Below, piece by piece: positions 1 to 64,000 of a stretch of 64,000 nt of DNA; position 1 is the first letter of the stretch; every line of letters starts with the position of its first letter. Under the pieces are notes generated by a model. The model worked only from the letters and a program-made list of their open reading frames with translations. It did not search any database and had not been told where the DNA came from. Position numbers and translations under genes: made by a program. This stretch comes from Loxodes magnus (lineage: Eukaryota > Ciliophora > Karyorelictea > Loxodida > Loxodidae): NCBI GenBank assembly GCA_946699065.1, contig CAMPDV010000123.1:671579-735578 (forward strand), in the 5' to 3' direction.

Positions 1-3000
1 GCAATCAAATAAATAAATAGATAAATAATTAAAATTATAGATAAATAGATGAACATAGTTATATTTAATTATCGAGGAATTCAAACTAAAATATTAATAA
101 GCTACTATTCATATCTTCTTAATTTGTTAGTTATGTATATTTATTAAAATTCATCTAAATTATTTCTAAAATTTATTTATCTTAAATTAATTTTAATTTG
201 CCTAAGCTTTACCAAGATAAACATCTTCTAGTAATTTTCCTTAAAAAATTAAGAATTTTCATTAATTTTATTAAAATTCTAAGGTTATTAGTTTTTCTAT
301 CTTAATTAGTAGAAAAGACTTTCAAAGTTATTATATATGCTAATCTTAGGGCTAAATAATTAAAGCTAAGCTATTTTTACTATAGTTTAAATTAAATTTT
401 TTAAGTAAACATTATAAATGATTTGCTTACTTAAATTTTAGGTAAAAAATAATTATGGACTAGTGTTAAACAATTATAATAAAATTCATTCTAAATCCTT
501 TAAAATGCTTATCTTTTTCAATAACCATTAATATTATTATTTTCTATCTTTTAGAAGGTTTCATTTATTTCTAGCCGCGCTTTATGTATTCTTAAATTAT
601 TAATATTAAAATGCTATCTTTTAAAAAATGAACTCTTTTAGATTTTATAATCAGTTTTATATAAAAAGTATGAAATATCACTTAAATATATCACTAAAAT
701 CTCGCTTAGTTGTAAAATATTTTAAATTTCTTATTAATAGAAATATTTCTTTATACATACTTCATTTGCTTACTTTCACAAGTTTCTATTTAAGTGATAA
801 ATAATTTCTATTAGCAAGTTTAGACATTTTTTAAATTAATTTTTTATAATATAATTCCATTTAAAATAGTTATTTAACTGTCTAATAGCTTAATTATACT
901 TAATCAAACTTAATCTAGAACTATAATTAATTTTTCTTTATAATTTCTTTAATGGAACTGAGTGCTTTTGCATTCATTTTTTATCAATTTATTTATACAT
1001 AAAAATATTAAGGAAAGTATTATTTTAATTATTTAATAAGCTAGTCTTTTATTATTTTCTATTAAGTTAAAATTTATCTAAAAGAATAGATCATTCACTG
1101 TTAGTAAAAAATATTAAAAGCTTGATTTAAGTATACATTAGCTTATATAGCAAGCACTTTCATTTTTGGATTTTAATTAAATTGTGATTTAAAATATCAA
1201 AGATATGCTTTAATTAATTATTTATTTGCTTAAATAAAAAATCTCAATCCAATTACTATTTATTAGTAGATTTACCATCTTCTAAATTTTCTAATCTTAG
1301 TTAACTTTGAACTTCATCTAGTTATGTCTATCAATTTTAGCTTAAAAGAAATTTATTTTAACATTATTTTTAATTTTGTACCTTTAGTATTAAACTATTG
1401 CTAAAGTAAAATATGTTTATAGTGAAAGATTTCTAATGTTAAAATTAATAACTTTATCACTTTTAAAAAGATTAAAATCTAAATCTTAATAAATTATCTA
1501 AGTGTAAGTTTAAGTTTAAATGATATATCTTTAGAAATTATATATCTGCTAAAAGGAATAAGTGATTTATAGATATGTACTAAAGCAATAAAATTTGACT
1601 CTTTGCTAAATTAATTAGTTTATGCATTTAGGTTTATTTTAATTATTTTATGTTTTCTTTTCCTTTTTTAAATAGTTTTCTCTGAAATTATTTTACGCTT
1701 TACTTAGCGTTTTCCCTAGTTTATTATAAAATTATTGGATTTACTAATAGATTTTATCCATAAGATGTACTTCTTTGTTTACTATAGAAGTTCAATTTTT
1801 CTTATAAACTTGTTGGTCTAAGATTTTTAAGCTAGATGTTTGGCTGTAAAGTAAATAAATAAAGAAATAAATTTGCTAAGTAAAAGCATAAGATTATAAA
1901 TATATGGCTTAAGAGAATAGATTAGAAGTGATTTTAAAAGTTATTAATTAAGATATAGATTATTATCATTTAGATATATAGAAACTAATTACAACTAAAT
2001 AGAAAACATACTTTATTAAAATTTCAGTCTGCAATATAAATTTGTTAGGCTTCTTTTGCTTGCTATTTAGTATAATTAGTTAACTTTTTAGAATATAACT
2101 TCAAAAGAATTTGATTTAGAAATATATAAAATTAGAATAGAATTAATAGATAAGTAGATTTTCTTGTAATTGATGAGTAAATTATATAAATAATCAAAAT
2201 TTAATTAATAGATAAATATCTTAAGGAATCTCTATTAATATAAAACAAAAATTTATTAAGAATCTGCTTTAAAAATAGAAGAATCTAATAATTGATGTCA
2301 TATTGAAAATTATTATTTTCATATTTTCAATTACTTGTTGACTCTTTAATTTAATTTTTGCACTATATAGTAAGAAATTAATAGATGGCTAGAATTTTAT
2401 AAAAGGTCTAAAATAATATAAACTCCGAAATAACAATAAGATTAGAAGACATTTATATGTTATTTTAACTTATAGCGATAAAATGTATAAAAAGCTTTAA
2501 TTATTAATCTTTTTAAAATTTTAAGATAAAGAAAATTAAGCTTTTATATCCTTACTTTGAAGTTATAAAATCACAGCTTTAAATTTTACAAAAGAATCAG
2601 GTAAGATAAAATTTATTAATTAGCTATAAAATATTTCAACCTAAAACTGATTGTAACTATTAAATATCAGCAACATTACTTAGCTTAAAATTCTCCAATA
2701 AATTTTTATTTTATGATATAAACCTCAAAGTATTTAACTAAAGTTTAGTTAAGAAAGTTATAAATATATAAGCTTTTTATATATTTAATTTAAATTTATT
2801 TATTTTACAGTCTATCTATTAGATTAAAATATTTTATGCAATTATTTTTGGTTGCACTTGATAAAGAGCAGCTTAATTAATGGTATAGCGTATATCAGCT
2901 CTGAAAATGTTCGTTTTACTTTTATTTATCTCTTGCCTATCTCGTTTATTTATTTTGATATTTTAATGATGCTAAACGTATTTTAAATATAATAGATTTA

Positions 3001-3300
3001 GATACTCTTCTCAATTTTATTTCCTTACTTGTAATGCAAATATATCTTATACTAATACATAAATAACAGAGTATTTTTGTATGAGACTTAACTTAATTTA
3101 AATTTAACTAAATAAATTTGTGGTACCTTCAATTTTCAGAATATGTTCTTCCAATTGAAGGTATTATATTGTTTTTAAATGTTATTATATATCAAGTTTA
3201 TTGCTCTTCAGAACACTTAACTTAATTTGAAGTAAAGTCTAAAGTAGTTGTAATAAAAAGCTATATCTGCTTATTATTTATTCTTATATCATAATTAAAT
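1..3300. other. AT-rich stretch with no recognised gene
   Basis: No reading frame of useful length or recognisable motif was found here in the standard code or with TAA/TAG read as Gln. The sequence is mostly A/T with short homopolymer runs. The only local structure I would point to is the 11-bp perfect hairpin listed separately. No homology to the inverted-repeat arms further right was noticed, but a self dot-plot is needed to be sure. Confidence 0.6.
3124..3163. other. Perfect 11-bp hairpin
   Basis: TACCTTCAATT is followed 18 nt later by its exact reverse complement AATTGAAGGTA. The arms contain a G+C-containing core (ACCTTC/GAAGGT), which is unusual in this AT-rich stretch. Its role is unknown. 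It lies about 160 nt upstream of the zf-B remnant. Confidence 0.6.
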
Positions 3301-3324
3301 TATTTTATTCATTATAACTGTAAA

Positions 3325-3690
3325 ATTAAATAAGACACTTCAAAAAATATTTTTAGGGCATGACAACTTTACTCGGCTTATTTCCTTTCTCATCATTTTA
3401 GAGCAACTAACCAAAGAGAAAAAATTTATCTTCACTTCAGGAAAATACCTCATAAGCTGATCCTGTAGCATTCAATTTATACATAAGAATACCATCAAAG
3501 CTGATAATTAATTTTAGCTAAGAGTTTAGAAAAAGATAATTAATTCATTCGTACTGATAAAAAGCCGTATGCCAAAAATATGTGCCACACTTGCTATTAT
3601 CAAAATAAATAATTAAGATAAAGTAATCAAATGCGGCCATATGGATGGAGTAGTTTTTGCAAGAAACATATGCTAAATTTGCTATTAAAT
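3325..3690 (+). pseudogene. zf-B copy 1, decayed double zinc-site gene
   Basis: This is a degenerate relative of the intact zf-A genes. Read with TAA/TAG=Gln, pieces of the family can be followed in three frames: a TTLLG-like N-terminal block, then RTDKKPYAKNMCHTCYYQ (first CxxC site), then CGHMDGVVFARN with ICQICY (second CxH...CxxC site). The usual start codon is replaced by ATT, and at least two frameshifts separate the blocks, so no single product can be made. The first CxH pair is also lost, because the position before RTDKK reads I/H without the cysteine. About 180 nt of 3' flank, to roughly 3,860, matches the flank of the zf-B copy at 18.4 kb in the same orientation, so these two are close relatives. 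Function of the family is unknown. Confidence 0.7.
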
Positions 3691-4370
3691 AGTTCAATAA
3701 ATATATAAGAAAATAAAAATAAAGAGATTTGAGCTTATAGAATTATTTATTTTATAAATAAATATTCTTTAATTTCTTAAAAAGAGACCTTCATTTATAA
3801 TCTTCTTAACTAAAATCCCATTATTATACTTTTCCCTATTTTTACTATTTTTTAATGGATTCAAAGTTGTTAAATTAAAAAAATAATTGACTAAAAGTTT
3901 TCAAAATTAATAAGTTATATTAAGTTATTTATTAAAAATAATCATAAATATAAGAATAATTTTTAGTAGCTAAATTAAAACAAAGAGGCATAAAGCACTT
4001 TTGCTATATGATTTAAATTTATTGCGAAAATGGAATCTATTATTAATGGAAAGTACTTAGTGAAATAGATATTGTAGCTAAATAAAATTAAAATTATTAA
4101 ATAGTCTATCAGTAGCATCTAGATAAATTAAATTAAAATATACTTAAAAAATTAAGATTTTCCTTATCTTGATATGAAGAATATCTTTTTATTAAATTTA
4201 TTTTAATTTCTTTCTCGAGCTATAAAGGATTAAGGCAAAAATAATAAATGATAAAAAATAAAAATTTATCTATAAGCAAAAGATTAAAAAATAAAAGAAA
4301 TTAAATTAAAATTAAAGGACATATTTTAGAAATATATCACATAAATTAAAAATTCCAAGTTTCTAAAATA

Positions 4371-5334
4371 AAAAATTATAGCTAATAATTAAAAAATGGA
4401 AGGATTCAAAAAAGGTTTCTACACCACCTCCAAAAAGTTGGAGAGGTAACCTGAATCCAATCTTGGCCAGTCCTCTTTTTCTTAACCTTAACCTTCTTCT
4501 TAATCTTAACAACTTGGAATTCAATCAGAATATGACGAGCAGAAGAAATTTTAGAAAGCGACTCACGTAATAAATCCTACATCGTAGGAAAAGCCAAGAA
4601 AGCAGATGAAGTCTGCTCTTCACCAGGAGTTGTCAGAATTTAATCCTTCTGGCCAGATAAGCATGGAGTAGCTCATCAAAGTGGTGCTGAACCTCCAGGA
4701 GTGGTTAGGAAACTGAGAAAGGATAATGAGAAGTTTATGGAACAACTCAGCCTAGCGGAAGGAATATAATCCAGATTTATGTTCTAAGAAAGAGAACTAA
4801 GCGCTTTCTGAAACATATCCTAAGACCAGATAAACTAATCCTAAAATTAGCTTCAGAAACAAACTGATCTGAGTTACAGACTGGAAAAATTAGAAAAGAA
4901 GCTAGACGAACAAAGGGGAAATCCAATTTTGATTGAAGAGACCAACATGAAGACTAGGGTTAAACCACAAAAAGTAGTGAAGAATTGTTACTGCAATTCG
5001 ACAAAACACATGTGAAGACGCTGCATGAAATTCCAAAATTTCAAGATATAGTATTGGAATAAATAAAGAAGAAAACAAGCACAACAGAGGAAGAAAAAAC
5101 AAATGAAATAGAGACAAATCAGAGAGAGATGAAACCTAAATGAATTAGGTTTCATCTACAAGAGAAAATCTGATTAGAAATGAAGATAGAATCGGAAATG
5201 ACATGAAGAGGAAGAGAGGCCTTTAAAACTTTATTTTTAACATTGGAGCAACCTGGTGTCCAGCATGAAGAGATGAAAATCCTCGATAATTGCTAAACTT
5301 AATTTATCCTATTATTATTACAAAAATTATAGCT
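4371..5334 (+). mobile_element. ORF1-only retroelement with 13-bp target-site duplication
   Basis: The body (4384-5321) is flanked by perfect direct repeats AAAAATTATAGCT at 4371-4383 and 5322-5334. The matching place in the other large arm (about 56.22-56.25 kb) has one uninterrupted copy of the sequence, an empty site. The 3' end is a short ATT-rich tail (ATTATTATTA), as expected for target-primed reverse transcription. The element begins only 12 nt before the ORF1 start codon and carries no reverse transcriptase, so it resembles mammalian half-LINEs (HAL1). Homologues lie at 30.8, 33.9 and 56.9 kb. Confidence 0.8.
4396..5150 (+). pseudogene. ORF1 protein of the half-LINE (coiled coil plus zinc knuckle), frameshifted
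   Basis: With TAA/TAG=Gln the frame opens MEGFKKGFYTTSKKLERQ, followed by a Gln/Ser-rich stretch and an ELSEFNPSGQISMEQLI block. The start is shared with the homologue at 34.79 kb (MVEGLKKGFYTSS). A leucine/valine heptad segment follows (IKVVLNLQE...VRKLRKDNEK), a likely coiled coil. A 1-nt loss at about 4.69 kb, judged against the 57.2 kb copy, breaks the frame there. Further on, a retroviral-type CCHC knuckle is readable as CYCNSTKHM-[TGA]-RRC at 4986-5024, one residue short between the first two cysteines. The in-frame TGA at 5013-5015 falls where the 34.1 kb homologue has TGG (Trp). Such ORF1 proteins probably bind the element RNA. This copy is probably dead. Confidence 0.7.
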
Positions 5335-8300
5335 CATCAGAATAAAATTGCATATTAAAACATAATAAATAAATAAAATGATTATGAAATAGCAATAGAA
5401 TAAAAATAAATAATTTATTGTAGCTTTTTAATTAAAATAGATCTTGTTATAATTTATAAAAAATTAAAAATTAAACTATTCTATTTATTAAAATATTCAT
5501 AAAATGCTAGTTAAAAATTTAATTCATAAGAATATAATAAAAAATGTAAAATTTATTATTTATTTTATTGAATTTAAGGACTATTAACAAAAAATTTGAG
5601 AGTTTAATATCTCATATATTAGACAAATATGCTTTTTTGGTTTATTATTTAAATAAAAGAAAAAATAAAATAAAAGTTGAATAATTAGAAATAAAAATAC
5701 TAAAGGAAGTATTTAAAAATTAGAAATTTCTTAATTTAATTTCAGATAAAAATGTAAATTAAAAGGATCTTTAACATTAACTAAAATATAAGCTAAAAGA
5801 TTTCTTCTTTATCCAAAATCTGACTCTTAATTTGCTTTAACTTTATTTACAAATATTAGTTGCGAAATTTGCATAGCCAATTTTCTGAATATTTACTTTA
5901 TCATTGGAATAAAAAGAGCTATAGCTATACTTAGTAAATAATAATCTTTGTGAAATAATTTTAATATTCAAGTAAATTTTAGTAGGGTTGAGCATATAAA
6001 GCTAATAATAAGCATTAATGAGAAATTTATGAAATAGATTAAAAAATTCATTGTTAGAAACATCTCAATACATAACTCTTCAACTTAGTTAAAGAGGCGA
6101 AAGGAACATAACTTTAAAAATTATTAATTTTCTTCCTTTAATTTATAAAATGTTTGCGCTATTTAGATATATGCATTTAAACTATTGATTTAAGTTTTAA
6201 AATATAATGAAGGTAATTATTGGATAGAAGAATAAAACTATTAAGTTTAATAAAAGAGCATCTCTTATTATATTAAATTCATTTATATATTAATATTAAA
6301 AAAATAAATAAGGATTTATATTTTTTGAGAGAAAGGATTTAGAAAAACTTCTATGATAGTAGAGCAATAGAATTAAATAAAGAATCCAAAGTTTAAAAAT
6401 AAAAATTATTTTATAAGTTAATAATTCTTAATTAGATCTAATCATCTCAGCATATCTCATTTCAAGTAAGACATTTAGATTACAAATTTTTAGAAAAATA
6501 TAAAAGTTAAGAGAGTAGAAGAGCGCTTAATAGAAAAAACTTAAAATGTATTGAAAGAATTCTGAAATATGTGCTTACTTCATGGGCTTATAAAGCATAT
6601 TATTATTTTATTAAGTATATAAAGAAATTTAAATTGATTTAGTGAAAACAATTATTAAAAATAGATAACTTTAGTATTTCTTGTCAATTAATTTAAAAAG
6701 AAAAACTAAAATATTTCACAACTTTATAAACCAATATTGAGGAATTTGATTCCAATAATTAACAATATTTAGAATATCAAATTTATAATAAAAGCAACTA
6801 AGAGATATTATTCTTTTTTTCTTTAAAAATTAATCTTAATGAAGTAGATGTTGATTTAGATTATAACCAAAATATCAATGATTTAATTATTTTAATGAAA
6901 CATTAATTTGTTTAAATCTCAGTTGGATAATGGAATAGCCTTATTAATACTCTTATATTTAGAAATATTTAGAAATAAATAAATCATCTATATAGATATT
7001 TTAGTTTTTTTAATTAGATTCTAGATGAGAATGGTAGATTTAAGTATTGAATAAACCATTTATGAATACTTAAACTAAATTAGAAAAAAATAAGCATTGT
7101 TAGTGATAATTTATATTATTTATGCTAAGTATAACAAATAAAAATAGCAAATCCTCTAATAATTTCTTATAATTAAATTCATTATTTTCTTATTTTATCT
7201 TTATTACTCAAGTAATAAAACTTATTAAGATAAAATCTTCTAAATTTAAGTTGAATGACAAAGAAAAACTTGAGATAAAGGAAAATAATATTTTTAAAAA
7301 GGCAAATAATTACTAACTATGTAGAACTTAACTTAATAAACTATAAACATTTCTCAACTTTATATATTGTTAGTTATAATATTACATGAAACTGTAAACT
7401 TAGAATCTTTTATTTAGACCAAGTCAGAAGAATTGATTGCTAAGAGTAAATATCGAATAAAAATAACTTAAGCATAATTTATTTTTTGATGAAACTAAGA
7501 GATTTTACTAGAAGTAGCAGAAGTCTTTTGAATAAAATAATCAACTTATTTATTGGTTACATAAAGGATTATTTAAAAGGAATCAGAAGCTCTTTTAGCC
7601 AAATTTTTTATCAAATCTAAAAAACATATACAAGGTCTAATTTACACTAAGATTCTAAAATCTTAAAGAGAATAATTATAAAATATAGCTAAATTAGCAA
7701 TAATAATCAGTTAAATGGAAGCTTACTTTAATATATTCTTAACTAATTAATTATTTAATAACAGTAAGTAGAAGTGAAAAATACGCAAAATTAAATAAAG
7801 AAGCGTTTAATATACTATATATCTTAAATACAAATCATTATTTAAATTCAGATGCTTAATAGGAATTTATCTAACTTAACTTTATGAAGCAAAAGCTTAG
7901 ATAATTAATATGTGCTTATATTTATTAGCAACTTCTAGAAAATACTTTAATCAAATTATTCTGATTTAAGATAAAAATTTATTTACATGATCATATACAA
8001 CTTTTAGAAATGTGTAAGATAAATAACTTCGTCGCTTTCTGATTTATCATATAAAACTTTTTTAGAAATTAGCTAGATTTTCGTGAAATAATAACAAGTA
8101 GTTGGTAGTATATTCCAATTATTCTAATTTCTTTATAGATTGAAAATGAAAATTTGTTTAATATCCTTAATAAATGGAGCAAGCTTACCTATTAAGAAAA
8201 GCTTAAGTATTTAAATTTAATTAAAAGACAAATTATCAATAAAAAATAAAGGTTCAATCTATTTGTATAAGTTTAGTTAAGAACATGTTCATTAAATTAT

Positions 8301-9944
8301 AGCAGACCATTATAGTAACAAAGTATCTTTTAAATTTCTAAAAACCTATTAAAAAGGCTTTAATATAAAATTTGATGCCAATTTGCAGTTAAACTATTTC
8401 CAGTTTACTTTTTTTGAGGATTCTAAAATAATTTTAAAACTTTGTATGATTTAAAAGATAAAATATCAGACTAAAATATAGATAATAAAGAATAAATAAA
8501 TATAGACAAATCATTTATTTCCAAACTTAACTTAGTAAAGATCAAGTGACTTATTATATTGTTTAGTAGTATTAAATATCAAAACTCTCCTTGCTTTAAT
8601 TTATACAATAATGAGCTTATTATAATAGATTGTTGAGTAAATTTAAATTATTATTTAGTATGATTATATAATTATCTGAGCTTAGTAGTAAAATGAACTT
8701 TATTTTATTCAAAATAGAAATATAACAAATATCGCATAAAGAAAATAAATCATAAAATATCTTTTAAGCTATTATTATTTAATTAATTGTCTCTAATTCA
8801 TTCTCAAATAAATGTATTTTTCTTAGTCTATTCAATGTGCAATATTTCAGACTATTTTGAGTATTTTTTCTCATTATTATTGATTTTACTCTTTATCAAG
8901 GGAGTCATATATAATAGTGATTAAATTCTAATATTTAGCTCTTTGAAATAAATGTAAAATACTTTTTAAGATATATTCTAACTAAATAATCATAATATTT
9001 ACTAACTAATAAAAATTAAACTTCGAGTAACCTTTACTCAAAAATAATAAAAGTTGAACAAGCAAAGTAAAATTTAAAATGCAAATCAACTTTAATAAAA
9101 TCTCTAGTTATATTATAACTATTTTAAATAATTATAAACTTAATAGAGTTATCTCATTGGCAAACTTCAATTAGTTAAGATTAAAATTTTCTTATAACTT
9201 AATATTTATTAAGATAATTGGCAGCAAACTTTATATTCATAAGTAATCAAATTAAAAGATTTAAACATTTTAGAATTTTTTTTAACCCTCAGGAGACTTA
9301 GTTTCCAAATTTATTTAAAGAAATTATTTGGATCTTAAATAATATAATTTTGGTTTTATTTTCGTTTGTACTTAAGAGTAAATGATAATGGTAAGTATCT
9401 TATTAATAGATAAAATTTTTAATTATCTTTATCTACTTATTTCTACTTTGGTTATATTTATAAAGTTTTTTATCTTTGCATTTCTAAGGTTTTTCAACTA
9501 AATAAGCAATAGATAAATATCAGACTTTTTAACATGGAAAATGCTTTCAAAATTTAAATGCTTTAGTCGCCGATTCTAAAGAAATATTTGCAAACATAAA
9601 TAATATATTTAAAACTCCCAAAATACAATTTTATTTTATTTAAAGAAAAAACTCTTTAGAATCTAACTGACTTTAATCTCTTCTTTCAATTTTTAATTTC
9701 ATTTTAAAAATGGCTGCTAAATCTTCTTTATAGAAATTGAAATAAATAATTAATTTAAAATTCCTCATACTATCTATTTCTTTCTTGTTAAAATATCGAT
9801 GCTACTAATATTTAGATAAGCTTTTATTTTTTTTAATTTTAACTGAAAGTTTGATAGTTAGAAATTAATAATTTATTCTTCGTTATCTTTTAGTTTTTTA
9901 GAGATAATAAAAAAAATTAAGCAAAATATGAGTCTTAAAAACAA

Positions 9945-10370
9945 TCAGGCTTTTACTTGCTTCGTATTCTATCTTTTTTTGAATGCCTTGTATGCTGATG
10001 AATAGCAATTGCAACACATTCCTCTTGAAAAAACTGTCTTATCAGTGTGACCACATGTAATTACTTTTTCCATTTTGTTTTTTTAATAGTAGCAGGTTGA
10101 GCACATTCCTTTCGCATAGTGCTTTTTATCTTTATGAGCACACTTTGTTATTCTTTTCGAAATTCTGAGCTAAAATGGTACTTTGCCAGATGGATTTTAG
10201 GCAATTAAATTACCTAAATTAAATTATTCGGGTTCTCGAGGATTGAGCAATGAATTGAGAGGAGGGAGTTCTCTGCTTTGAGGCCAGGGACTGGAAAAAG
10301 ATGGAAAAGGAAAGTATCCGAGCAAAGTAGGCATACCCTGTAAAACATTAATTTGACTATCTTTCTTCAT
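9945..10370 (-). CDS. zf-A copy 1: double CxH...CxxC putative zinc-binding protein
   Basis: Function unknown. Read with TAA/TAG=Gln, this gives 141 residues from ATG to TGA with no internal TGA. Order: N-terminus MKKDSQINVLQGMPTLLG, then a Phe/Pro/Ser-rich stretch (FPFPSFSSPWPQ), then a Pro/Asn linker. Two tandem putative zinc sites follow: KCAHKDKKHYAKGMCSTCYY and TCGHTDKTVFSRGMCCNCY, each CxH-x(10,11)-CxxC-Y. The tail is basic (YKAFKKRQ). The repeated x-G-M-C-x-x-C-Y turn resembles short zinc motifs in many DNA-associated proteins, but I cannot name a family. It lies divergently to its near-identical partner at 13.5 kb, inside the arms of an inverted repeat. The start is fixed by conservation of MKKD in all four A copies. 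In the 48.7 kb copy, CGA aligns with this TGA, so the exact C-terminus is uncertain. Confidence 0.75.
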
Positions 10371-10446
10371 TTCAGTAATTATAATAAATAATTATGACTT
10401 GCTTAAATAAGCATTATATCAATTAAACTAACAATTAAACAAAACT
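10371..10446 (-). promoter_or_regulatory. Conserved upstream block of zf-A copy 1
   Basis: About 75 nt immediately before the ATG are shared by all four zf-A genes, including TAATTATTTATTATAATTA and CTGAA directly before the start codon. Unlike the rest of the flanks, this block is retained even at the 28.8 kb copy, whose other surroundings differ. It may contain the promoter and 5' leader; no known element was recognised. Confidence 0.45.
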
Positions 10447-10919
10447 TTATTTAATTAAGAAATATTAAAATGAATTATAATAAATTAGTCTCATACTTTA
10501 GATACCTTTTATTAAGTATGCATTTGTTATAATTAACTTAAGCTGTTGATATAGAGCTATTGATATCGAGTTATTGAAATTTTTTAAAATTCCTTTAATG
10601 CTTTTATTCAAATATTGTCTTATTTATAAATTCAAATATTTATTGCATAATAATTGCTCAGTCTTGCTAAATCATTAAATAACTTATTTCTAGCTTTTTT
10701 ATTTAAATCTAAATTCTTTTATTCGTAGAGGTGGCTCTAATCTAAAAGTTAAACCACTATAAATATAAAAATTTTTATCGATTTTTCATAATTAATTTTA
10801 AATAAATAAGGCGACCTAAACAAATTTTGTAGATATTATATAATTAGATTATTTATAAAGAAATAAATCTGTTTAGGTGAAAATTTATTAATTAAATAAA
10901 ATTATATAGATAATAAAAA

Positions 10920-12960
10920 TTAATTTCTAGTTGATAAACTTATTTTTGGATTTGAGCCATCTAAGTTGCTTCTTCTAAACTTAAAATAAATTAGCTTTTA
11001 AAATTATCCAAAATTTAATTAAAGTATTTCCTTCTGATTTTAGATAAGTATTAAATACTTTGAATTCTTTCAAATGTTTATTGTTGTTGATAAGTTTCTC
11101 TTCATCTTTAAAAAGAAAAGGCTTGACTCTGCCTTTTTTATTATTTTCCTATCTTGCAAATATTTATAATATTAATTATTATTCATTAAAGAACACTTTT
11201 CTAACAAAAATTTTGAGTTTTTTCATTATTGCTTTAGTGTTTTATAGTTATTCCTTATAAAGTGATTTAGAGGGAAATAATAAATTCTAGTAAAAGTAAT
11301 AGCAATGAATATATCAGTTATAAATAACTCCAATATAGTAATAAAGATAGCTTAGTGTATAAGGACTATATCTATTTTAGAATCATTTATCAACAAATCT
11401 AGTTTATTTTATAAGCTATACTTATATAAATTATTTATAGCTGATCTATTTAATTACAATAGCTTTAACTAGAAATTATTATTTCACTACTAAAAATTTA
11501 AATTTAAATCTTTTTAAAGGTAGATAAGAAAAATCCTTGTATATCATTATTAATAAAATAAACTTAGTGCTTTAAATTAAAAATTTATAAGGCTTAAAAA
11601 TTAGAACCTAAACAAAACTTAAATAAATATAATTATTTGTTTATAATATTAGAGTTTATTAGCTTATTTAGTAAAATTCGTATAATTTTAAGAGATCTTG
11701 ACAAAAACATCTGAAGAAATAAACTTCTTGAAATATTTGAATTATAGCGTAGATATAATAAAATAGATAATGATTATATAACTTGCAATAAAATTTAATT
11801 TTTATATTATCTTTTATGTTTAACTGTTTATATCTAAATCAATATTCTTGATCAAATCCTACAAGCATTATATGAAAAGTTATGATATTTTTAGATGTAA
11901 ATCTTTAAATAAATGATTCCTTTTTTTTTAATAAAAGAATTAATTAAAAACCTTAGTTAAAATTCATAGAGTAATATATAATCGAGAGTATTTTTAATAG
12001 ATATATGAAGAATTATAAAATCCTCTAAACTAAATTTAATTTACTTTTTTAAATTTAATGTGTTTTCATTTAATACATACAATAATTCTTAAAAAGAGTT
12101 ATCATAAGCATTATTTTCCAAAGTTATATAATAAACAAAATTTAAGCACAAATTTATAATAAAAATATAGTAAATAATTTGTTTTAATTAAAAATTAATT
12201 TTTTACCAAGAAAAAGCATAGTCTAAAAATCATAAAAGAAAATGAGCAAAATTTGTTATAAATTTATTATGATAGAACACCAAAAAGAGAAAAACTAAAT
12301 AATCATTTTACTCAATAAACTCGCTGAGAAATGTTAGGTAAAAATGCTTGAAACTTATATAAAATTATATAAGTATAAGTTACTTATAAATTTAAATAAA
12401 AAATTTAAATTTTTTTATTAGATTGTCGAAGAAAAAAAATCATATCACGCAAAGGATTGCTATAAATCAGAAAAACCCATAAATACAACTTTTTTGGTTA
12501 AAGCACAGAAAATAAATGAATAAAAGATGTAATTAAAATTATAAAATAAAGATACTTAATAGACAATATTTATTAAAAATTCTAGGTAGAAAAGAAATAA
12601 TAATACAGCTTTAAATAATAATGAAAGAACTTTAAATTTTTGTGATATTAAAACTGTAATTTAAATAAGAATAATTAAATGCGATATGCATTTCAAGATC
12701 TTAAAATAGAAATGGTAAAGTCAAACTTATTTAACTTTTTTTAAGAGAAATGAGAAACTTATCAGCAAAATCGAAAATGACAAAGAATTTAAGAAAAGTT
12801 TTATCAATTATCTTAAAATTGGAATGATATATTTTAATTTAAGTTTTTAGGTATTTTTTAAGAGTTAATTTATTTCTGTTTAGAAGAATCAACTTAGAAA
12901 GCACAAATTCAAAGAATCAGTACATAAAAAGAAATTAAATTTTAATAAATATATAAATGC
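10920..12960. other. Loop segment between inner inverted-repeat arms
   Basis: This is a 2-kb spacer between the two arms. I see no convincing gene in it. From about 11.3 kb on, it matches 46.8-48.2 kb in the same (not inverted) orientation, for example the shared blocks around 11.70-11.83 and 46.90-47.08 kb. The right-hand copy has about 40 extra bases near 47.0 kb. The small + strand frame at 11.06-11.26 kb has no recognisable motif. Confidence 0.5.
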
Positions 12961-13429
12961 ATTAAATTTAATTAAGAAATGTTCACTTAAACTAATTTAT
13001 TTCTTTATAAATAAACCAAATTCTTTAATATCTACGAAATTTGTTTAGGTCGCCTTATTTATTTAAATTATTTTGGAAGGAACTATAAAAGATCTCGTAA
13101 TCATTATGATTTAAATTTTAAAGTGGAATCAGCATTACGAAAAAAAATTCAGGCTTAAATAAAAAATAAAAAAAGTTATAAATAAGTTATCTATTGATTT
13201 AATAAGACTGAGTATTTAGCAAACAATTTAAAAAAATAATTTAAAATTATAAATAAGACAATATTTGAATAAAAGCATTAAAGGAATTTTAAAAAATTTC
13301 AATAACTCGATATCAATAGCTCTATATCAACAGCTTAAGTTAATTATAACAAATGCATACTTAATAAAAGGTATCTAAAGTATGAGACTAATTTATTATA
13401 ATTCATTTTAATATTTCTTAATTAAATAA

Positions 13430-13505
13430 AGTTTTGTTTAATTGTTAGTTTAATTGATATAATGCTTATTTAAGCAAGTCATAATTATTTATTATAATTA
13501 CTGAA
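13430..13505 (+). promoter_or_regulatory. Conserved upstream block of zf-A copy 2
   Basis: Same conserved block as before the other zf-A genes. It directly abuts the ATG and ends in CTGAA. The longer upstream sequence is also the mirror image of that at 10.4-10.9 kb because both lie in the inverted repeat. Promoter function is an inference from position and conservation. Confidence 0.45.
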
Positions 13506-13931
13506 ATGAAGAAAGATAGTCAAATTAATGTTTTACAGGGTATGCCTACTTTGCTCGGATACTTTCCTTTTCCATCTTTTTCCAGTCCCTGGCCTCAAAG
13601 CAGAGAACTTCCTCCTCTCAATTCATTGCCCAATCCTCGAGAACCCGAATAATTTAATTTAGGTAATTTAATTGCCTAAAATCCATCTGGCAAAGTACCA
13701 TTTTAGCTCAGAATTTCGAAAAGAATAACAAAGTGTGCTCATAAAGATAAAAAGCACTATGCGAAAGGAATGTGCTCAACCTGCTACTATTAAAAAAACA
13801 AAATGGAAAAAGTAATTACATGTGGTCACACTGATAAGACAGTTTTTTCAAGAGGAATGTGTTGCAATTGCTATTCATCAGCATACAAGGCATTCAAAAA
13901 AAGATAGAATACGAAGCAAGTAAAAGCCTGA
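13506..13931 (+). CDS. zf-A copy 2: double CxH...CxxC putative zinc-binding protein
   Basis: A 141-residue frame (TAA/TAG=Gln, ending TGA) almost identical to copy 1; the one coding difference noticed is proline for leucine in the NSL-x-NP linker. The two zinc sites are KCAHKDKKHYAKGMCSTC and TCGHTDKTVFSRGMCCNC. Gln codons occur at the same places as in the other copies (EPEQFNL, NLIAQNP). Copies 1 and 2 point away from each other across a 3.1-kb interval and sit in near-identical inverted-repeat arms, so gene conversion is probably keeping them alike. Function is unknown; nucleic-acid binding is a guess from the zinc sites and basic tail. Confidence 0.75.
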
Positions 13932-16900
13932 TTGTTTTTAAGACTCATATTTTGCTTAATTTTTTTTATTATCTCTAAAAAACTAAAAGATAACGAAGAA
14001 TAAATTATTAATTTCTAACTATCAAACTTTCAGTTCAAATTAAAAAAAATAAAGCTTATCTAAATATTAGTAGCATCGATATTTTAACAAGAAAGAAATA
14101 GATAGTATGAGGAATTTTAAATTAATTATTTATTTCAATTTCTATAAAGAAGATTTAACTGCCATTTTATAAAATGAAATTAAATTAAATTGAAATTTAA
14201 AAGTAGAATTAAGGCAATCAGATTCTAAATTATGCTTATTTAAAATTTTATTAAGCTTGATTTAAATTTCAAATTATTATTTGCTTGCTTAATTTTTATT
14301 TATTTATATATGTTGACAACTCAAGTGAGTGAAAATAAATACTATTTAATTTGAATACATCCTTAAAATATATTAATAATTATTTTAGAGTGCCAAATCT
14401 TTAATTTTAGTCATCTTTTCAACATTTTTTAAATTAGAGTAAAATAAATTATATAATGAAAAAATATTCATCAAAGTTTAAAACATTGTACATTTAATAA
14501 GTTAAACTAAAATTAAGTTTGTTTGGAAAGCATGATAAAAAGAGAGAAGATTAAAGAAAAATATATTAAGCAAACTCAAATTGTTTAAAAGATACTTTAT
14601 GATTATTTTTAAATACTTTATTTTTATATTTCTCTTTTAAATAAGACCTAGCTTATTATACTACTAAATTTAGATAAATTGTATGGTATTATTAAATTAT
14701 ACTAAAAATTTACTCGGCAATCAATTTAGCAGGAGTAATTAAACTTTACTATTTTATAAATTTATCTTAAGATGAGTTTTGATTATTTAACATTATTTAA
14801 AAAATATTGATTGACTTAATCCTATATTTAAGTTATTTTAACTTAAATAACTTTTTATATTTTTCATTCTTTTTATCTATAATTTAAGTCTGATATTTTA
14901 TCTTTTTTATTAATGGAAATTTTTTATTATTTTAAAATTCTCAAACATAAAGCAAACTCGAGAATAGTTTGAACAACTTTATTGGCATCCGATATAATAT
15001 AAATAATTTTATTTAGTTTTTATAAGCTTAAAAATGATTTTTTATTACTTTAATGAACTGATATATTAAGTTTTTAATTTTCATAAGAAACTTAAATAAG
15101 TAGAGTGAAGCTATTATTTTATTAAACTTAAAATATTAAGGATTTTATCATAAGAATATCTAAATTATTTAATTTATTAAGAATTTTAAAATTTTCATGA
15201 TCAATCTATAAAGAAATTAGTATATAGAATTTATAACCTTAATAAAATATTTGTTTTTAATGCCGAAAAGGTTTTTTTAACTTCTCATAGCATTTCATAT
15301 GATAAAAATGAAAGTGATAGATTTTTTATAGATTATTAATTTCTTTAAATTTTTATAGTGTCTTATAAAGAAATTTACTCTTAAAGCTAGAATTATTAAA
15401 TTTTCTTTAAATTTTTTTATCTAAATGCTTCTAATTTTATAAAGCATATCTAATGATTTTTTAAATAAAATTTTATTTTGGGTAAATCCTAATATGTATC
15501 TAAACTTTTTTTAAACACATATAGTAAAATAAAAGTTTATTTGTTTTAATTTTGCGCACTTTACTCTTCTCTTGGTTTTCTAAATAACTAAATTTGTTTA
15601 AGAATATTTTAGATAGGTTTCTTTCTATTGAGTTAGCTATTATAATTAATTTTAATTTTTACTAGCGAAATTTTATAATTATTCACTTTAAGATTTTAGT
15701 ATCTTTGTCCAAATTAGACCTTGAATGTGTTTTATTTAGAGTTAATGAAAAATAGGACTGTAAAAGATTTCTTTTCCATTTAAAATGGCTATATATAACT
15801 AATAACTAAATGAATTTATTTATTTAATAAATTTCTGAGACTTTTAGTCTGAATTTTAGATTTGATCATTATTAAATATTTTATAAAAGCAAGTTTAATT
15901 AATAATTCATGCTTAGTGATAAATTATTTTGAATTTGGCTTAAATAAATGATTTTATTTTCTACAATTACACAAATGTAAAATCTAAAATATTTCAAAAT
16001 GAAATTTGAATTATTTATAGTTGCTAGCCAAAGTTATATATAATTAATAGTTATACCTTTAAAAATATTATTTTTCTTTGCTATTCTATCTTAAATAAGT
16101 CTTATTGCTTGCACAATAAAGGTAAAAATATGAAAACCATAAATTAAATTATAGGAAGATTGATAGCAGATTTTAAAATTTAATTTGTTCTGTTTAGCAT
16201 AAATTGATATACAATATTAATTTAAATTTTTGGTTTTTCTAACTAGTTTTAAATATTCATGAATGGTATATTATTCAAATACTAAAATCTGCCATTCCCA
16301 TTAAATGTATTTCTTTTTTAACTAAAGCATTTTTTATAAATATCTATGAAATAACTTGATATAAAAGATTTAAATAAGTGTATTTATAATTTTAATTCTT
16401 AGATATAAATAAATTAATATTTTCTAAAATTACTAGACATACTAAAATCATTGATATTATGATTATAATCTAAGCAACATCTATTTTATAAAATAATAGT
16501 TTTGAATATTAAAAAAAAATGTCTCATAGTTATTAATTTATCCCAGGTTTGATATTCTTTAAAGATTTTTTTTATTAGAATCTAATTCCTTATTATTGAT
16601 TTATAAAATTATTTAATTTCTTCGTCTTTTGCTTTAATGCTAATTGAAAAAAATAATAAAGTTATCTATTTTTAATGATTGCATCATCAATTATACCTAT
16701 AACTCTTTATATAATTAATTTTAAAAATGCTCAATATGTTTTCTAGACTCATTAAGTATATATATATTTTCAGAATATTATCGATAAAATTTTTTTTAAT
16801 CTACTTTGTCAATTATTTTTCTACTTTCTTAATTTTTACATTTTTTTATAAATTTAAATTAAATTTTTTAATCTAAATCACATATTTAAAGTAGAACATG

Positions 16901-17254
16901 CTGAGATGAAAAGATCTAAAAAAATTATTAATTTATAAAGTTAATTTTATTTATTAAACTTTATACTCTTTATTTAGATTTAATAGTTCTGCTATCATTA
17001 AGATATTTTTTTTCTTATTTTATTCTATCAACTAAAAATATAAATCCTTAGTTTTTAATAATACTAATATGTAATGTAAGACTAAAGTATAAAATAAAGA
17101 GTCTCTATTATTAAACTTAATAGCTTTGTTATTTAGTTGAATATTAATCTACACTAAATTATTAAAAGTAAATGATTTAAATCAAAACTTTATATCTCAG
17201 TTCTGAATAATGTCTTCTGAATATTTTATAAATTAACTGAAAGAAAATTTAAAT

Positions 17255-17650
17255 CAATAAATCAATAAATCAATCAATTGGATTATAGAGCGCGTAGCGC
17301 TCTCATTGTTGTGCAACTCTTTAAATTAATTTTATTTAATGTCGAAAAATAAAATATAATAAGTCTCTATCCTTGTTTTCTCTTTCTGCAGTGCAAGCAT
17401 GCAATTTAACCTTCCAAAGCATAGGATGCAATATGCAATTACGGGTATATCTTTTCCCCGACCTATGATGAAGAAGGTTTTCTCCTGAAATTCAGAGTTC
17501 TCCACTTGTCAAATCTTCCTTCTAGAAGTTTCTTCCTATTAGTTTCTCTTTCTAATATTTATCCTCTGTCTGCGCTCATTTTCAGTTGACTTGCTAGGCC
17601 TCCAAGTAGCATCCTAAGGAAAGGGCTTTCCACCCTATTTGTTTAATAAT
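17255..17650 (-). mobile_element. SINE-like element with LINE 3' stem-loop (family a, divergent)
   Basis: On the minus strand the element ends in the stem-loop GAG...GAGCGC-TAC-GCGCTC followed by an (ATTG/ATTT)n tail. The reverse-complement region near 41.95 kb has an uninterrupted AAATTTAATAATTTC site, so the insertion is clean, with a target duplication of about 5 bp (TTTAA). Its body shares a core of roughly 35 nt with the 24.3 and 52.3 kb elements (around the GATGAAGA motif) but is otherwise different. No open frame was recognised. Confidence 0.7.
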
Positions 17651-18370
17651 TTTTAAAGCTATGCACCTAAATCAGTAATACTCTAATACATCAATCTAGA
17701 TTAAATTCTAATGTATCTAGATATTTCCATTAATTAATTATTTTGTATATTTTATAAATTTATTGTTGAATGTTTATTATTAAAGTCTTCTAAAAAAGCT
17801 TATTCTAAACCTACCTAGCAAGCTCTTATAAAATCAAAAGGAGTTCTTAATAACTGATGGAATAAAGATGAAAGACTTTTGCATACACATTTATTAGTTA
17901 GAACAAATATCTTTAATTTTATAATACAGCCTTTAGAATTATTTATCTTATATAATTAAGTTTAACTAATTTTAATTATTTAATAAAAATATTTAGTTAA
18001 AGGTATTTTACTTTCTATAAATCAAATAAAAATAGTTTAATATAATACAATTTAATTATTTATTATCAATATATTAAATGCTTGTTATTATATTTTTATG
18101 TATTTTTATATCATGTTTTATTATAAAACCCTTTGCTTGGTATTTAGTTATATCAATCAAATCTAAATTTAATTTATTCTTAAATGAAATATTTCTTAAT
18201 ATTTTCCTAACTTTCATTGCAACTTTATCTTAAAACTTGAAATATTGATAATTTTGAATTAGATATAAATTAATCTAAATAAAAAGTATTAAAATGATGT
18301 AAATAGATAGCTAGACTTATTTATTTTTCATTATTTATATTAGATTTCAATTATTAAGTTTATTGTAAAA

Positions 18371-18750
18371 ATTAAATAAGACAGTTCAAGTCATATTTTT
18401 TAGGGTAGACCACTTTACTAAGCTAATTCCCTTTCCCGTCATTTTATAGCAACTGGCCATAGAAAAGGAATTTACCTTCACTTCAAAATAATGCTCCTTC
18501 TACTGAACCCGAATCATTCAATTTATGCATATCGATTAATGTCAAAGCTGATAATTAATTTTAGTTAAGAGTTAAGAAGAAAATAACGAAATTTATTCGT
18601 GCTGATAAAAAATACTATGCAAAAAAATATGTGCTGCACTTGCTATTATCAAAATAAAAAACAAGATAAAGGAATTAGATGCGGACATACGGATAGAATA
18701 CCTTTTGCAAGAAATATGTGCTATAGTGCTATTTAATGGCTTATAAAGCA
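18371..18750 (+). pseudogene. zf-B copy 2, decayed
   Basis: Relative of zf-A read with TAA/TAG=Gln. The N-terminal block reads KQDSSSHIFQG but starts with ATT instead of ATG. After a frame change the FPFPSF...NWPQKRNLPSLQ segment and the RADKKYYAKK block follow. One extra A in an A-run (GCAAAAAAATATG) then shifts the frame just before MCCTCYYQ. The second site survives partly as RCGHTDRIPFARNMCY but has lost its last CxxC. The first CxH pair is absent (FIR in place of CxH). It corresponds by inversion to the zf-B remnant at 39.9-40.3 kb. Confidence 0.7.
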
Positions 18751-19092
18751 TATACGAAAATAAAAATAAATCAAGATAATTGAAAATATAAAAGTTATTT
18801 ATTTTACAAATAGAATGTATTTTAAATTCTTAAAATACAACTATATTTATAATCTTCTTAACTAAACTTTCCCCTATTGAACGTTTCCTTACTTTTAATT
18901 TGAATAAATATTAATCTAAATTAAAAAATGAATAGATTAAATAAATTCATAAGAATATAATCTGAGTGAGCTTTGATGCTACTTTAAAATAGTACAAATT
19001 GCGAGTAAATAAATGGTTAATTTTAGTTATTTAAAAAGAAATTTTAGTTTAGAAGATTTTTGTGAATATTATAAATATTAAATCTGGTGAAC

Positions 19093-19968
19093 TTATAAAA
19101 AAAAAGTTAAAAGTTAAAAAGCTTTGTTAAAGCCTTAGTAGTCAGCCATCTGACCTATTCTATCAGCTTGTCTCCATTAGTTTGTCTTGAATTCCTACTA
19201 GGTTTAGTTAGTCGGTGTAGCATTTCATTAGTGCACCATCCTTTAATATTCGGAATAGTTTTGATCTTTCACTTTGCGTTCCTAATTATTTATCCAAGGA
19301 TTAAGATTTGAATTAAAGAATTTTTTTCTATAAATTTAACCGCTTTATGTTGGATATATTCTAAATAGTTTTCTAAAAATATCTTATTTATTCTTTCTTT
19401 AAATTTCGCTTAGTTAGTAGCAGTATTTTCATTGGTGTTATTTATTGCACACGTAGCATTTTATTCTTCTATTAAACTATTATTCCTGTAACACTTATTT
19501 AATTTAAATTTACTACTTATTTTAAATAAACGTTTACTGTTTATTTTAATTTGAGGCTTCATTTTCTATTTCCATAGGATCTGATTAATTCTGTTAAAAC
19601 GAAAATGGCGTTACCTGAATTTATTATTGAATTTAAAGAATTCTTTGCTCCAGTTTAATTTCTATTTCTTATGATTATTAATATTGTTTCTCAAGTAAAG
19701 TCGTTATTAGTTTTTCTAATTTTTCTACTTTATCAGTGAGGTATCTATTTTTAAACATAAATTCTTTTAATGACTTAGATAATATTTCTATTTGATTTTG
19801 TGTCGGAAGTTTTTTTAATTCTGGATTTCCAAATGGATAATGTTCGTCATATCAATCATATTTCTCACTTTCACTCATTGTAATTATTTCGTTTTTTTAT
19901 TTTTTAGAGAATTTTCCTGTTTAAATGTTTTGTTCAGAGTTCTGTTATTTCTTAGAAGCCATTTTATA
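19093..19968 (-). mobile_element. ORF1-only retroelement, family 2, copy 1
   Basis: An 866-bp body between short TTATA direct repeats. The mirrored locus at about 39.57-39.6 kb is an empty site (GTGAATTTATAATTAG) with one TTATA. A second copy lies at 37.63-38.50 kb in the same orientation and is highly similar. On the minus strand the element starts at the MASKK start codon and ends in an A/T-rich tail. It contains only the ORF1-like gene and no reverse transcriptase. Confidence 0.8.
19099..19962 (-). CDS. ORF1-like protein with coiled coil and CCHC zinc knuckle
   Basis: With TAA/TAG=Gln and TGA=Trp the frame is open over the whole element (288 codons) without a break. A first ATG gives MASKKQQNSEQNIQ. 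A second at 19878 (MSESEKYD-[TGA]-YDEHYPFGNPE) is the better start, because it is the one still in frame in the copy at 38.4 kb. A predicted coiled coil follows (YLTDKVEKLEKLITTLLEKQ), then a long Gln-rich tract. The zinc knuckle CYVCNKQHQ-[TGA]-KYC is a CX2CX3HX4C variant. The C-terminus is basic, with NPWINNQ and QWRQADR containing normal TGG. The three in-frame TGA codons (19852-54, 19429-31, 19225-27) are all plausible Trp. Probably an RNA-binding ORF1 protein. No TGA stop lies inside the element; translation may end at a TAA near the tail. Confidence 0.7.
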
Positions 19969-21899
19969 TATATAATAATATAATAAATTAAATATTTAAA
20001 TTATAATTCAATAATTACATACGAAGCAAAAGACTTGATTTAATTAAAATTTATTATTGTTTAAATTAAATAAACAAATATTTTATTATTCTCTTTATAA
20101 TTAAATTATATTGCTTAAATAATAAAATATACTAAAATCTAACGCGCTTAAGCCATAATTTTTATTTATTTTTCAATTTTAAACCAAAGGAATGCTAGAT
20201 AATAGGTTCTTATAAAAAGTTAAAGTATAGAATATTAAATATTTAGGAAAGTTTGTCATTAGCAATCTTTTAGACTAAATAAATAAAAAACTAATATCTC
20301 TTACATAATTAAGAAAATAATTTGACAGTTTTCTTAATTAAATCATAACGTTACAATAGTTATTATTATTAAAATGTCAGATACTAATGATATAAAAAAT
20401 AACAAATAATTTAAATATAAGATATTGTATATATTCGCTAATAATTTGATTTATAAAAATGTTAGAATAATCTAAGTTAATTTAATTTTAAATGAAAGCT
20501 ACATTAAATTTGTTATTTAATATGCTAGTTTTAAAATAATGTAATATTAATTAAATTTTAAATCTTCTATCTAATATCCATTTTATCATTTTTCTCATTA
20601 TAATAGCAAAATATTTATTTTAAACTTATTTTAAAAAAATAATGAAAAAAGAACGAATTAAATAATTAATATGTTTAGAAAATGATAATTTTATTTAAAG
20701 TTATTAATTAAAAATCCTAGAGATATTAAAAAATTTATAAGCAATCTCTTAAAAGAGATTGGAAAATTAATTACTTAAAAGTAAAGTAAACTACTATTAA
20801 AATAAAAGCTACATACCAAATATAAAATTACTATTAATAGTATAATAAATAAATGTAAAATCAAAATTATATGGAAATATTATTAAAAATTGAAAGAAAT
20901 TTATAAAGTTTAAAATAAATAATATAAGCCTTAATTTTATAAATAAAATATATCTTTTAAGTAGTTTAAAACTAAAGACATAATATGATAATAAAAATTA
21001 AAATATTAATTTAAAAAATAAAATAATTGTATTATATATTTCTTCTATGATGTGTCTTTAATTTTTAAATATTTACGTTTAAAGTATCAATTTTTTTTTA
21101 TAAGTTATATAAAAATTAAATAATAAATTTATATAACCTACTTTAATATAAATATTTTATATGCTTATAAAATAAAATTTCTTAATTAAAATTTTTATTA
21201 AATATTTTAATATAAATATCGTACATAACTTTCTAATTAATTGCTTAAATAATATAATCAACATAATAAAAAATAAACTTATATTAAATAAAAAATTATC
21301 TTGTAATTTTTTATAATTTAGATTATTTAAGTAAATATACTTAAATAGGACTGGAATATAATTTTTTTTCTAAGTTTCTTAAATCAAAAAAATTTAATGT
21401 TTTAACTAACTAAATTTTTTTCCATATTTGTGGAATTTCTATTTTAGTTTTATTTTAGTAAGGAAAATTCTGTTTGGTATAACTCTTATAATTAAACATT
21501 TTTCTTTATAAAAATAAGAAAATAAAATTTAACATTTATTAAAGTAAAAATAAGTTAAATTAAAAATTTTGGGTAATTAATAATAAACAATCATTCTTCT
21601 ACTAAGAAAATTTTAAAGATAAATATTAACTTTAAAAAATTAAATTCATTATATATATAAAAAAAAGCAATTTAATATTATTTATCTAATAAGTTTATGA
21701 AAACATCTCTTTTAATGCTAAATTTAATTTTTATCTTGATTATAAATTAGATAAAATAAAAGCTATTATATCCATGATAGTTTCATATAATTTATTAAAC
21801 TTAACTTAAATTATTTATCTATAATTTCAACTATTCTAATTTAGCTATTTTTTTAAAAATTATGGAAAGAAGGTAAGCATTATTTTTAAATATAAACAA

Positions 21900-24300
21900 A
21901 TAAATATAAAATAATTAGAAAAATTAGTGTTATTTCTAATTATGATTTATTCATTTTTTGCTTATATTTTTGATAAATTTAAATAATTTTAATATTTTCT
22001 TTTATATTTCTAATAATAAATAACCTTCAAACTACATTATAGATTTAAAATAATCTATTACTATTAACTAAAAGATTTTAAAGTTATAAAGAAATGTAGA
22101 AAAGTATTTGAAATAATTAAGAAATAAATAAATTTTTAATTTTAGTTTTATTTACATTTTTTGTAAATTGATAAAATTTGAAAATCATTTTAAATAGGCA
22201 AAATTAATTTTCTGAAAAGTTAGAAAATTGTAAGAAATTAAAAAAGTTATGAATTTATTGCTAAAAGATAGTCAAATATATTATAAAATTTTTTGGTAAA
22301 ATGAAATTAAGTTTTATTATTAAATCTTTTAGTTAGTTGAAAATTGCATATCAAATAATTAATTTAAAATTTATAAAAACTATTAGATAACTAATTTTAA
22401 ATAAGAAAAATAAATTTTTTTCATAATTAATATTTAATACCATTGAATACTTAAATAAAATTTATTTTGCCATATATTTTAGCACTATTCTAATGATTCT
22501 TTCGATTCCGAAGCTTTCTTCACTATGACACTTAAATAATTAGATTTAATATATAAAAAATCAATTTATTAAATCTTTTATTCATTCAATTTTTAAAGTC
22601 CTTCATAGTCTCTTAATTTATTAATATAAAATATTTTAATTTTGTTTGCTTTAAATTTATTTAATATTAATTTAACTATATATTTATGCTTTAGATCTTT
22701 AAAATTTGAAATAAAAATATTTTTCCTTAATTTTTTATACTTTTGTAACTTCTTCTTTAAGAAATTAAATCCTTCTAATAGAAATTTACTAGCATCATCT
22801 CTAAATAATAAAAATGTGATTTAAGCAATTCTTATAAGATTATTTAATTTTTATAATAGTTTTACTCCAGCTCTCTTATAAATAAAAATTTTAGCATATT
22901 TATTAAAGCTATTTAGTTTTAGGTATCATAGATTAAATTCTTCTAAGATAAAAATTATAATTTTAAGTTATATCTAATTTCTAAATTTTTATTCATAGAT
23001 TTTAGTATCTTTATTAAATAGCTTCTTGTTCATGACTCAAACTGAAAGATATTATTTATAAAAAATCCTTTATTCTTAAAAACAATAATTGAAATCTAAC
23101 TTGCATATTCAAACTTAAATATAAATTTGATTTTTCGTTTTTATTTTAATGACACAAATTTATATATTAAAATTTAAATGAAAATTATAAATAAATTAAT
23201 TAAATCAACTTTATTAATTTGGTAAATATTAAAAAATATAAATAAAAATTAAAATAATAAGCATTCTTTTCATTTATTAGTCTTAATCTCAATAGATTAC
23301 TTTTTTACTTTATTATTTAATATTCTGAATATTTGATAAATTTAATGATAATAGAGCTAATAATTTATAATTAAAAGTAAATGTAAATAATTCCTTTATT
23401 TATATAATAATATTTTCTTATTACTCTTTTTTAATAACATTTATTTCTTGTTATCTCATATTCAATTAAATTATAATATATTTCTAGCTTTAAATGGATT
23501 TAAGTTTCCAATTTATCTAATTTAGTAAATCTTTAGTTAAATAATGATTAATAAATAATTATTTGTTTATAGTTATTCTAAATTAAATTTCGAAGAAATT
23601 TCTATATTTCATCTATTTTCGATGAAATTTGGTATAAAGAAAAAAATAAATAATTGATTGATTGATTTATAATTTTAATTTTTTATATTAAAATACTCTA
23701 AAATTATTAATTAATTTTCAATTAATTAGTGTTTTAAGAATATTTAAATTGCTTTTTAGTTTTTAATTAAATAATGTGATAAGACTCTCTGATTATATAT
23801 TTAATGTAGTTTTAGATATTTTAATATATTTATTTCTAATTAATTTATTTTTAAACTTATAATATAATATTTTCCTTTCCTTTTTCTTCTTAACTTAGTT
23901 TCTAATTAATATAATTCTTAATAATTCTTAATATTTTTTAATTATTTATTCTTTGTGCTTTCAAATATTATTAAGAAATTAAATTAAAAATTAATAAAAT
24001 ACTATAAACAATTGCCTAATTAACTTTAGGAAAAGCATTGAATAAGGTAAAATATTTTTAAATGATAGATTGCTTAACTAAATATAATTGATACTTGTCT
24101 AATAAGTAATTTTTATTCTTTTAACTTAAATAAATTTGCTTTTTTATCAATTTTATTTATAAATTAATCATAGGCTTATAATTTATTATATCTTTAGAAA
24201 TAAAAATATTTAAAATTATCTATTATTAATTATATGCAATCATACATTTTTAAATCTAACTTTTGATTATTTAAATAAGTTACTTATTATATCTATAGAA
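21900..24300. other. AT-rich spacer, no recognised gene
   Basis: Beyond the end of the large inverted-repeat arm I see no reading frame with a motif. The short + strand frame at 22.64-22.82 kb is compositionally biased (Leu/Asn/Phe/Lys) and is likely chance. Confidence 0.5.
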
Positions 24301-24314
24301 ATAAATGCTATTAA

Positions 24315-24668
24315 ATAATAAATAAATAAATAAATTTGATTATAGAGCGCGTAGCACTCTCATTGGTGCGCAGCTCTTTAAAAATGTTTCATACTGACAA
24401 GAATGTTTGTTACTGATAGAATTATCAGATACTGATAAACCTTGTTCAATACTGGTATAATTATTCAGTACTGATAAAAATGTTCAATACTGATATAATT
24501 TTAGAATACTCGTAATCTTTTCTACTTGTTGGAGGTCCAAGGATATGGCAGGATTGTGTCTCATTGCATCACCAAAGCAGAGGAAGACATAAAGTCGATT
24601 ATGGGTACTTCCCCAACCTCTGATGAAGATGAACTTGTTGTCACCTTCGAACAACTATTTAATAATAT
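24315..24668 (-). mobile_element. SINE-like element with LINE 3' stem-loop (family b)
   Basis: Minus-strand element about 350 bp long, closely related to the one at 52.3 kb. Its 3' end is the stem-loop (GAGC...GCTC, GCG...CGC, CAC...GTG) and an (ATTT)n tail. Upstream are seven or so imperfect ATCAGTA/ACCAGTA repeats spaced about 15-25 nt. The possible target duplication is CTATTAAATAAT/CTATTTAATAAT with one mismatch. No protein frame was recognised. Confidence 0.7.
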
Positions 24669-24904
24669 ATATATAAAATTAATAAATTAAATTATAATTA
24701 TCAAAATATTTAATAGCCAACTTTCTTTAATATTAAATGTTTTATATTTCAATCAAAAAAATTTTTATTTTTAGAAATTGAAAAATCTAAATTGTTTTTT
24801 TGGCCAGATTTAAATTTTAATTATTTAATATTCTAAAATTTTAAAAGCAAGGAAGTCTAAAAAATGTTATTAATATCTAAATCTTCAATTATCTTGCTTT
24901 CATT

Positions 24905-25292
24905 TTCTTTTTTATAAGTTTTATGTGCCTTATAGTAGCTACAGCACAGGTTTCCGCAAAAACTACTATATCCGTGTGCCCACATTTGATAACTTTATCC
25001 TTTTAGTTAAATTGATAATGGCAAGTGTAGCACATATTTTAGCAAAGTGTTTTTTATCAGTATGAATAAAATTTGCAACTTTCTTCTAAACTCTTATCTA
25101 AAATTAATTATCAACCTTATTATTAATTTTTATACATAAATTGAATGCTTCAGGTTAAGTAAAAGAAGTATCATTTAGAAGTGGAGGCAAATTCCTTTTC
25201 TTTGACCAGTTGATCTAAAATGAAGGAAAAGGAAATGAACCAAGTAAAGTTGGCTTCCCCTGAAGATTATTTGTTGAACTGTCTTATTTAAT
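24905..25292 (-). pseudogene. zf-B copy 3, decayed
   Basis: Read with TAA/TAG=Gln, this copy begins KQDSSTNNLQGKPTLLGSFP (ATT in place of ATG) and continues through FPSF-QINWSKKRNLPPLL and an EAFNLC block to FIHTDKKHFAK. Loss of one base near the first CxxC then shifts the frame, so MCYTCHYQ and KCGHTDIVVFAE must be read in other frames. The second CxxC survives only as LCCSYY after another small deletion. It is the best-preserved N-terminal half among the zf-B copies. Its 3' flank differs from that of the other B copies. Confidence 0.7.
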
Positions 25293-28200
25293 TTATTGTT
25301 AAAATAAAGCTAATAGTTTAAATATAACATTAAAATAAATATTAAAGGTATCTAACTATTTTATTTACATCTTCTAAGTAATTTAACTTAAATTAAGTTA
25401 TACATATAACAAAGCATTTGATTGCTTTTAATATAAAATAGAGCTATATTACATTTAAAGCAATAAATAAAATAATCATTTAACTAATTATATATGCTTT
25501 AAAATTTACCCATTATCATTTTAAGGCTAAAATAGAAATAAGCCAAGTTAGAAGTACTAAAATAAAAATATAAGTACATATATAAATGAAATCAGTTATA
25601 AAGCAAAAAGGTAAAATTTAAAAAACTTTATTAAATAAATAAATGTATTATAGTTTAAGGAATGGAAGATATATATTAGAAATAAATTTATATCTAAATA
25701 TAAAATTAATATATAAAATAAAGTCTTTACTTAAATGCTAGCTAAAGAATATTTATAAATTAAAAAGTAAAAATATTAAAACATTTTATTATATTTTTTT
25801 ATATTAGAGCATAGAAGAATTGAATCATAATTTTAGAGAATCTTGTAATAGATTATAAATATTTATTTAGTTGAAAGCCAAACCTTTATTAAAGCTGAAA
25901 TAGATAAGGGTAAATCACTTAAATTTAATTAATAAGCTATAAATCTTTAAAGATAAAGTCTAATAAATTATAAGATAATAATGTTTATACATATAAAAGT
26001 AAATTTAATAATTTGAGATAGAAATATTAGTATATGCAATTATAAATGATAATAATTAATCAATTATTACTTAAATTTTAAATTTATAAAAGAATAAGGT
26101 ATTTAAATATCTTTGGGTATATTGTTAATTGGCTTTTCTTAGTGTTTTATAATTATAGTAATGATGATAATTCATTTAAACATTTGAGGAATTTATTAAT
26201 TTAATTTAAAATTTAATTAAAGAGCTATTAAGAGAAACTAATAAGATTAAATAAGAGTTTTATTCATAAATCAATTATAAATACATCATTATCTCATAAT
26301 AGTAATTTTCCTAATAAATCTTTATTTTTACATTGATCAAGTCTTCTTTATCAGATTATAAGTATTAAATTATACATTATGTTTATAAATACTCATTTAA
26401 AAATCGAAATCCCTCTCTATTTATAAAAGTTTATCTTATTTAATAGATTAATTTATAAAAATCTCTTAGAGTTTATTAACATATGCATCATAAATTCAAA
26501 CTCATCTATTTTTTTAATTTTGCCAAAGGTTACTAAACAATAATTATTAAAGCAATAATTTTTAGCTTTTATTTTTAAAACCTTTAAGTTATTATAATGG
26601 TTAAATTCTGTATCAACTTAGATATATTTTAAATTAATCTAGTTATTATTTAATTTTTTTATTGTAAGCTGATACTGCAAAAGTTTAAGAATCTCTAATT
26701 TGTTTAAAATATGTAGGTTCAAATTAAATAACTATATAATTAATCTTAAACTTGCTTATTAAATATAATTATTACTATTACTCTACTATCTTATGCTAGA
26801 AATTTAATTTGACAGATTCGTTTTCAATTAATATAAGCATTAATTGTAAAGAGAGTGATAGCAATATTTTTCCTTAATATAATTTTAGGTGAATAAACTT
26901 ATTATAAAATATTTAGATTGGATAGAAAATAAATACAATAAGATAATTTAATATGCTATGATGCTTATAAACATATATTAATGAAAGATAATCAACTTCA
27001 CTCTAGAAAATATCTAAATAAAACTATTTACTTAATTAAATAAATCAAATTTTATTGCTTTAGCTAGTTAACTTAAAATTTATAAAATTATCTCCTGGAA
27101 AATGTATAAATCCTTTAGAAAATGTTTTTGAACTGAAATGCATACTATTTAATTAATTACCTAAGATTTTATATTTTTGGTGTAATTTAATCTTCAATGA
27201 GAGATAAAAGTATTAATTTTAGCATAAGAGATGAATTACTTTATGAAATAATTTTCATTATATGTATTAGATAACTTAGAGAAATAAACTAAAATAGCTG
27301 AACAATTTTTATTTTTATTTGTTCGAATAAAATGAAAATAAGCAAGCGTAATGGCTTATTCAATTAACTATAAAAAAAGCCTGTAAATAATTTTTAAATA
27401 TATTCTATTATTTTAACTAAGCAAAAGTCTATTTAGCTCAGTATATAAATGTAAATATTTTAGATATTAGCCAATACAACTAAAAAATAATTTTAAATTA
27501 ATTAATTTCTTTATTTCCTAAGTTTAAATTGATAATCTATTCATTTATAAATTTATTAAATTAATAAACAATTAAGAAACTATTAATTAAGCTTACTAAA
27601 ATATCACTGTATCTTTCCTTCTAAAACTTTAGACTTTTTAATGTTTTTGCAGAAGAAAAAAAATTGAAAAATGGTTTAAAAATATAAGTATAAATAAAAA
27701 ATCTTAGTTAAATTTTAAGATAATTTAGACATGCTTTTATATTTAAAAATAACTAAAATATTGTTATAATATAAAAATATAATCCTTCATCAACTAAATG
27801 CATAGAACTATATAAATAAAAAAAAATAAGCATCCATATACCAAAATTTTTATTTACATGAAGCAAATTTAGATTTAATAAAATAATTATAAAAAATGAA
27901 GAAAGAAAACTAGAAATTTATCAGAATATTTCACAGATGTTCTTAATAAAGAATTGTAAAAAACAATTAAATTGTGCAAGTTGCTAAAATAAAGATATAA
28001 ATGAGACATGAATCAAAATTAATTAAAAGTTTCTAAATTGAGTATTATTAATTTATTCATTACTTAATCTGATGCATCACTGAAATTATATGAAATTTCA
28101 TTAAGAAAAATTAGTAAATTTTAGAAAAAATACCTTATAACAAAGAGAATTTTAGGATATTAATGTTCCTACCCAAAGAAACATATTTTAATAAAGGAAT

Positions 28201-28750
28201 CAATTAATAATTTACTCTCTGATAAGTTTGAGAATACATTAGTAAATTTAAATTAAATAACTAAATTAAACTTAAAATTTAGTCAACCTCTATTCTTCTT
28301 TCAATCTTTGAAACACAGAATTTTCTATCTTTAAATAAATGTAGGTAAATAAGTTATGATGAAAAATAAAATCATTAATATAATAAGTTTTGAAAAATTG
28401 CATAACCCAATGGATTAAATTTAAAATAATATACTAAATAAATATATTATGCTTCTAATAAATTAAACAAGCAAATAATGTTGATAGAGTTGAATAAATA
28501 ATAAAAGTTTTATTTATCCAAAGAAATGCTTATTTGCAACTTTATCTTATCTTAAAATGAAGAGGATTGAAGATACAGTATTTATTGTCTTTATTTATTA
28601 TGTAATAGCTTAAATGGATTGTAAATTTAAGTAAATTATAAATAAATAGATAATATATGGATTTGATAGCTAAATAATTAATTATTGATTTAGATTGTTT
28701 TATTAATTAATATAGCTATGCTTACCTATTATTATTTTACTAGTTAACTA
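25293..28750. other. AT-rich interval between divergent zf-B and zf-A
   Basis: No gene was recognised in 3.4 kb. The interval separates the upstream sides of a zf-B remnant (minus) and a zf-A gene (plus), the same divergent layout as the 10.4-13.5 kb interval. I found no convincing sequence match between those two intervals apart from the block next to the zf-A start. Confidence 0.5.
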
Positions 28751-28751
28751 T

Positions 28752-28835
28752 CAATTTATTTATTTGTTTAATTGTTAGTTTAATTATCATAATGATTATT
28801 TAAGCAAATCATAATTATTTATTATAATTACTGAA
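28752..28835 (+). promoter_or_regulatory. Conserved upstream block of zf-A copy 3
   Basis: TTTAATTGTTAGTTTAATT, then TTATTTAAGCAA and TAATTATTTATTATAATTA with CTGAA before ATG, match the blocks before the other zf-A copies. Because nothing further upstream is shared here, this delimits the conserved 5' unit of the gene to about 85 nt. Confidence 0.5.
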
Positions 28836-29270
28836 ATGAAGAAAGATAATCAAAATTATGTTTTACAGGGTATGCCTACTTTGCTCGGATAATTTCCTTT
28901 TCCTTCTTTTTTCAGCCCTTGGCCTCAAAGTAGAGAACTCCCTCCTATCAATTCAATGTCCAATCCTCAAGAATTAGAAGAATTTAATTTAGGCAATTAA
29001 TTTGCTTAAAATCCGTCCGGCGAAATCTAATTTTCACTTAAGATTAAAAAATAGATAACAAATTGTATTCATACAGATAAAAAGCACTGTGCAAAAGGAA
29101 TGTGTTCAACCTGCTATTATTAAAGAAACAAAATGAAAAAAGTAATAACATGTGGTCATACTGATAAACCATTTTTTTCAAGAGGAATGTGTTGTAGTTG
29201 TTATACATCAGCATACAAGGCATTCAAGAAAAGATAACAAAGAAGTAAGAAATAGCAAAAGCAAGTTTGA
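28836..29270 (+). CDS. zf-A copy 3: double CxH...CxxC putative zinc-binding protein
   Basis: An open frame of 144 residues with TAA/TAG=Gln, from MKKDNQNYVLQGMPTLLGQ to a TGA. The zinc sites are NCIHTDKKHCAKGMCSTC and TCGHTDKPFFSRGMCCSC, followed by YTSAYKAFKKRQQ. It is diverged from copies 1/2 at many positions, yet all eight Cys/His positions, the GM(C) turns and the FPFPSF block are kept. This suggests selection on the protein rather than a fresh duplicate. It lies in the spacer of the large inverted repeat, not in its arms. A small deletion just before the TGA relative to copy 4 means the natural C-terminus may differ. Confidence 0.75.
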
Positions 29271-30838
29271 TCAATAAAGACTCTTTTTCTTCTTAAATGA
29301 ATTTAATTTTAGTAGGCTTAAAATTAATAAGATCATAGTGAGCAAATAACCGATTTTTAAGTTTCAAATATTAAAAATTAATTTACGTATTAAGCAGCTT
29401 ATAATTAAGAACATCTTTTTCTAAAGGCTAAATAACTTCTAGGCTAAATAAATTCTTTAATTAATAATTTAATTTATATTTTAGAGTTATTAAAATAAAG
29501 ATTTAGATTATGGTAAGTAAATAATAAAAATTTAAAATAAGATTTTTGTTCTTCGCTCTTAAAGAAAATATTCTATCTAAAATTTATACATAGAGAAACT
29601 TACTCTTAGCAGTATTTTAGTGATTATATAATAGTTATTATTTTTCATTTAATAGTTTATTTTCTAACTTAATTAGTCCTTCAACATTATTTCATTCTTT
29701 ATTTGATAGTTCATTGAACTTATAAAATGTGAATTTTTAGATTTTAAAAAGAGCAAAGGCTCTAAAATTTTTAAATAAATAAAAATTAATTAACATAGAA
29801 AAAGTAATTTTTAAACTTGATTTATTTTATCAAATCTGAATAATTTATTTTTACAATTCAATTCTCGAAATGAAAACATTTAGCTTAAAATTAGATCAAA
29901 TAAAACATCAAATAATTGAAAAAAAATCATTTATAAAAATAAATTTTGAAAGAATCTATCAAAAAGAATTTAATAATTTTAAATATGAGATACGAAGATA
30001 TAGAATCTTATAAAAATAATTTGTTTTAATTTAACGAAATATTCTTGCAAAATTCTATGAAAAAGAGTTTTTAGTCATAAGGCTTTAAATTATTTATTTG
30101 TGAAATAAATTATATAATTTGTAGTTAGAAAGGTAGTAATATATTTTATACATTTTTTGCAATAGCATCAGAATTAAATAAAGTTATTTCGTAGTAAGTT
30201 TTATAAAAGCTTTATTAAAGATTTTCTATTTTTAAAGAGATTTAACTTAAGACTAATTATTCTTATAATAATTTCTTTATTTTTAATAGTTTATTTTAAA
30301 ATATTTTAATATTTACTATTACCTTAATTAAGTGACTATTTTTAAAATCAAAGATATCAAATTAAATTATTAAAAATGCTTGAATTAAATAAATTAAGTA
30401 AGGAATAATATTTAAATCTTTATATTTTATTTTTATAGTTTATTCTTTATTTAATGAAGTTCTAAATTTAAATTAATTTAGGCTAAAATATTTTAGTATA
30501 AAGTGAATTTGAAGGGTATAATAGTTAATAAAACTATAATTAATATTAATAGAAACAAAAATTTGAAATGTAAATAAGATAATAAATGATTTTTATCCTA
30601 ATATATTAATTTATTATTATAATTATTGATGCTGATATAATTATTAAATACAGTCAAAAATAATCTATCTAAGTATAATTTTTAATTAATAATTTATAAT
30701 TGATTTGTATTTAAGATTCTAAATGTAGCTATCCTTAATAAAAATATGAGTTAAATAAAAAATAATAATTTTTACTAATAAATATATAAAGAAAGAAAAA
30801 CTTAAAATTAAATAAATTGGAAAAAATATTTTAAAAAA
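29271..30838. other. AT-rich stretch, no recognised gene
   Basis: About 1.6 kb in which no frame with a motif, hairpin or element end was recognised. The centre of the large inverted duplication falls near here (about 29.5-30 kb) but shows no special sequence that I can see. Confidence 0.5.
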
Positions 30839-31669
30839 TATATCGAATCTCAGAAAGGGATTCTTTTCCGCTCCAGGAAACTTGGTGCCTGGTATAGAAC
30901 TACAGAATCAGGAAACAAGTAGACCTCTGATAATCACTAGCCTACACTAACTTCAACATAGGAAATAGGCGAAGTCCGCCCTATATCAGGAGGTTTAGGA
31001 GTTTAATCCCTCTGAACAGGGGAGCATAGAATTACTCATCAAGGTGATGTTAAACCTCCAGGAAGAGGTTAAGAAGCTTCGGAAGGAAAATGAGAAACTT
31101 ACGGAAATAATAACCAATAGACTTGAAGACTCAACGAACTTAAACTGGCTAACCAAGAAAGAGAAATTAAAGCACTATGGAACTCCCAGAGAGACCAATT
31201 CTGTTAAAAAAATTCCTATATATAAAAGATTTAAGAGTAAATCAGCAGATTGAAAATGACAACAGAGCTAGAAAAACTTCCAAAGTCAACACAACTTTAC
31301 TAGAGCACAATATGGACATAGAAATACAAAAATAGCAGTAAACAAAACAGCGTGTAAAAAATTCAGAAACAATGGTATTTTTGTAATAACACATGACACC
31401 TATATAAGAAATTCCAGAAATTTTAGAATTTTAAAAACGATATTGAATCCAAGAGAAGAAGAAGAGAGAACAGCTTTATCGTATCAGAAATGGAGAAATA
31501 TATAGAAAGAAAAAGAACTATGTGTGCATAAAAGCAGGAAAAATTAGATCAGGAATAAGAAAATATTAAGATTTTAATGATCAAGCAATTTCAAATTATA
31601 GAACTTATTTTAAACGACAACGATCCAACTGTTGTTAAGCAATTTAAATTTAATTAAATAAATTATATC
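30839..31669 (+). mobile_element. ORF1-only retroelement, family 1, degenerate copy
   Basis: Homologous to the elements at 4.4, 33.9 and 56.9 kb (shared EFNPS and LNLQEEV..KLRKEN blocks). A short TATATC direct repeat at 30839-30844 and 31664-31669 may be the target duplication, but at 6 bp it is weak evidence in such DNA. The 3' end is an A/T tail with TTTAATTAAATAAAT. The higher G+C content from 30.85 to 31.3 kb stands out from its surroundings. Confidence 0.6.
30840..31560 (+). pseudogene. ORF1 protein, family 1, start lost and frameshifted
   Basis: With TAA/TAG=Gln the frame runs ISNLRKGFFSAPGN (equivalent to MEGFKKGFYTTS, but no ATG) through ALYQEVQEFNPSEQGSIELL and a coiled coil, VMLNLQEEVKKLRKENEKL, to RFKSKSAD; two TGA codons then follow close together (Trp if sense). 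The zinc-knuckle region is recognisable only in another frame (FCNNT-[TGA]-HLYKKFQKF), with the first and last cysteines lost. The part that is open in the standard code (31044-31253) is only the middle of this protein. Almost certainly non-functional. Confidence 0.6.
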
Positions 31670-32029
31670 TTAAAATCTCTCAATATTTTTATTTTTCCCA
31701 AAAAATTAAATGCAATAATATAAAAATTCTGAATTTTATATGAGTATTATTAAATTATAAACTAAAAATTAAAAATAATCATTAATCTAATTTTCACACT
31801 AATAAATTTTTAAAGGTATATAAATCTATTTTTTGAGTTTTATACTTAAATTTTAAAAATAATCCTTAATTTCTAATTAATTTTAACTAATTCATATCTT
31901 ATTTAAAAGAAGTGTTTACCTGCTTTCTGAAAATTAGAAATTCACATTTGAAAATAAATTTTATAAATATCAACAAGAAACTTAAAATTTTATTTGAAAT
32001 ATTTCATTTATTATTAAATAATCATAATA

Positions 32030-32800
32030 ATATTCTTAAAAATTCAAGTTCTAGCTTCCTCTGGGCTTTCAACCGGGTGTTAACTACCATTTTTTAAGTG
32101 GATGAATATCAAATTATATGTGGTATGTTACCATTTATAATTATCTTCAGTTCAGATAAAATTTTCTATTTATAAATTCAATTTTCAGTTATTCAAAGTT
32201 TATTCATGACCTTTTATGTTATTTTCTCTTTTCTTATTTTTAGTTATTTTTAGATTCAACTCTGACATAAAATATGGCAAGCCTAATGACAATATCAGCA
32301 TTTTTTTTCCAGGATTTGCTTCTAACACACTTTTTTTTCAATTTCTATATTCTTTTTTGTAAATTTATAGTCTTCTTTTCTTTTTCAATCAATTTAGTAT
32401 AGTCTTTTCTTTAACCATATTTTGCTATTGACAACTATCGATTGTGATTGCTCATAAAGTTAATATTCTTTTAGTAAGTTATTTAGATTAACTGATGACG
32501 TAATATTAATAACTCACTATTTTGTTATCAATATTTTTTTTATTTCTCTGATTTTTCCGCCTTAGTTGTAAATTATTTCTTAAAATTTTTAGATTAATTT
32601 TTATATTTAGTCTAGTTATTTTAGAGTTTTTGGTCAATTTCTTTTAAAAGTTTTCCTATCTCTGCAGTTCCTATAATAACTTTATCTTCTGATGAAAAAC
32701 TTGATTCCTCTTTTTCTATTACTTTTTTCTTCATTTCATTCGCCACTTTTATCCTTAATTTTCTAAATTAAATCTTCGAGAGACAAAGAGATTACTCTAT
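32030..32800 (-). pseudogene. ORF1-like protein, family 3, degenerate copy
   Basis: Read with TAA/TAG=Gln and TGA=Trp it resembles the next copy to the right. An N-terminal part (KVIEKEESSFSSEDKVII) and a Lys-rich coiled-coil region come first, then, after a frame change, KKC-[TGA]-YCHQAC (CWYC in the neighbour, where the codon is TGG). The tail contains NKL-[TGA]-ITEN-[TGA]-IYKQK, aligning with NKL-[TGA]-ITEF-[TGA]-VYKQK at 33.0 kb. The zinc-knuckle histidine is present but the last cysteine is out of register. The element ends are not clear. Likely a dead, older copy next to a younger one. Confidence 0.55.
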
Positions 32801-32867
32801 TTTTTTCTTGGTTTATTTTTTATTACTTGCCAATTTTCTTACTTAAAAAAAATTCAATTTAAGTATT

Positions 32868-33486
32868 AAAATGATATTATTATTATTATTATTTAACTAA
32901 ATGTAAAATAAATATTTGCGTACCCTGGGTTTTAAACCAGGTATCAGCGGATAATTTTTTTTTTAGTGGTTGTATTCCATGACCTTTTTTATAAGTGGGT
33001 GTTACCACAAACGAATCTCTTAGTTTCTTATGAGTAATTTTTATTTATAAACTCAGAATTCAGTAATTCAAAGCTTATTTAAGTTTCTTCAGGTTCTTTG
33101 CTCTTCATTGGGCTTGAGTAGTCTTCATTCTTTGCAATGTCTTAGTAGGTGATATTAATATTGACAGTACCAACAATTTTTATATTACTTCTCAACTTTC
33201 TTCTTTGGATAAATCTTTCTTTCTAGCATCTCAATTCTTTTGCTTAGGCTTGAATTAATTTGTTCAATTTAATTTTAGAGTAATTTATTATTTTGAATTC
33301 CAGGATTAACTTATTCAGTAAGGCCGACCATTACTTTTCCCTCTAAAGACGAGCTAGAATCTCGATTCTGTCTTTGTTTTTTTAGTTCCTCAGTAGTCGC
33401 TTGCTTTCTTTCTTTCTTGCTTTCTTTCTTAATTCTTTGAAAGACGGATGTTCTACTCCATTTTTTATTTAAAATGATATTATTAT
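32868..33486 (-). mobile_element. ORF1-only retroelement, family 3, with 16-bp target-site duplication
   Basis: Perfect direct repeats AAAATGATATTATTAT lie at 32868-32883 and 33471-33486 and flank a 587-bp body. The 3' end on the minus strand is an (AAT)n tail. The body carries one short ORF1-like gene. It is the smallest of the ORF1-only elements in the window and sits immediately beside a related degenerate copy. Confidence 0.75.
32915..33460 (-). CDS. Short ORF1-like protein with CCHC zinc knuckle
   Basis: A 182-codon frame when TAA/TAG=Gln and TGA=Trp. Basic N-terminus (KKESKKERKQATTEELKKQ), acidic/serine patch (SSSSLEGK), and a coiled-coil segment (LLQNQIEQINSSLSKRIEML). The perfect CX2CX4HX4C knuckle CWYCQYQYHLLRHC is followed by a C-terminal domain with four TGA codons in Trp-like contexts (KE-W-RLL, RT-W-RN, NKL-W-ITEF, W-VYKQK). 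The first ATG (33461) is one base out of frame with this reading, so either the pyrimidine-rich repeat at 33.40-33.44 kb has slipped or a different start is used. Probably RNA-binding; whether it is still functional is unclear. Confidence 0.6.
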
Positions 33487-33714
33487 ATTTCTAAATATGA
33501 ATTTATATTTTTTCAACTAAGTTTACGTTAGATTTTAAACCAACATATTTCTAGAAAATATTATTAGAACAAGTTTATTAGATATTTCTCTATTAAAATT
33601 GACCTAACATTAAAAAAGAGTAAAATCAGTTTAAATTAAACCTAAGAATAATAATTTTTAGTTCATTCACGCAAGTTGTTGAATAAAAGTTATTAGTAAG
33701 TAAGTTTAATTTGG

Positions 33715-33770
33715 GAGGGTTCGATTCCCAGCTTGGTAATATTACAATATTGCTGCCAAGTCTCAACTGT
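33715..33770 (+). other. B-box-like sequence with small hairpins
   Basis: GGTTCGATTCC at about 33719 is a perfect match to the RNA polymerase III B-box consensus, within TGGGA...TCCCA arms. It is followed by CTTGG...CCAAG arms enclosing AATATT repeats. No matching acceptor stem, D-arm or A-box was found upstream, so it is not annotated as a tRNA. It could be a SINE or tRNA remnant. Confidence 0.3.
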
Positions 33771-33852
33771 AAATTGATATAATTTCAATTGTTTGAGGGA
33801 TAAAAATAATAATAGTAATTCCATTTAAATCCTTAAATATATAAAGTTGAAA

Positions 33853-34816
33853 TTACAGGATTAATTAATTAATTAAATTAAATTAAAGTGTTAAAGAAGG
33901 ATCGTCTACTTAAGAGCTTCCTATTTCCCTATCCAACCAATAGGAACTTGATCTCTAGGTGGTCTTCTCCTCCCGTCACTGTCAAGTTTTCGGGATGGTT
34001 GTCTCTTCATATAGCTTGCTTTCTTCTTATAAATTTCTCCATTCCTGGTTGGGTAAAATTAGGTTAGATCATTCCATATTTTCTATTAAATCTTCTTTCA
34101 CTTCCAGCATCGTCTCCATAGGTGGTCTGTTCTCCTGCAGATGTAACATTTTTTCCTAAAATATTTCTCTTTATTTTGTTCAATTGGCTTATTATTCTCT
34201 TATTCGATCTCCATTGGGATAGATTGTATAGCCTATTATTTTACACTTGTCTCTAATTTTTCCAATTTGATATGAATATTTTCATTCGATTCGTATAATT
34301 GTTCCAGCTGCCTATCGAATTCGTCAATTCTGATATTCATTGCAGCCTGGTTTAAGTTTCTAGGAGCATGGGTTTCCTAATCTTCTAAATGCTCTTGCTG
34401 TTCTTAAGCTAGTTCTTCAATCTGTTTTTCCAGATCTTTATTTTTTCCTATTAATGCTAAGATAAGCTTAGCCATTTCCTCCTTCGTCATTCCTAAGATT
34501 TGTTCTTTATTCAGATCTCCGAGGTCCATGTAGGGGTTGAATGTCCTAATCTAGGCCTGAAAGTTACTAATCTTTTGCTTCTTGGGAAGGTCCTCAGTCG
34601 ATATTGTTGCATGCTAGTGTTTCTAGGGTTGTCTGGGGGTGTTGTTTAGACTTGCTCCTATATGGTTTAAGAAGAAGGTTAGGTTTCGGAAGATGACGTG
34701 TGGTGCTTAGAAATTTAGGTTTCCTGATTCCTCTCTTCCTTTTAAGCTTAGAAAGAGCTGGTATAGAAGCCCTTTTTTAAACCTTCTACCATATTTTTTT
34801 TTTACAGGATTAATTA
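33853..34816 (-). mobile_element. ORF1-only retroelement, family 1, with 15-bp target-site duplication
   Basis: TTACAGGATTAATTA is present at 33853-33867 and again at 34802-34816, flanking a 934-bp body. On the minus strand the element starts about 9 nt before the ORF1 ATG and ends in (TTTAA)n/(TTAA)n. Length and structure match the 4.4 kb copy (938 bp), so 935 bp is probably the full-length unit. It contains no reverse transcriptase. Confidence 0.8.
33868..34792 (-). pseudogene. ORF1 protein, family 1, best-preserved copy (one frameshift)
   Basis: MVEGLKKGFYTSSFQAQKEE opens the frame. One base change of frame somewhere in 34.60-34.69 kb (near a CCCCC run) is needed to join it to the rest. 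The rest reads IRTFNPYMDLGDLNKEQILG, a coiled coil (IGKNKDLEKQIEELAQEQQE) and FDRQLEQLYESNENIHIKLE, then PMEIEQENNKP. The canonical CCHC knuckle CYICRRTDHLWRRC is followed by WK-[TGA]-KK and a basic tail. The Trp at knuckle His+2 is TGG here and TGA in the 5.0 and 57.35 kb copies. In the homologous family it probably coats the element RNA. No TGA stop occurs before the tail. The frameshift could be real or a sequencing error. Confidence 0.7.
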
Positions 34817-35215
34817 TTAAAATTTATTTAATTAAGAAATGTTTATTAAAATGAATAAAGATTTATAATAAAAAGGAATATGAATAATAATATTTGAAAA
34901 GATAAAGTTTTTTAATTAAATTTAATAAATGCTTAAGGTTATTAGAAATTGTTTTTAAATTATAACGAAATTAAACTTTTTAAGAAATTAAAGTAGCATT
35001 GTAAAATTATTTTAACTATTTTAACTATTTTATTAGATATTTAAATTAAATAAAAAGAATTAAGCTTTATAATTTAAATCATAATAAGAAAAGTTTAAAG
35101 AAATAATAAAAATTAAATTAAATATTAAAAAATTAACTTTAAATTTTTAAGAGTTAATATCATTTTTAATTTTTACTCAAATGGAAATCCTTCTTATAGC
35201 AATATAATTTAAAAT

Positions 35216-35600
35216 ATGGACGGTGAGTCTCAAGCTAGTTCTAAGTTTGAGAATCAACATCAGAGCAAGCGAGTCTTATTCTATAGTTCGTGTCTCAGAA
35301 ACTCTCCTATTCTCTATGCCGACAACTTGGATAGGAGCTGAGACAAAATTTAACTAAGATTTTTATTATAGAAGACTACTCAAGACTGTTCATTTGTATA
35401 AGAATGAGAACTCTATAAGAGCCTCAGCTCCGGCCTTCGACAGTAACCACAAGATTTAAGAGAAGAAGGTTCCGAATTTTTGAATCAAAACAAGGAGAAA
35501 AGAAGCTTAAAAAATTTTAAATGTAAAAAACATTAACCTGTGGATAGCCTAAAAATGGTAGACCCACATTAATTAATTTATTATTATTATTATAAGATTG
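35216..35600 (+). CDS. Unrecognised short protein in a tailed insert
   Basis: From ATG the frame reads MDGESQASSKFENQHQSKRV, continues through FYSSCLRNSPILYADNLD, RS-[TGA]-DKIQLRFLL, QDCSFVQE-[TGA]-ELYKSLSS and a basic segment (LNQNKEKRSLKNF), and runs into (TTA)5 at 35580-35594. Both TGA codons sit in Trp-like contexts (SWDK, EWELYK). Base composition is richer in G+C than the flanks, and the TTA tail suggests a retro-inserted sequence. I do not recognise the protein. A zinc-knuckle is absent. It directly precedes another ORF1-like gene. Confidence 0.45.
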
Positions 35601-35604
35601 AAAA

Positions 35605-36498
35605 ATGGCACCTAATAAATAGAACTCTTTCGATTCATTTAAAAAGCAGGAATAATAATGTAACCTAACTGAATAAGAACTGCAATGAATCTAAGAAATA
35701 TAATCGAAGAAAGTTTACATATAATCGGTGCAGCAAAGAGTATCAAATATCTAATAAGAATTAAAATTACAAAGATAAAGGATAGAAAAACTAGAAGACA
35801 AGCTAGAAAAATTGATTGAATAATTAGACCTATAATTCCCCTCTATAGAAGAATCACTAAGTAAAATCTAATCGTGAATAATAATTTGGAATAAATTGAT
35901 AAATAATTTAACGAAGTCTCTCAAATATTTCAATTTCATTTTTCTAAATTTGAATATTAAATAAAGTAACTTTAAGAAAAATAAGAATAATAACAAGTAA
36001 TAATCTAAAAATAATTTGATTAGTAATCAAGTATCCCAATGGAAATAGAATCGGAATTCTAATAATAAGAAACAAAGTAGATTAAATTCTATCGGAGAAA
36101 AATCCGGTGCTACATATGTTAAAGGAACTACTGCTGGATAAATTACTGAAAGAAACCAGAAATTGAAAGAACTAATAAGAATAAAATTTTAGAAGAACTA
36201 TTTCGCTTTTGACCAACAAGGACAGGATAAATTTACAGAAAGAAATTCTACAACTCAAAAGCTAACGACTATAATAATGGGAGAAGGAACCTGAAGGACA
36301 ATTGGATTTCGGGAAGGAGACAAGGATGGAGGACTAGTGAAGTCTTACGACATCCTTTAGTTTAGGAGAGAGCAGGAGAAAATGGAAGATATCTGCAAAG
36401 CTTTCCCTAAGAATAATAAACTTAATTTTTTTTTTAAATAAAAATAGAACTTCAGAATTTTTTTATAATATTCCTCAATTTTAAATTTTATAAAATGA
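35605..36498 (+). CDS. ORF1-like coiled-coil protein, no zinc knuckle seen
   Basis: ATG at 35605 and TGA at 36496-36498 are in the same frame, 297 codons apart, with TAA/TAG=Gln. Three internal TGA codons read as Trp: ELQ-W-IQEIQ, IQS-W-IIIWNK and EGT-W-RTIGFREGD. The N-terminus is MAPNKQNSFDSFKKQEQQ. A clear heptad coiled coil follows (LKLQRQRIEKLEDKLEKLI). The middle is Asn/Lys/Gln-rich and the C-terminal half is charged (TAGQITERNQKLKELIRI, REQEKMEDICKAF). The real C-terminus is probably near 36.42 kb, before the T-rich run. No CCHC motif was found. By size, coiled coil and setting it may be an ORF1 of another retroelement; function not established. Confidence 0.55.
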
Positions 36499-37625
36499 AA
36501 ACCGTTTTTAGTTTTTTAGATTTAAAAAATAATTAGTAATATTTATTAAGAGAATAAATTATTTGAAGCCAAATTTTTAAATTCTTAAATATTTTTAACT
36601 TTTTAAATGAATTTATTTTTATATTATATCAAAAATTTTATTAATACTTTTTAATTTTTTAAAACATCCTATGCTAAAACTTTCCTTTTATTTTTATTTA
36701 AAAAAAATTATTATTTAATTATATAAAAATTCATTTGGCCTATTCTAAATTATGGTAACATACTTTAGTTGATTTTTTTATTTTCTTAGTATTTTAATTT
36801 TGAACTTGAATGAAATAGTTTAATTTTAACTGCTTATCTCCTATTTTTTTAGCTTATAATTTAGGAATAATTAATTGATTATTGATTCATCTACTCTTGA
36901 TTCATTTTTAATAAAGAATTATTCAATTTAAAGTTGAAATTATAGACAAATAATTAAAGTTAAGCTTAATAAAATTATATGGAACTAGCATGGGCATAAA
37001 AAGCTTTTATTTCATCATTTTATAATCTAAGATAGAAATTTAACTTTAACTATAAAAGGAATTTATTCATAAACTTATTAGATAAATAATACTAAATTGC
37101 TTTATTTTTATATAGATAACGAATTTAATTTTTAATGTTTGATATTCATCTTTAAATTTATCTTAGTAGAAGAAGATTTGCTTACTATTAACAGTCCCAA
37201 GTTTTTAATTTAACTTACTTATTACTTTAATAAATGTAAAAATTTTTTTTTTTAAATTTGTTTGGCTTTTTTAGAGTTATACTATGCCGAATTTTTCTTA
37301 CTAAAATAAAATAAAAATAGAAATTACACAAATAAGGTAGAATTTTTTATTTTTAACTAATTATGACTTAAAATTTTTTAATTTAAGAATCTTAGAAAAA
37401 TTAAATAAATATCTATTTTCAGTATATTTGAGTATATTTACATAAATAGTCTAAATTATAAAAAAATACAAGATAATTTTTAATTTAAATATAAGTGCCT
37501 TTTAATTATTATATTACTCATATTATTTAAATAATAATTTATAAAATTATGTATTATTACTATCTTAAAATTATTTAAGCAAATTTTTAATTAAGAAATT
37601 ATTATTTTAATTTATAAGCATATGA

Positions 37626-38505
37626 AATATTTATAAAAAAGTTAAAGTTAAAAAGCTTTGTTATAGCCTTAGTAGTCAGCCATCTGACCTATTCTATCAG
37701 CTTGTCTCCATTAGTTTGTTTTGAATTCCTAGTAGACTTAGTTAGGCGGTGTAGTACTTCATTAGTGCACCATTCTTTAATATTCTGAATAGTTTTATCT
37801 TGCACATAGCGCTCTTAATTATTTATCCAAGGATTAAGATTTGAATTAAAGAATTTTTTTCTATAAATTTTTCCGCTTTATGTTGGATATATTCTAAATA
37901 GTTTTCTAAAAATATCTTATTTATTCTTTCTTTAAATTTCGCTTAGTTAGTAGCAGTATTTTCATTGGTGTTATTTATTGCAGACGTAGCATTTTATTCT
38001 TCTATTAAACTATTATTCCTGTAACACTTATTTAATTTAAATTTACTACTTATTTTAAATAAACGTTTACTGTTTATTTTAATTTGAGGCTTCATTTTCT
38101 ATTTCCATAGGATCTGATTAATTCTGTTAAAACGAAAATGGCGTTACCTGAATTTATTATTAAATTTAAAGAATTCTTTGCTCCAGTTTGTTTTCTATTT
38201 CTTATGATTATTAATATTGTTTCTCAAGTAAATACGTTATTAGTTTTTCTAATTTTTCTACTTTATCAGTGAGGTATCTATTTTTAAACATAAACTCTTT
38301 TAATGACTTAGATAATATTTCTATTTGAGTTTGTGTCGGAAGTTTTTTTAGTTCTGGATTTCCAAGTGGATAATGTTCGTCATATCAATCATATTTCTCA
38401 CTTTCACTCATTGTAATTATTTCGCTTTTTTATTTTTATAGAATTTTCTTGTTTAAATATTTTGTTCAAAGTTCTGTTGTTTCTTAGAAGCCATTTTAAT
38501 ATTTA
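37626..38505 (-). mobile_element. ORF1-only retroelement, family 2, copy 2
   Basis: Direct repeats AATATTTA at 37626-37633 and 38498-38505 flank an 864-bp body that is highly similar to the 19.1-19.97 kb element. The minus-strand 5' end lies 3 nt before the first ATG, and the 3' end is an A/T tail. The mirrored region near 21.0-21.2 kb lacks the insert. Confidence 0.8.
37635..38411 (-). CDS. ORF1-like protein, family 2, copy 2
   Basis: The same protein as at 19.1-19.9 kb. The upstream MASKK start (38494) is out of frame here because one base has been lost from a T-run at about 38.44 kb. MSESEKYD-[TGA]-YDEHYPLGNPE at 38411 opens the long frame and is taken as the start. Downstream are the coiled coil, the Gln-rich tract and the CYVCNKQHQ-[TGA]-KYC knuckle, with the TGA codons at the same places as in copy 1. 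Amino-acid differences from copy 1 are few. The shared in-frame TGA codons are consistent with sense decoding, but two close copies could also share an old mutation. Likely an RNA-binding ORF1 protein. Confidence 0.65.
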
Positions 38506-39917
38506 AAATTAAAAAAGGATCTTTGAAGAATGATATAATATAATTATTTAATTTTTTTAATTAAAATTTTAATTATCAAGCTATATTTTCTATTTTAAAC
38601 TACTTAAAACATATAATTTATTTATAAAATGAAGGTTTATTTTAGTTATTTTAACTTTATATATTCTTTCATTCTTTAATAGTTTTTGGCATATAAATTA
38701 GATTTATTTTTATTTATTATATTATTCAAGTAAACACTTTATATTTTTATTTGGATTTAATTTTAATGATAACTTACATTATTTTTCCAAATTCATTTAA
38801 GAAATGTTTTATTATTAATTTACATCTTTAAAGTTTTAATTTAATAGCTTTAAATAAAATAAAATTTTTCTTTGAGTGTATTTTAATTTTTTATTCGTTC
38901 CTTTTTCTTGATTTTTAATAAATATAAATAAATAATTTTAGTTATAATACCAGCAAAAGATTCAAATGATATTATAGAAAAAGTTAAAATTTAATTTATT
39001 TTAAAAGTAATTATCTTAAAACTATCACATTAAATAATAAAATTTAGAGTAATTTTATTATTTAAAATTAAATTAATTTTTGATTATTCGCTAACATTTT
39101 AATAAATCAGATTATTAACAAATATATGCAATATCTTATATTAAATAAGTTGTTACTTTTATATTCAATAGTACTTGACATTTTAATAATAACTATTATT
39201 TTAATATTATGATTGAATTAAGAGAATTACCAAATAATTTTCTAACGATATAAGAGATATTCATTTGCTTATTTATTTAGATTAAAAACTTACTAATAAC
39301 AAATTTCCTTGAAACTTAACATTCTATACTTTAACATTATTAGAATCTGCTTATCTATTGTTCCTTTTCATTAAAATTGTAAGCAGAGTAAAAATTTATA
39401 GCTTTAAGCACATCACATTTTAGTATTTTTAATTATTTAAGTAATATAACTTAATTTAATTTAAAAATGAATAGTAAATATTTATTTATTTAATTAAAAT
39501 AATGATAAATTAAAAAAGTCCTTTACTTTGTATGAAATTATTGAATTATAATTTAAATATTTATCTAATTATAAATTCACTAGATTTTATATTTATAACA
39601 CTCATAAAAAATGTTAACTAAAACTACTTTTATTAAATAACTCAAGTAAAAGTTATATTTACTCACAATTTATTCAATTTAAGTGTAAATTAGCATCAAA
39701 AACTTACTTAGATTATATTTTTAACGAAATTATTTAATTTATTCATTTTTTTAATTTAGATTAATAATTATTCATATTTAAAAATAGAAACGTATAATAG
39801 GATGCTTAGTCATGAAGATCATTAAAAGGCTGTATTTTTAAGAATTTTAAATAAATTTTATTTATAAAATAAATCATTTTTATACCCTCAATTCTCTTTA
39901 TTTATTTTTCTTTTTTT

Positions 39918-40295
39918 TCATGATTTATAAGCAATTAAATAGCAATTACAGCATGATCTTCTTGCAAACTTTACTCTGTCCATATGCCCGCATATAATCG
40001 CTTTATCTTGTTTGTTATTTTGATAATAGCAAGAGTAGCACGTATTTTGGCATAGTTCTTTTTAGTAGTATGAATATATTTCGTTATCTTCTTCTTAACT
40101 CTCAGCTAAAATTAATTGTCAGCTTTTACATTAATCAATATGCATAATTTGAATGCTTTAGGCTCGTAAGGAGAATTATTTTGAAGTGGAGGTAAATTCC
40201 TTTTCTTTGGCCAGTTGCTCTAAAATGACGGAAAAGGGATTTGCGAGTAAAGTTGGCATACCCTTAAAAATATGACTTGATCTATCTAATTTCAT
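39918..40295 (-). pseudogene. zf-B copy 4, decayed
   Basis: The only zf-B copy that keeps the ATG: MKLDRSSHIFKGMPTLLA. A small deletion after that block shifts the frame before PFPSFQSNWPKKRNLPPLQ. A second single-base loss lies just before the TCYSCYYQ site. The second zinc site is complete, ICGHMDRVKFARRSCCNCY, and ends YLIAYKS then TGA. The first CxH is replaced by YIH. It corresponds by inversion to the copy at 18.4 kb. The repeated loss of the A-run before the first CxxC in several B copies points to slippage at one site. Confidence 0.7.
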
Positions 40296-40344
40296 TTTTA
40301 CAATAAATTTAATAATTTAAATATAATATAAATAAATAATAAAT

Positions 40345-40775
40345 AAAAATCATTATAGAGCGCATTGCACCTCATTGGCACGCAGCTCTTTCAATATTAA
40401 TATTTAATATTAAGAAAAATGTTCTCATGTTTCTTGTCAAAATTCTAGAAGTCCAATGAGTCATGTCAGCTTCTCCAAATGGGGAATCTTCTTATTTAAA
40501 GATTATTCTCGAATCTTGAATCAAATGCTCCAGTCTTCTTGGATAAGGTCCAAATAAGAATTAGTTATTAAGTCATTAAATAGAAGACCCGTCAGTCAAG
40601 CTTTCATACTGCTAGAGAGAACCCTCGGGATAAGTTTGGCATGTCTCAACTGAGCTTATTCACCCTTCCCCGTGGTGACATCTAGTGCAAAATTACTCAC
40701 AATGCAGTATACACTGCACCAAATTACCAACTAGTGTTTCTGACGCGGCCGACATCCATTTTATATAATAAAAAA
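40345..40775 (-). mobile_element. SINE-like element with LINE 3' stem-loop (family c)
   Basis: About 400 bp on the minus strand, closely related to the element at 57.7 kb. The 5' part begins TATATAAAATGGATGTCGGC. The 3' end has the stem-loop and an (ATTT)n-like tail. The mirrored place at about 18.32-18.34 kb is uninterrupted (TAGACTTATTTATTTTTC). The target duplication is A-rich (about AAATAAAAA). G+C content is much higher than the surroundings. No protein frame was recognised, and no perfect Pol III A/B boxes. Confidence 0.7.
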
Positions 40776-41899
40776 TAAAAAAATCTAGCTATTTATTTAC
40801 ATCTTCTTAATACTTTTAATTTAATTTATATCTAATTCAAAATTACCAATATTTTAAGTTTTAAGACAGGGTCGCAATGAAAGTTAAGCGAAAAAGCCAA
40901 GAAATATTTCATTTAAGAATAAAGTAGTTTTAAATTTGATCGATATAACTAATATCAACCAAAAGATTTGATAATAAAACATGATATAAAAATATATAAA
41001 AATATCATAGCAGAGATTGAATATATTGATGATAAATAATTTAATTGTAGTAAATACCTTTTATTTGATTTATAGAAAGTAAAAACCTTTAAATTAAATA
41101 TTTTTAATAAATAATTAAAATTAGTTCCACTTAATTATATAAGATAAACTATTTTAAAGATTAGATTGTACGAAATAAAATTAATAAAGTTTTGCTCTTA
41201 CTAATAAATGTGTTTGCAAAAAGATTTTCCCTGCATATCATAAATTAGGCACTCTGTTTATTTTATAAGAGTTGTTTCTTAAATAGCAAAATTTTAAATG
41301 ATTTAATTTCCTAAGAAATTTTAATGTTTAAATAAACTCTATTTATTTATGAAATGCTTAAATGATCTTTGGAGACTTCTTTATTTATTTTCTAGGATGT
41401 ATTTTTTAATTATAATTAATCATATGTGATTCTGCTTTTATTATATAAAATGATTAACTATTAATTTAAATTAATATATTTTTAAAGATAACTAAATATA
41501 ATTATTGTTGGACTCTTAAAACTGCTATTAAACTTTTAATTTATTTTATCAATTTTTTCTTTTACTCAAATAATTTTAGTTTGCTTTTTTCTTAAATTAA
41601 ATACAGATAAAATATAAATAAAGATCCCTTCATCTTAAAAAGCATAAAAGCTTAGCGAAAGTTTGATTATAAATATAAAAATACTTCTAAATAAATGTTA
41701 ACTTTATTTCTAGCATACAAATCTTATATGACCTTTTTATAAATAATTGCTTAGATATTAATAATAAAAAAGCTTTAGCTATATTTTACAAATAAAGCAT
41801 CTTTGCTAGATATATTTAAATTTATTTTAGAAAGTTTTAATATATAAAACTAATAACAAATATTTAAAGACCAATCTATAAAATAAACAAAAACTCATT

Positions 41900-44800
41900 A
41901 ATAGAAATATTAAATGCGTAAGAATTTCATTTAGATTGGAGAATTAAAATTTTATTATCTTAGGTGCATAACTTTAGAAATTATTAAATTTTCTTTCAGT
42001 TATTTTATAAAATATTCAGAAGTTATTATACAGAGATGTATATTTTTGAATTAAATCATTTATTTTAATAACTTAGTGCAAATCAATATTCAACTAAATA
42101 ATAAAAGTATTAAGTTTCATAATAGAAGCTCTTTATTTTATTATTTAGTCTTACATTATATATTAGTATTATTAAAAAAGCTGAGGATTATATTCTTAGT
42201 TGATAGAATAAATAAATTTTATGATAGTAGAATTATCCAGTTTAAATGAAGAGAATAAAGCTTAATGAGTCAAACTTACTTTATAAATTTAAATTTTATT
42301 GTTAGATCTTTTCATTTCAGCATATTTACTTCAAATAAGACATTTAGATTACAAATTTAATTTAAATTTATTAGAAAAATAATTGACAGGATAGAATTTA
42401 AAATTTTGATTGATAATATTCTGAAAATGTATGTATATTTCATGAGTTTAGAAAACATATTAAGCATTTTTAAATTAATTATATAAAGAGATATAAATTC
42501 AATTTATGAAGCAATCATCAAAATAGATAACTTTATTATTTCTTTTCAATTAGCATTAAATCAAAAAATCAAAAAATGAAGAAATTAAATAATTTTATAA
42601 ATCAATATTAAGGAATTAGATTCCAATTAAAAAAATCTTTAAAGAATATCAAATTTGAGGTAAATTAATAACTAAGAGACATTTTTGTTTTTATTCAAAG
42701 CTATTTATTTAATAAAATAGATATTGCTTAGATTATAATCATAATATCAATGCTTTTAGTATGTTTAATAATTTTAGAAAATATTGATTTATTTATATCT
42801 AAGACTTATAATTATAAATAAACTTATTTAGTTCTTTTATATCAAGTTATTCTTTTGGAATATATCAAGTTATTTGCATATATATTTATAGAAAATGCTT
42901 TAGTTTAAAAAATTGCTTGTAATGGGAATGACAGGCTTTAGTATTTGAAGAGTATATCATTCATGAATATTTGAAACTAGTTAGAAAAACTAAAAATTTA
43001 TATTAATAATCTAAATAAATTTATGCTAAACAGAACAAATGAATTTCTTAAATCCACTAGCAATCTTCTTATAATTAAATTTATAATTTAATATTTTTAC
43101 CTTCACTATGTAAACAATAAGACTTATTTAAGATAGAATATCTTAAATTTAAATATAATAATAAAGAAAAATAATATTTTTAAAGGTATAACTATTAATT
43201 ATATATAACTTTGGCTAGCAACTATAAATAATTCAAATTTCATTTTGAAATATTTTAGATTTTACATTTGTGTAATTGTAGAAAATAAAATCATTTATTT
43301 AAACCTAATTCAAAAGAATTTATCACTAAGAATGAATTATTAATTAAACTTGCTTTTATAAAATATTTAATAATGATCAACCTAAAATTCAGACTAGAAG
43401 TCTCAGAAATTTATTAAATAAATAAATTCATTTAGTTATTAGTTATATATAGCCATTTTAAATGGAAAAGAAATCTTTTACAGTCCTATTTTTTCATTAG
43501 CTCTAAACAAAAAATATTTAAGGTATAATTTGCACAAAGATACTAAAATCTTAAGAGAATAATTATAAAATTTCGTTAGTATAAATTAAAATTAATTATA
43601 ATAGCTAATTCAATAGAAAGAAACCTATCTAAAATATTCTTAAACTAATTTAGTTATTTAGAAAACCAAGAGAAGAGTAAAGTGCGCAAAATCCAAACAA
43701 ATAAACTTTTATTTTACTATATGTGTTTAAAAATAAATAAACATAAACATTTATATACATATTAGGATTTAATCCAAAATAAAATTTTATTTAAAAAAAT
43801 CATTAGGCCATCAATATGTGCTTTATAAAAATTAGAAGCATCTTCATATTTTATCATATGAAATGCAATAAGTTAAAAAACCTTTTTGGCATTAAAAATA
43901 AATATTTTATTAAGGCTATCAATTCTGAATATCCTAATTTCTTTATAATTTTAACATGGAAAAGTAAAACATATTCTTAATAATTAAGTAATTTAGATTT
44001 TTTTATGATAAAACCCTTAATATTTTAAGTTTAGTAAAATATTACAAGTTTCAGTCTATTATTTAAGTTTCTTAAGAAATTTAATATAGCAATTCATTAA
44101 AGTTATCAAAAATCACTTTTAAGCTTATAAAACTAATTAAAATATTTTATATTATATCGGATGCCAATAAAGTTGTTAAAACTTTTCTCGAGTTTGATTT
44201 ATGTTTGAGAATTTTAAAATAATTAAAAAATTTCCATTAACAAAAAAGATAAAGTATCAGACTTAAATTATAGATAAAAAGAATGAATATAAAAGTAATT
44301 TAGGTTAAAATAACTAAATTAAAAAATTAAGTGACTCAATATTTTTTAAATAATTTTAAATAATCAAAGCTCATCTTAAGAAAAATTTATAAAATAGTAA
44401 AGCTTAATTATTATTACTAGAATTTATTGCAGGGTAAATTTAATGTATAAATTAATAATATAATACAATTTATCTAAATTTAGTAGTATAACAAACTTTA
44501 TCTTATTTAAAATAGAAATATAAAAAATTAAGTATTAAGAAAATAATCATAAAGTGTCTTTTATGTAATTTTAGTTTGCTTATTATATTTTTCCTTAATC
44601 TTCTCTCTTTTCATCATGTTTATCAGATAAACTTAGTTTTTTGTTTAACTTATTAAATATAAAATATTTCATACTTTGATGAATATTTTTACCTATAATT
44701 AATTTTACTCTAATTTAATGTGAAAAGATAGTCTAAACTTGAAGATTTGGTACTCTAAAATAATTATTAATATATATTTTCAGAATGTATTCAAATTAAA

Positions 44801-45690
44801 TATTTTAATATTCACTCACTTGAGTAATTTTTGCATATAAATTAATAAAAGTTAAATAAATAAAGCATAATTTAAAATCCAAACAAACTTTAATAAAATA
44901 TTTAGTTATAATATAACTATTAAAACATTATAAACTTAATAGATCATTCATCAGCAGACTAAAATTCATAAATTGGAAATTTCTTATAACTTAATATTTA
45001 TTAAATTATAGCAAACTTAATATTCATTAATAATCTATTATAGAGTTTTTTTAATACTTTAGAGTTTTGTTCTTGACCCTCAGGTAATTTTGTCTCCAAA
45101 TATATTATAATAGAAATTTGACTCTTAAATAATATAATTTAGATCTTATTCTCATATGTTCATTATGCAAATAATAATTGGATAAATATCTAATTAATAG
45201 TTAAAACTTTAAATTATCTTAATCTACTTACTCTACTAAAATTGAATTCTATAAAGTTTTATTTTTATCTTTGTATCTATTATGTTTTTATCTTAATAAT
45301 GTTTTATAAACTAAATTAATAATTGATAAAATCAGACTTATCAGCTAGGATTATAATTCTAAAAATTTAAACGTCTTAGTTGCTCATTTAGTATGAATTA
45401 TTTGAAAATATAGATAATCTATTTAAAAAATTAAAAGTTATATTCATTTTATTTAAAATACTTCTTTAGAATCTAACTGCTTTAATCTCTACTTTTAACT
45501 TTTAATTTCATTTTATAAAATGTCAGTGAGAAAATTATTTTAGAATCATTGTAAATAATTCATTTAAAATTCCTCATAACTATCTATTTCTTTCTTGCTA
45601 AAACGATGCTACTAATGTTTAGATAAGCTTTAATTTTTTAATTTGAACTGAAAGTTTGATAGTTAGAAATAATTTATTCTTTGTTAATTA
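41900..45690. repeat. Inner inverted repeat, left arm of the right-hand copy
   Basis: Matches 14.0-17.7 kb in reverse complement and also 49.2-53.5 kb in reverse complement. It stops abruptly at about 45690, just inside the conserved block that in the other arms leads into zf-A, so this arm has lost its zf-A gene. Confidence 0.75.
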
Positions 45691-48660
45691 AGCTTTAAAA
45701 TAAAATTATTTTATGGTATTTTAATTATATCTTTTAGATTATTTAATATATATTTACCTTTTGTCGTATTGAACATTCTTCTTAAATTAAGCAAAAGTAT
45801 TCTTTATATTTGGTTTAGCTTATTTTATTAATTAATATGAATTCTATATATGTATGCTTTAAAATTTCATATCATATTAATTAGAGCCATATGCTAGAAT
45901 TTATTAAGTGTATTAATAATTTCATAAAGGCTTACATTATTAAATCATTAATAATAAATAAAAAATCACTCAAATTGATACTTTTCCATATAGTTCACAT
46001 AATTAATTTTAGAGCTTTATTTTAAACTAATATCTAATTCTTTATTTGATAGTTTAAATTTTCTTTCAAAGTAGTTAATGTTCCGATATTTTTGATAACC
46101 TAAATTTGATATCTGTTTCATTTATTATGCCTAATTTTAGAGAGCTTGGATTCTCTTTTAAATATAGTATAAAGATGGTTATTAATTACATTCTATTTTA
46201 TTAAGTTTAATAATAATGACTAAGGATATCATATTTAAATTTAGGAGATAAAATATCAGAAAGATCTTTAGTTAATTTATTTTGGTAAATTTTATCTTAA
46301 CTTGGAAAGCTTTTGCTATAAATGTGTCTCAAATTACCTTATTATAATTTTAAATGAAATAGATAAAATTTAAAATGTCTAACTAATGTTCTAATAATAT
46401 TTATTTTCCCTTACTCAGAAATTTATATCTATTATAATTGATTAATGATAGTAGCTTTAAGTATAATTAATAGTCAATTTTCTGTTTATTTAGTGAAGAG
46501 AAAATAAGTTAGTATCATCTAGCCAGCTTTGTCTCTTAATGTTCCTTTTAGTATATCTCTTGATTTTATTTTATACACACTAAATTTAAAGATACAATTG
46601 CATATTTAAAGAGCTATCATTATTTATTTACTTTTATAAGCATTTTGCTTATTTTAGACATAGCAACATATGCTAAATATAATGATGATAAAATTAAATA
46701 ATCAAAATATATAAAATAAAGCAGATTTGTATTAAATGATATTTAATCAGATTAAGGCTAGTTATATACTTAAATTTACATTATCTTCAATTAGATTATC
46801 TATAACCATTTTATTAATTACAATAGCTTTAACTAGAAATAAATATAGTTATTTATTTATAATATTAGAGATTATTAGCGTATTTAGTAAAATTTGTATA
46901 AATTTGACAGAATCATGACAGAAAAACATCTGAAGAAATAAACTTCTTAAAATATTTGAATTATAGGTATAGATATAACAAATAGATAATGATTATATAA
47001 TGATAATTTAAGCTTTTAGTATAATGCTAAGGGGTTTATTACTTGCAATAAAATTTAATTTTTATATTATCATTTATGTTTAACTGCTAATATCTAAATT
47101 AATATTCTTAATCAAATTCTATAAACTTTAATTTTAAATTTTTATATTTTTAGATGTAAATCTTTTAATAGATGTTTCCTTTTTTCTTAATAAAGGAATT
47201 AATTAAAAAACCTTAGTTAAAATTCATAGAGTAATATATAATCGAGAGTATCTTTAATAGATATATGAAGAATTATAACTTCCTCTACACTAAATTTAAT
47301 TTAATTTTTTTAATTTAATGTGTTTTCATTTAATACATACAATAAATCTTAAAAAGAGTTTTAATAAACATTATTTTCCAAATTTATATAATAAATATTA
47401 ATTTAAGAATAAATTTAGAATAGAAAGATAGCTAATTATTTATTTTCTTAAATTAAAAATTAATTTTTACAAAGAAAAAACAAAATTCTAAAAATCATAA
47501 AAATCATAAAAAGAAAATAAACAAAATTTGTTATAAATTTATTATGATAGAACATACTAAAGAGAAAAATTAAATAATAATTTTTACTCAATAGACTTGT
47601 TGAGTTATATTTGGTAAAAATGCTTACAACTTATAAAAAGCTATACAAGTATAAGTTATTAATAAAATTAAATAAAAAATTTTATTGTCGAAGAGAAAAA
47701 ACAATATCACGCAAAGGATTGCCATAAATAAGAAAAATTCATAATTACAATTTTTTAGTTAAAGCACAGAAAAGAAATAAATAAAAATAAAGTTGAAATT
47801 AAAATTAAAATTTTAAAATAAATTTACTTAATAGACAATATTTATTAAAAATTCTAAGTAGAAAAGAAATAGTAATACAACTCTAAATAATAATGAAAAA
47901 ACTTTAAATTTTTGTTGATAGAAAAATGTAATTAATAATTAAATTAAATATATATTTACAAAATCTGAAAAATAATAAAAAAGGTACAGTCAAGTTTATT
48001 TAAATTTTTTATTTTTAAAGAGAAACTTATTAGCAGCAATAAACATTTAAAAGAATTTAAGAAAAGCATCTAATAACTATCTTAAAATCAAAAGGAAATA
48101 CTTTAATTTAACTTTTTGATAATTTTAAAAGTTAATTTATTTAAGTTTAGAAGAAGCAACTTAGATGGCACAAATCAAAAAATAAGCTTATTAACTAGAA
48201 TTTAATTTTTATTATCTAATATTTAATTTGTTTAATTAAGAAATTTTAACTTAAACTGATTTATTTCTTTATAGATAATCAAATTATTAAATATCTACTA
48301 AATTTGTTTAAGTCATCTGATATTTATTTAAATTAATTATAGAAAAATTGATAAAAAATTTTCTATTCATAGTGGCTAGATTAGAATAAACCCTATGAAT
48401 AAAAGAAGATTTAAATAAAGTAAATAATAAATAAGTAATCTAATGACTTAATAAGACTGAGTAATTATTATGCAATAAATAATTAAAAATTATAAATATC
48501 AGAATATTTGAAGAAAAGCATTAAAGAAATTTAAATAATTTCAATAACCCTATATCAATAGCTCTTATCAGCAGCTTAATTTAATTATAATAAATGTATA
48601 TATAATAGCTACTACGTAATGAGGCTAATTTATTATATTTAGTTTAATAGTTTTATAAAT
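45690..48660. other. Loop segment of the right-hand inverted-repeat copy
   Basis: No gene was recognised. About 46.8-48.6 kb matches 11.3-13.4 kb in direct orientation, although the flanking arms are inverted relative to each other. About 45.7-46.8 kb has no partner that I could find. The short + strand frame at 46.74-46.92 kb overlaps the matched segment and has no motif. Confidence 0.5.
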
Positions 48661-48661
48661 T

Positions 48662-48731
48662 AAATAGAGTTTTGTTTAATTGATATAAGGCTTATTTAAG
48701 CAAATCATAATTATTTATTATAATTACTGAA
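48662..48731 (+). promoter_or_regulatory. Conserved upstream block of zf-A copy 4
   Basis: Shares TTATTTAAGCAAATCATAAT, TTATTATAATTA and CTGAA-ATG with the other zf-A genes. It lacks about ten bases (the TGTTAGTTTAATT part) present in copies 1-3. Confidence 0.45.
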
Positions 48732-49352
48732 ATGAAGAAAGATAATCTTTATATTTCACAGGGTATGCCTACTTTGCTAGGATCATTTCCTTTTCCTTCT
48801 TTTTCCAATCATTGGCCTCAAAGTAGAGAACTCCCTCCTCTCAATTCAATTTTCAATCCTCAGGAACCAGAAGAATTTAACTTAGGCAATTAACTTACTT
48901 AAAATCCGGGCAGTGAAATCTAATTTTAGCTTAAGATTAAAAAAGAAATAACAAAATGTGTCCATACAGATAAAAAGCACTATGCAAAAGGACTGTGTTA
49001 GACCTGCTATTATTAAAAAAACAAAATGGAAAAAGTAATTACATGTGGTCATCCTGATAAATTAGTCTTTGCAAGAGGAATGTGCTGCAGTTGCTATTCA
49101 GCAGCATACAAGGCATTCAAGAAAAGAATGTATAAGAAGCAAGTAAAAACACGATTGTTCAATAAAGACTCATATTCTTCTTAATTTAATTTTTTTAATT
49201 ATCTCTAAAAAACTAAAAGATAGCAAAGAATAAATAAATAATTTCTAACTATCAAACTTTCAGTTCAAATTAAAAAAATCAAAGCTTATCTAAACATTAG
49301 TAGCATCGTTTTAGCAAGAAAGAAATAGATAGTTATGAGGAATTTTAAATGA
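48732..49352 (+). CDS. zf-A copy 4: double CxH...CxxC putative zinc-binding protein
   Basis: MKKDNLYISQGMPTLLGSFP opens a frame of 206 residues to the first TGA with TAA/TAG=Gln. Only the first 145 or so residues are homologous to the other copies. The real end may be the TAA at 49182-49184, after NKDSYSS, if TAA can stop here. The zinc sites are KCVHTDKKHYAKGLCQTC and TCGHPDKLVFARGMCCSC, then YSAAYKAFKKRM. All eight ligands are intact. It is diverged from the others by many silent and conservative changes. It sits at the inner end of the right arm of the right-hand inverted-repeat unit. Its left-arm partner is missing. Confidence 0.75.
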
Positions 49353-52300
49353 ATTATTTACAATGATTCTAAAATAATTTTCTCACTGACATTTTATAAA
49401 ATGAAATTAAAAGTTAAAAGTAGAGATTAAAGCAGTTAGATTCTAAAGAAGTATTTTAAATAAAATGAATATAACTTTTAATTTTTTAAATAGATTATCT
49501 ATATTTTCAAATAATTCATACTAAATGAGCAACTAAGACATTTAAATTTTTAGAATTATAATCCTAGCTGATAAGTCTGATTTTATCAATTATTAATTTA
49601 GTTTATAAAACATTATTAAGATAAAAACATAATAGATACAAAGATAAAAATAAAACTTTATAGAATTCAATTTTAGTAGAGTAAGTAGATAAAGATAATT
49701 TAAAGTTTTAACTATTAATTAGACAAAATTACCTGAGGATTAAGAAAAAAATTTCAAAGTATTAAAAAAACTCTATAATAGATTATTAATGAGTATTAAG
49801 TTTGCTATAAGTTAAAAATATTAAGTTATAAGAAATCTCCAATTTATGAATTTTAGTCTGCTGATGAATGATCTATTAAGTTTATAATGTTTTAATAGTT
49901 ATATTATAACTAAAGATTTTATTAAAGTATGTTTGGATTTTAAATTATGCTTTATTTATTTAACTTTTATTAATTTATGATTAAAGATTATTAGAAATTC
50001 TATTTTTATATTTAGTTAGAATATATCCTAAAAGGGCTATTACATTTATTTCAATGTGCTAAATCTTAGAATTTAATCACTATTATATATGATTCCCTTG
50101 ATAAAGAGTAAAATTAATAATAATGAGAAAAATACTCAAAACAGTATGAAATATTGCATATTAAAGAAACTAGGCAAAATACACTTATTTAATACGCATG
50201 AAAAAAAGAAGGGATTAGAAACATTAATTAAGCAAATAATAATAGCTTAATATTTTATAATTTATTTTATTTTTACATTATGATTAATAATTATGTTTTA
50301 AATGAAATAAAGTTTTATAATACTATATTTAGATAAATCATTTGACACTATTAAGTCATAATTTAAATTTACTCAACACTCTATCTTCACAATTATAATT
50401 AATCTTTATTATTTGTATATAAAGGCAATGTAAATTTTTACTATTTATGACTACTTAAACAATATATTAGTCATTTAATTCTAATTTAAGTCAGTTTAAA
50501 ACTAAAATGATTTGTCTATATTTATATATTCCTAGCTATCTATAATTTTAATCTGATATTTTATCTTTAAGTTTTTATTTTAATTATTTAAGAATTCTCA
50601 AACAAAAAGCAAACTCGGAAATAGTTGAATAGTGGAATTGGTATCAGATTTTATATTAAAGTATTTTAATAAAATTTAGAAATTTAAGAAGAAACTTTTT
50701 GCTTTTTATTGATCTTCTACGTTAAATTATTAAATGTTCTTAACTAAACTTATATAAATAGATTGAAGCTTATATTGTATATTATTAGCATTTTTCCTTT
50801 ATTTAAACTTAATAATTAAAAATTTATCATTAAGAGGTAAATTGCTTCGCTTATTAAAATATTTAGATATTTTTCATTTTCAATCCACAAATAAATTAGA
50901 ATATTCAGAATCGGCGACAAAAATACCTGCTATTTTTACACAAAATCTGGCTAACTTCTAAAGCATTTTCTATGATTAAATCATAAAGCTATTTATTTAT
51001 AAAAATTGTATAGTGTCATGTATATAATTTTTGGCCAAAATTTAGGATAACTTGATAGAAGTATTTTTTAGAATTTTCATAAATATAAAGAACACATTAA
51101 TTATCTAAAGTTATTTCTACATAAAATTTAAGTTAGATTAATTCCTATTAAGCATCTTAATTTACATAATTATTTCTATTTAAGGTATTTAGAATAGCAA
51201 ACACTTCTCTATTAGAATTTAGTGTATTTTTCACTTCTACTTGGTATTGCTAAATAATTAGTTAAGAATATATAAAGTAAGCTCCTATTGAATTAATTAT
51301 TATTGCTAATTTGGATTTATAATAGCTAATTTTTCAATAAGTCTCTTGAAGATTTTGGAATCTTAGTGTAAATTAGACCTTGAGTATGTTTCTTTTAGAA
51401 TTGATGAATAAATTTAATAAAAACGAGCTTCTAATACCATTAAATACTCCTTTGTATAACTAAAAACTAATTTGGATTTGTTTATTCAAAAGACTCCTGA
51501 TGTTTTTAGTAAAATCTCTTAGTTTCATAAAAATAAATTATGCTTAAGTTATTTTAATTCAAAGTTTATTATTAGCAATAAATTCTTTTGACGTGGTCTA
51601 AATAAAAAGATTCTAGGTTTACAGTTTCATGTAATATGATAACTAAAAATATATAAAGTTGAGAAATTTTATAGTTGATTGAGCTAAATTCTACATAATT
51701 GGTAATTGTTTACCTTTTAATAATATTATTTTCCTTTATCTCAAGTTTTTCTTTGCTATTCAACTTAAATTTAGAAGATTTTATCTTAATAAGTTTTATT
51801 ACTTGCATAATAGAGATAAAAATACGAAAATCACAAATTTAATTGTATGAAATTATTAGAAGGATTTAATATTTTTATTTGTTATACTTAGCATAAATAA
51901 TATACATTATTACTAACAATTTCGAATTTTTCCAATTCAGTTTAAATATTCATAAATGGTTTATTATTAAAACTTAAATCTGCCATTCCCATCTAGAATC
52001 TATTTTTTCTTTAACTAAAGGATCTTATAAAATATCTATAAAGATCACTTATTTATTCCAAAATAATTTATAAATATAAAAGTATTAAGTAAGGCTATTC
52101 CATTATCCAACTTAAATTTAAACAAATTAATGCTTCACTAAAATAATTAAATCATTGATATTTTGGTTATAACCTAAATACACATCTACTTCATAAAAAT
52201 TAATTTTAAGGATAAAATAAAAATATCTCTTAGTTGTCATTTTATTCCAAATTTTATATTTAAATATTGATAATTATTGGAATCAAATTCCTCAATATTG

Positions 52301-53500
52301 ATTAAATAAATAATAAATAAATAAATAAATTTGATTATAGAGCGCGTAGCACTCTCGTTGGTGCGCAGTTCTTTAAAAAAAAATGTTTCATACTGACAAG
52401 AATGTTTGTTACTGATAAAATTATCAGATACTGGTAGCCCTTGTTCAATACTGGTATAATTATTCAGTACTGATAAAAATGTTCAATACTGATATAATTT
52501 TAGAATACTCGTAATCTTTAATACTTGCTGGAGGTCCAAGGACATGGCAGGATTTTGTCTCATTGCCTCACCAAAGCAGAGGACGACATGTGTCAATTAT
52601 GGGTACTTAAATTCCCCACCTCTGATGAAGTTCGCAATATTATTTCATTTTCGTTCCAGAATTAAAAATAAATTAAGCCAAGCCAGTGTCGGTGGTCTAA
52701 GAATCTTATGTCTCGAGGTCAAACCAAAGCAGAGGAAGACATAAAGTCGATTATGGGTACTTAACTTCCCAACCTCTGATGAAGATGACCTTGTTGTTCA
52801 CTTTCGAACAACTATGGGGGTTTTAAAAAATATATATGATTGATAAAGTTATGAAATTTTTAATTTTTCTTTTTTAAATTAATTGAAAAGAATTACTAAA
52901 GTTATCTATTTTTAATAATTTTTTGTCACTAATTCAATTTATACTTCTTTATATACTTAATAAAATACTAATAGGCTTTATAAACTCATGTAGTAAGCAC
53001 ACATTTTCAGAATTCTTTAACAAATTTTAAGTGCTTTCTATTAAGTGCTTTTCTACTTTCTTAGCTTTTATATTTCTAATAATTTTGAATTAAATTGGAA
53101 TTTAAATGTTTTATTTGGAATGAGATATGCTGAGATGATTAGATCTATTTAAGAATGATTAACTTATAAATAATTTTAATTTTTAAAATTAGATTCTTTA
53201 TTTAATTCTATTGCTCTACTATCATAGAATTTGTTCTAAATCTATTCTATCAAATAAAAAATATAAATATTTATTTATTTTTTAATATTAAGATATAAAT
53301 GAAATTAATATAATAAGAGGTTCTCTTTTATTAAACTTAATAGTTTTATTTTTATCCAATAATTACCTTCTTTATACTTTTAAGACTTAAATCAATTATT
53401 TTAAAGCATATGTCCAAATAACGCTTGCTAAGCATATATAAATTAACAGGAAGAAAACCAATAATTTTTAAAGTTATGTACCTTTCACTTTTCTAATCAA
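49210..53500. repeat. Inner inverted repeat, right arm of the right-hand copy
   Basis: Matches 6.0-9.8 kb in reverse complement and 41.9-45.69 kb in reverse complement (for example 49.3-49.9 against 44.9-45.6 kb). It is interrupted by the SINE at 52.3-52.8 kb. The outer limit is set by where the eye alignment to 6.0 kb ends. Confidence 0.7.
52306..52830 (-). mobile_element. SINE-like element with LINE 3' stem-loop (family b, internally duplicated)
   Basis: The mirrored place at about 6.73 kb is an empty site, so this is a clean insertion of about 510 bp with a short target duplication of roughly ATTGAT. It shares with the 24.3 kb element the stem-loop end, the ATCAGTA repeats and the GGTCCAAGGA...GGGTACTT segment. 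That segment (about 80 nt, from ACCAAAGCAGAGGA to CCTCTGATGAAG) occurs twice, at about 52.57-52.63 and 52.72-52.79 kb, with 90 nt of extra sequence between. No protein frame was recognised. Confidence 0.7.
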
Positions 53501-54117
53501 AATTAAAGAGTTATGTATTGAAGTGTTTCTAGCAACTAATTTTAATCCTCTTTATAAATTTCTCATTAATGCTTATTATTAGCTTTATATGCTCAACCCT
53601 ACTAAAATTTACTTAAATATTAAAATTATTTGACAAAGATTCTTATTTGCTAAGTATAGCTATAGCTATTTTTATTCTTAATACTAAAGTAAATATTCAG
53701 AAAATAGGCAATGTAAATTTCGCAAATAATATTTGAAAATAAAGTTAAAATAAATTAAGAATAAGTGTTTTGGATAAAGAAGAAAGCTTTTAGCTTATAT
53801 TCTATGCTAATGCTAAAGATTCTTAACTCAATTTTATCTGAAATTAAATTAAGAAAAATACAATTTTTAAATACTTCCTTTAATATTTTTATTTCCAGTT
53901 ATTCAATTTTTATTTTGTTTTTTCTATTATCTAAATGCTAAACCAAGAAGGTATATTTGTCAAATATATGAGATTTTAAATTCTCAAATATTTTGTTTAA
54001 TAGTCCTTAAGTTCTATAATAATCAATAGTAACTTTTAAATTTTTTATTATATTCATATTAATTAAATTTTTAGCTAGCATTTTACGAATATTTTTAGTT
54101 AAATAAATTTGATTATA

Positions 54118-54148
54118 GAGCGCGTAGCACCTCGTTGGTGCGCAGCTC
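54118..54148 (-). promoter_or_regulatory. LINE 3' stem-loop, likely RT recognition site
   Basis: On the minus strand GAGC, GCG and CACC pair with GGTG, CGC and GCTC across an AACGA loop, with a one-base and a three-base bulge. The same structure, with a few compensating or tolerated changes, ends the SINE-like elements at 17.3, 24.3, 40.4, 52.3 and 57.7 kb. A shared LINE/SINE 3' end is a well-known basis for SINE mobilisation; that role here is inferred. Confidence 0.65.
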
Positions 54149-54161
54149 TTTAATAAATGTT

Positions 54162-56090
54162 TCAATACATGTCTATTTCTTCAAGTAAGCCTTCAGGTAA
54201 TAAAAATTCTTCTCTTATTAGTTCCATATCTTCATCATTTTCTTCTTCATTATCTCTTGTTCTTCTGTCTTCTATCTATCTACGTTTTATTGATTCTTTG
54301 TTACAAGCGTCCATTATTTTTTACATACTTTGCTAATTTTCGTTTCTAATTCTTTTTTTCTTAATCAAGCTTTTATAAAATCATAAAAATTATCCTTTTC
54401 CTGCTCTATAATATTTTCCTATTTCTTTTTTTCATTCAATTTTCTTTTCTAAGTATCCTTTTTTTCTTTTTTCTAATATGTTTTTGATATAATCTTTTAT
54501 TATCAAGTCAGTTTTAGCTCTTTTTTACTCTTCTTAGGTTCTAATGAATTTTTCGAATTTTGCCGTACCTCATATTATATCAAATAGTTCGATTCCTTGT
54601 CTCTCTACTCCTATTGTTCTTAACTTTCTAATACATATTTATCTACTTTCTTTGTATTCTGAGCATTTTTCTATGATATGCCTTTCATTTTCTCTTGCAT
54701 CATTACAGAAAGGGCATTTACTTGTCGCAACTAGGTGTCTTTCTTTTAAACAATTCTGGCTCCCATTACATCTCGTTCTTATTCTAAATATGTAGCATAT
54801 TTCTTCTTTTCTATTTTTATTGTATCTTAGGTAGTTGGGTGGTCCTACTACATATTCATCAAATCATGCTTTTCTATATTGTAGAGTTGTTATCATTTAC
54901 TCCATTCTTTCTCTATCTTCTATGTATACTCTATGTTCTCAAATTGCACGATTAATGTTTTTCTTCCCTTTTTGATTATTATTACCATCATCTATAAATA
55001 TATTTTTGTCTTCAATTTTTAATTCTAATTTTATTGTCGTGCAGTATTGTTCAAAAATAAAGTTCTCTTCTTTACTTAGGTCGAATATTAATCCATCTAC
55101 TGTTTTTCCTTAGTTACCTATTAGTCTGCCTCTTAATCTCAGCGTTTTCTGCCATAGGTAATGTTTAAATTTCATAAACTGTAACTCGTATTCTAGCATC
55201 TCATTTTACACTTAGAAAGGGGCATCTATGATTGCTCGTAAAGATCTTCTCTATATTATTTCTAATTGTTCCATCACTTATTTTCCTACAAATTATTCAC
55301 AATATGGGATAACTTCTGTCCCATAGCTGAATACTGAGCTTACGAACTTTTTTATCATTATTCCTGCATTATATGGTGTTAATCCCTTATTCATTGTTAT
55401 TTTACCCAGTATTCATGTTTACATCTTTTATGCTGCTTCTAGTCTGTTCTCCATGTGTTTTTCAAAGCTGATGGTCTCTTCTATTATATGCCCTAGGTAC
55501 TAAAAGGACGTTACTCTTTCGATTCTTAAATTTCCCACCTCAATAGTATTGCCTATATTTTCTCAGTTTCTATTTTCTGCTGCTTTTCATATCATTCATT
55601 TTGTTTTATCTGCAATTTCCAGTTTGTATTTTTCTGCCCATGAGGTTAAATTTTTGATTATTTCCTCTAATTATTCTCATTCACTTATTAAGGCTAGGTC
55701 ATCTGCATATGAAAAACAACCTGCATATATTTCTTTTGTTCATCCCTCTTCGTTTTTAAAGTCTATCGTAATTCCTAGCTTTTAATCTTCCAAGCTATGG
55801 AGAAGTCTTGCTATTATAAAGTTAGATAGTCTTGTCGACGTTATGCATCCCTGTTTTAGTCTTTTATTTGTCGCGAATGATTTTGCTATTTATTCATTGA
55901 TTTTAAGTTTAATTTCTTCTTCACAGTAGAAGTTTGCTAGGAGTTTAATTATCTATTCCGGTACTTTTAGATCGTTTAGGATTTATCATATATCTTTTCT
56001 TTGCACCGAGTCGTACGCTTTTTTAATATCAACAAATATTACGAAAACATCTTTTTTGTTCCATATTGAGTTAATAAAATCTTTTGATTT
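54162..56090 (-). CDS. Reverse transcriptase of a LINE, 5' partial, with many in-frame TGA
   Basis: A 643-codon frame with no indel, read with TAA/TAG=Gln; it holds 12 internal TGA and 3 TGG codons and ends at TGA 54164-54162. Visible RT landmarks: VFVIFVDIKKAYDSV (first catalytic Asp), RKDI-[TGA]-QILNDLKVP (LINEs usually have Trp here), RLKQGCITSTRLSNFI (QG..TS block), and FSYADDLALISE, the YADD catalytic site at about 55.70 kb. These are followed by SWAEKYKLEIADKTK and FQYLGHIIEE (thumb YLG). Near the C-terminus the CPFCNDARENERHIIEKC motif (CX2CX8HX4C) is typical of LINE C-termini. The protein would copy element RNA at a nicked target. The N-terminal part (endonuclease, if any) is missing, so the clade is not assigned. 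Only sense decoding of TGA keeps it open. Confidence 0.85.
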
Positions 56091-56935
56091 TATAATAATT
56101 TAGTAATAAGAACTATTTTAATTAAAAAGCTACAATAAATTATTTATTTTGATTCTATTGCTTATTTCATAATCATTAAGTTTATTTATTAATGTTTCAA
56201 TATGCAATTTTATTCTGATAAGCTATAATTTTTTATTTTAGAAACTTAGATATTTTTTAATTTATGTGATATATTTCTAAAATATGTTCTTTAGTTTTAA
56301 TTTAATTTCTTTCGTTTTTTAATCTTTTGGTTATAATTTAAATTTTTATTTTTTATCATTTATTATTTTTGCCTTAAGCTTTTATAGCTCGAGAAAGAAA
56401 TTAAAATAAATGTAATAAAAAGATATTCTTCATATCAAGATAAGAGAAGGACTAATATTTAAATTTTTTAAGTATATCTTAATTTAATTGATCTAGATGC
56501 TACTGATAGCCTATTTAATAATTTTAATTTTAACAATATCAAATTATTTATTTTATTCTTTTATATTTTTAAATCTCACTATGATATTAAAATTGAGTAT
56601 TTCTTTAGGTAGCCTTTATTAATCTATTTCACTAAGTACTTTCCATTAATAATAGATTCCATTTTCGCAATAAATTTAAATCATATAGCAAAAGTGCTTT
56701 ATGCCTCTTTGTTTTAATTTAGCTACTAAAAATTATTCTTATATTTATGATTATTTTTAATAAATAACTTAATATAACTTTTAATTTTATTTGTATGCTT
56801 TAAACGAAATTCTGATTATGCTTTGTGCTATTTTGGAATCTTTTAACTCATTAGTTTTTAAAACCTTTAGCCAATTATTTTTTTATTATTTCACAACTTT
56901 GAATCCATTAAAAATAGTAAAAATAAAGAAGAGTA

Positions 56936-57670
56936 TACCTGAATCCAATCTTGGATAGTCTTCTTTCCCTTAACCCTAACCTTTTTCTTATCCTAATAAC
57001 CTGGAGAAGAACAGAAACAAGTTCAGAAGACAACATATATAATAACTCCAACCTCATAAGAGAAGCCAAGGAAGCAGATGAAGTCTGCTCTTCACTAGGA
57101 GGTTTCATAGTTTAATCCTTCTAGCCAAATGAGTATGGAATAGCTCATCAAAGTGGTACTGAACCTCCAGGAAGAGGTCAGGAAGCTGAAAAAGGAAAAT
57201 TACAAACTAATGGAGAATCTGAACAAGCAAGAGGAAATCGAATCAAGGGATAAGAAATAAGACAAGATGGAAATCGAAGAAATTAAAGTTGACAAGCCTT
57301 TATACGAGCGATAAATAAAATCCTGCTACTACTGTGGCTCAAGAGAATACTTGTGAAAGAAGTGTATGAAATTCCTAAATTTCAAACAGAGTTACTGGAA
57401 AAAGCAAAGATAACAATAGGAAAAAAGGAAGAGGTAGCAACAGCTTAAAGTAAGAAGGAATAGAGAACAGTTATGGATAAACGCTACTGAGAATATATGC
57501 AAGAAAAAATGCAATTAGTAATGGAAGAGAAACTGAAGATTTCAAGAATAAGCAAGGCAGGAAAGTGGATGGAGATAGAGATCAAACATTTAATTTTAGC
57601 CTCCGGAGCAATCTGGAGGTAGTCTAGAAATAGGTTGAAATACCTACAAGAAGGTCAAACATTTTATTCA
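56936..57670 (+). pseudogene. ORF1 protein, family 1, 5'-truncated and frameshifted
   Basis: Begins inside the N-terminal region compared with the 4.4 kb copy (homology starts at PESNLG). With TAA/TAG=Gln the main frame reads QEKPRKQMKSALHQEVSQFN and a coiled coil, LIKVVLNLQEEVRKLKKEN. It continues with MEIEEIKVDKPLYERQIKS and the CCHC-like knuckle CYYCGSREYL-[TGA]-KKC, then MKFLNF and a basic Gln/Lys/Arg-rich tail (WKKQRQQQEKRKR). The knuckle histidine is Tyr here. The TGA (57354-57356) aligns with TGG in the 34.1 kb copy. One frameshift lies upstream, at about 56.98-57.0 kb. It ends beside a SINE whose A/T tail abuts it, so the 3' boundary is not resolved. Confidence 0.65.
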
Positions 57671-57674
57671 TAAT

Positions 57675-58100
57675 AAATAAATAAAATGATTGTAGAGCGC
57701 GTAGCACCTCATTGGCGCGCAGCTCTTTCAATATTAATATTTAATAGTAAAAAATGTTCTCATGTTTCTTGTTAAATTCTAGAGATCCGATGAGTCATGT
57801 CAGCTTCTCCAAATGGGGAATCTTCTTATTAAAAATTATTCTAAAATCTTGAGTCAAATGCTTCAGTCTTCTTGAATAAGATCCAAATAAGAGATAGTTA
57901 TTAAGTCGGTAATTAGAAGGCCTGTTAATCAAACTTTCATACAGCTAGAGAGAACCCTCGGGTAAGTTAAGTACGTCTCAACAGAGCTTATTCACCCTTC
58001 CCCGTGGTGGTATCTAGTGCGAGATTACTCGCAATGCAGTATACACTGCACCAGATTACCTACTAGTTTGGCTGACGCGGCCGACATCCATTTTATATAA
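57675..58100 (-). mobile_element. SINE-like element with LINE 3' stem-loop (family c)
   Basis: Close relative of the 40.4 kb element over about 400 bp. It has the same 5' start (TATATAAAATGGATGTCGGC), the same interior (CACGGGGAAGGGTGAATAAG) and the same 3' stem-loop. Its (ATTT)n-like tail lies at about 57.675-57.69 kb, next to the ORF1-like insert. The two copies differ by scattered substitutions and small indels. Confidence 0.7.
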
Positions 58101-58937
58101 TAAATATAATAATAAAAAAATTTCTTCATATATTATTTTATATACTTCTAATTATATTCAATTAACCAAATACTCTATTTTAACATTATTAAAACAATTC
58201 TTAATAGAGTGCTGCTTAACATAATATCTTTATGACCTCTAAATCTTAGACGTTCTTCATATTACCTGATTAAATTTTAAAAGTTAATGAATCACAAAAT
58301 TTAATTAAATATCTAATATAAAAGAATTATTAAGAGAAAAAAGGTATCTTCTTATTTAAAAATGAAATAAGATTTATTAATATTTTAATAAAATAGATTG
58401 GTATCTATTTTTATTAACTCATTTAGTTACTTTCTTAAAAAGATTCAAATCCTTTATCGTTTATCTATTTGTCCTTATATACCAAAAATATTTTTTCTAG
58501 CTGACTTTTTTAAATTAATTTGATTGAAATAATTGAAAAATGAGATATTTCTATTTTAACTATGATTTACAATATATAATTAATAGTAAATCGATTACTA
58601 TAGCATTTTTATTCTGTATATTTCACAAGAAAGATTAAAGTGCTTAAAAAAATTTTTTTGTTGCCTTTTTGTCATATATTCAAAGTTCTTTCTAGTGCTT
58701 TATAATTTTTTTGTTGTTGAATAGCCCTTTCTATTTTATTTACTATTTTTCCACTTAGCCATTTATTTCTCAAAGAAATTTTTAATTATTCGAGGCTTAG
58801 CTTACATTGTAAAATCAACAGAGCAAAGATTCAATCCATTTAAGTTATAACATCTAAATAACATTTTTCAATGATTGCTTAAAATTTAATGAATTTACCT
58901 TAATCTTTAATTAATTTTAACTATAAGGGTTAGGGTC
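58100..58937. other. AT-rich stretch, no recognised gene
   Basis: No motif-bearing frame was found. This region does not match the left large arm. A single GGGTTAGGGT occurs at about 58.93 kb, too short to be a telomere tract. Confidence 0.5.
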
Positions 58938-58975
58938 ATCTTTAATTAGAGGAAATGTTTCCTCAAATTAAAGAT
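58938..58975 (-). terminator. 18-bp hairpin just downstream of the CCHC gene
   Basis: ATCTTTAATTAGAGGAAA and its reverse complement (17 of 18 positions paired) are separated by only two bases. On the minus strand the hairpin starts about 24 nt after the TGA stop of the neighbouring gene. A 3'-end-forming or RNA-stabilising role is possible. It could equally be a small inverted-repeat element. Confidence 0.4.
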
Positions 58976-58998
58976 AATAAAATTTTTTATATTCAGAC

Positions 58999-59640
58999 TC
59001 AACTGTAAATGTCTTCATCTGAATCAATTTCAAACTGAGATAATTTTTCTTTCTCTTCAATAAGCTCATAGAATTGTTCTTCCATCTTCTTGTAATTTTT
59101 CTCCAGCTTCTTTAAAGAAATTCTAAGGTCATTGTTGACCTTTAAAAGGTATTTATTGTGTTACTATTAATTACCAAGATCCTGTTTGATTAGTGTCACG
59201 GTTGAATCATCTAATATCAACTTATTTCTGTAAATACCTCAAGAGTAGTTACAAAATAGTCTCCTCGATGTTCCAAATTATTTACGGTGCTGATCAAGCA
59301 CTCTTCTTACCTTCAGACATTACCTCCAAAAATGTCCAGCCTTTCGACAACAATAGCAACGTTTTATTAAGGGCATGAATTTAAATTTTTATTCTGTTTA
59401 AATTTTTAAAATTTCCATTTTTTCTGATTAAAGTTAGTTTTTTTTTTATAGGTAATCGAATTTATTCTTTAATTTCTATTAATTTGCTTCTATGTTTCTT
59501 TCTAATAGTTTAAATTAGGAAGTTAAGGCTTCAATTTAAAACTAAACTTTCCTTACCAAGTCTTGATCTTCCTTTTTTCGATCTTACAAAAGAAGCCGTG
59601 ATTCAAGTTTTCAGACTTTGTATCTATATTTCGAAAATCA
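58999..59640 (-). CDS. Coiled-coil protein with canonical CCHC zinc knuckle
   Basis: A 213-residue frame plus TGA stop (TAA/TAG=Gln) with three internal TGA codons, two of them in the first dozen codons. The beginning is uncertain: the frame is open further upstream without an ATG, and the first in-frame ATG is at 59418. A long coiled coil comes first (VQFQIEALTSQFKLLERNIE, then QQKLKNKFDYLQKKNQLQSE). The knuckle CYCCRKAGHFWRQC is a perfect CX2CX4HX4C with Trp (TGG) at His+2, like the retroelement ORF1 proteins. A second coiled coil follows (LRISLKKLEKNYKKMEEQFY) and an acidic end (QFEIDSDEDIYS). A TGA in NYS-[TGA]-GIYR is Trp-like. It may be an ORF1 relative or a domesticated one. It lies 0.1 kb from the 102-bp tandem array and has a hairpin right after its stop. 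Confidence 0.65.
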
Positions 59641-59751
59641 TTTTTTCAATTAATAAAAAAAGTTAAATAATGTAATGCTCGTTGAGTTTCTCAAGCTTTT
59701 TCAGTTTATAAAAAATTCCGTAATTACAAATCCTTAACAGGTGCAGATTCA

Positions 59752-62700
59752 TAGTTTTTTTATCTACAAATATTAACCTACTTTTTTTCATACTTTGTTG
59801 ACTCACTCTGATATTAGACCTTCGTATTCTCACTTCAAAACACTTCAAAAAATATACTTTTTTATATAAATATATTAACCTACTTTTTTTCATACTTTGT
59901 TGACTCACTCTGATATTAAAATTTCGTATTCTCACTTCAAAACACTTCAAAAAATATACTTTTTTATCTACAAATATAAACCTACTTTTTTTCATACTTT
60001 GTTGACTCACTCTGATATTAAAATTTCGTATTCTCACTTCAAAACACTTCAAAAAATATACTTTTTTATCTACAAATATTAACCTACTTTTTTTCATACT
60101 TTGTTGACTCACTCTGATATTAGACCTTCGTATTCTTACTTCAAAACACTTCAAAAAATATACTTTTTTATCTACAAATATTAACCTACTTTTTTTCATA
60201 CTTTGTTGACTCACTCTGATATTAGACCTTCGTATTCTCACTTCAAAACACTTCAAAAAATATACTTTTTTTATCTACAAATATTAACCTACTTTTTTTC
60301 ATACTTTGTTGACTCACTCTGATATTAGACCTTCGTATTCTCACTTCAAAACACTTCAAAAAATATACTTTTTTATATAAATATATTAACCTACTTTTTT
60401 TCATACTTTGTTGACTCACTCTGATATTAAAATTTCGTATTCTCACTTCAAAACACTTCAAAAAATATACTTTTTTATCTACAAATATTAACCTACTTTT
60501 TTTCATACTTTGTTGACTCACTCTGATATTAGACCTTCGTATTCTTACTTCAAAACACTTCAAAAAATATACTTTTTTATCTACAAATATTAACCTACTT
60601 TTTTTCATACTTTGTTGACTCACTCTGATATTAGACCTTCGTATTCTCACTTCAAAACACTTCAAAAAATATACTTTTTTTATCTACAAATATTAACCTA
60701 CTTTTTTTCATACTTTGTTGACTCACTCTGATATTAGACCTTCGTATTCTCACTTCAAAACACTTCAAAAAATATACTTTTTTATCTACAAATATTAACC
60801 TACTTTATCTCATACTTTGTTGACTCACTCTGATATTAGACCTTCGTATTCTTACTTCAAAACACTTCAAAAAATATACTTTTTTATCTACAAATATTAA
60901 CCTACTTTATCTCATACTTTGTTGACTCACTCTGATATTAGACCTTCGTATTCTCACTTCAAAACACTTCAAAAAATATACTTTTTTATCTACAAATATA
61001 TTAACCTACTTTTTTTCATACTTTGTTGACTCACTCTGATATTAAAATTTCGTATTCTCACTTCAAAACAATTCAAAAAATATACTTTTTTTATCTACAA
61101 ATATTAACCTACTTTTTTTCATACTTTGTTGACTCACTCTGATATTAAAATTTCGTATTCTCACTTCAAAACACTTCAAAAAATATACTTTTTTATCTAC
61201 AAATATAAACCTACTTTTTTTCATATTTTGTTGACTCACTCTGATATTAGACCTTCGTATTCTCACTTCAAAACACTTCAAAAAATATACTTTTTTTATC
61301 TACAAATATTAACCTACTTTATCTCATACTTTGTTGACTCACTCTGATATTAAAATTTCGTATTCTCACTTCAAAACACTTCAAAAAATATACTTTTTTT
61401 ATCTACAAATATTAATCTACTTTTTTTCATACTTTGTTGACTCACTCTGATATTAAAATTTCGTATTCTCACTTCAAAACACTTCAAAAAATATACTTTT
61501 TTATCTACAAATATTAACCTACTTTTTTTCATACTTTGTTGACTCACTCTGATATTAGACCTTCGTATTCTCACTTCAAAACACTTCAAAAAATATACTT
61601 TTTTATCTACAAATATTAACCTACTTTATCTCATACTTTGTTGACTCACTCTGATATTAGACCTTCGTATTCTCACTTCAAAACACTTCAAAAAATATAC
61701 TTTTTTATCTACAAATATTAACCTACTTTATCTCATACTTTGTTGACTCACTCTGATATTAGACCTTCGTATTCTCACTTCAAAACACTTCAAAAAATAT
61801 ATTTTTTATCTACAAATATTAACCTACTTTTTTTCATACTTTGTTGACTCACTCTGATATTAAAATTTCGTATTCTCACTTCAAAACACTTCAAAAAATA
61901 TACTTTTTTTATCTACAAATATTAACCTACTTTATCTCATACTTTGTTGACTCACTCTGATATTAAAATTTCGTATTCTCACTTCAAAACACTTCAAAAA
62001 ATATACTTTTTTATCTACAAATATTAACCTACTTTATCTCATACTTTGTTGACTCACTCTGATATTAAAATTTCGTATTCTCACTTCAAAACACTTCAAA
62101 AAATATACTTTTTTATATAAATATATTAACCTACTTTTTTTCATACTTTGTTGACTCACTCTGATATTAAAATTTCGTATTCTCACTTCAAAACACTTCA
62201 AAAAATATACTTTTTTTATCTACAAATATTAACCTACTTTATCTCATACTTTGTTGACTCACTCTGATATTAAAATTTCGTATTCTCACTTCAAAACACT
62301 TCAAAAAATATACTTTTTTTATCTACAAATATTAACCTACTTTATCTCATACTTTGTTGACTCACTCTGATATTAAAATTTCGTATTCTCACTTCAAAAC
62401 ACTTCAAAAAATATACTTTTTTATCTACAAATATTAACCTACTTTTTTTCATACTTTGTTGACTCACTCTGATATTAAAATTTCGTATTCTCACTTCAAA
62501 ACACTTCAAAAAATATACTTTTTTATCTACAAATATTAACCTACTTTATCTCATACTTTGTTGACTCACTCTGATATTAAAATTTCGTATTCTCACTTCA
62601 AAACACTTCAAAAAATATACTTTTTTATCTACAAATATAAACTACTTTATCTCATACTTTGTTGACTCACTCTGATATTAAAATTTCGTATTCTCACTTC

Positions 62701-64000
62701 AAAACACTTCAAAAAATATACTTTTTTATCTACAAATATTAACCTACTTTTTTTCATACTTTGTTGACTCACTCTGATATTAGACCTTCGTATTCTCACT
62801 TCAAAACACTTCAAAAAATATATTTTTTATCTACAAATATTAACCTACTTTTTTTCATACTTTGTTGACTCACTCTGATATTAAAATTTCGTATTCTCAC
62901 TTCAAAACACTTCAAAAAATATACTTTTTTTATCTACAAATATTAACCTACTTTATCTCATACTTTGTTGACTCACTCTGATATTAAAATTTCGTATTCT
63001 CACTTCAAAACACTTCAAAAAATATACTTTTTTTATCTACAAATATTAACCTACTTTATCTCATACTTTGTTGACTCACTCTGATATTAGACCTTCGTAT
63101 TCTCACTTCAAAACACTTCAAAAAATATACTTTTTTATCTACAAATATTAATCTACTTTTTTTCATACTTTGTTGACTCACTCTGATATTAGACCTTCGT
63201 ATTCTCACTTCAAAACACTTCAAAAAATATACTTTTTTATCTACAAATATTAACCTACTTTATCTCATACTTTGTTGACTCACTCTGATATTAAAATTTC
63301 GTATTCTCACTTCAAAACACTTCAAAAAATATACTTTTTTATCTACAAATATTAACCTACTTTTTTTCATACTTTGTTGACTCACTCTGATATTAGACTT
63401 CGTATTCTCACTTCAAAACACTTCAAAAAATATACTTTTTTATCTACAAATATTAACCTACTTTTTTTCATACTTTGTTGACTCACTCTGATATTAGACC
63501 TTCGTATTCTCACTTCAAAACACTTCAAAAAATATACTTTTTTATCTACAAATATTAACCTACTTTTTTTCATACTTTGTTGACTCACTCTGATATTAGA
63601 CCTTCGTATTCTTACTTCAAAACACTTCAAAAAATATACTTTTTTATCTACAAATATTAACCTACTTTTTTTCATACTTTGTTGACTCACTCTGATATTA
63701 GACCTTCGTATTCTCACTTCAAAACACTTCAAAAAATATACTTTTTTATATAAATATATTAACCTACTTTTTTTCATACTTTGTTGACTCACTCTGATAT
63801 TAAAATTTCGTATTCTCACTTCAAAACACTTCAAAAAATATACTTTTTTATCTACAAATATTAACCTACTTTTTTTCATATTTTGTTGACTCACTCTGAT
63901 ATTAGACCTTCGTATTCTCACTTCAAAACACTTCAAAAAATATACTTTTTTTATCTACAAATATTAACCTACTTTTTTTCATACTTTGTTGACTCACTCT
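59752..64000. repeat. 102-bp tandem array, at least 41 units, open to the right
   Basis: Units of 102 bp (34 codons) repeat head to tail from about 59.75 kb to the window end. Period is visible from TTGACTCACTCTGATATTA recurring at 59798, 59900, 60002 and 60104. Units come in two main types, with TTAGACCTTCG or TTAAAATTTCG, and with further switches (TTTTTTTCAT or TTATCTCAT; TCTACAAAT or TATAAATAT). Some units have an extra T or other 1-nt change. On the minus strand one frame reads KCFEVRIRRSNIRVSQQ then SMKKSRLIFVDKKVYFL per unit, but length-variant units break it, so the long minus-strand frames are fragments of a repeat rather than one gene. Confidence 0.95.

Follow-up and report, generated by a model that had tools for sequence, protein, structure and literature searches.

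In-frame TGA codons of a LINE reverse transcriptase in Loxodes magnus are very probably read as tryptophan under karyorelict genetic code 27

Karyorelict ciliates are described as using genetic code 27, in which TGA is translated as tryptophan unless it lies near the poly-A tail, and this code is stated for Loxodes magnus by the authors of its 706-Mbp macronuclear assembly (accessible part of PMC11441545), while for Parduczia UGA has been described in both sense and stop use (accessible part of PMC4967479). The reading of TGA as Trp together with TAA and TAG as Gln has thus already been published for L. magnus and the karyorelicts, and the observation itself is not new. Two further nuclear codes come close. 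Code 28 of Condylostoma magnum likewise gives a sense meaning to all three standard stops and differs in that TAA and TAG also terminate there, whereas the code of Blastocrithidia shares UGA as Trp and a reassigned UAR but belongs to another lineage, reads UAR as Glu and also stops at UAA (accessible part of PMC12153298). As for mobile elements, LINEs are reported to be abundant in L. magnus, the families rnd-1_family-27 and -19 having consensus sequences of 5-6 kbp and ~3,000 copies each (accessible part of PMC11441545).

We analysed a stretch of 64,000 nucleotides of L. magnus contig CAMPDV010000123.1 (contig bases 671579-735578, GC ~20%; hereafter the window) together with the whole assembly (705,730,643 bases, 7,843 contigs). 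With a probability of roughly 97%, TAA and TAG encode Gln in this genome, TGA encodes Trp inside genes and stops at their ends, as in code 27, and the reverse transcriptase (RT) frame of the window belongs to a 5'-truncated LINE that is translated in this way. No difference was found from code 27 as described for Loxodes and Parduczia, with TAA/TAG as Gln, internal TGA as Trp and TGA as stop. The raw sequence confirms, independently of annotation, that all three standard stops can have a sense meaning in one genome.

The RT frame runs on the minus strand from 56090 to 54162 (the preliminary description had given no strand) and is open only when TAA and TAG are taken as Gln and 12 internal TGA as sense. 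Its 643 codons comprise these 12, one terminal TGA and three TGG, along with 17 TAA, 5 TAG, 7 CAA and 4 CAG as Gln-type codons. When TAA/TAG are translated as Gln and TGA as Trp, the frame matches RVT_1 over residues 12-203 (E = 6e-21) and retains the YADD box (FSYADDLA). Homology to most full copies in the assembly begins at RT base 22, ~56069, which leaves the first seven codons of the frame outside the element; the window copy is 5'-truncated near this point, consisting of 1.9-2.0 kb out of a ~5.5-kb element, and the common 3' hairpin is present. The 3' portion of ORF2 (54162..56069, minus strand, with the 12 internal TGA under code 27) carries the RT with its KAYDSV and YADD motifs as well as a C-terminal CPFC...H...C motif, and it ends in a TGA (54162..54164), the probable stop, beyond which the conserved 3' end extends for another ~62 nt. 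The same terminal TGA and 3' region recur in the 11 other LINE copies read there. A stem-loop (AGAGC...GCTCT; 54117..54149, minus strand; -17.5 kcal/mol, z -3.9) and an AT-rich end (54100..54116, minus strand), where other copies bear ATTT tails of variable length, complete the element. Judged by the RT domain with its YADD box, the 5' truncation and the shared 3' end, the element can be classed from its sequence as a non-LTR retrotransposon.

The preliminary description had counted 643 codons without an indel and 12 internal TGA. This count holds, and we saw no frame-breaking indel in the window copy. It differs in length from all 13 close copies with a full RT at one place, an A-run near RT base 1769, and is there 3 bases shorter than 7 of them, 2 shorter than 5 and 1 shorter than one. 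A bare count of TGA nevertheless proves little, because, by our own estimate, chance would yield TGA at ~2% of codons given the base composition of the window, and homologous positions are therefore needed. As to the depletion of coding TGA in the last ~20 codons ahead of the stop that belongs to code 27, the final internal TGA is codon 570 of 643, and about one TGA would be expected by chance anyway in the remaining gap. A coding-potential scan of the window reported each stretch in all its frames and was used only for listing candidate regions. A protein homology search yielded two distant outside LINE RTs at E <= 0.001, the region aligned to them covering seven of the TGA. The suggestion that TGA occurs where Trp is natural is borne out at codon 35, which faces Trp in both outside RTs, but not at the other six aligned TGA, which face Trp in neither.

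Comparison within the assembly was more informative. All 150 RVT_1 domains scored, out of 3,403 candidates, carry 3-9 TGA, and along the whole RT stretch 13 of the 20 loci fetched share 96-98% DNA identity with the window copy. In length (5.5 kb), RT and putative AP-type endonuclease motifs, the 3403 RT candidates and the occurrence of truncated copies, the elements are like rnd-1_family-27 and -19, to which they are likened by description only. Fourteen close copies, including a partial one, give 175 cells at the TGA positions of the window RT; 168 of these are TGA, and the other seven hold two TAA and a single ATG, TGT, CGA, GAA and TTA. In copy L026 the same positions are 12 TGA and 1 TGG (n=13); in copy L022, which represents family B at 71% DNA identity, 8 TGA, 1 TGG and 3 others (n=12); in L021, 7 TGA, 1 TGG and 4 others (n=12); and in the family C copies L023 and L024, TGA at 4 of 7 each. 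Conversely, a TGG of the window is read as TGA at 1 of 3 positions in L026, 2 of 3 in both L022 and L021, and 1 of 1 in both L024 and L023. Columns with a local identity below 40% were removed from this comparison, whereby L027 dropped out with no aligned columns. Summed over L021-L024, 25 of 38 cells opposite a TGA keep it or have TGG, a rate inside the range of other residues (0.32-0.87).

The dN/dS of the window RT, taken between families A and B, was 0.10 against L022 and 0.13 against L021; it was 0.14 against L023, not computable against L024 owing to saturation, and 0.38-0.47 for L017, L020 and L026. Only columns with local similarity entered these pairs, so that dN is biased downwards. 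Since the copies are so similar and a frame full of TGA is under constraint, the LINE family must have been translated through its TGAs. These data also bear on the possibility that TGA is only a stop here and that dead LINE copies have acquired it by nonsense mutation, from TGG or other codons. Individual LINE copies do carry indels, some ORF1 copies of the window are decayed, and a very AT-rich genome favours G to A; against this, the same TGAs are common to 14 copies and partly to families at 65-71% DNA identity, dN/dS is ~0.1 across the TGA-rich frame, and TGA occupies an invariant Trp position in host kinases, so that we regard such decay as extremely improbable. The preliminary description had likewise argued against G-to-A decay in dead elements, and its judgement stands, with TGA persisting between diverged families at dN/dS ~0.1. 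That TGA would specify another residue (Cys, selenocysteine or Arg) is scarcely credible either: near-cognate readthrough can elsewhere insert some Cys or Arg (accessible part of PMC4967479) and nothing here speaks for it, whereas TGA and TGG swap between LINE families and between kinases, and the single TGT and single CGA noted above are all that stands opposite a window TGA in the 175 cells of the 14 close copies. The 12 internal TGA of the window RT would accordingly be Trp codons of a LINE family translated under code 27.

Further Trp positions can be followed in the ORF1 zinc knuckles of the window. Two CCHC knuckles on the minus strand, at 34107..34148 and 59317..59358, have TGG as the codon of the second residue after His. 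The same codon is TGA in a decayed knuckle at 4986..5024 (plus strand), which is one residue short between its first two Cys, and in two minus-strand knuckles at 19420..19458 and 37953..37991. The last two lie in a common repeat and are not independent, because their repeats are 93% identical in DNA. In a further knuckle at 57324..57365 (plus strand), Tyr replaces His and the following Trp position is again TGA. All six codons were thus reported correctly before, except that the residue described as His in the 57.3-kb knuckle is Tyr. Because the Cys or His spacing is no longer intact in some of the knuckles, we consider part of the window ORF1 copies decayed. Two ORF1-like knuckles on the minus strand contain the sequence CWYC, spelled with TGG at 33134..33175 and with TGA at 32259..32300, and the double TGA in the NKL-x-ITE stretch of two copies was found at 33079 and 32204; both observations agree with what had been described.

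We then asked what host genes say about TGA. A search with Pfam PF00069 across the assembly scored 136 kinase domains of 5,592 candidates, and 91 of the 136 contain at least one internal TGA (157 TGA overall). In kinase subdomain IX the motif D-x-W-S-x-G contains an invariant Trp, and this site gave the strongest test. The residue is encoded by TGG in 20 and by TGA in 11 of the 31 kinases read out of the 136, with no other codon; the 31 stretches were made up of 20 picked for containing TGA and 11 that complete the 20 best-scoring domains, and they include close paralogues, so that the counts are not all independent. Four of the 31 rows were missed by the regular expression and were read by eye from the translations. 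Among the 20 best-scoring domains, unselected for TGA, 16 TGG and 4 TGA were found at this position. These 11 TGA and 20 TGG support the earlier proposal that TGA means Trp on top of TAA/TAG as Gln. Host genes with TGA at stops alone, named beforehand as the outcome that would speak against the proposal, were looked for and not seen among the kinases.

The kinases likewise make it most improbable that TGA has a sense meaning only in mobile elements, or through programmed readthrough, with host TGA being only a stop. Such an explanation could point to the share of TGA among Trp codons, which is 80-100% in the LINE copies counted, 11 of 37 in kinases and none in the main actin, but it is at odds with TGA inside 91 of 136 kinase domains and at the invariant Trp in 11 of 31 read. 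We therefore return to a code shared by both: at Trp positions, TGA and TGG stand in for each other in host kinases as well as in several LINE families, and the selfish elements of this genome obey the same code as their host.

Actin genes supplied the gene ends. The assembly gave 96 actin matches, and the 20 loci read among them all end in KCF-TGA, with more in-frame TGA downstream; these loci are near-identical array copies of one gene family and amount to effectively few observations. No internal TGA occurs in the main actin array genes examined, in which Trp is encoded by TGG. An actin paralogue contains four TGA: two stand where the main actin has TGG for Trp, and the others are opposite Gln and Gly, one each. 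On contigs C266, C711, C707, C437 and others, dozens of actin genes with near-equal scores lack internal TGA, unlike several single paralogues. As actin genes end in TGA and kinases use TGA for Trp, TGA is therefore both Trp and stop.

TAA and TAG were seen only inside genes among the host genes read, typically as 7 TAG and 2-3 TAA per actin array gene and as 0-14 per kinase domain in the 136 domains, and at none of the 20 actin gene ends, which represent one gene family only. This bears on a Condylostoma-type code 28, in which TAA and TAG could also stop. The two codes had both been left standing in the preliminary description, and TAA, TAG and TGA do all serve as sense here, as code 28 would have it. 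In contrast, the gene ends read, all 20 of them at actin loci, use TGA throughout, though near-identical array copies count as few observations, and code 27 is what the L. magnus authors state (accessible part of PMC11441545). Code 28 is very unlikely on these grounds, and code 27 fits, with actin ending in TGA in 20 of 20 cases and TAA/TAG only internal in the genes read.

The decoding tRNA, for which a tRNA-Trp with UCA anticodon had been proposed as a check, was not seen by an arm-pattern search. A pattern for the anticodon arm, modelled on animal tRNA-Trp and allowing either CCA or UCA, gave no match at <=3 mismatches. Of 42,786 candidates from a search for the tRNA family, 63 were scored, which gave no anticodons, and neither Rfam nor ARAGORN (bacterial settings) found anything in the window. 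On contigs C78, C103 and C158, tRNA genes occur in series with spacings of 1,753, 527 and 1,752 bases.

LINEs and kinases differ in how often they use TGA for Trp. Twelve of 15 internal Trp codons of the window RT are TGA, and the share is 0.80-1.0 in copies L017, L022, L024 and L026 (aligned stretches, with the terminal TGA counted where reached), compared with 11 of 37 (26 TGG) in the 20 unselected kinase stretches; for 12:3 versus 11:26, Fisher's test gives p = 0.0016. The full copies also allow the relation of ORF1 to ORF2 to be read. Upstream of the RT they contain IKIGTANVRG, MAIQEI and GDWNAH, and in L011 SDHRPG, which we take to be putative AP-type endonuclease motifs. The ORF1 knuckle and the endonuclease start lie in one frame, 915 bases apart in family A (L017) and 807 in family B (L022), and column phase is constant from ORF1 to RT across five family A copies together. 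Of the differences between L026 and the family A copies, third codon positions of this phase take up 50 of 92 within ORF1 (columns 600-1200), 102 of 202 within ORF2 (columns 2100-3900) and 43 of 99 further on (columns 3900-5400). For the linker (columns 1200-2100) the figure is 36 of 100, with no excess and hence no codon constraint shown. The family C copies L023 and L024 differ from each other by indels, and the frame relation was read in families A and B. L020 had suggested a programmed -1 frameshift where the endonuclease begins; this was discarded, as L020 and L011 are simply one G short relative to the other copies aligned there.

A single LINE polyprotein from ORF1 to ORF2 is thus plausible, with support from two families, though not established. 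We tentatively speculate that, under a code whose only stop is also read as Trp, ORF1 could not end before ORF2, which might have led to LINEs encoding a single polyprotein (ORF1 knuckle, endonuclease and RT), and that TGA-rich Trp usage might confine them to such hosts; this we hold to be possible, yet doubtful. Neither the TGA-rich Trp usage of the LINEs nor the single frame of ORF1 and ORF2 was found described in the literature searched, including the accessible part of PMC11441545. The effect of a dual-meaning stop on mobile elements with several ORFs is a useful question raised here, and the assembly offers many LINE copies for it.

Repeats abound around the LINE. Positions 1-59700 of the window hold 52 repeat pairs at E <= 1e-8, of up to 3.2 kb, 67-99% identical and in both orientations. 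Five further stretches on the minus strand resemble the 3' hairpin region of the LINE (17260-17325, 24327-24391, 40340-40409, 52322-52390 and 57678-57746), one of them degenerate, as if several repeats had one 3' end in common. A Tetrahymena germline origin, at first suggested by the 20% GC and the LINEs, was discarded: no telomere-repeat match was found in the window, and chromosome-breakage-like matches were at chance level (2 versus 0.77 expected). On contigs C5131 and C20, LINE RT domains occur in series with a spacing of 2,532 or 2,504 bases, a piece of the LINE seemingly forming a tandem array. The end of the window (59756-64000) is a tandem satellite with a 102-base unit in ~41 copies and a higher-order period of 307 bases.
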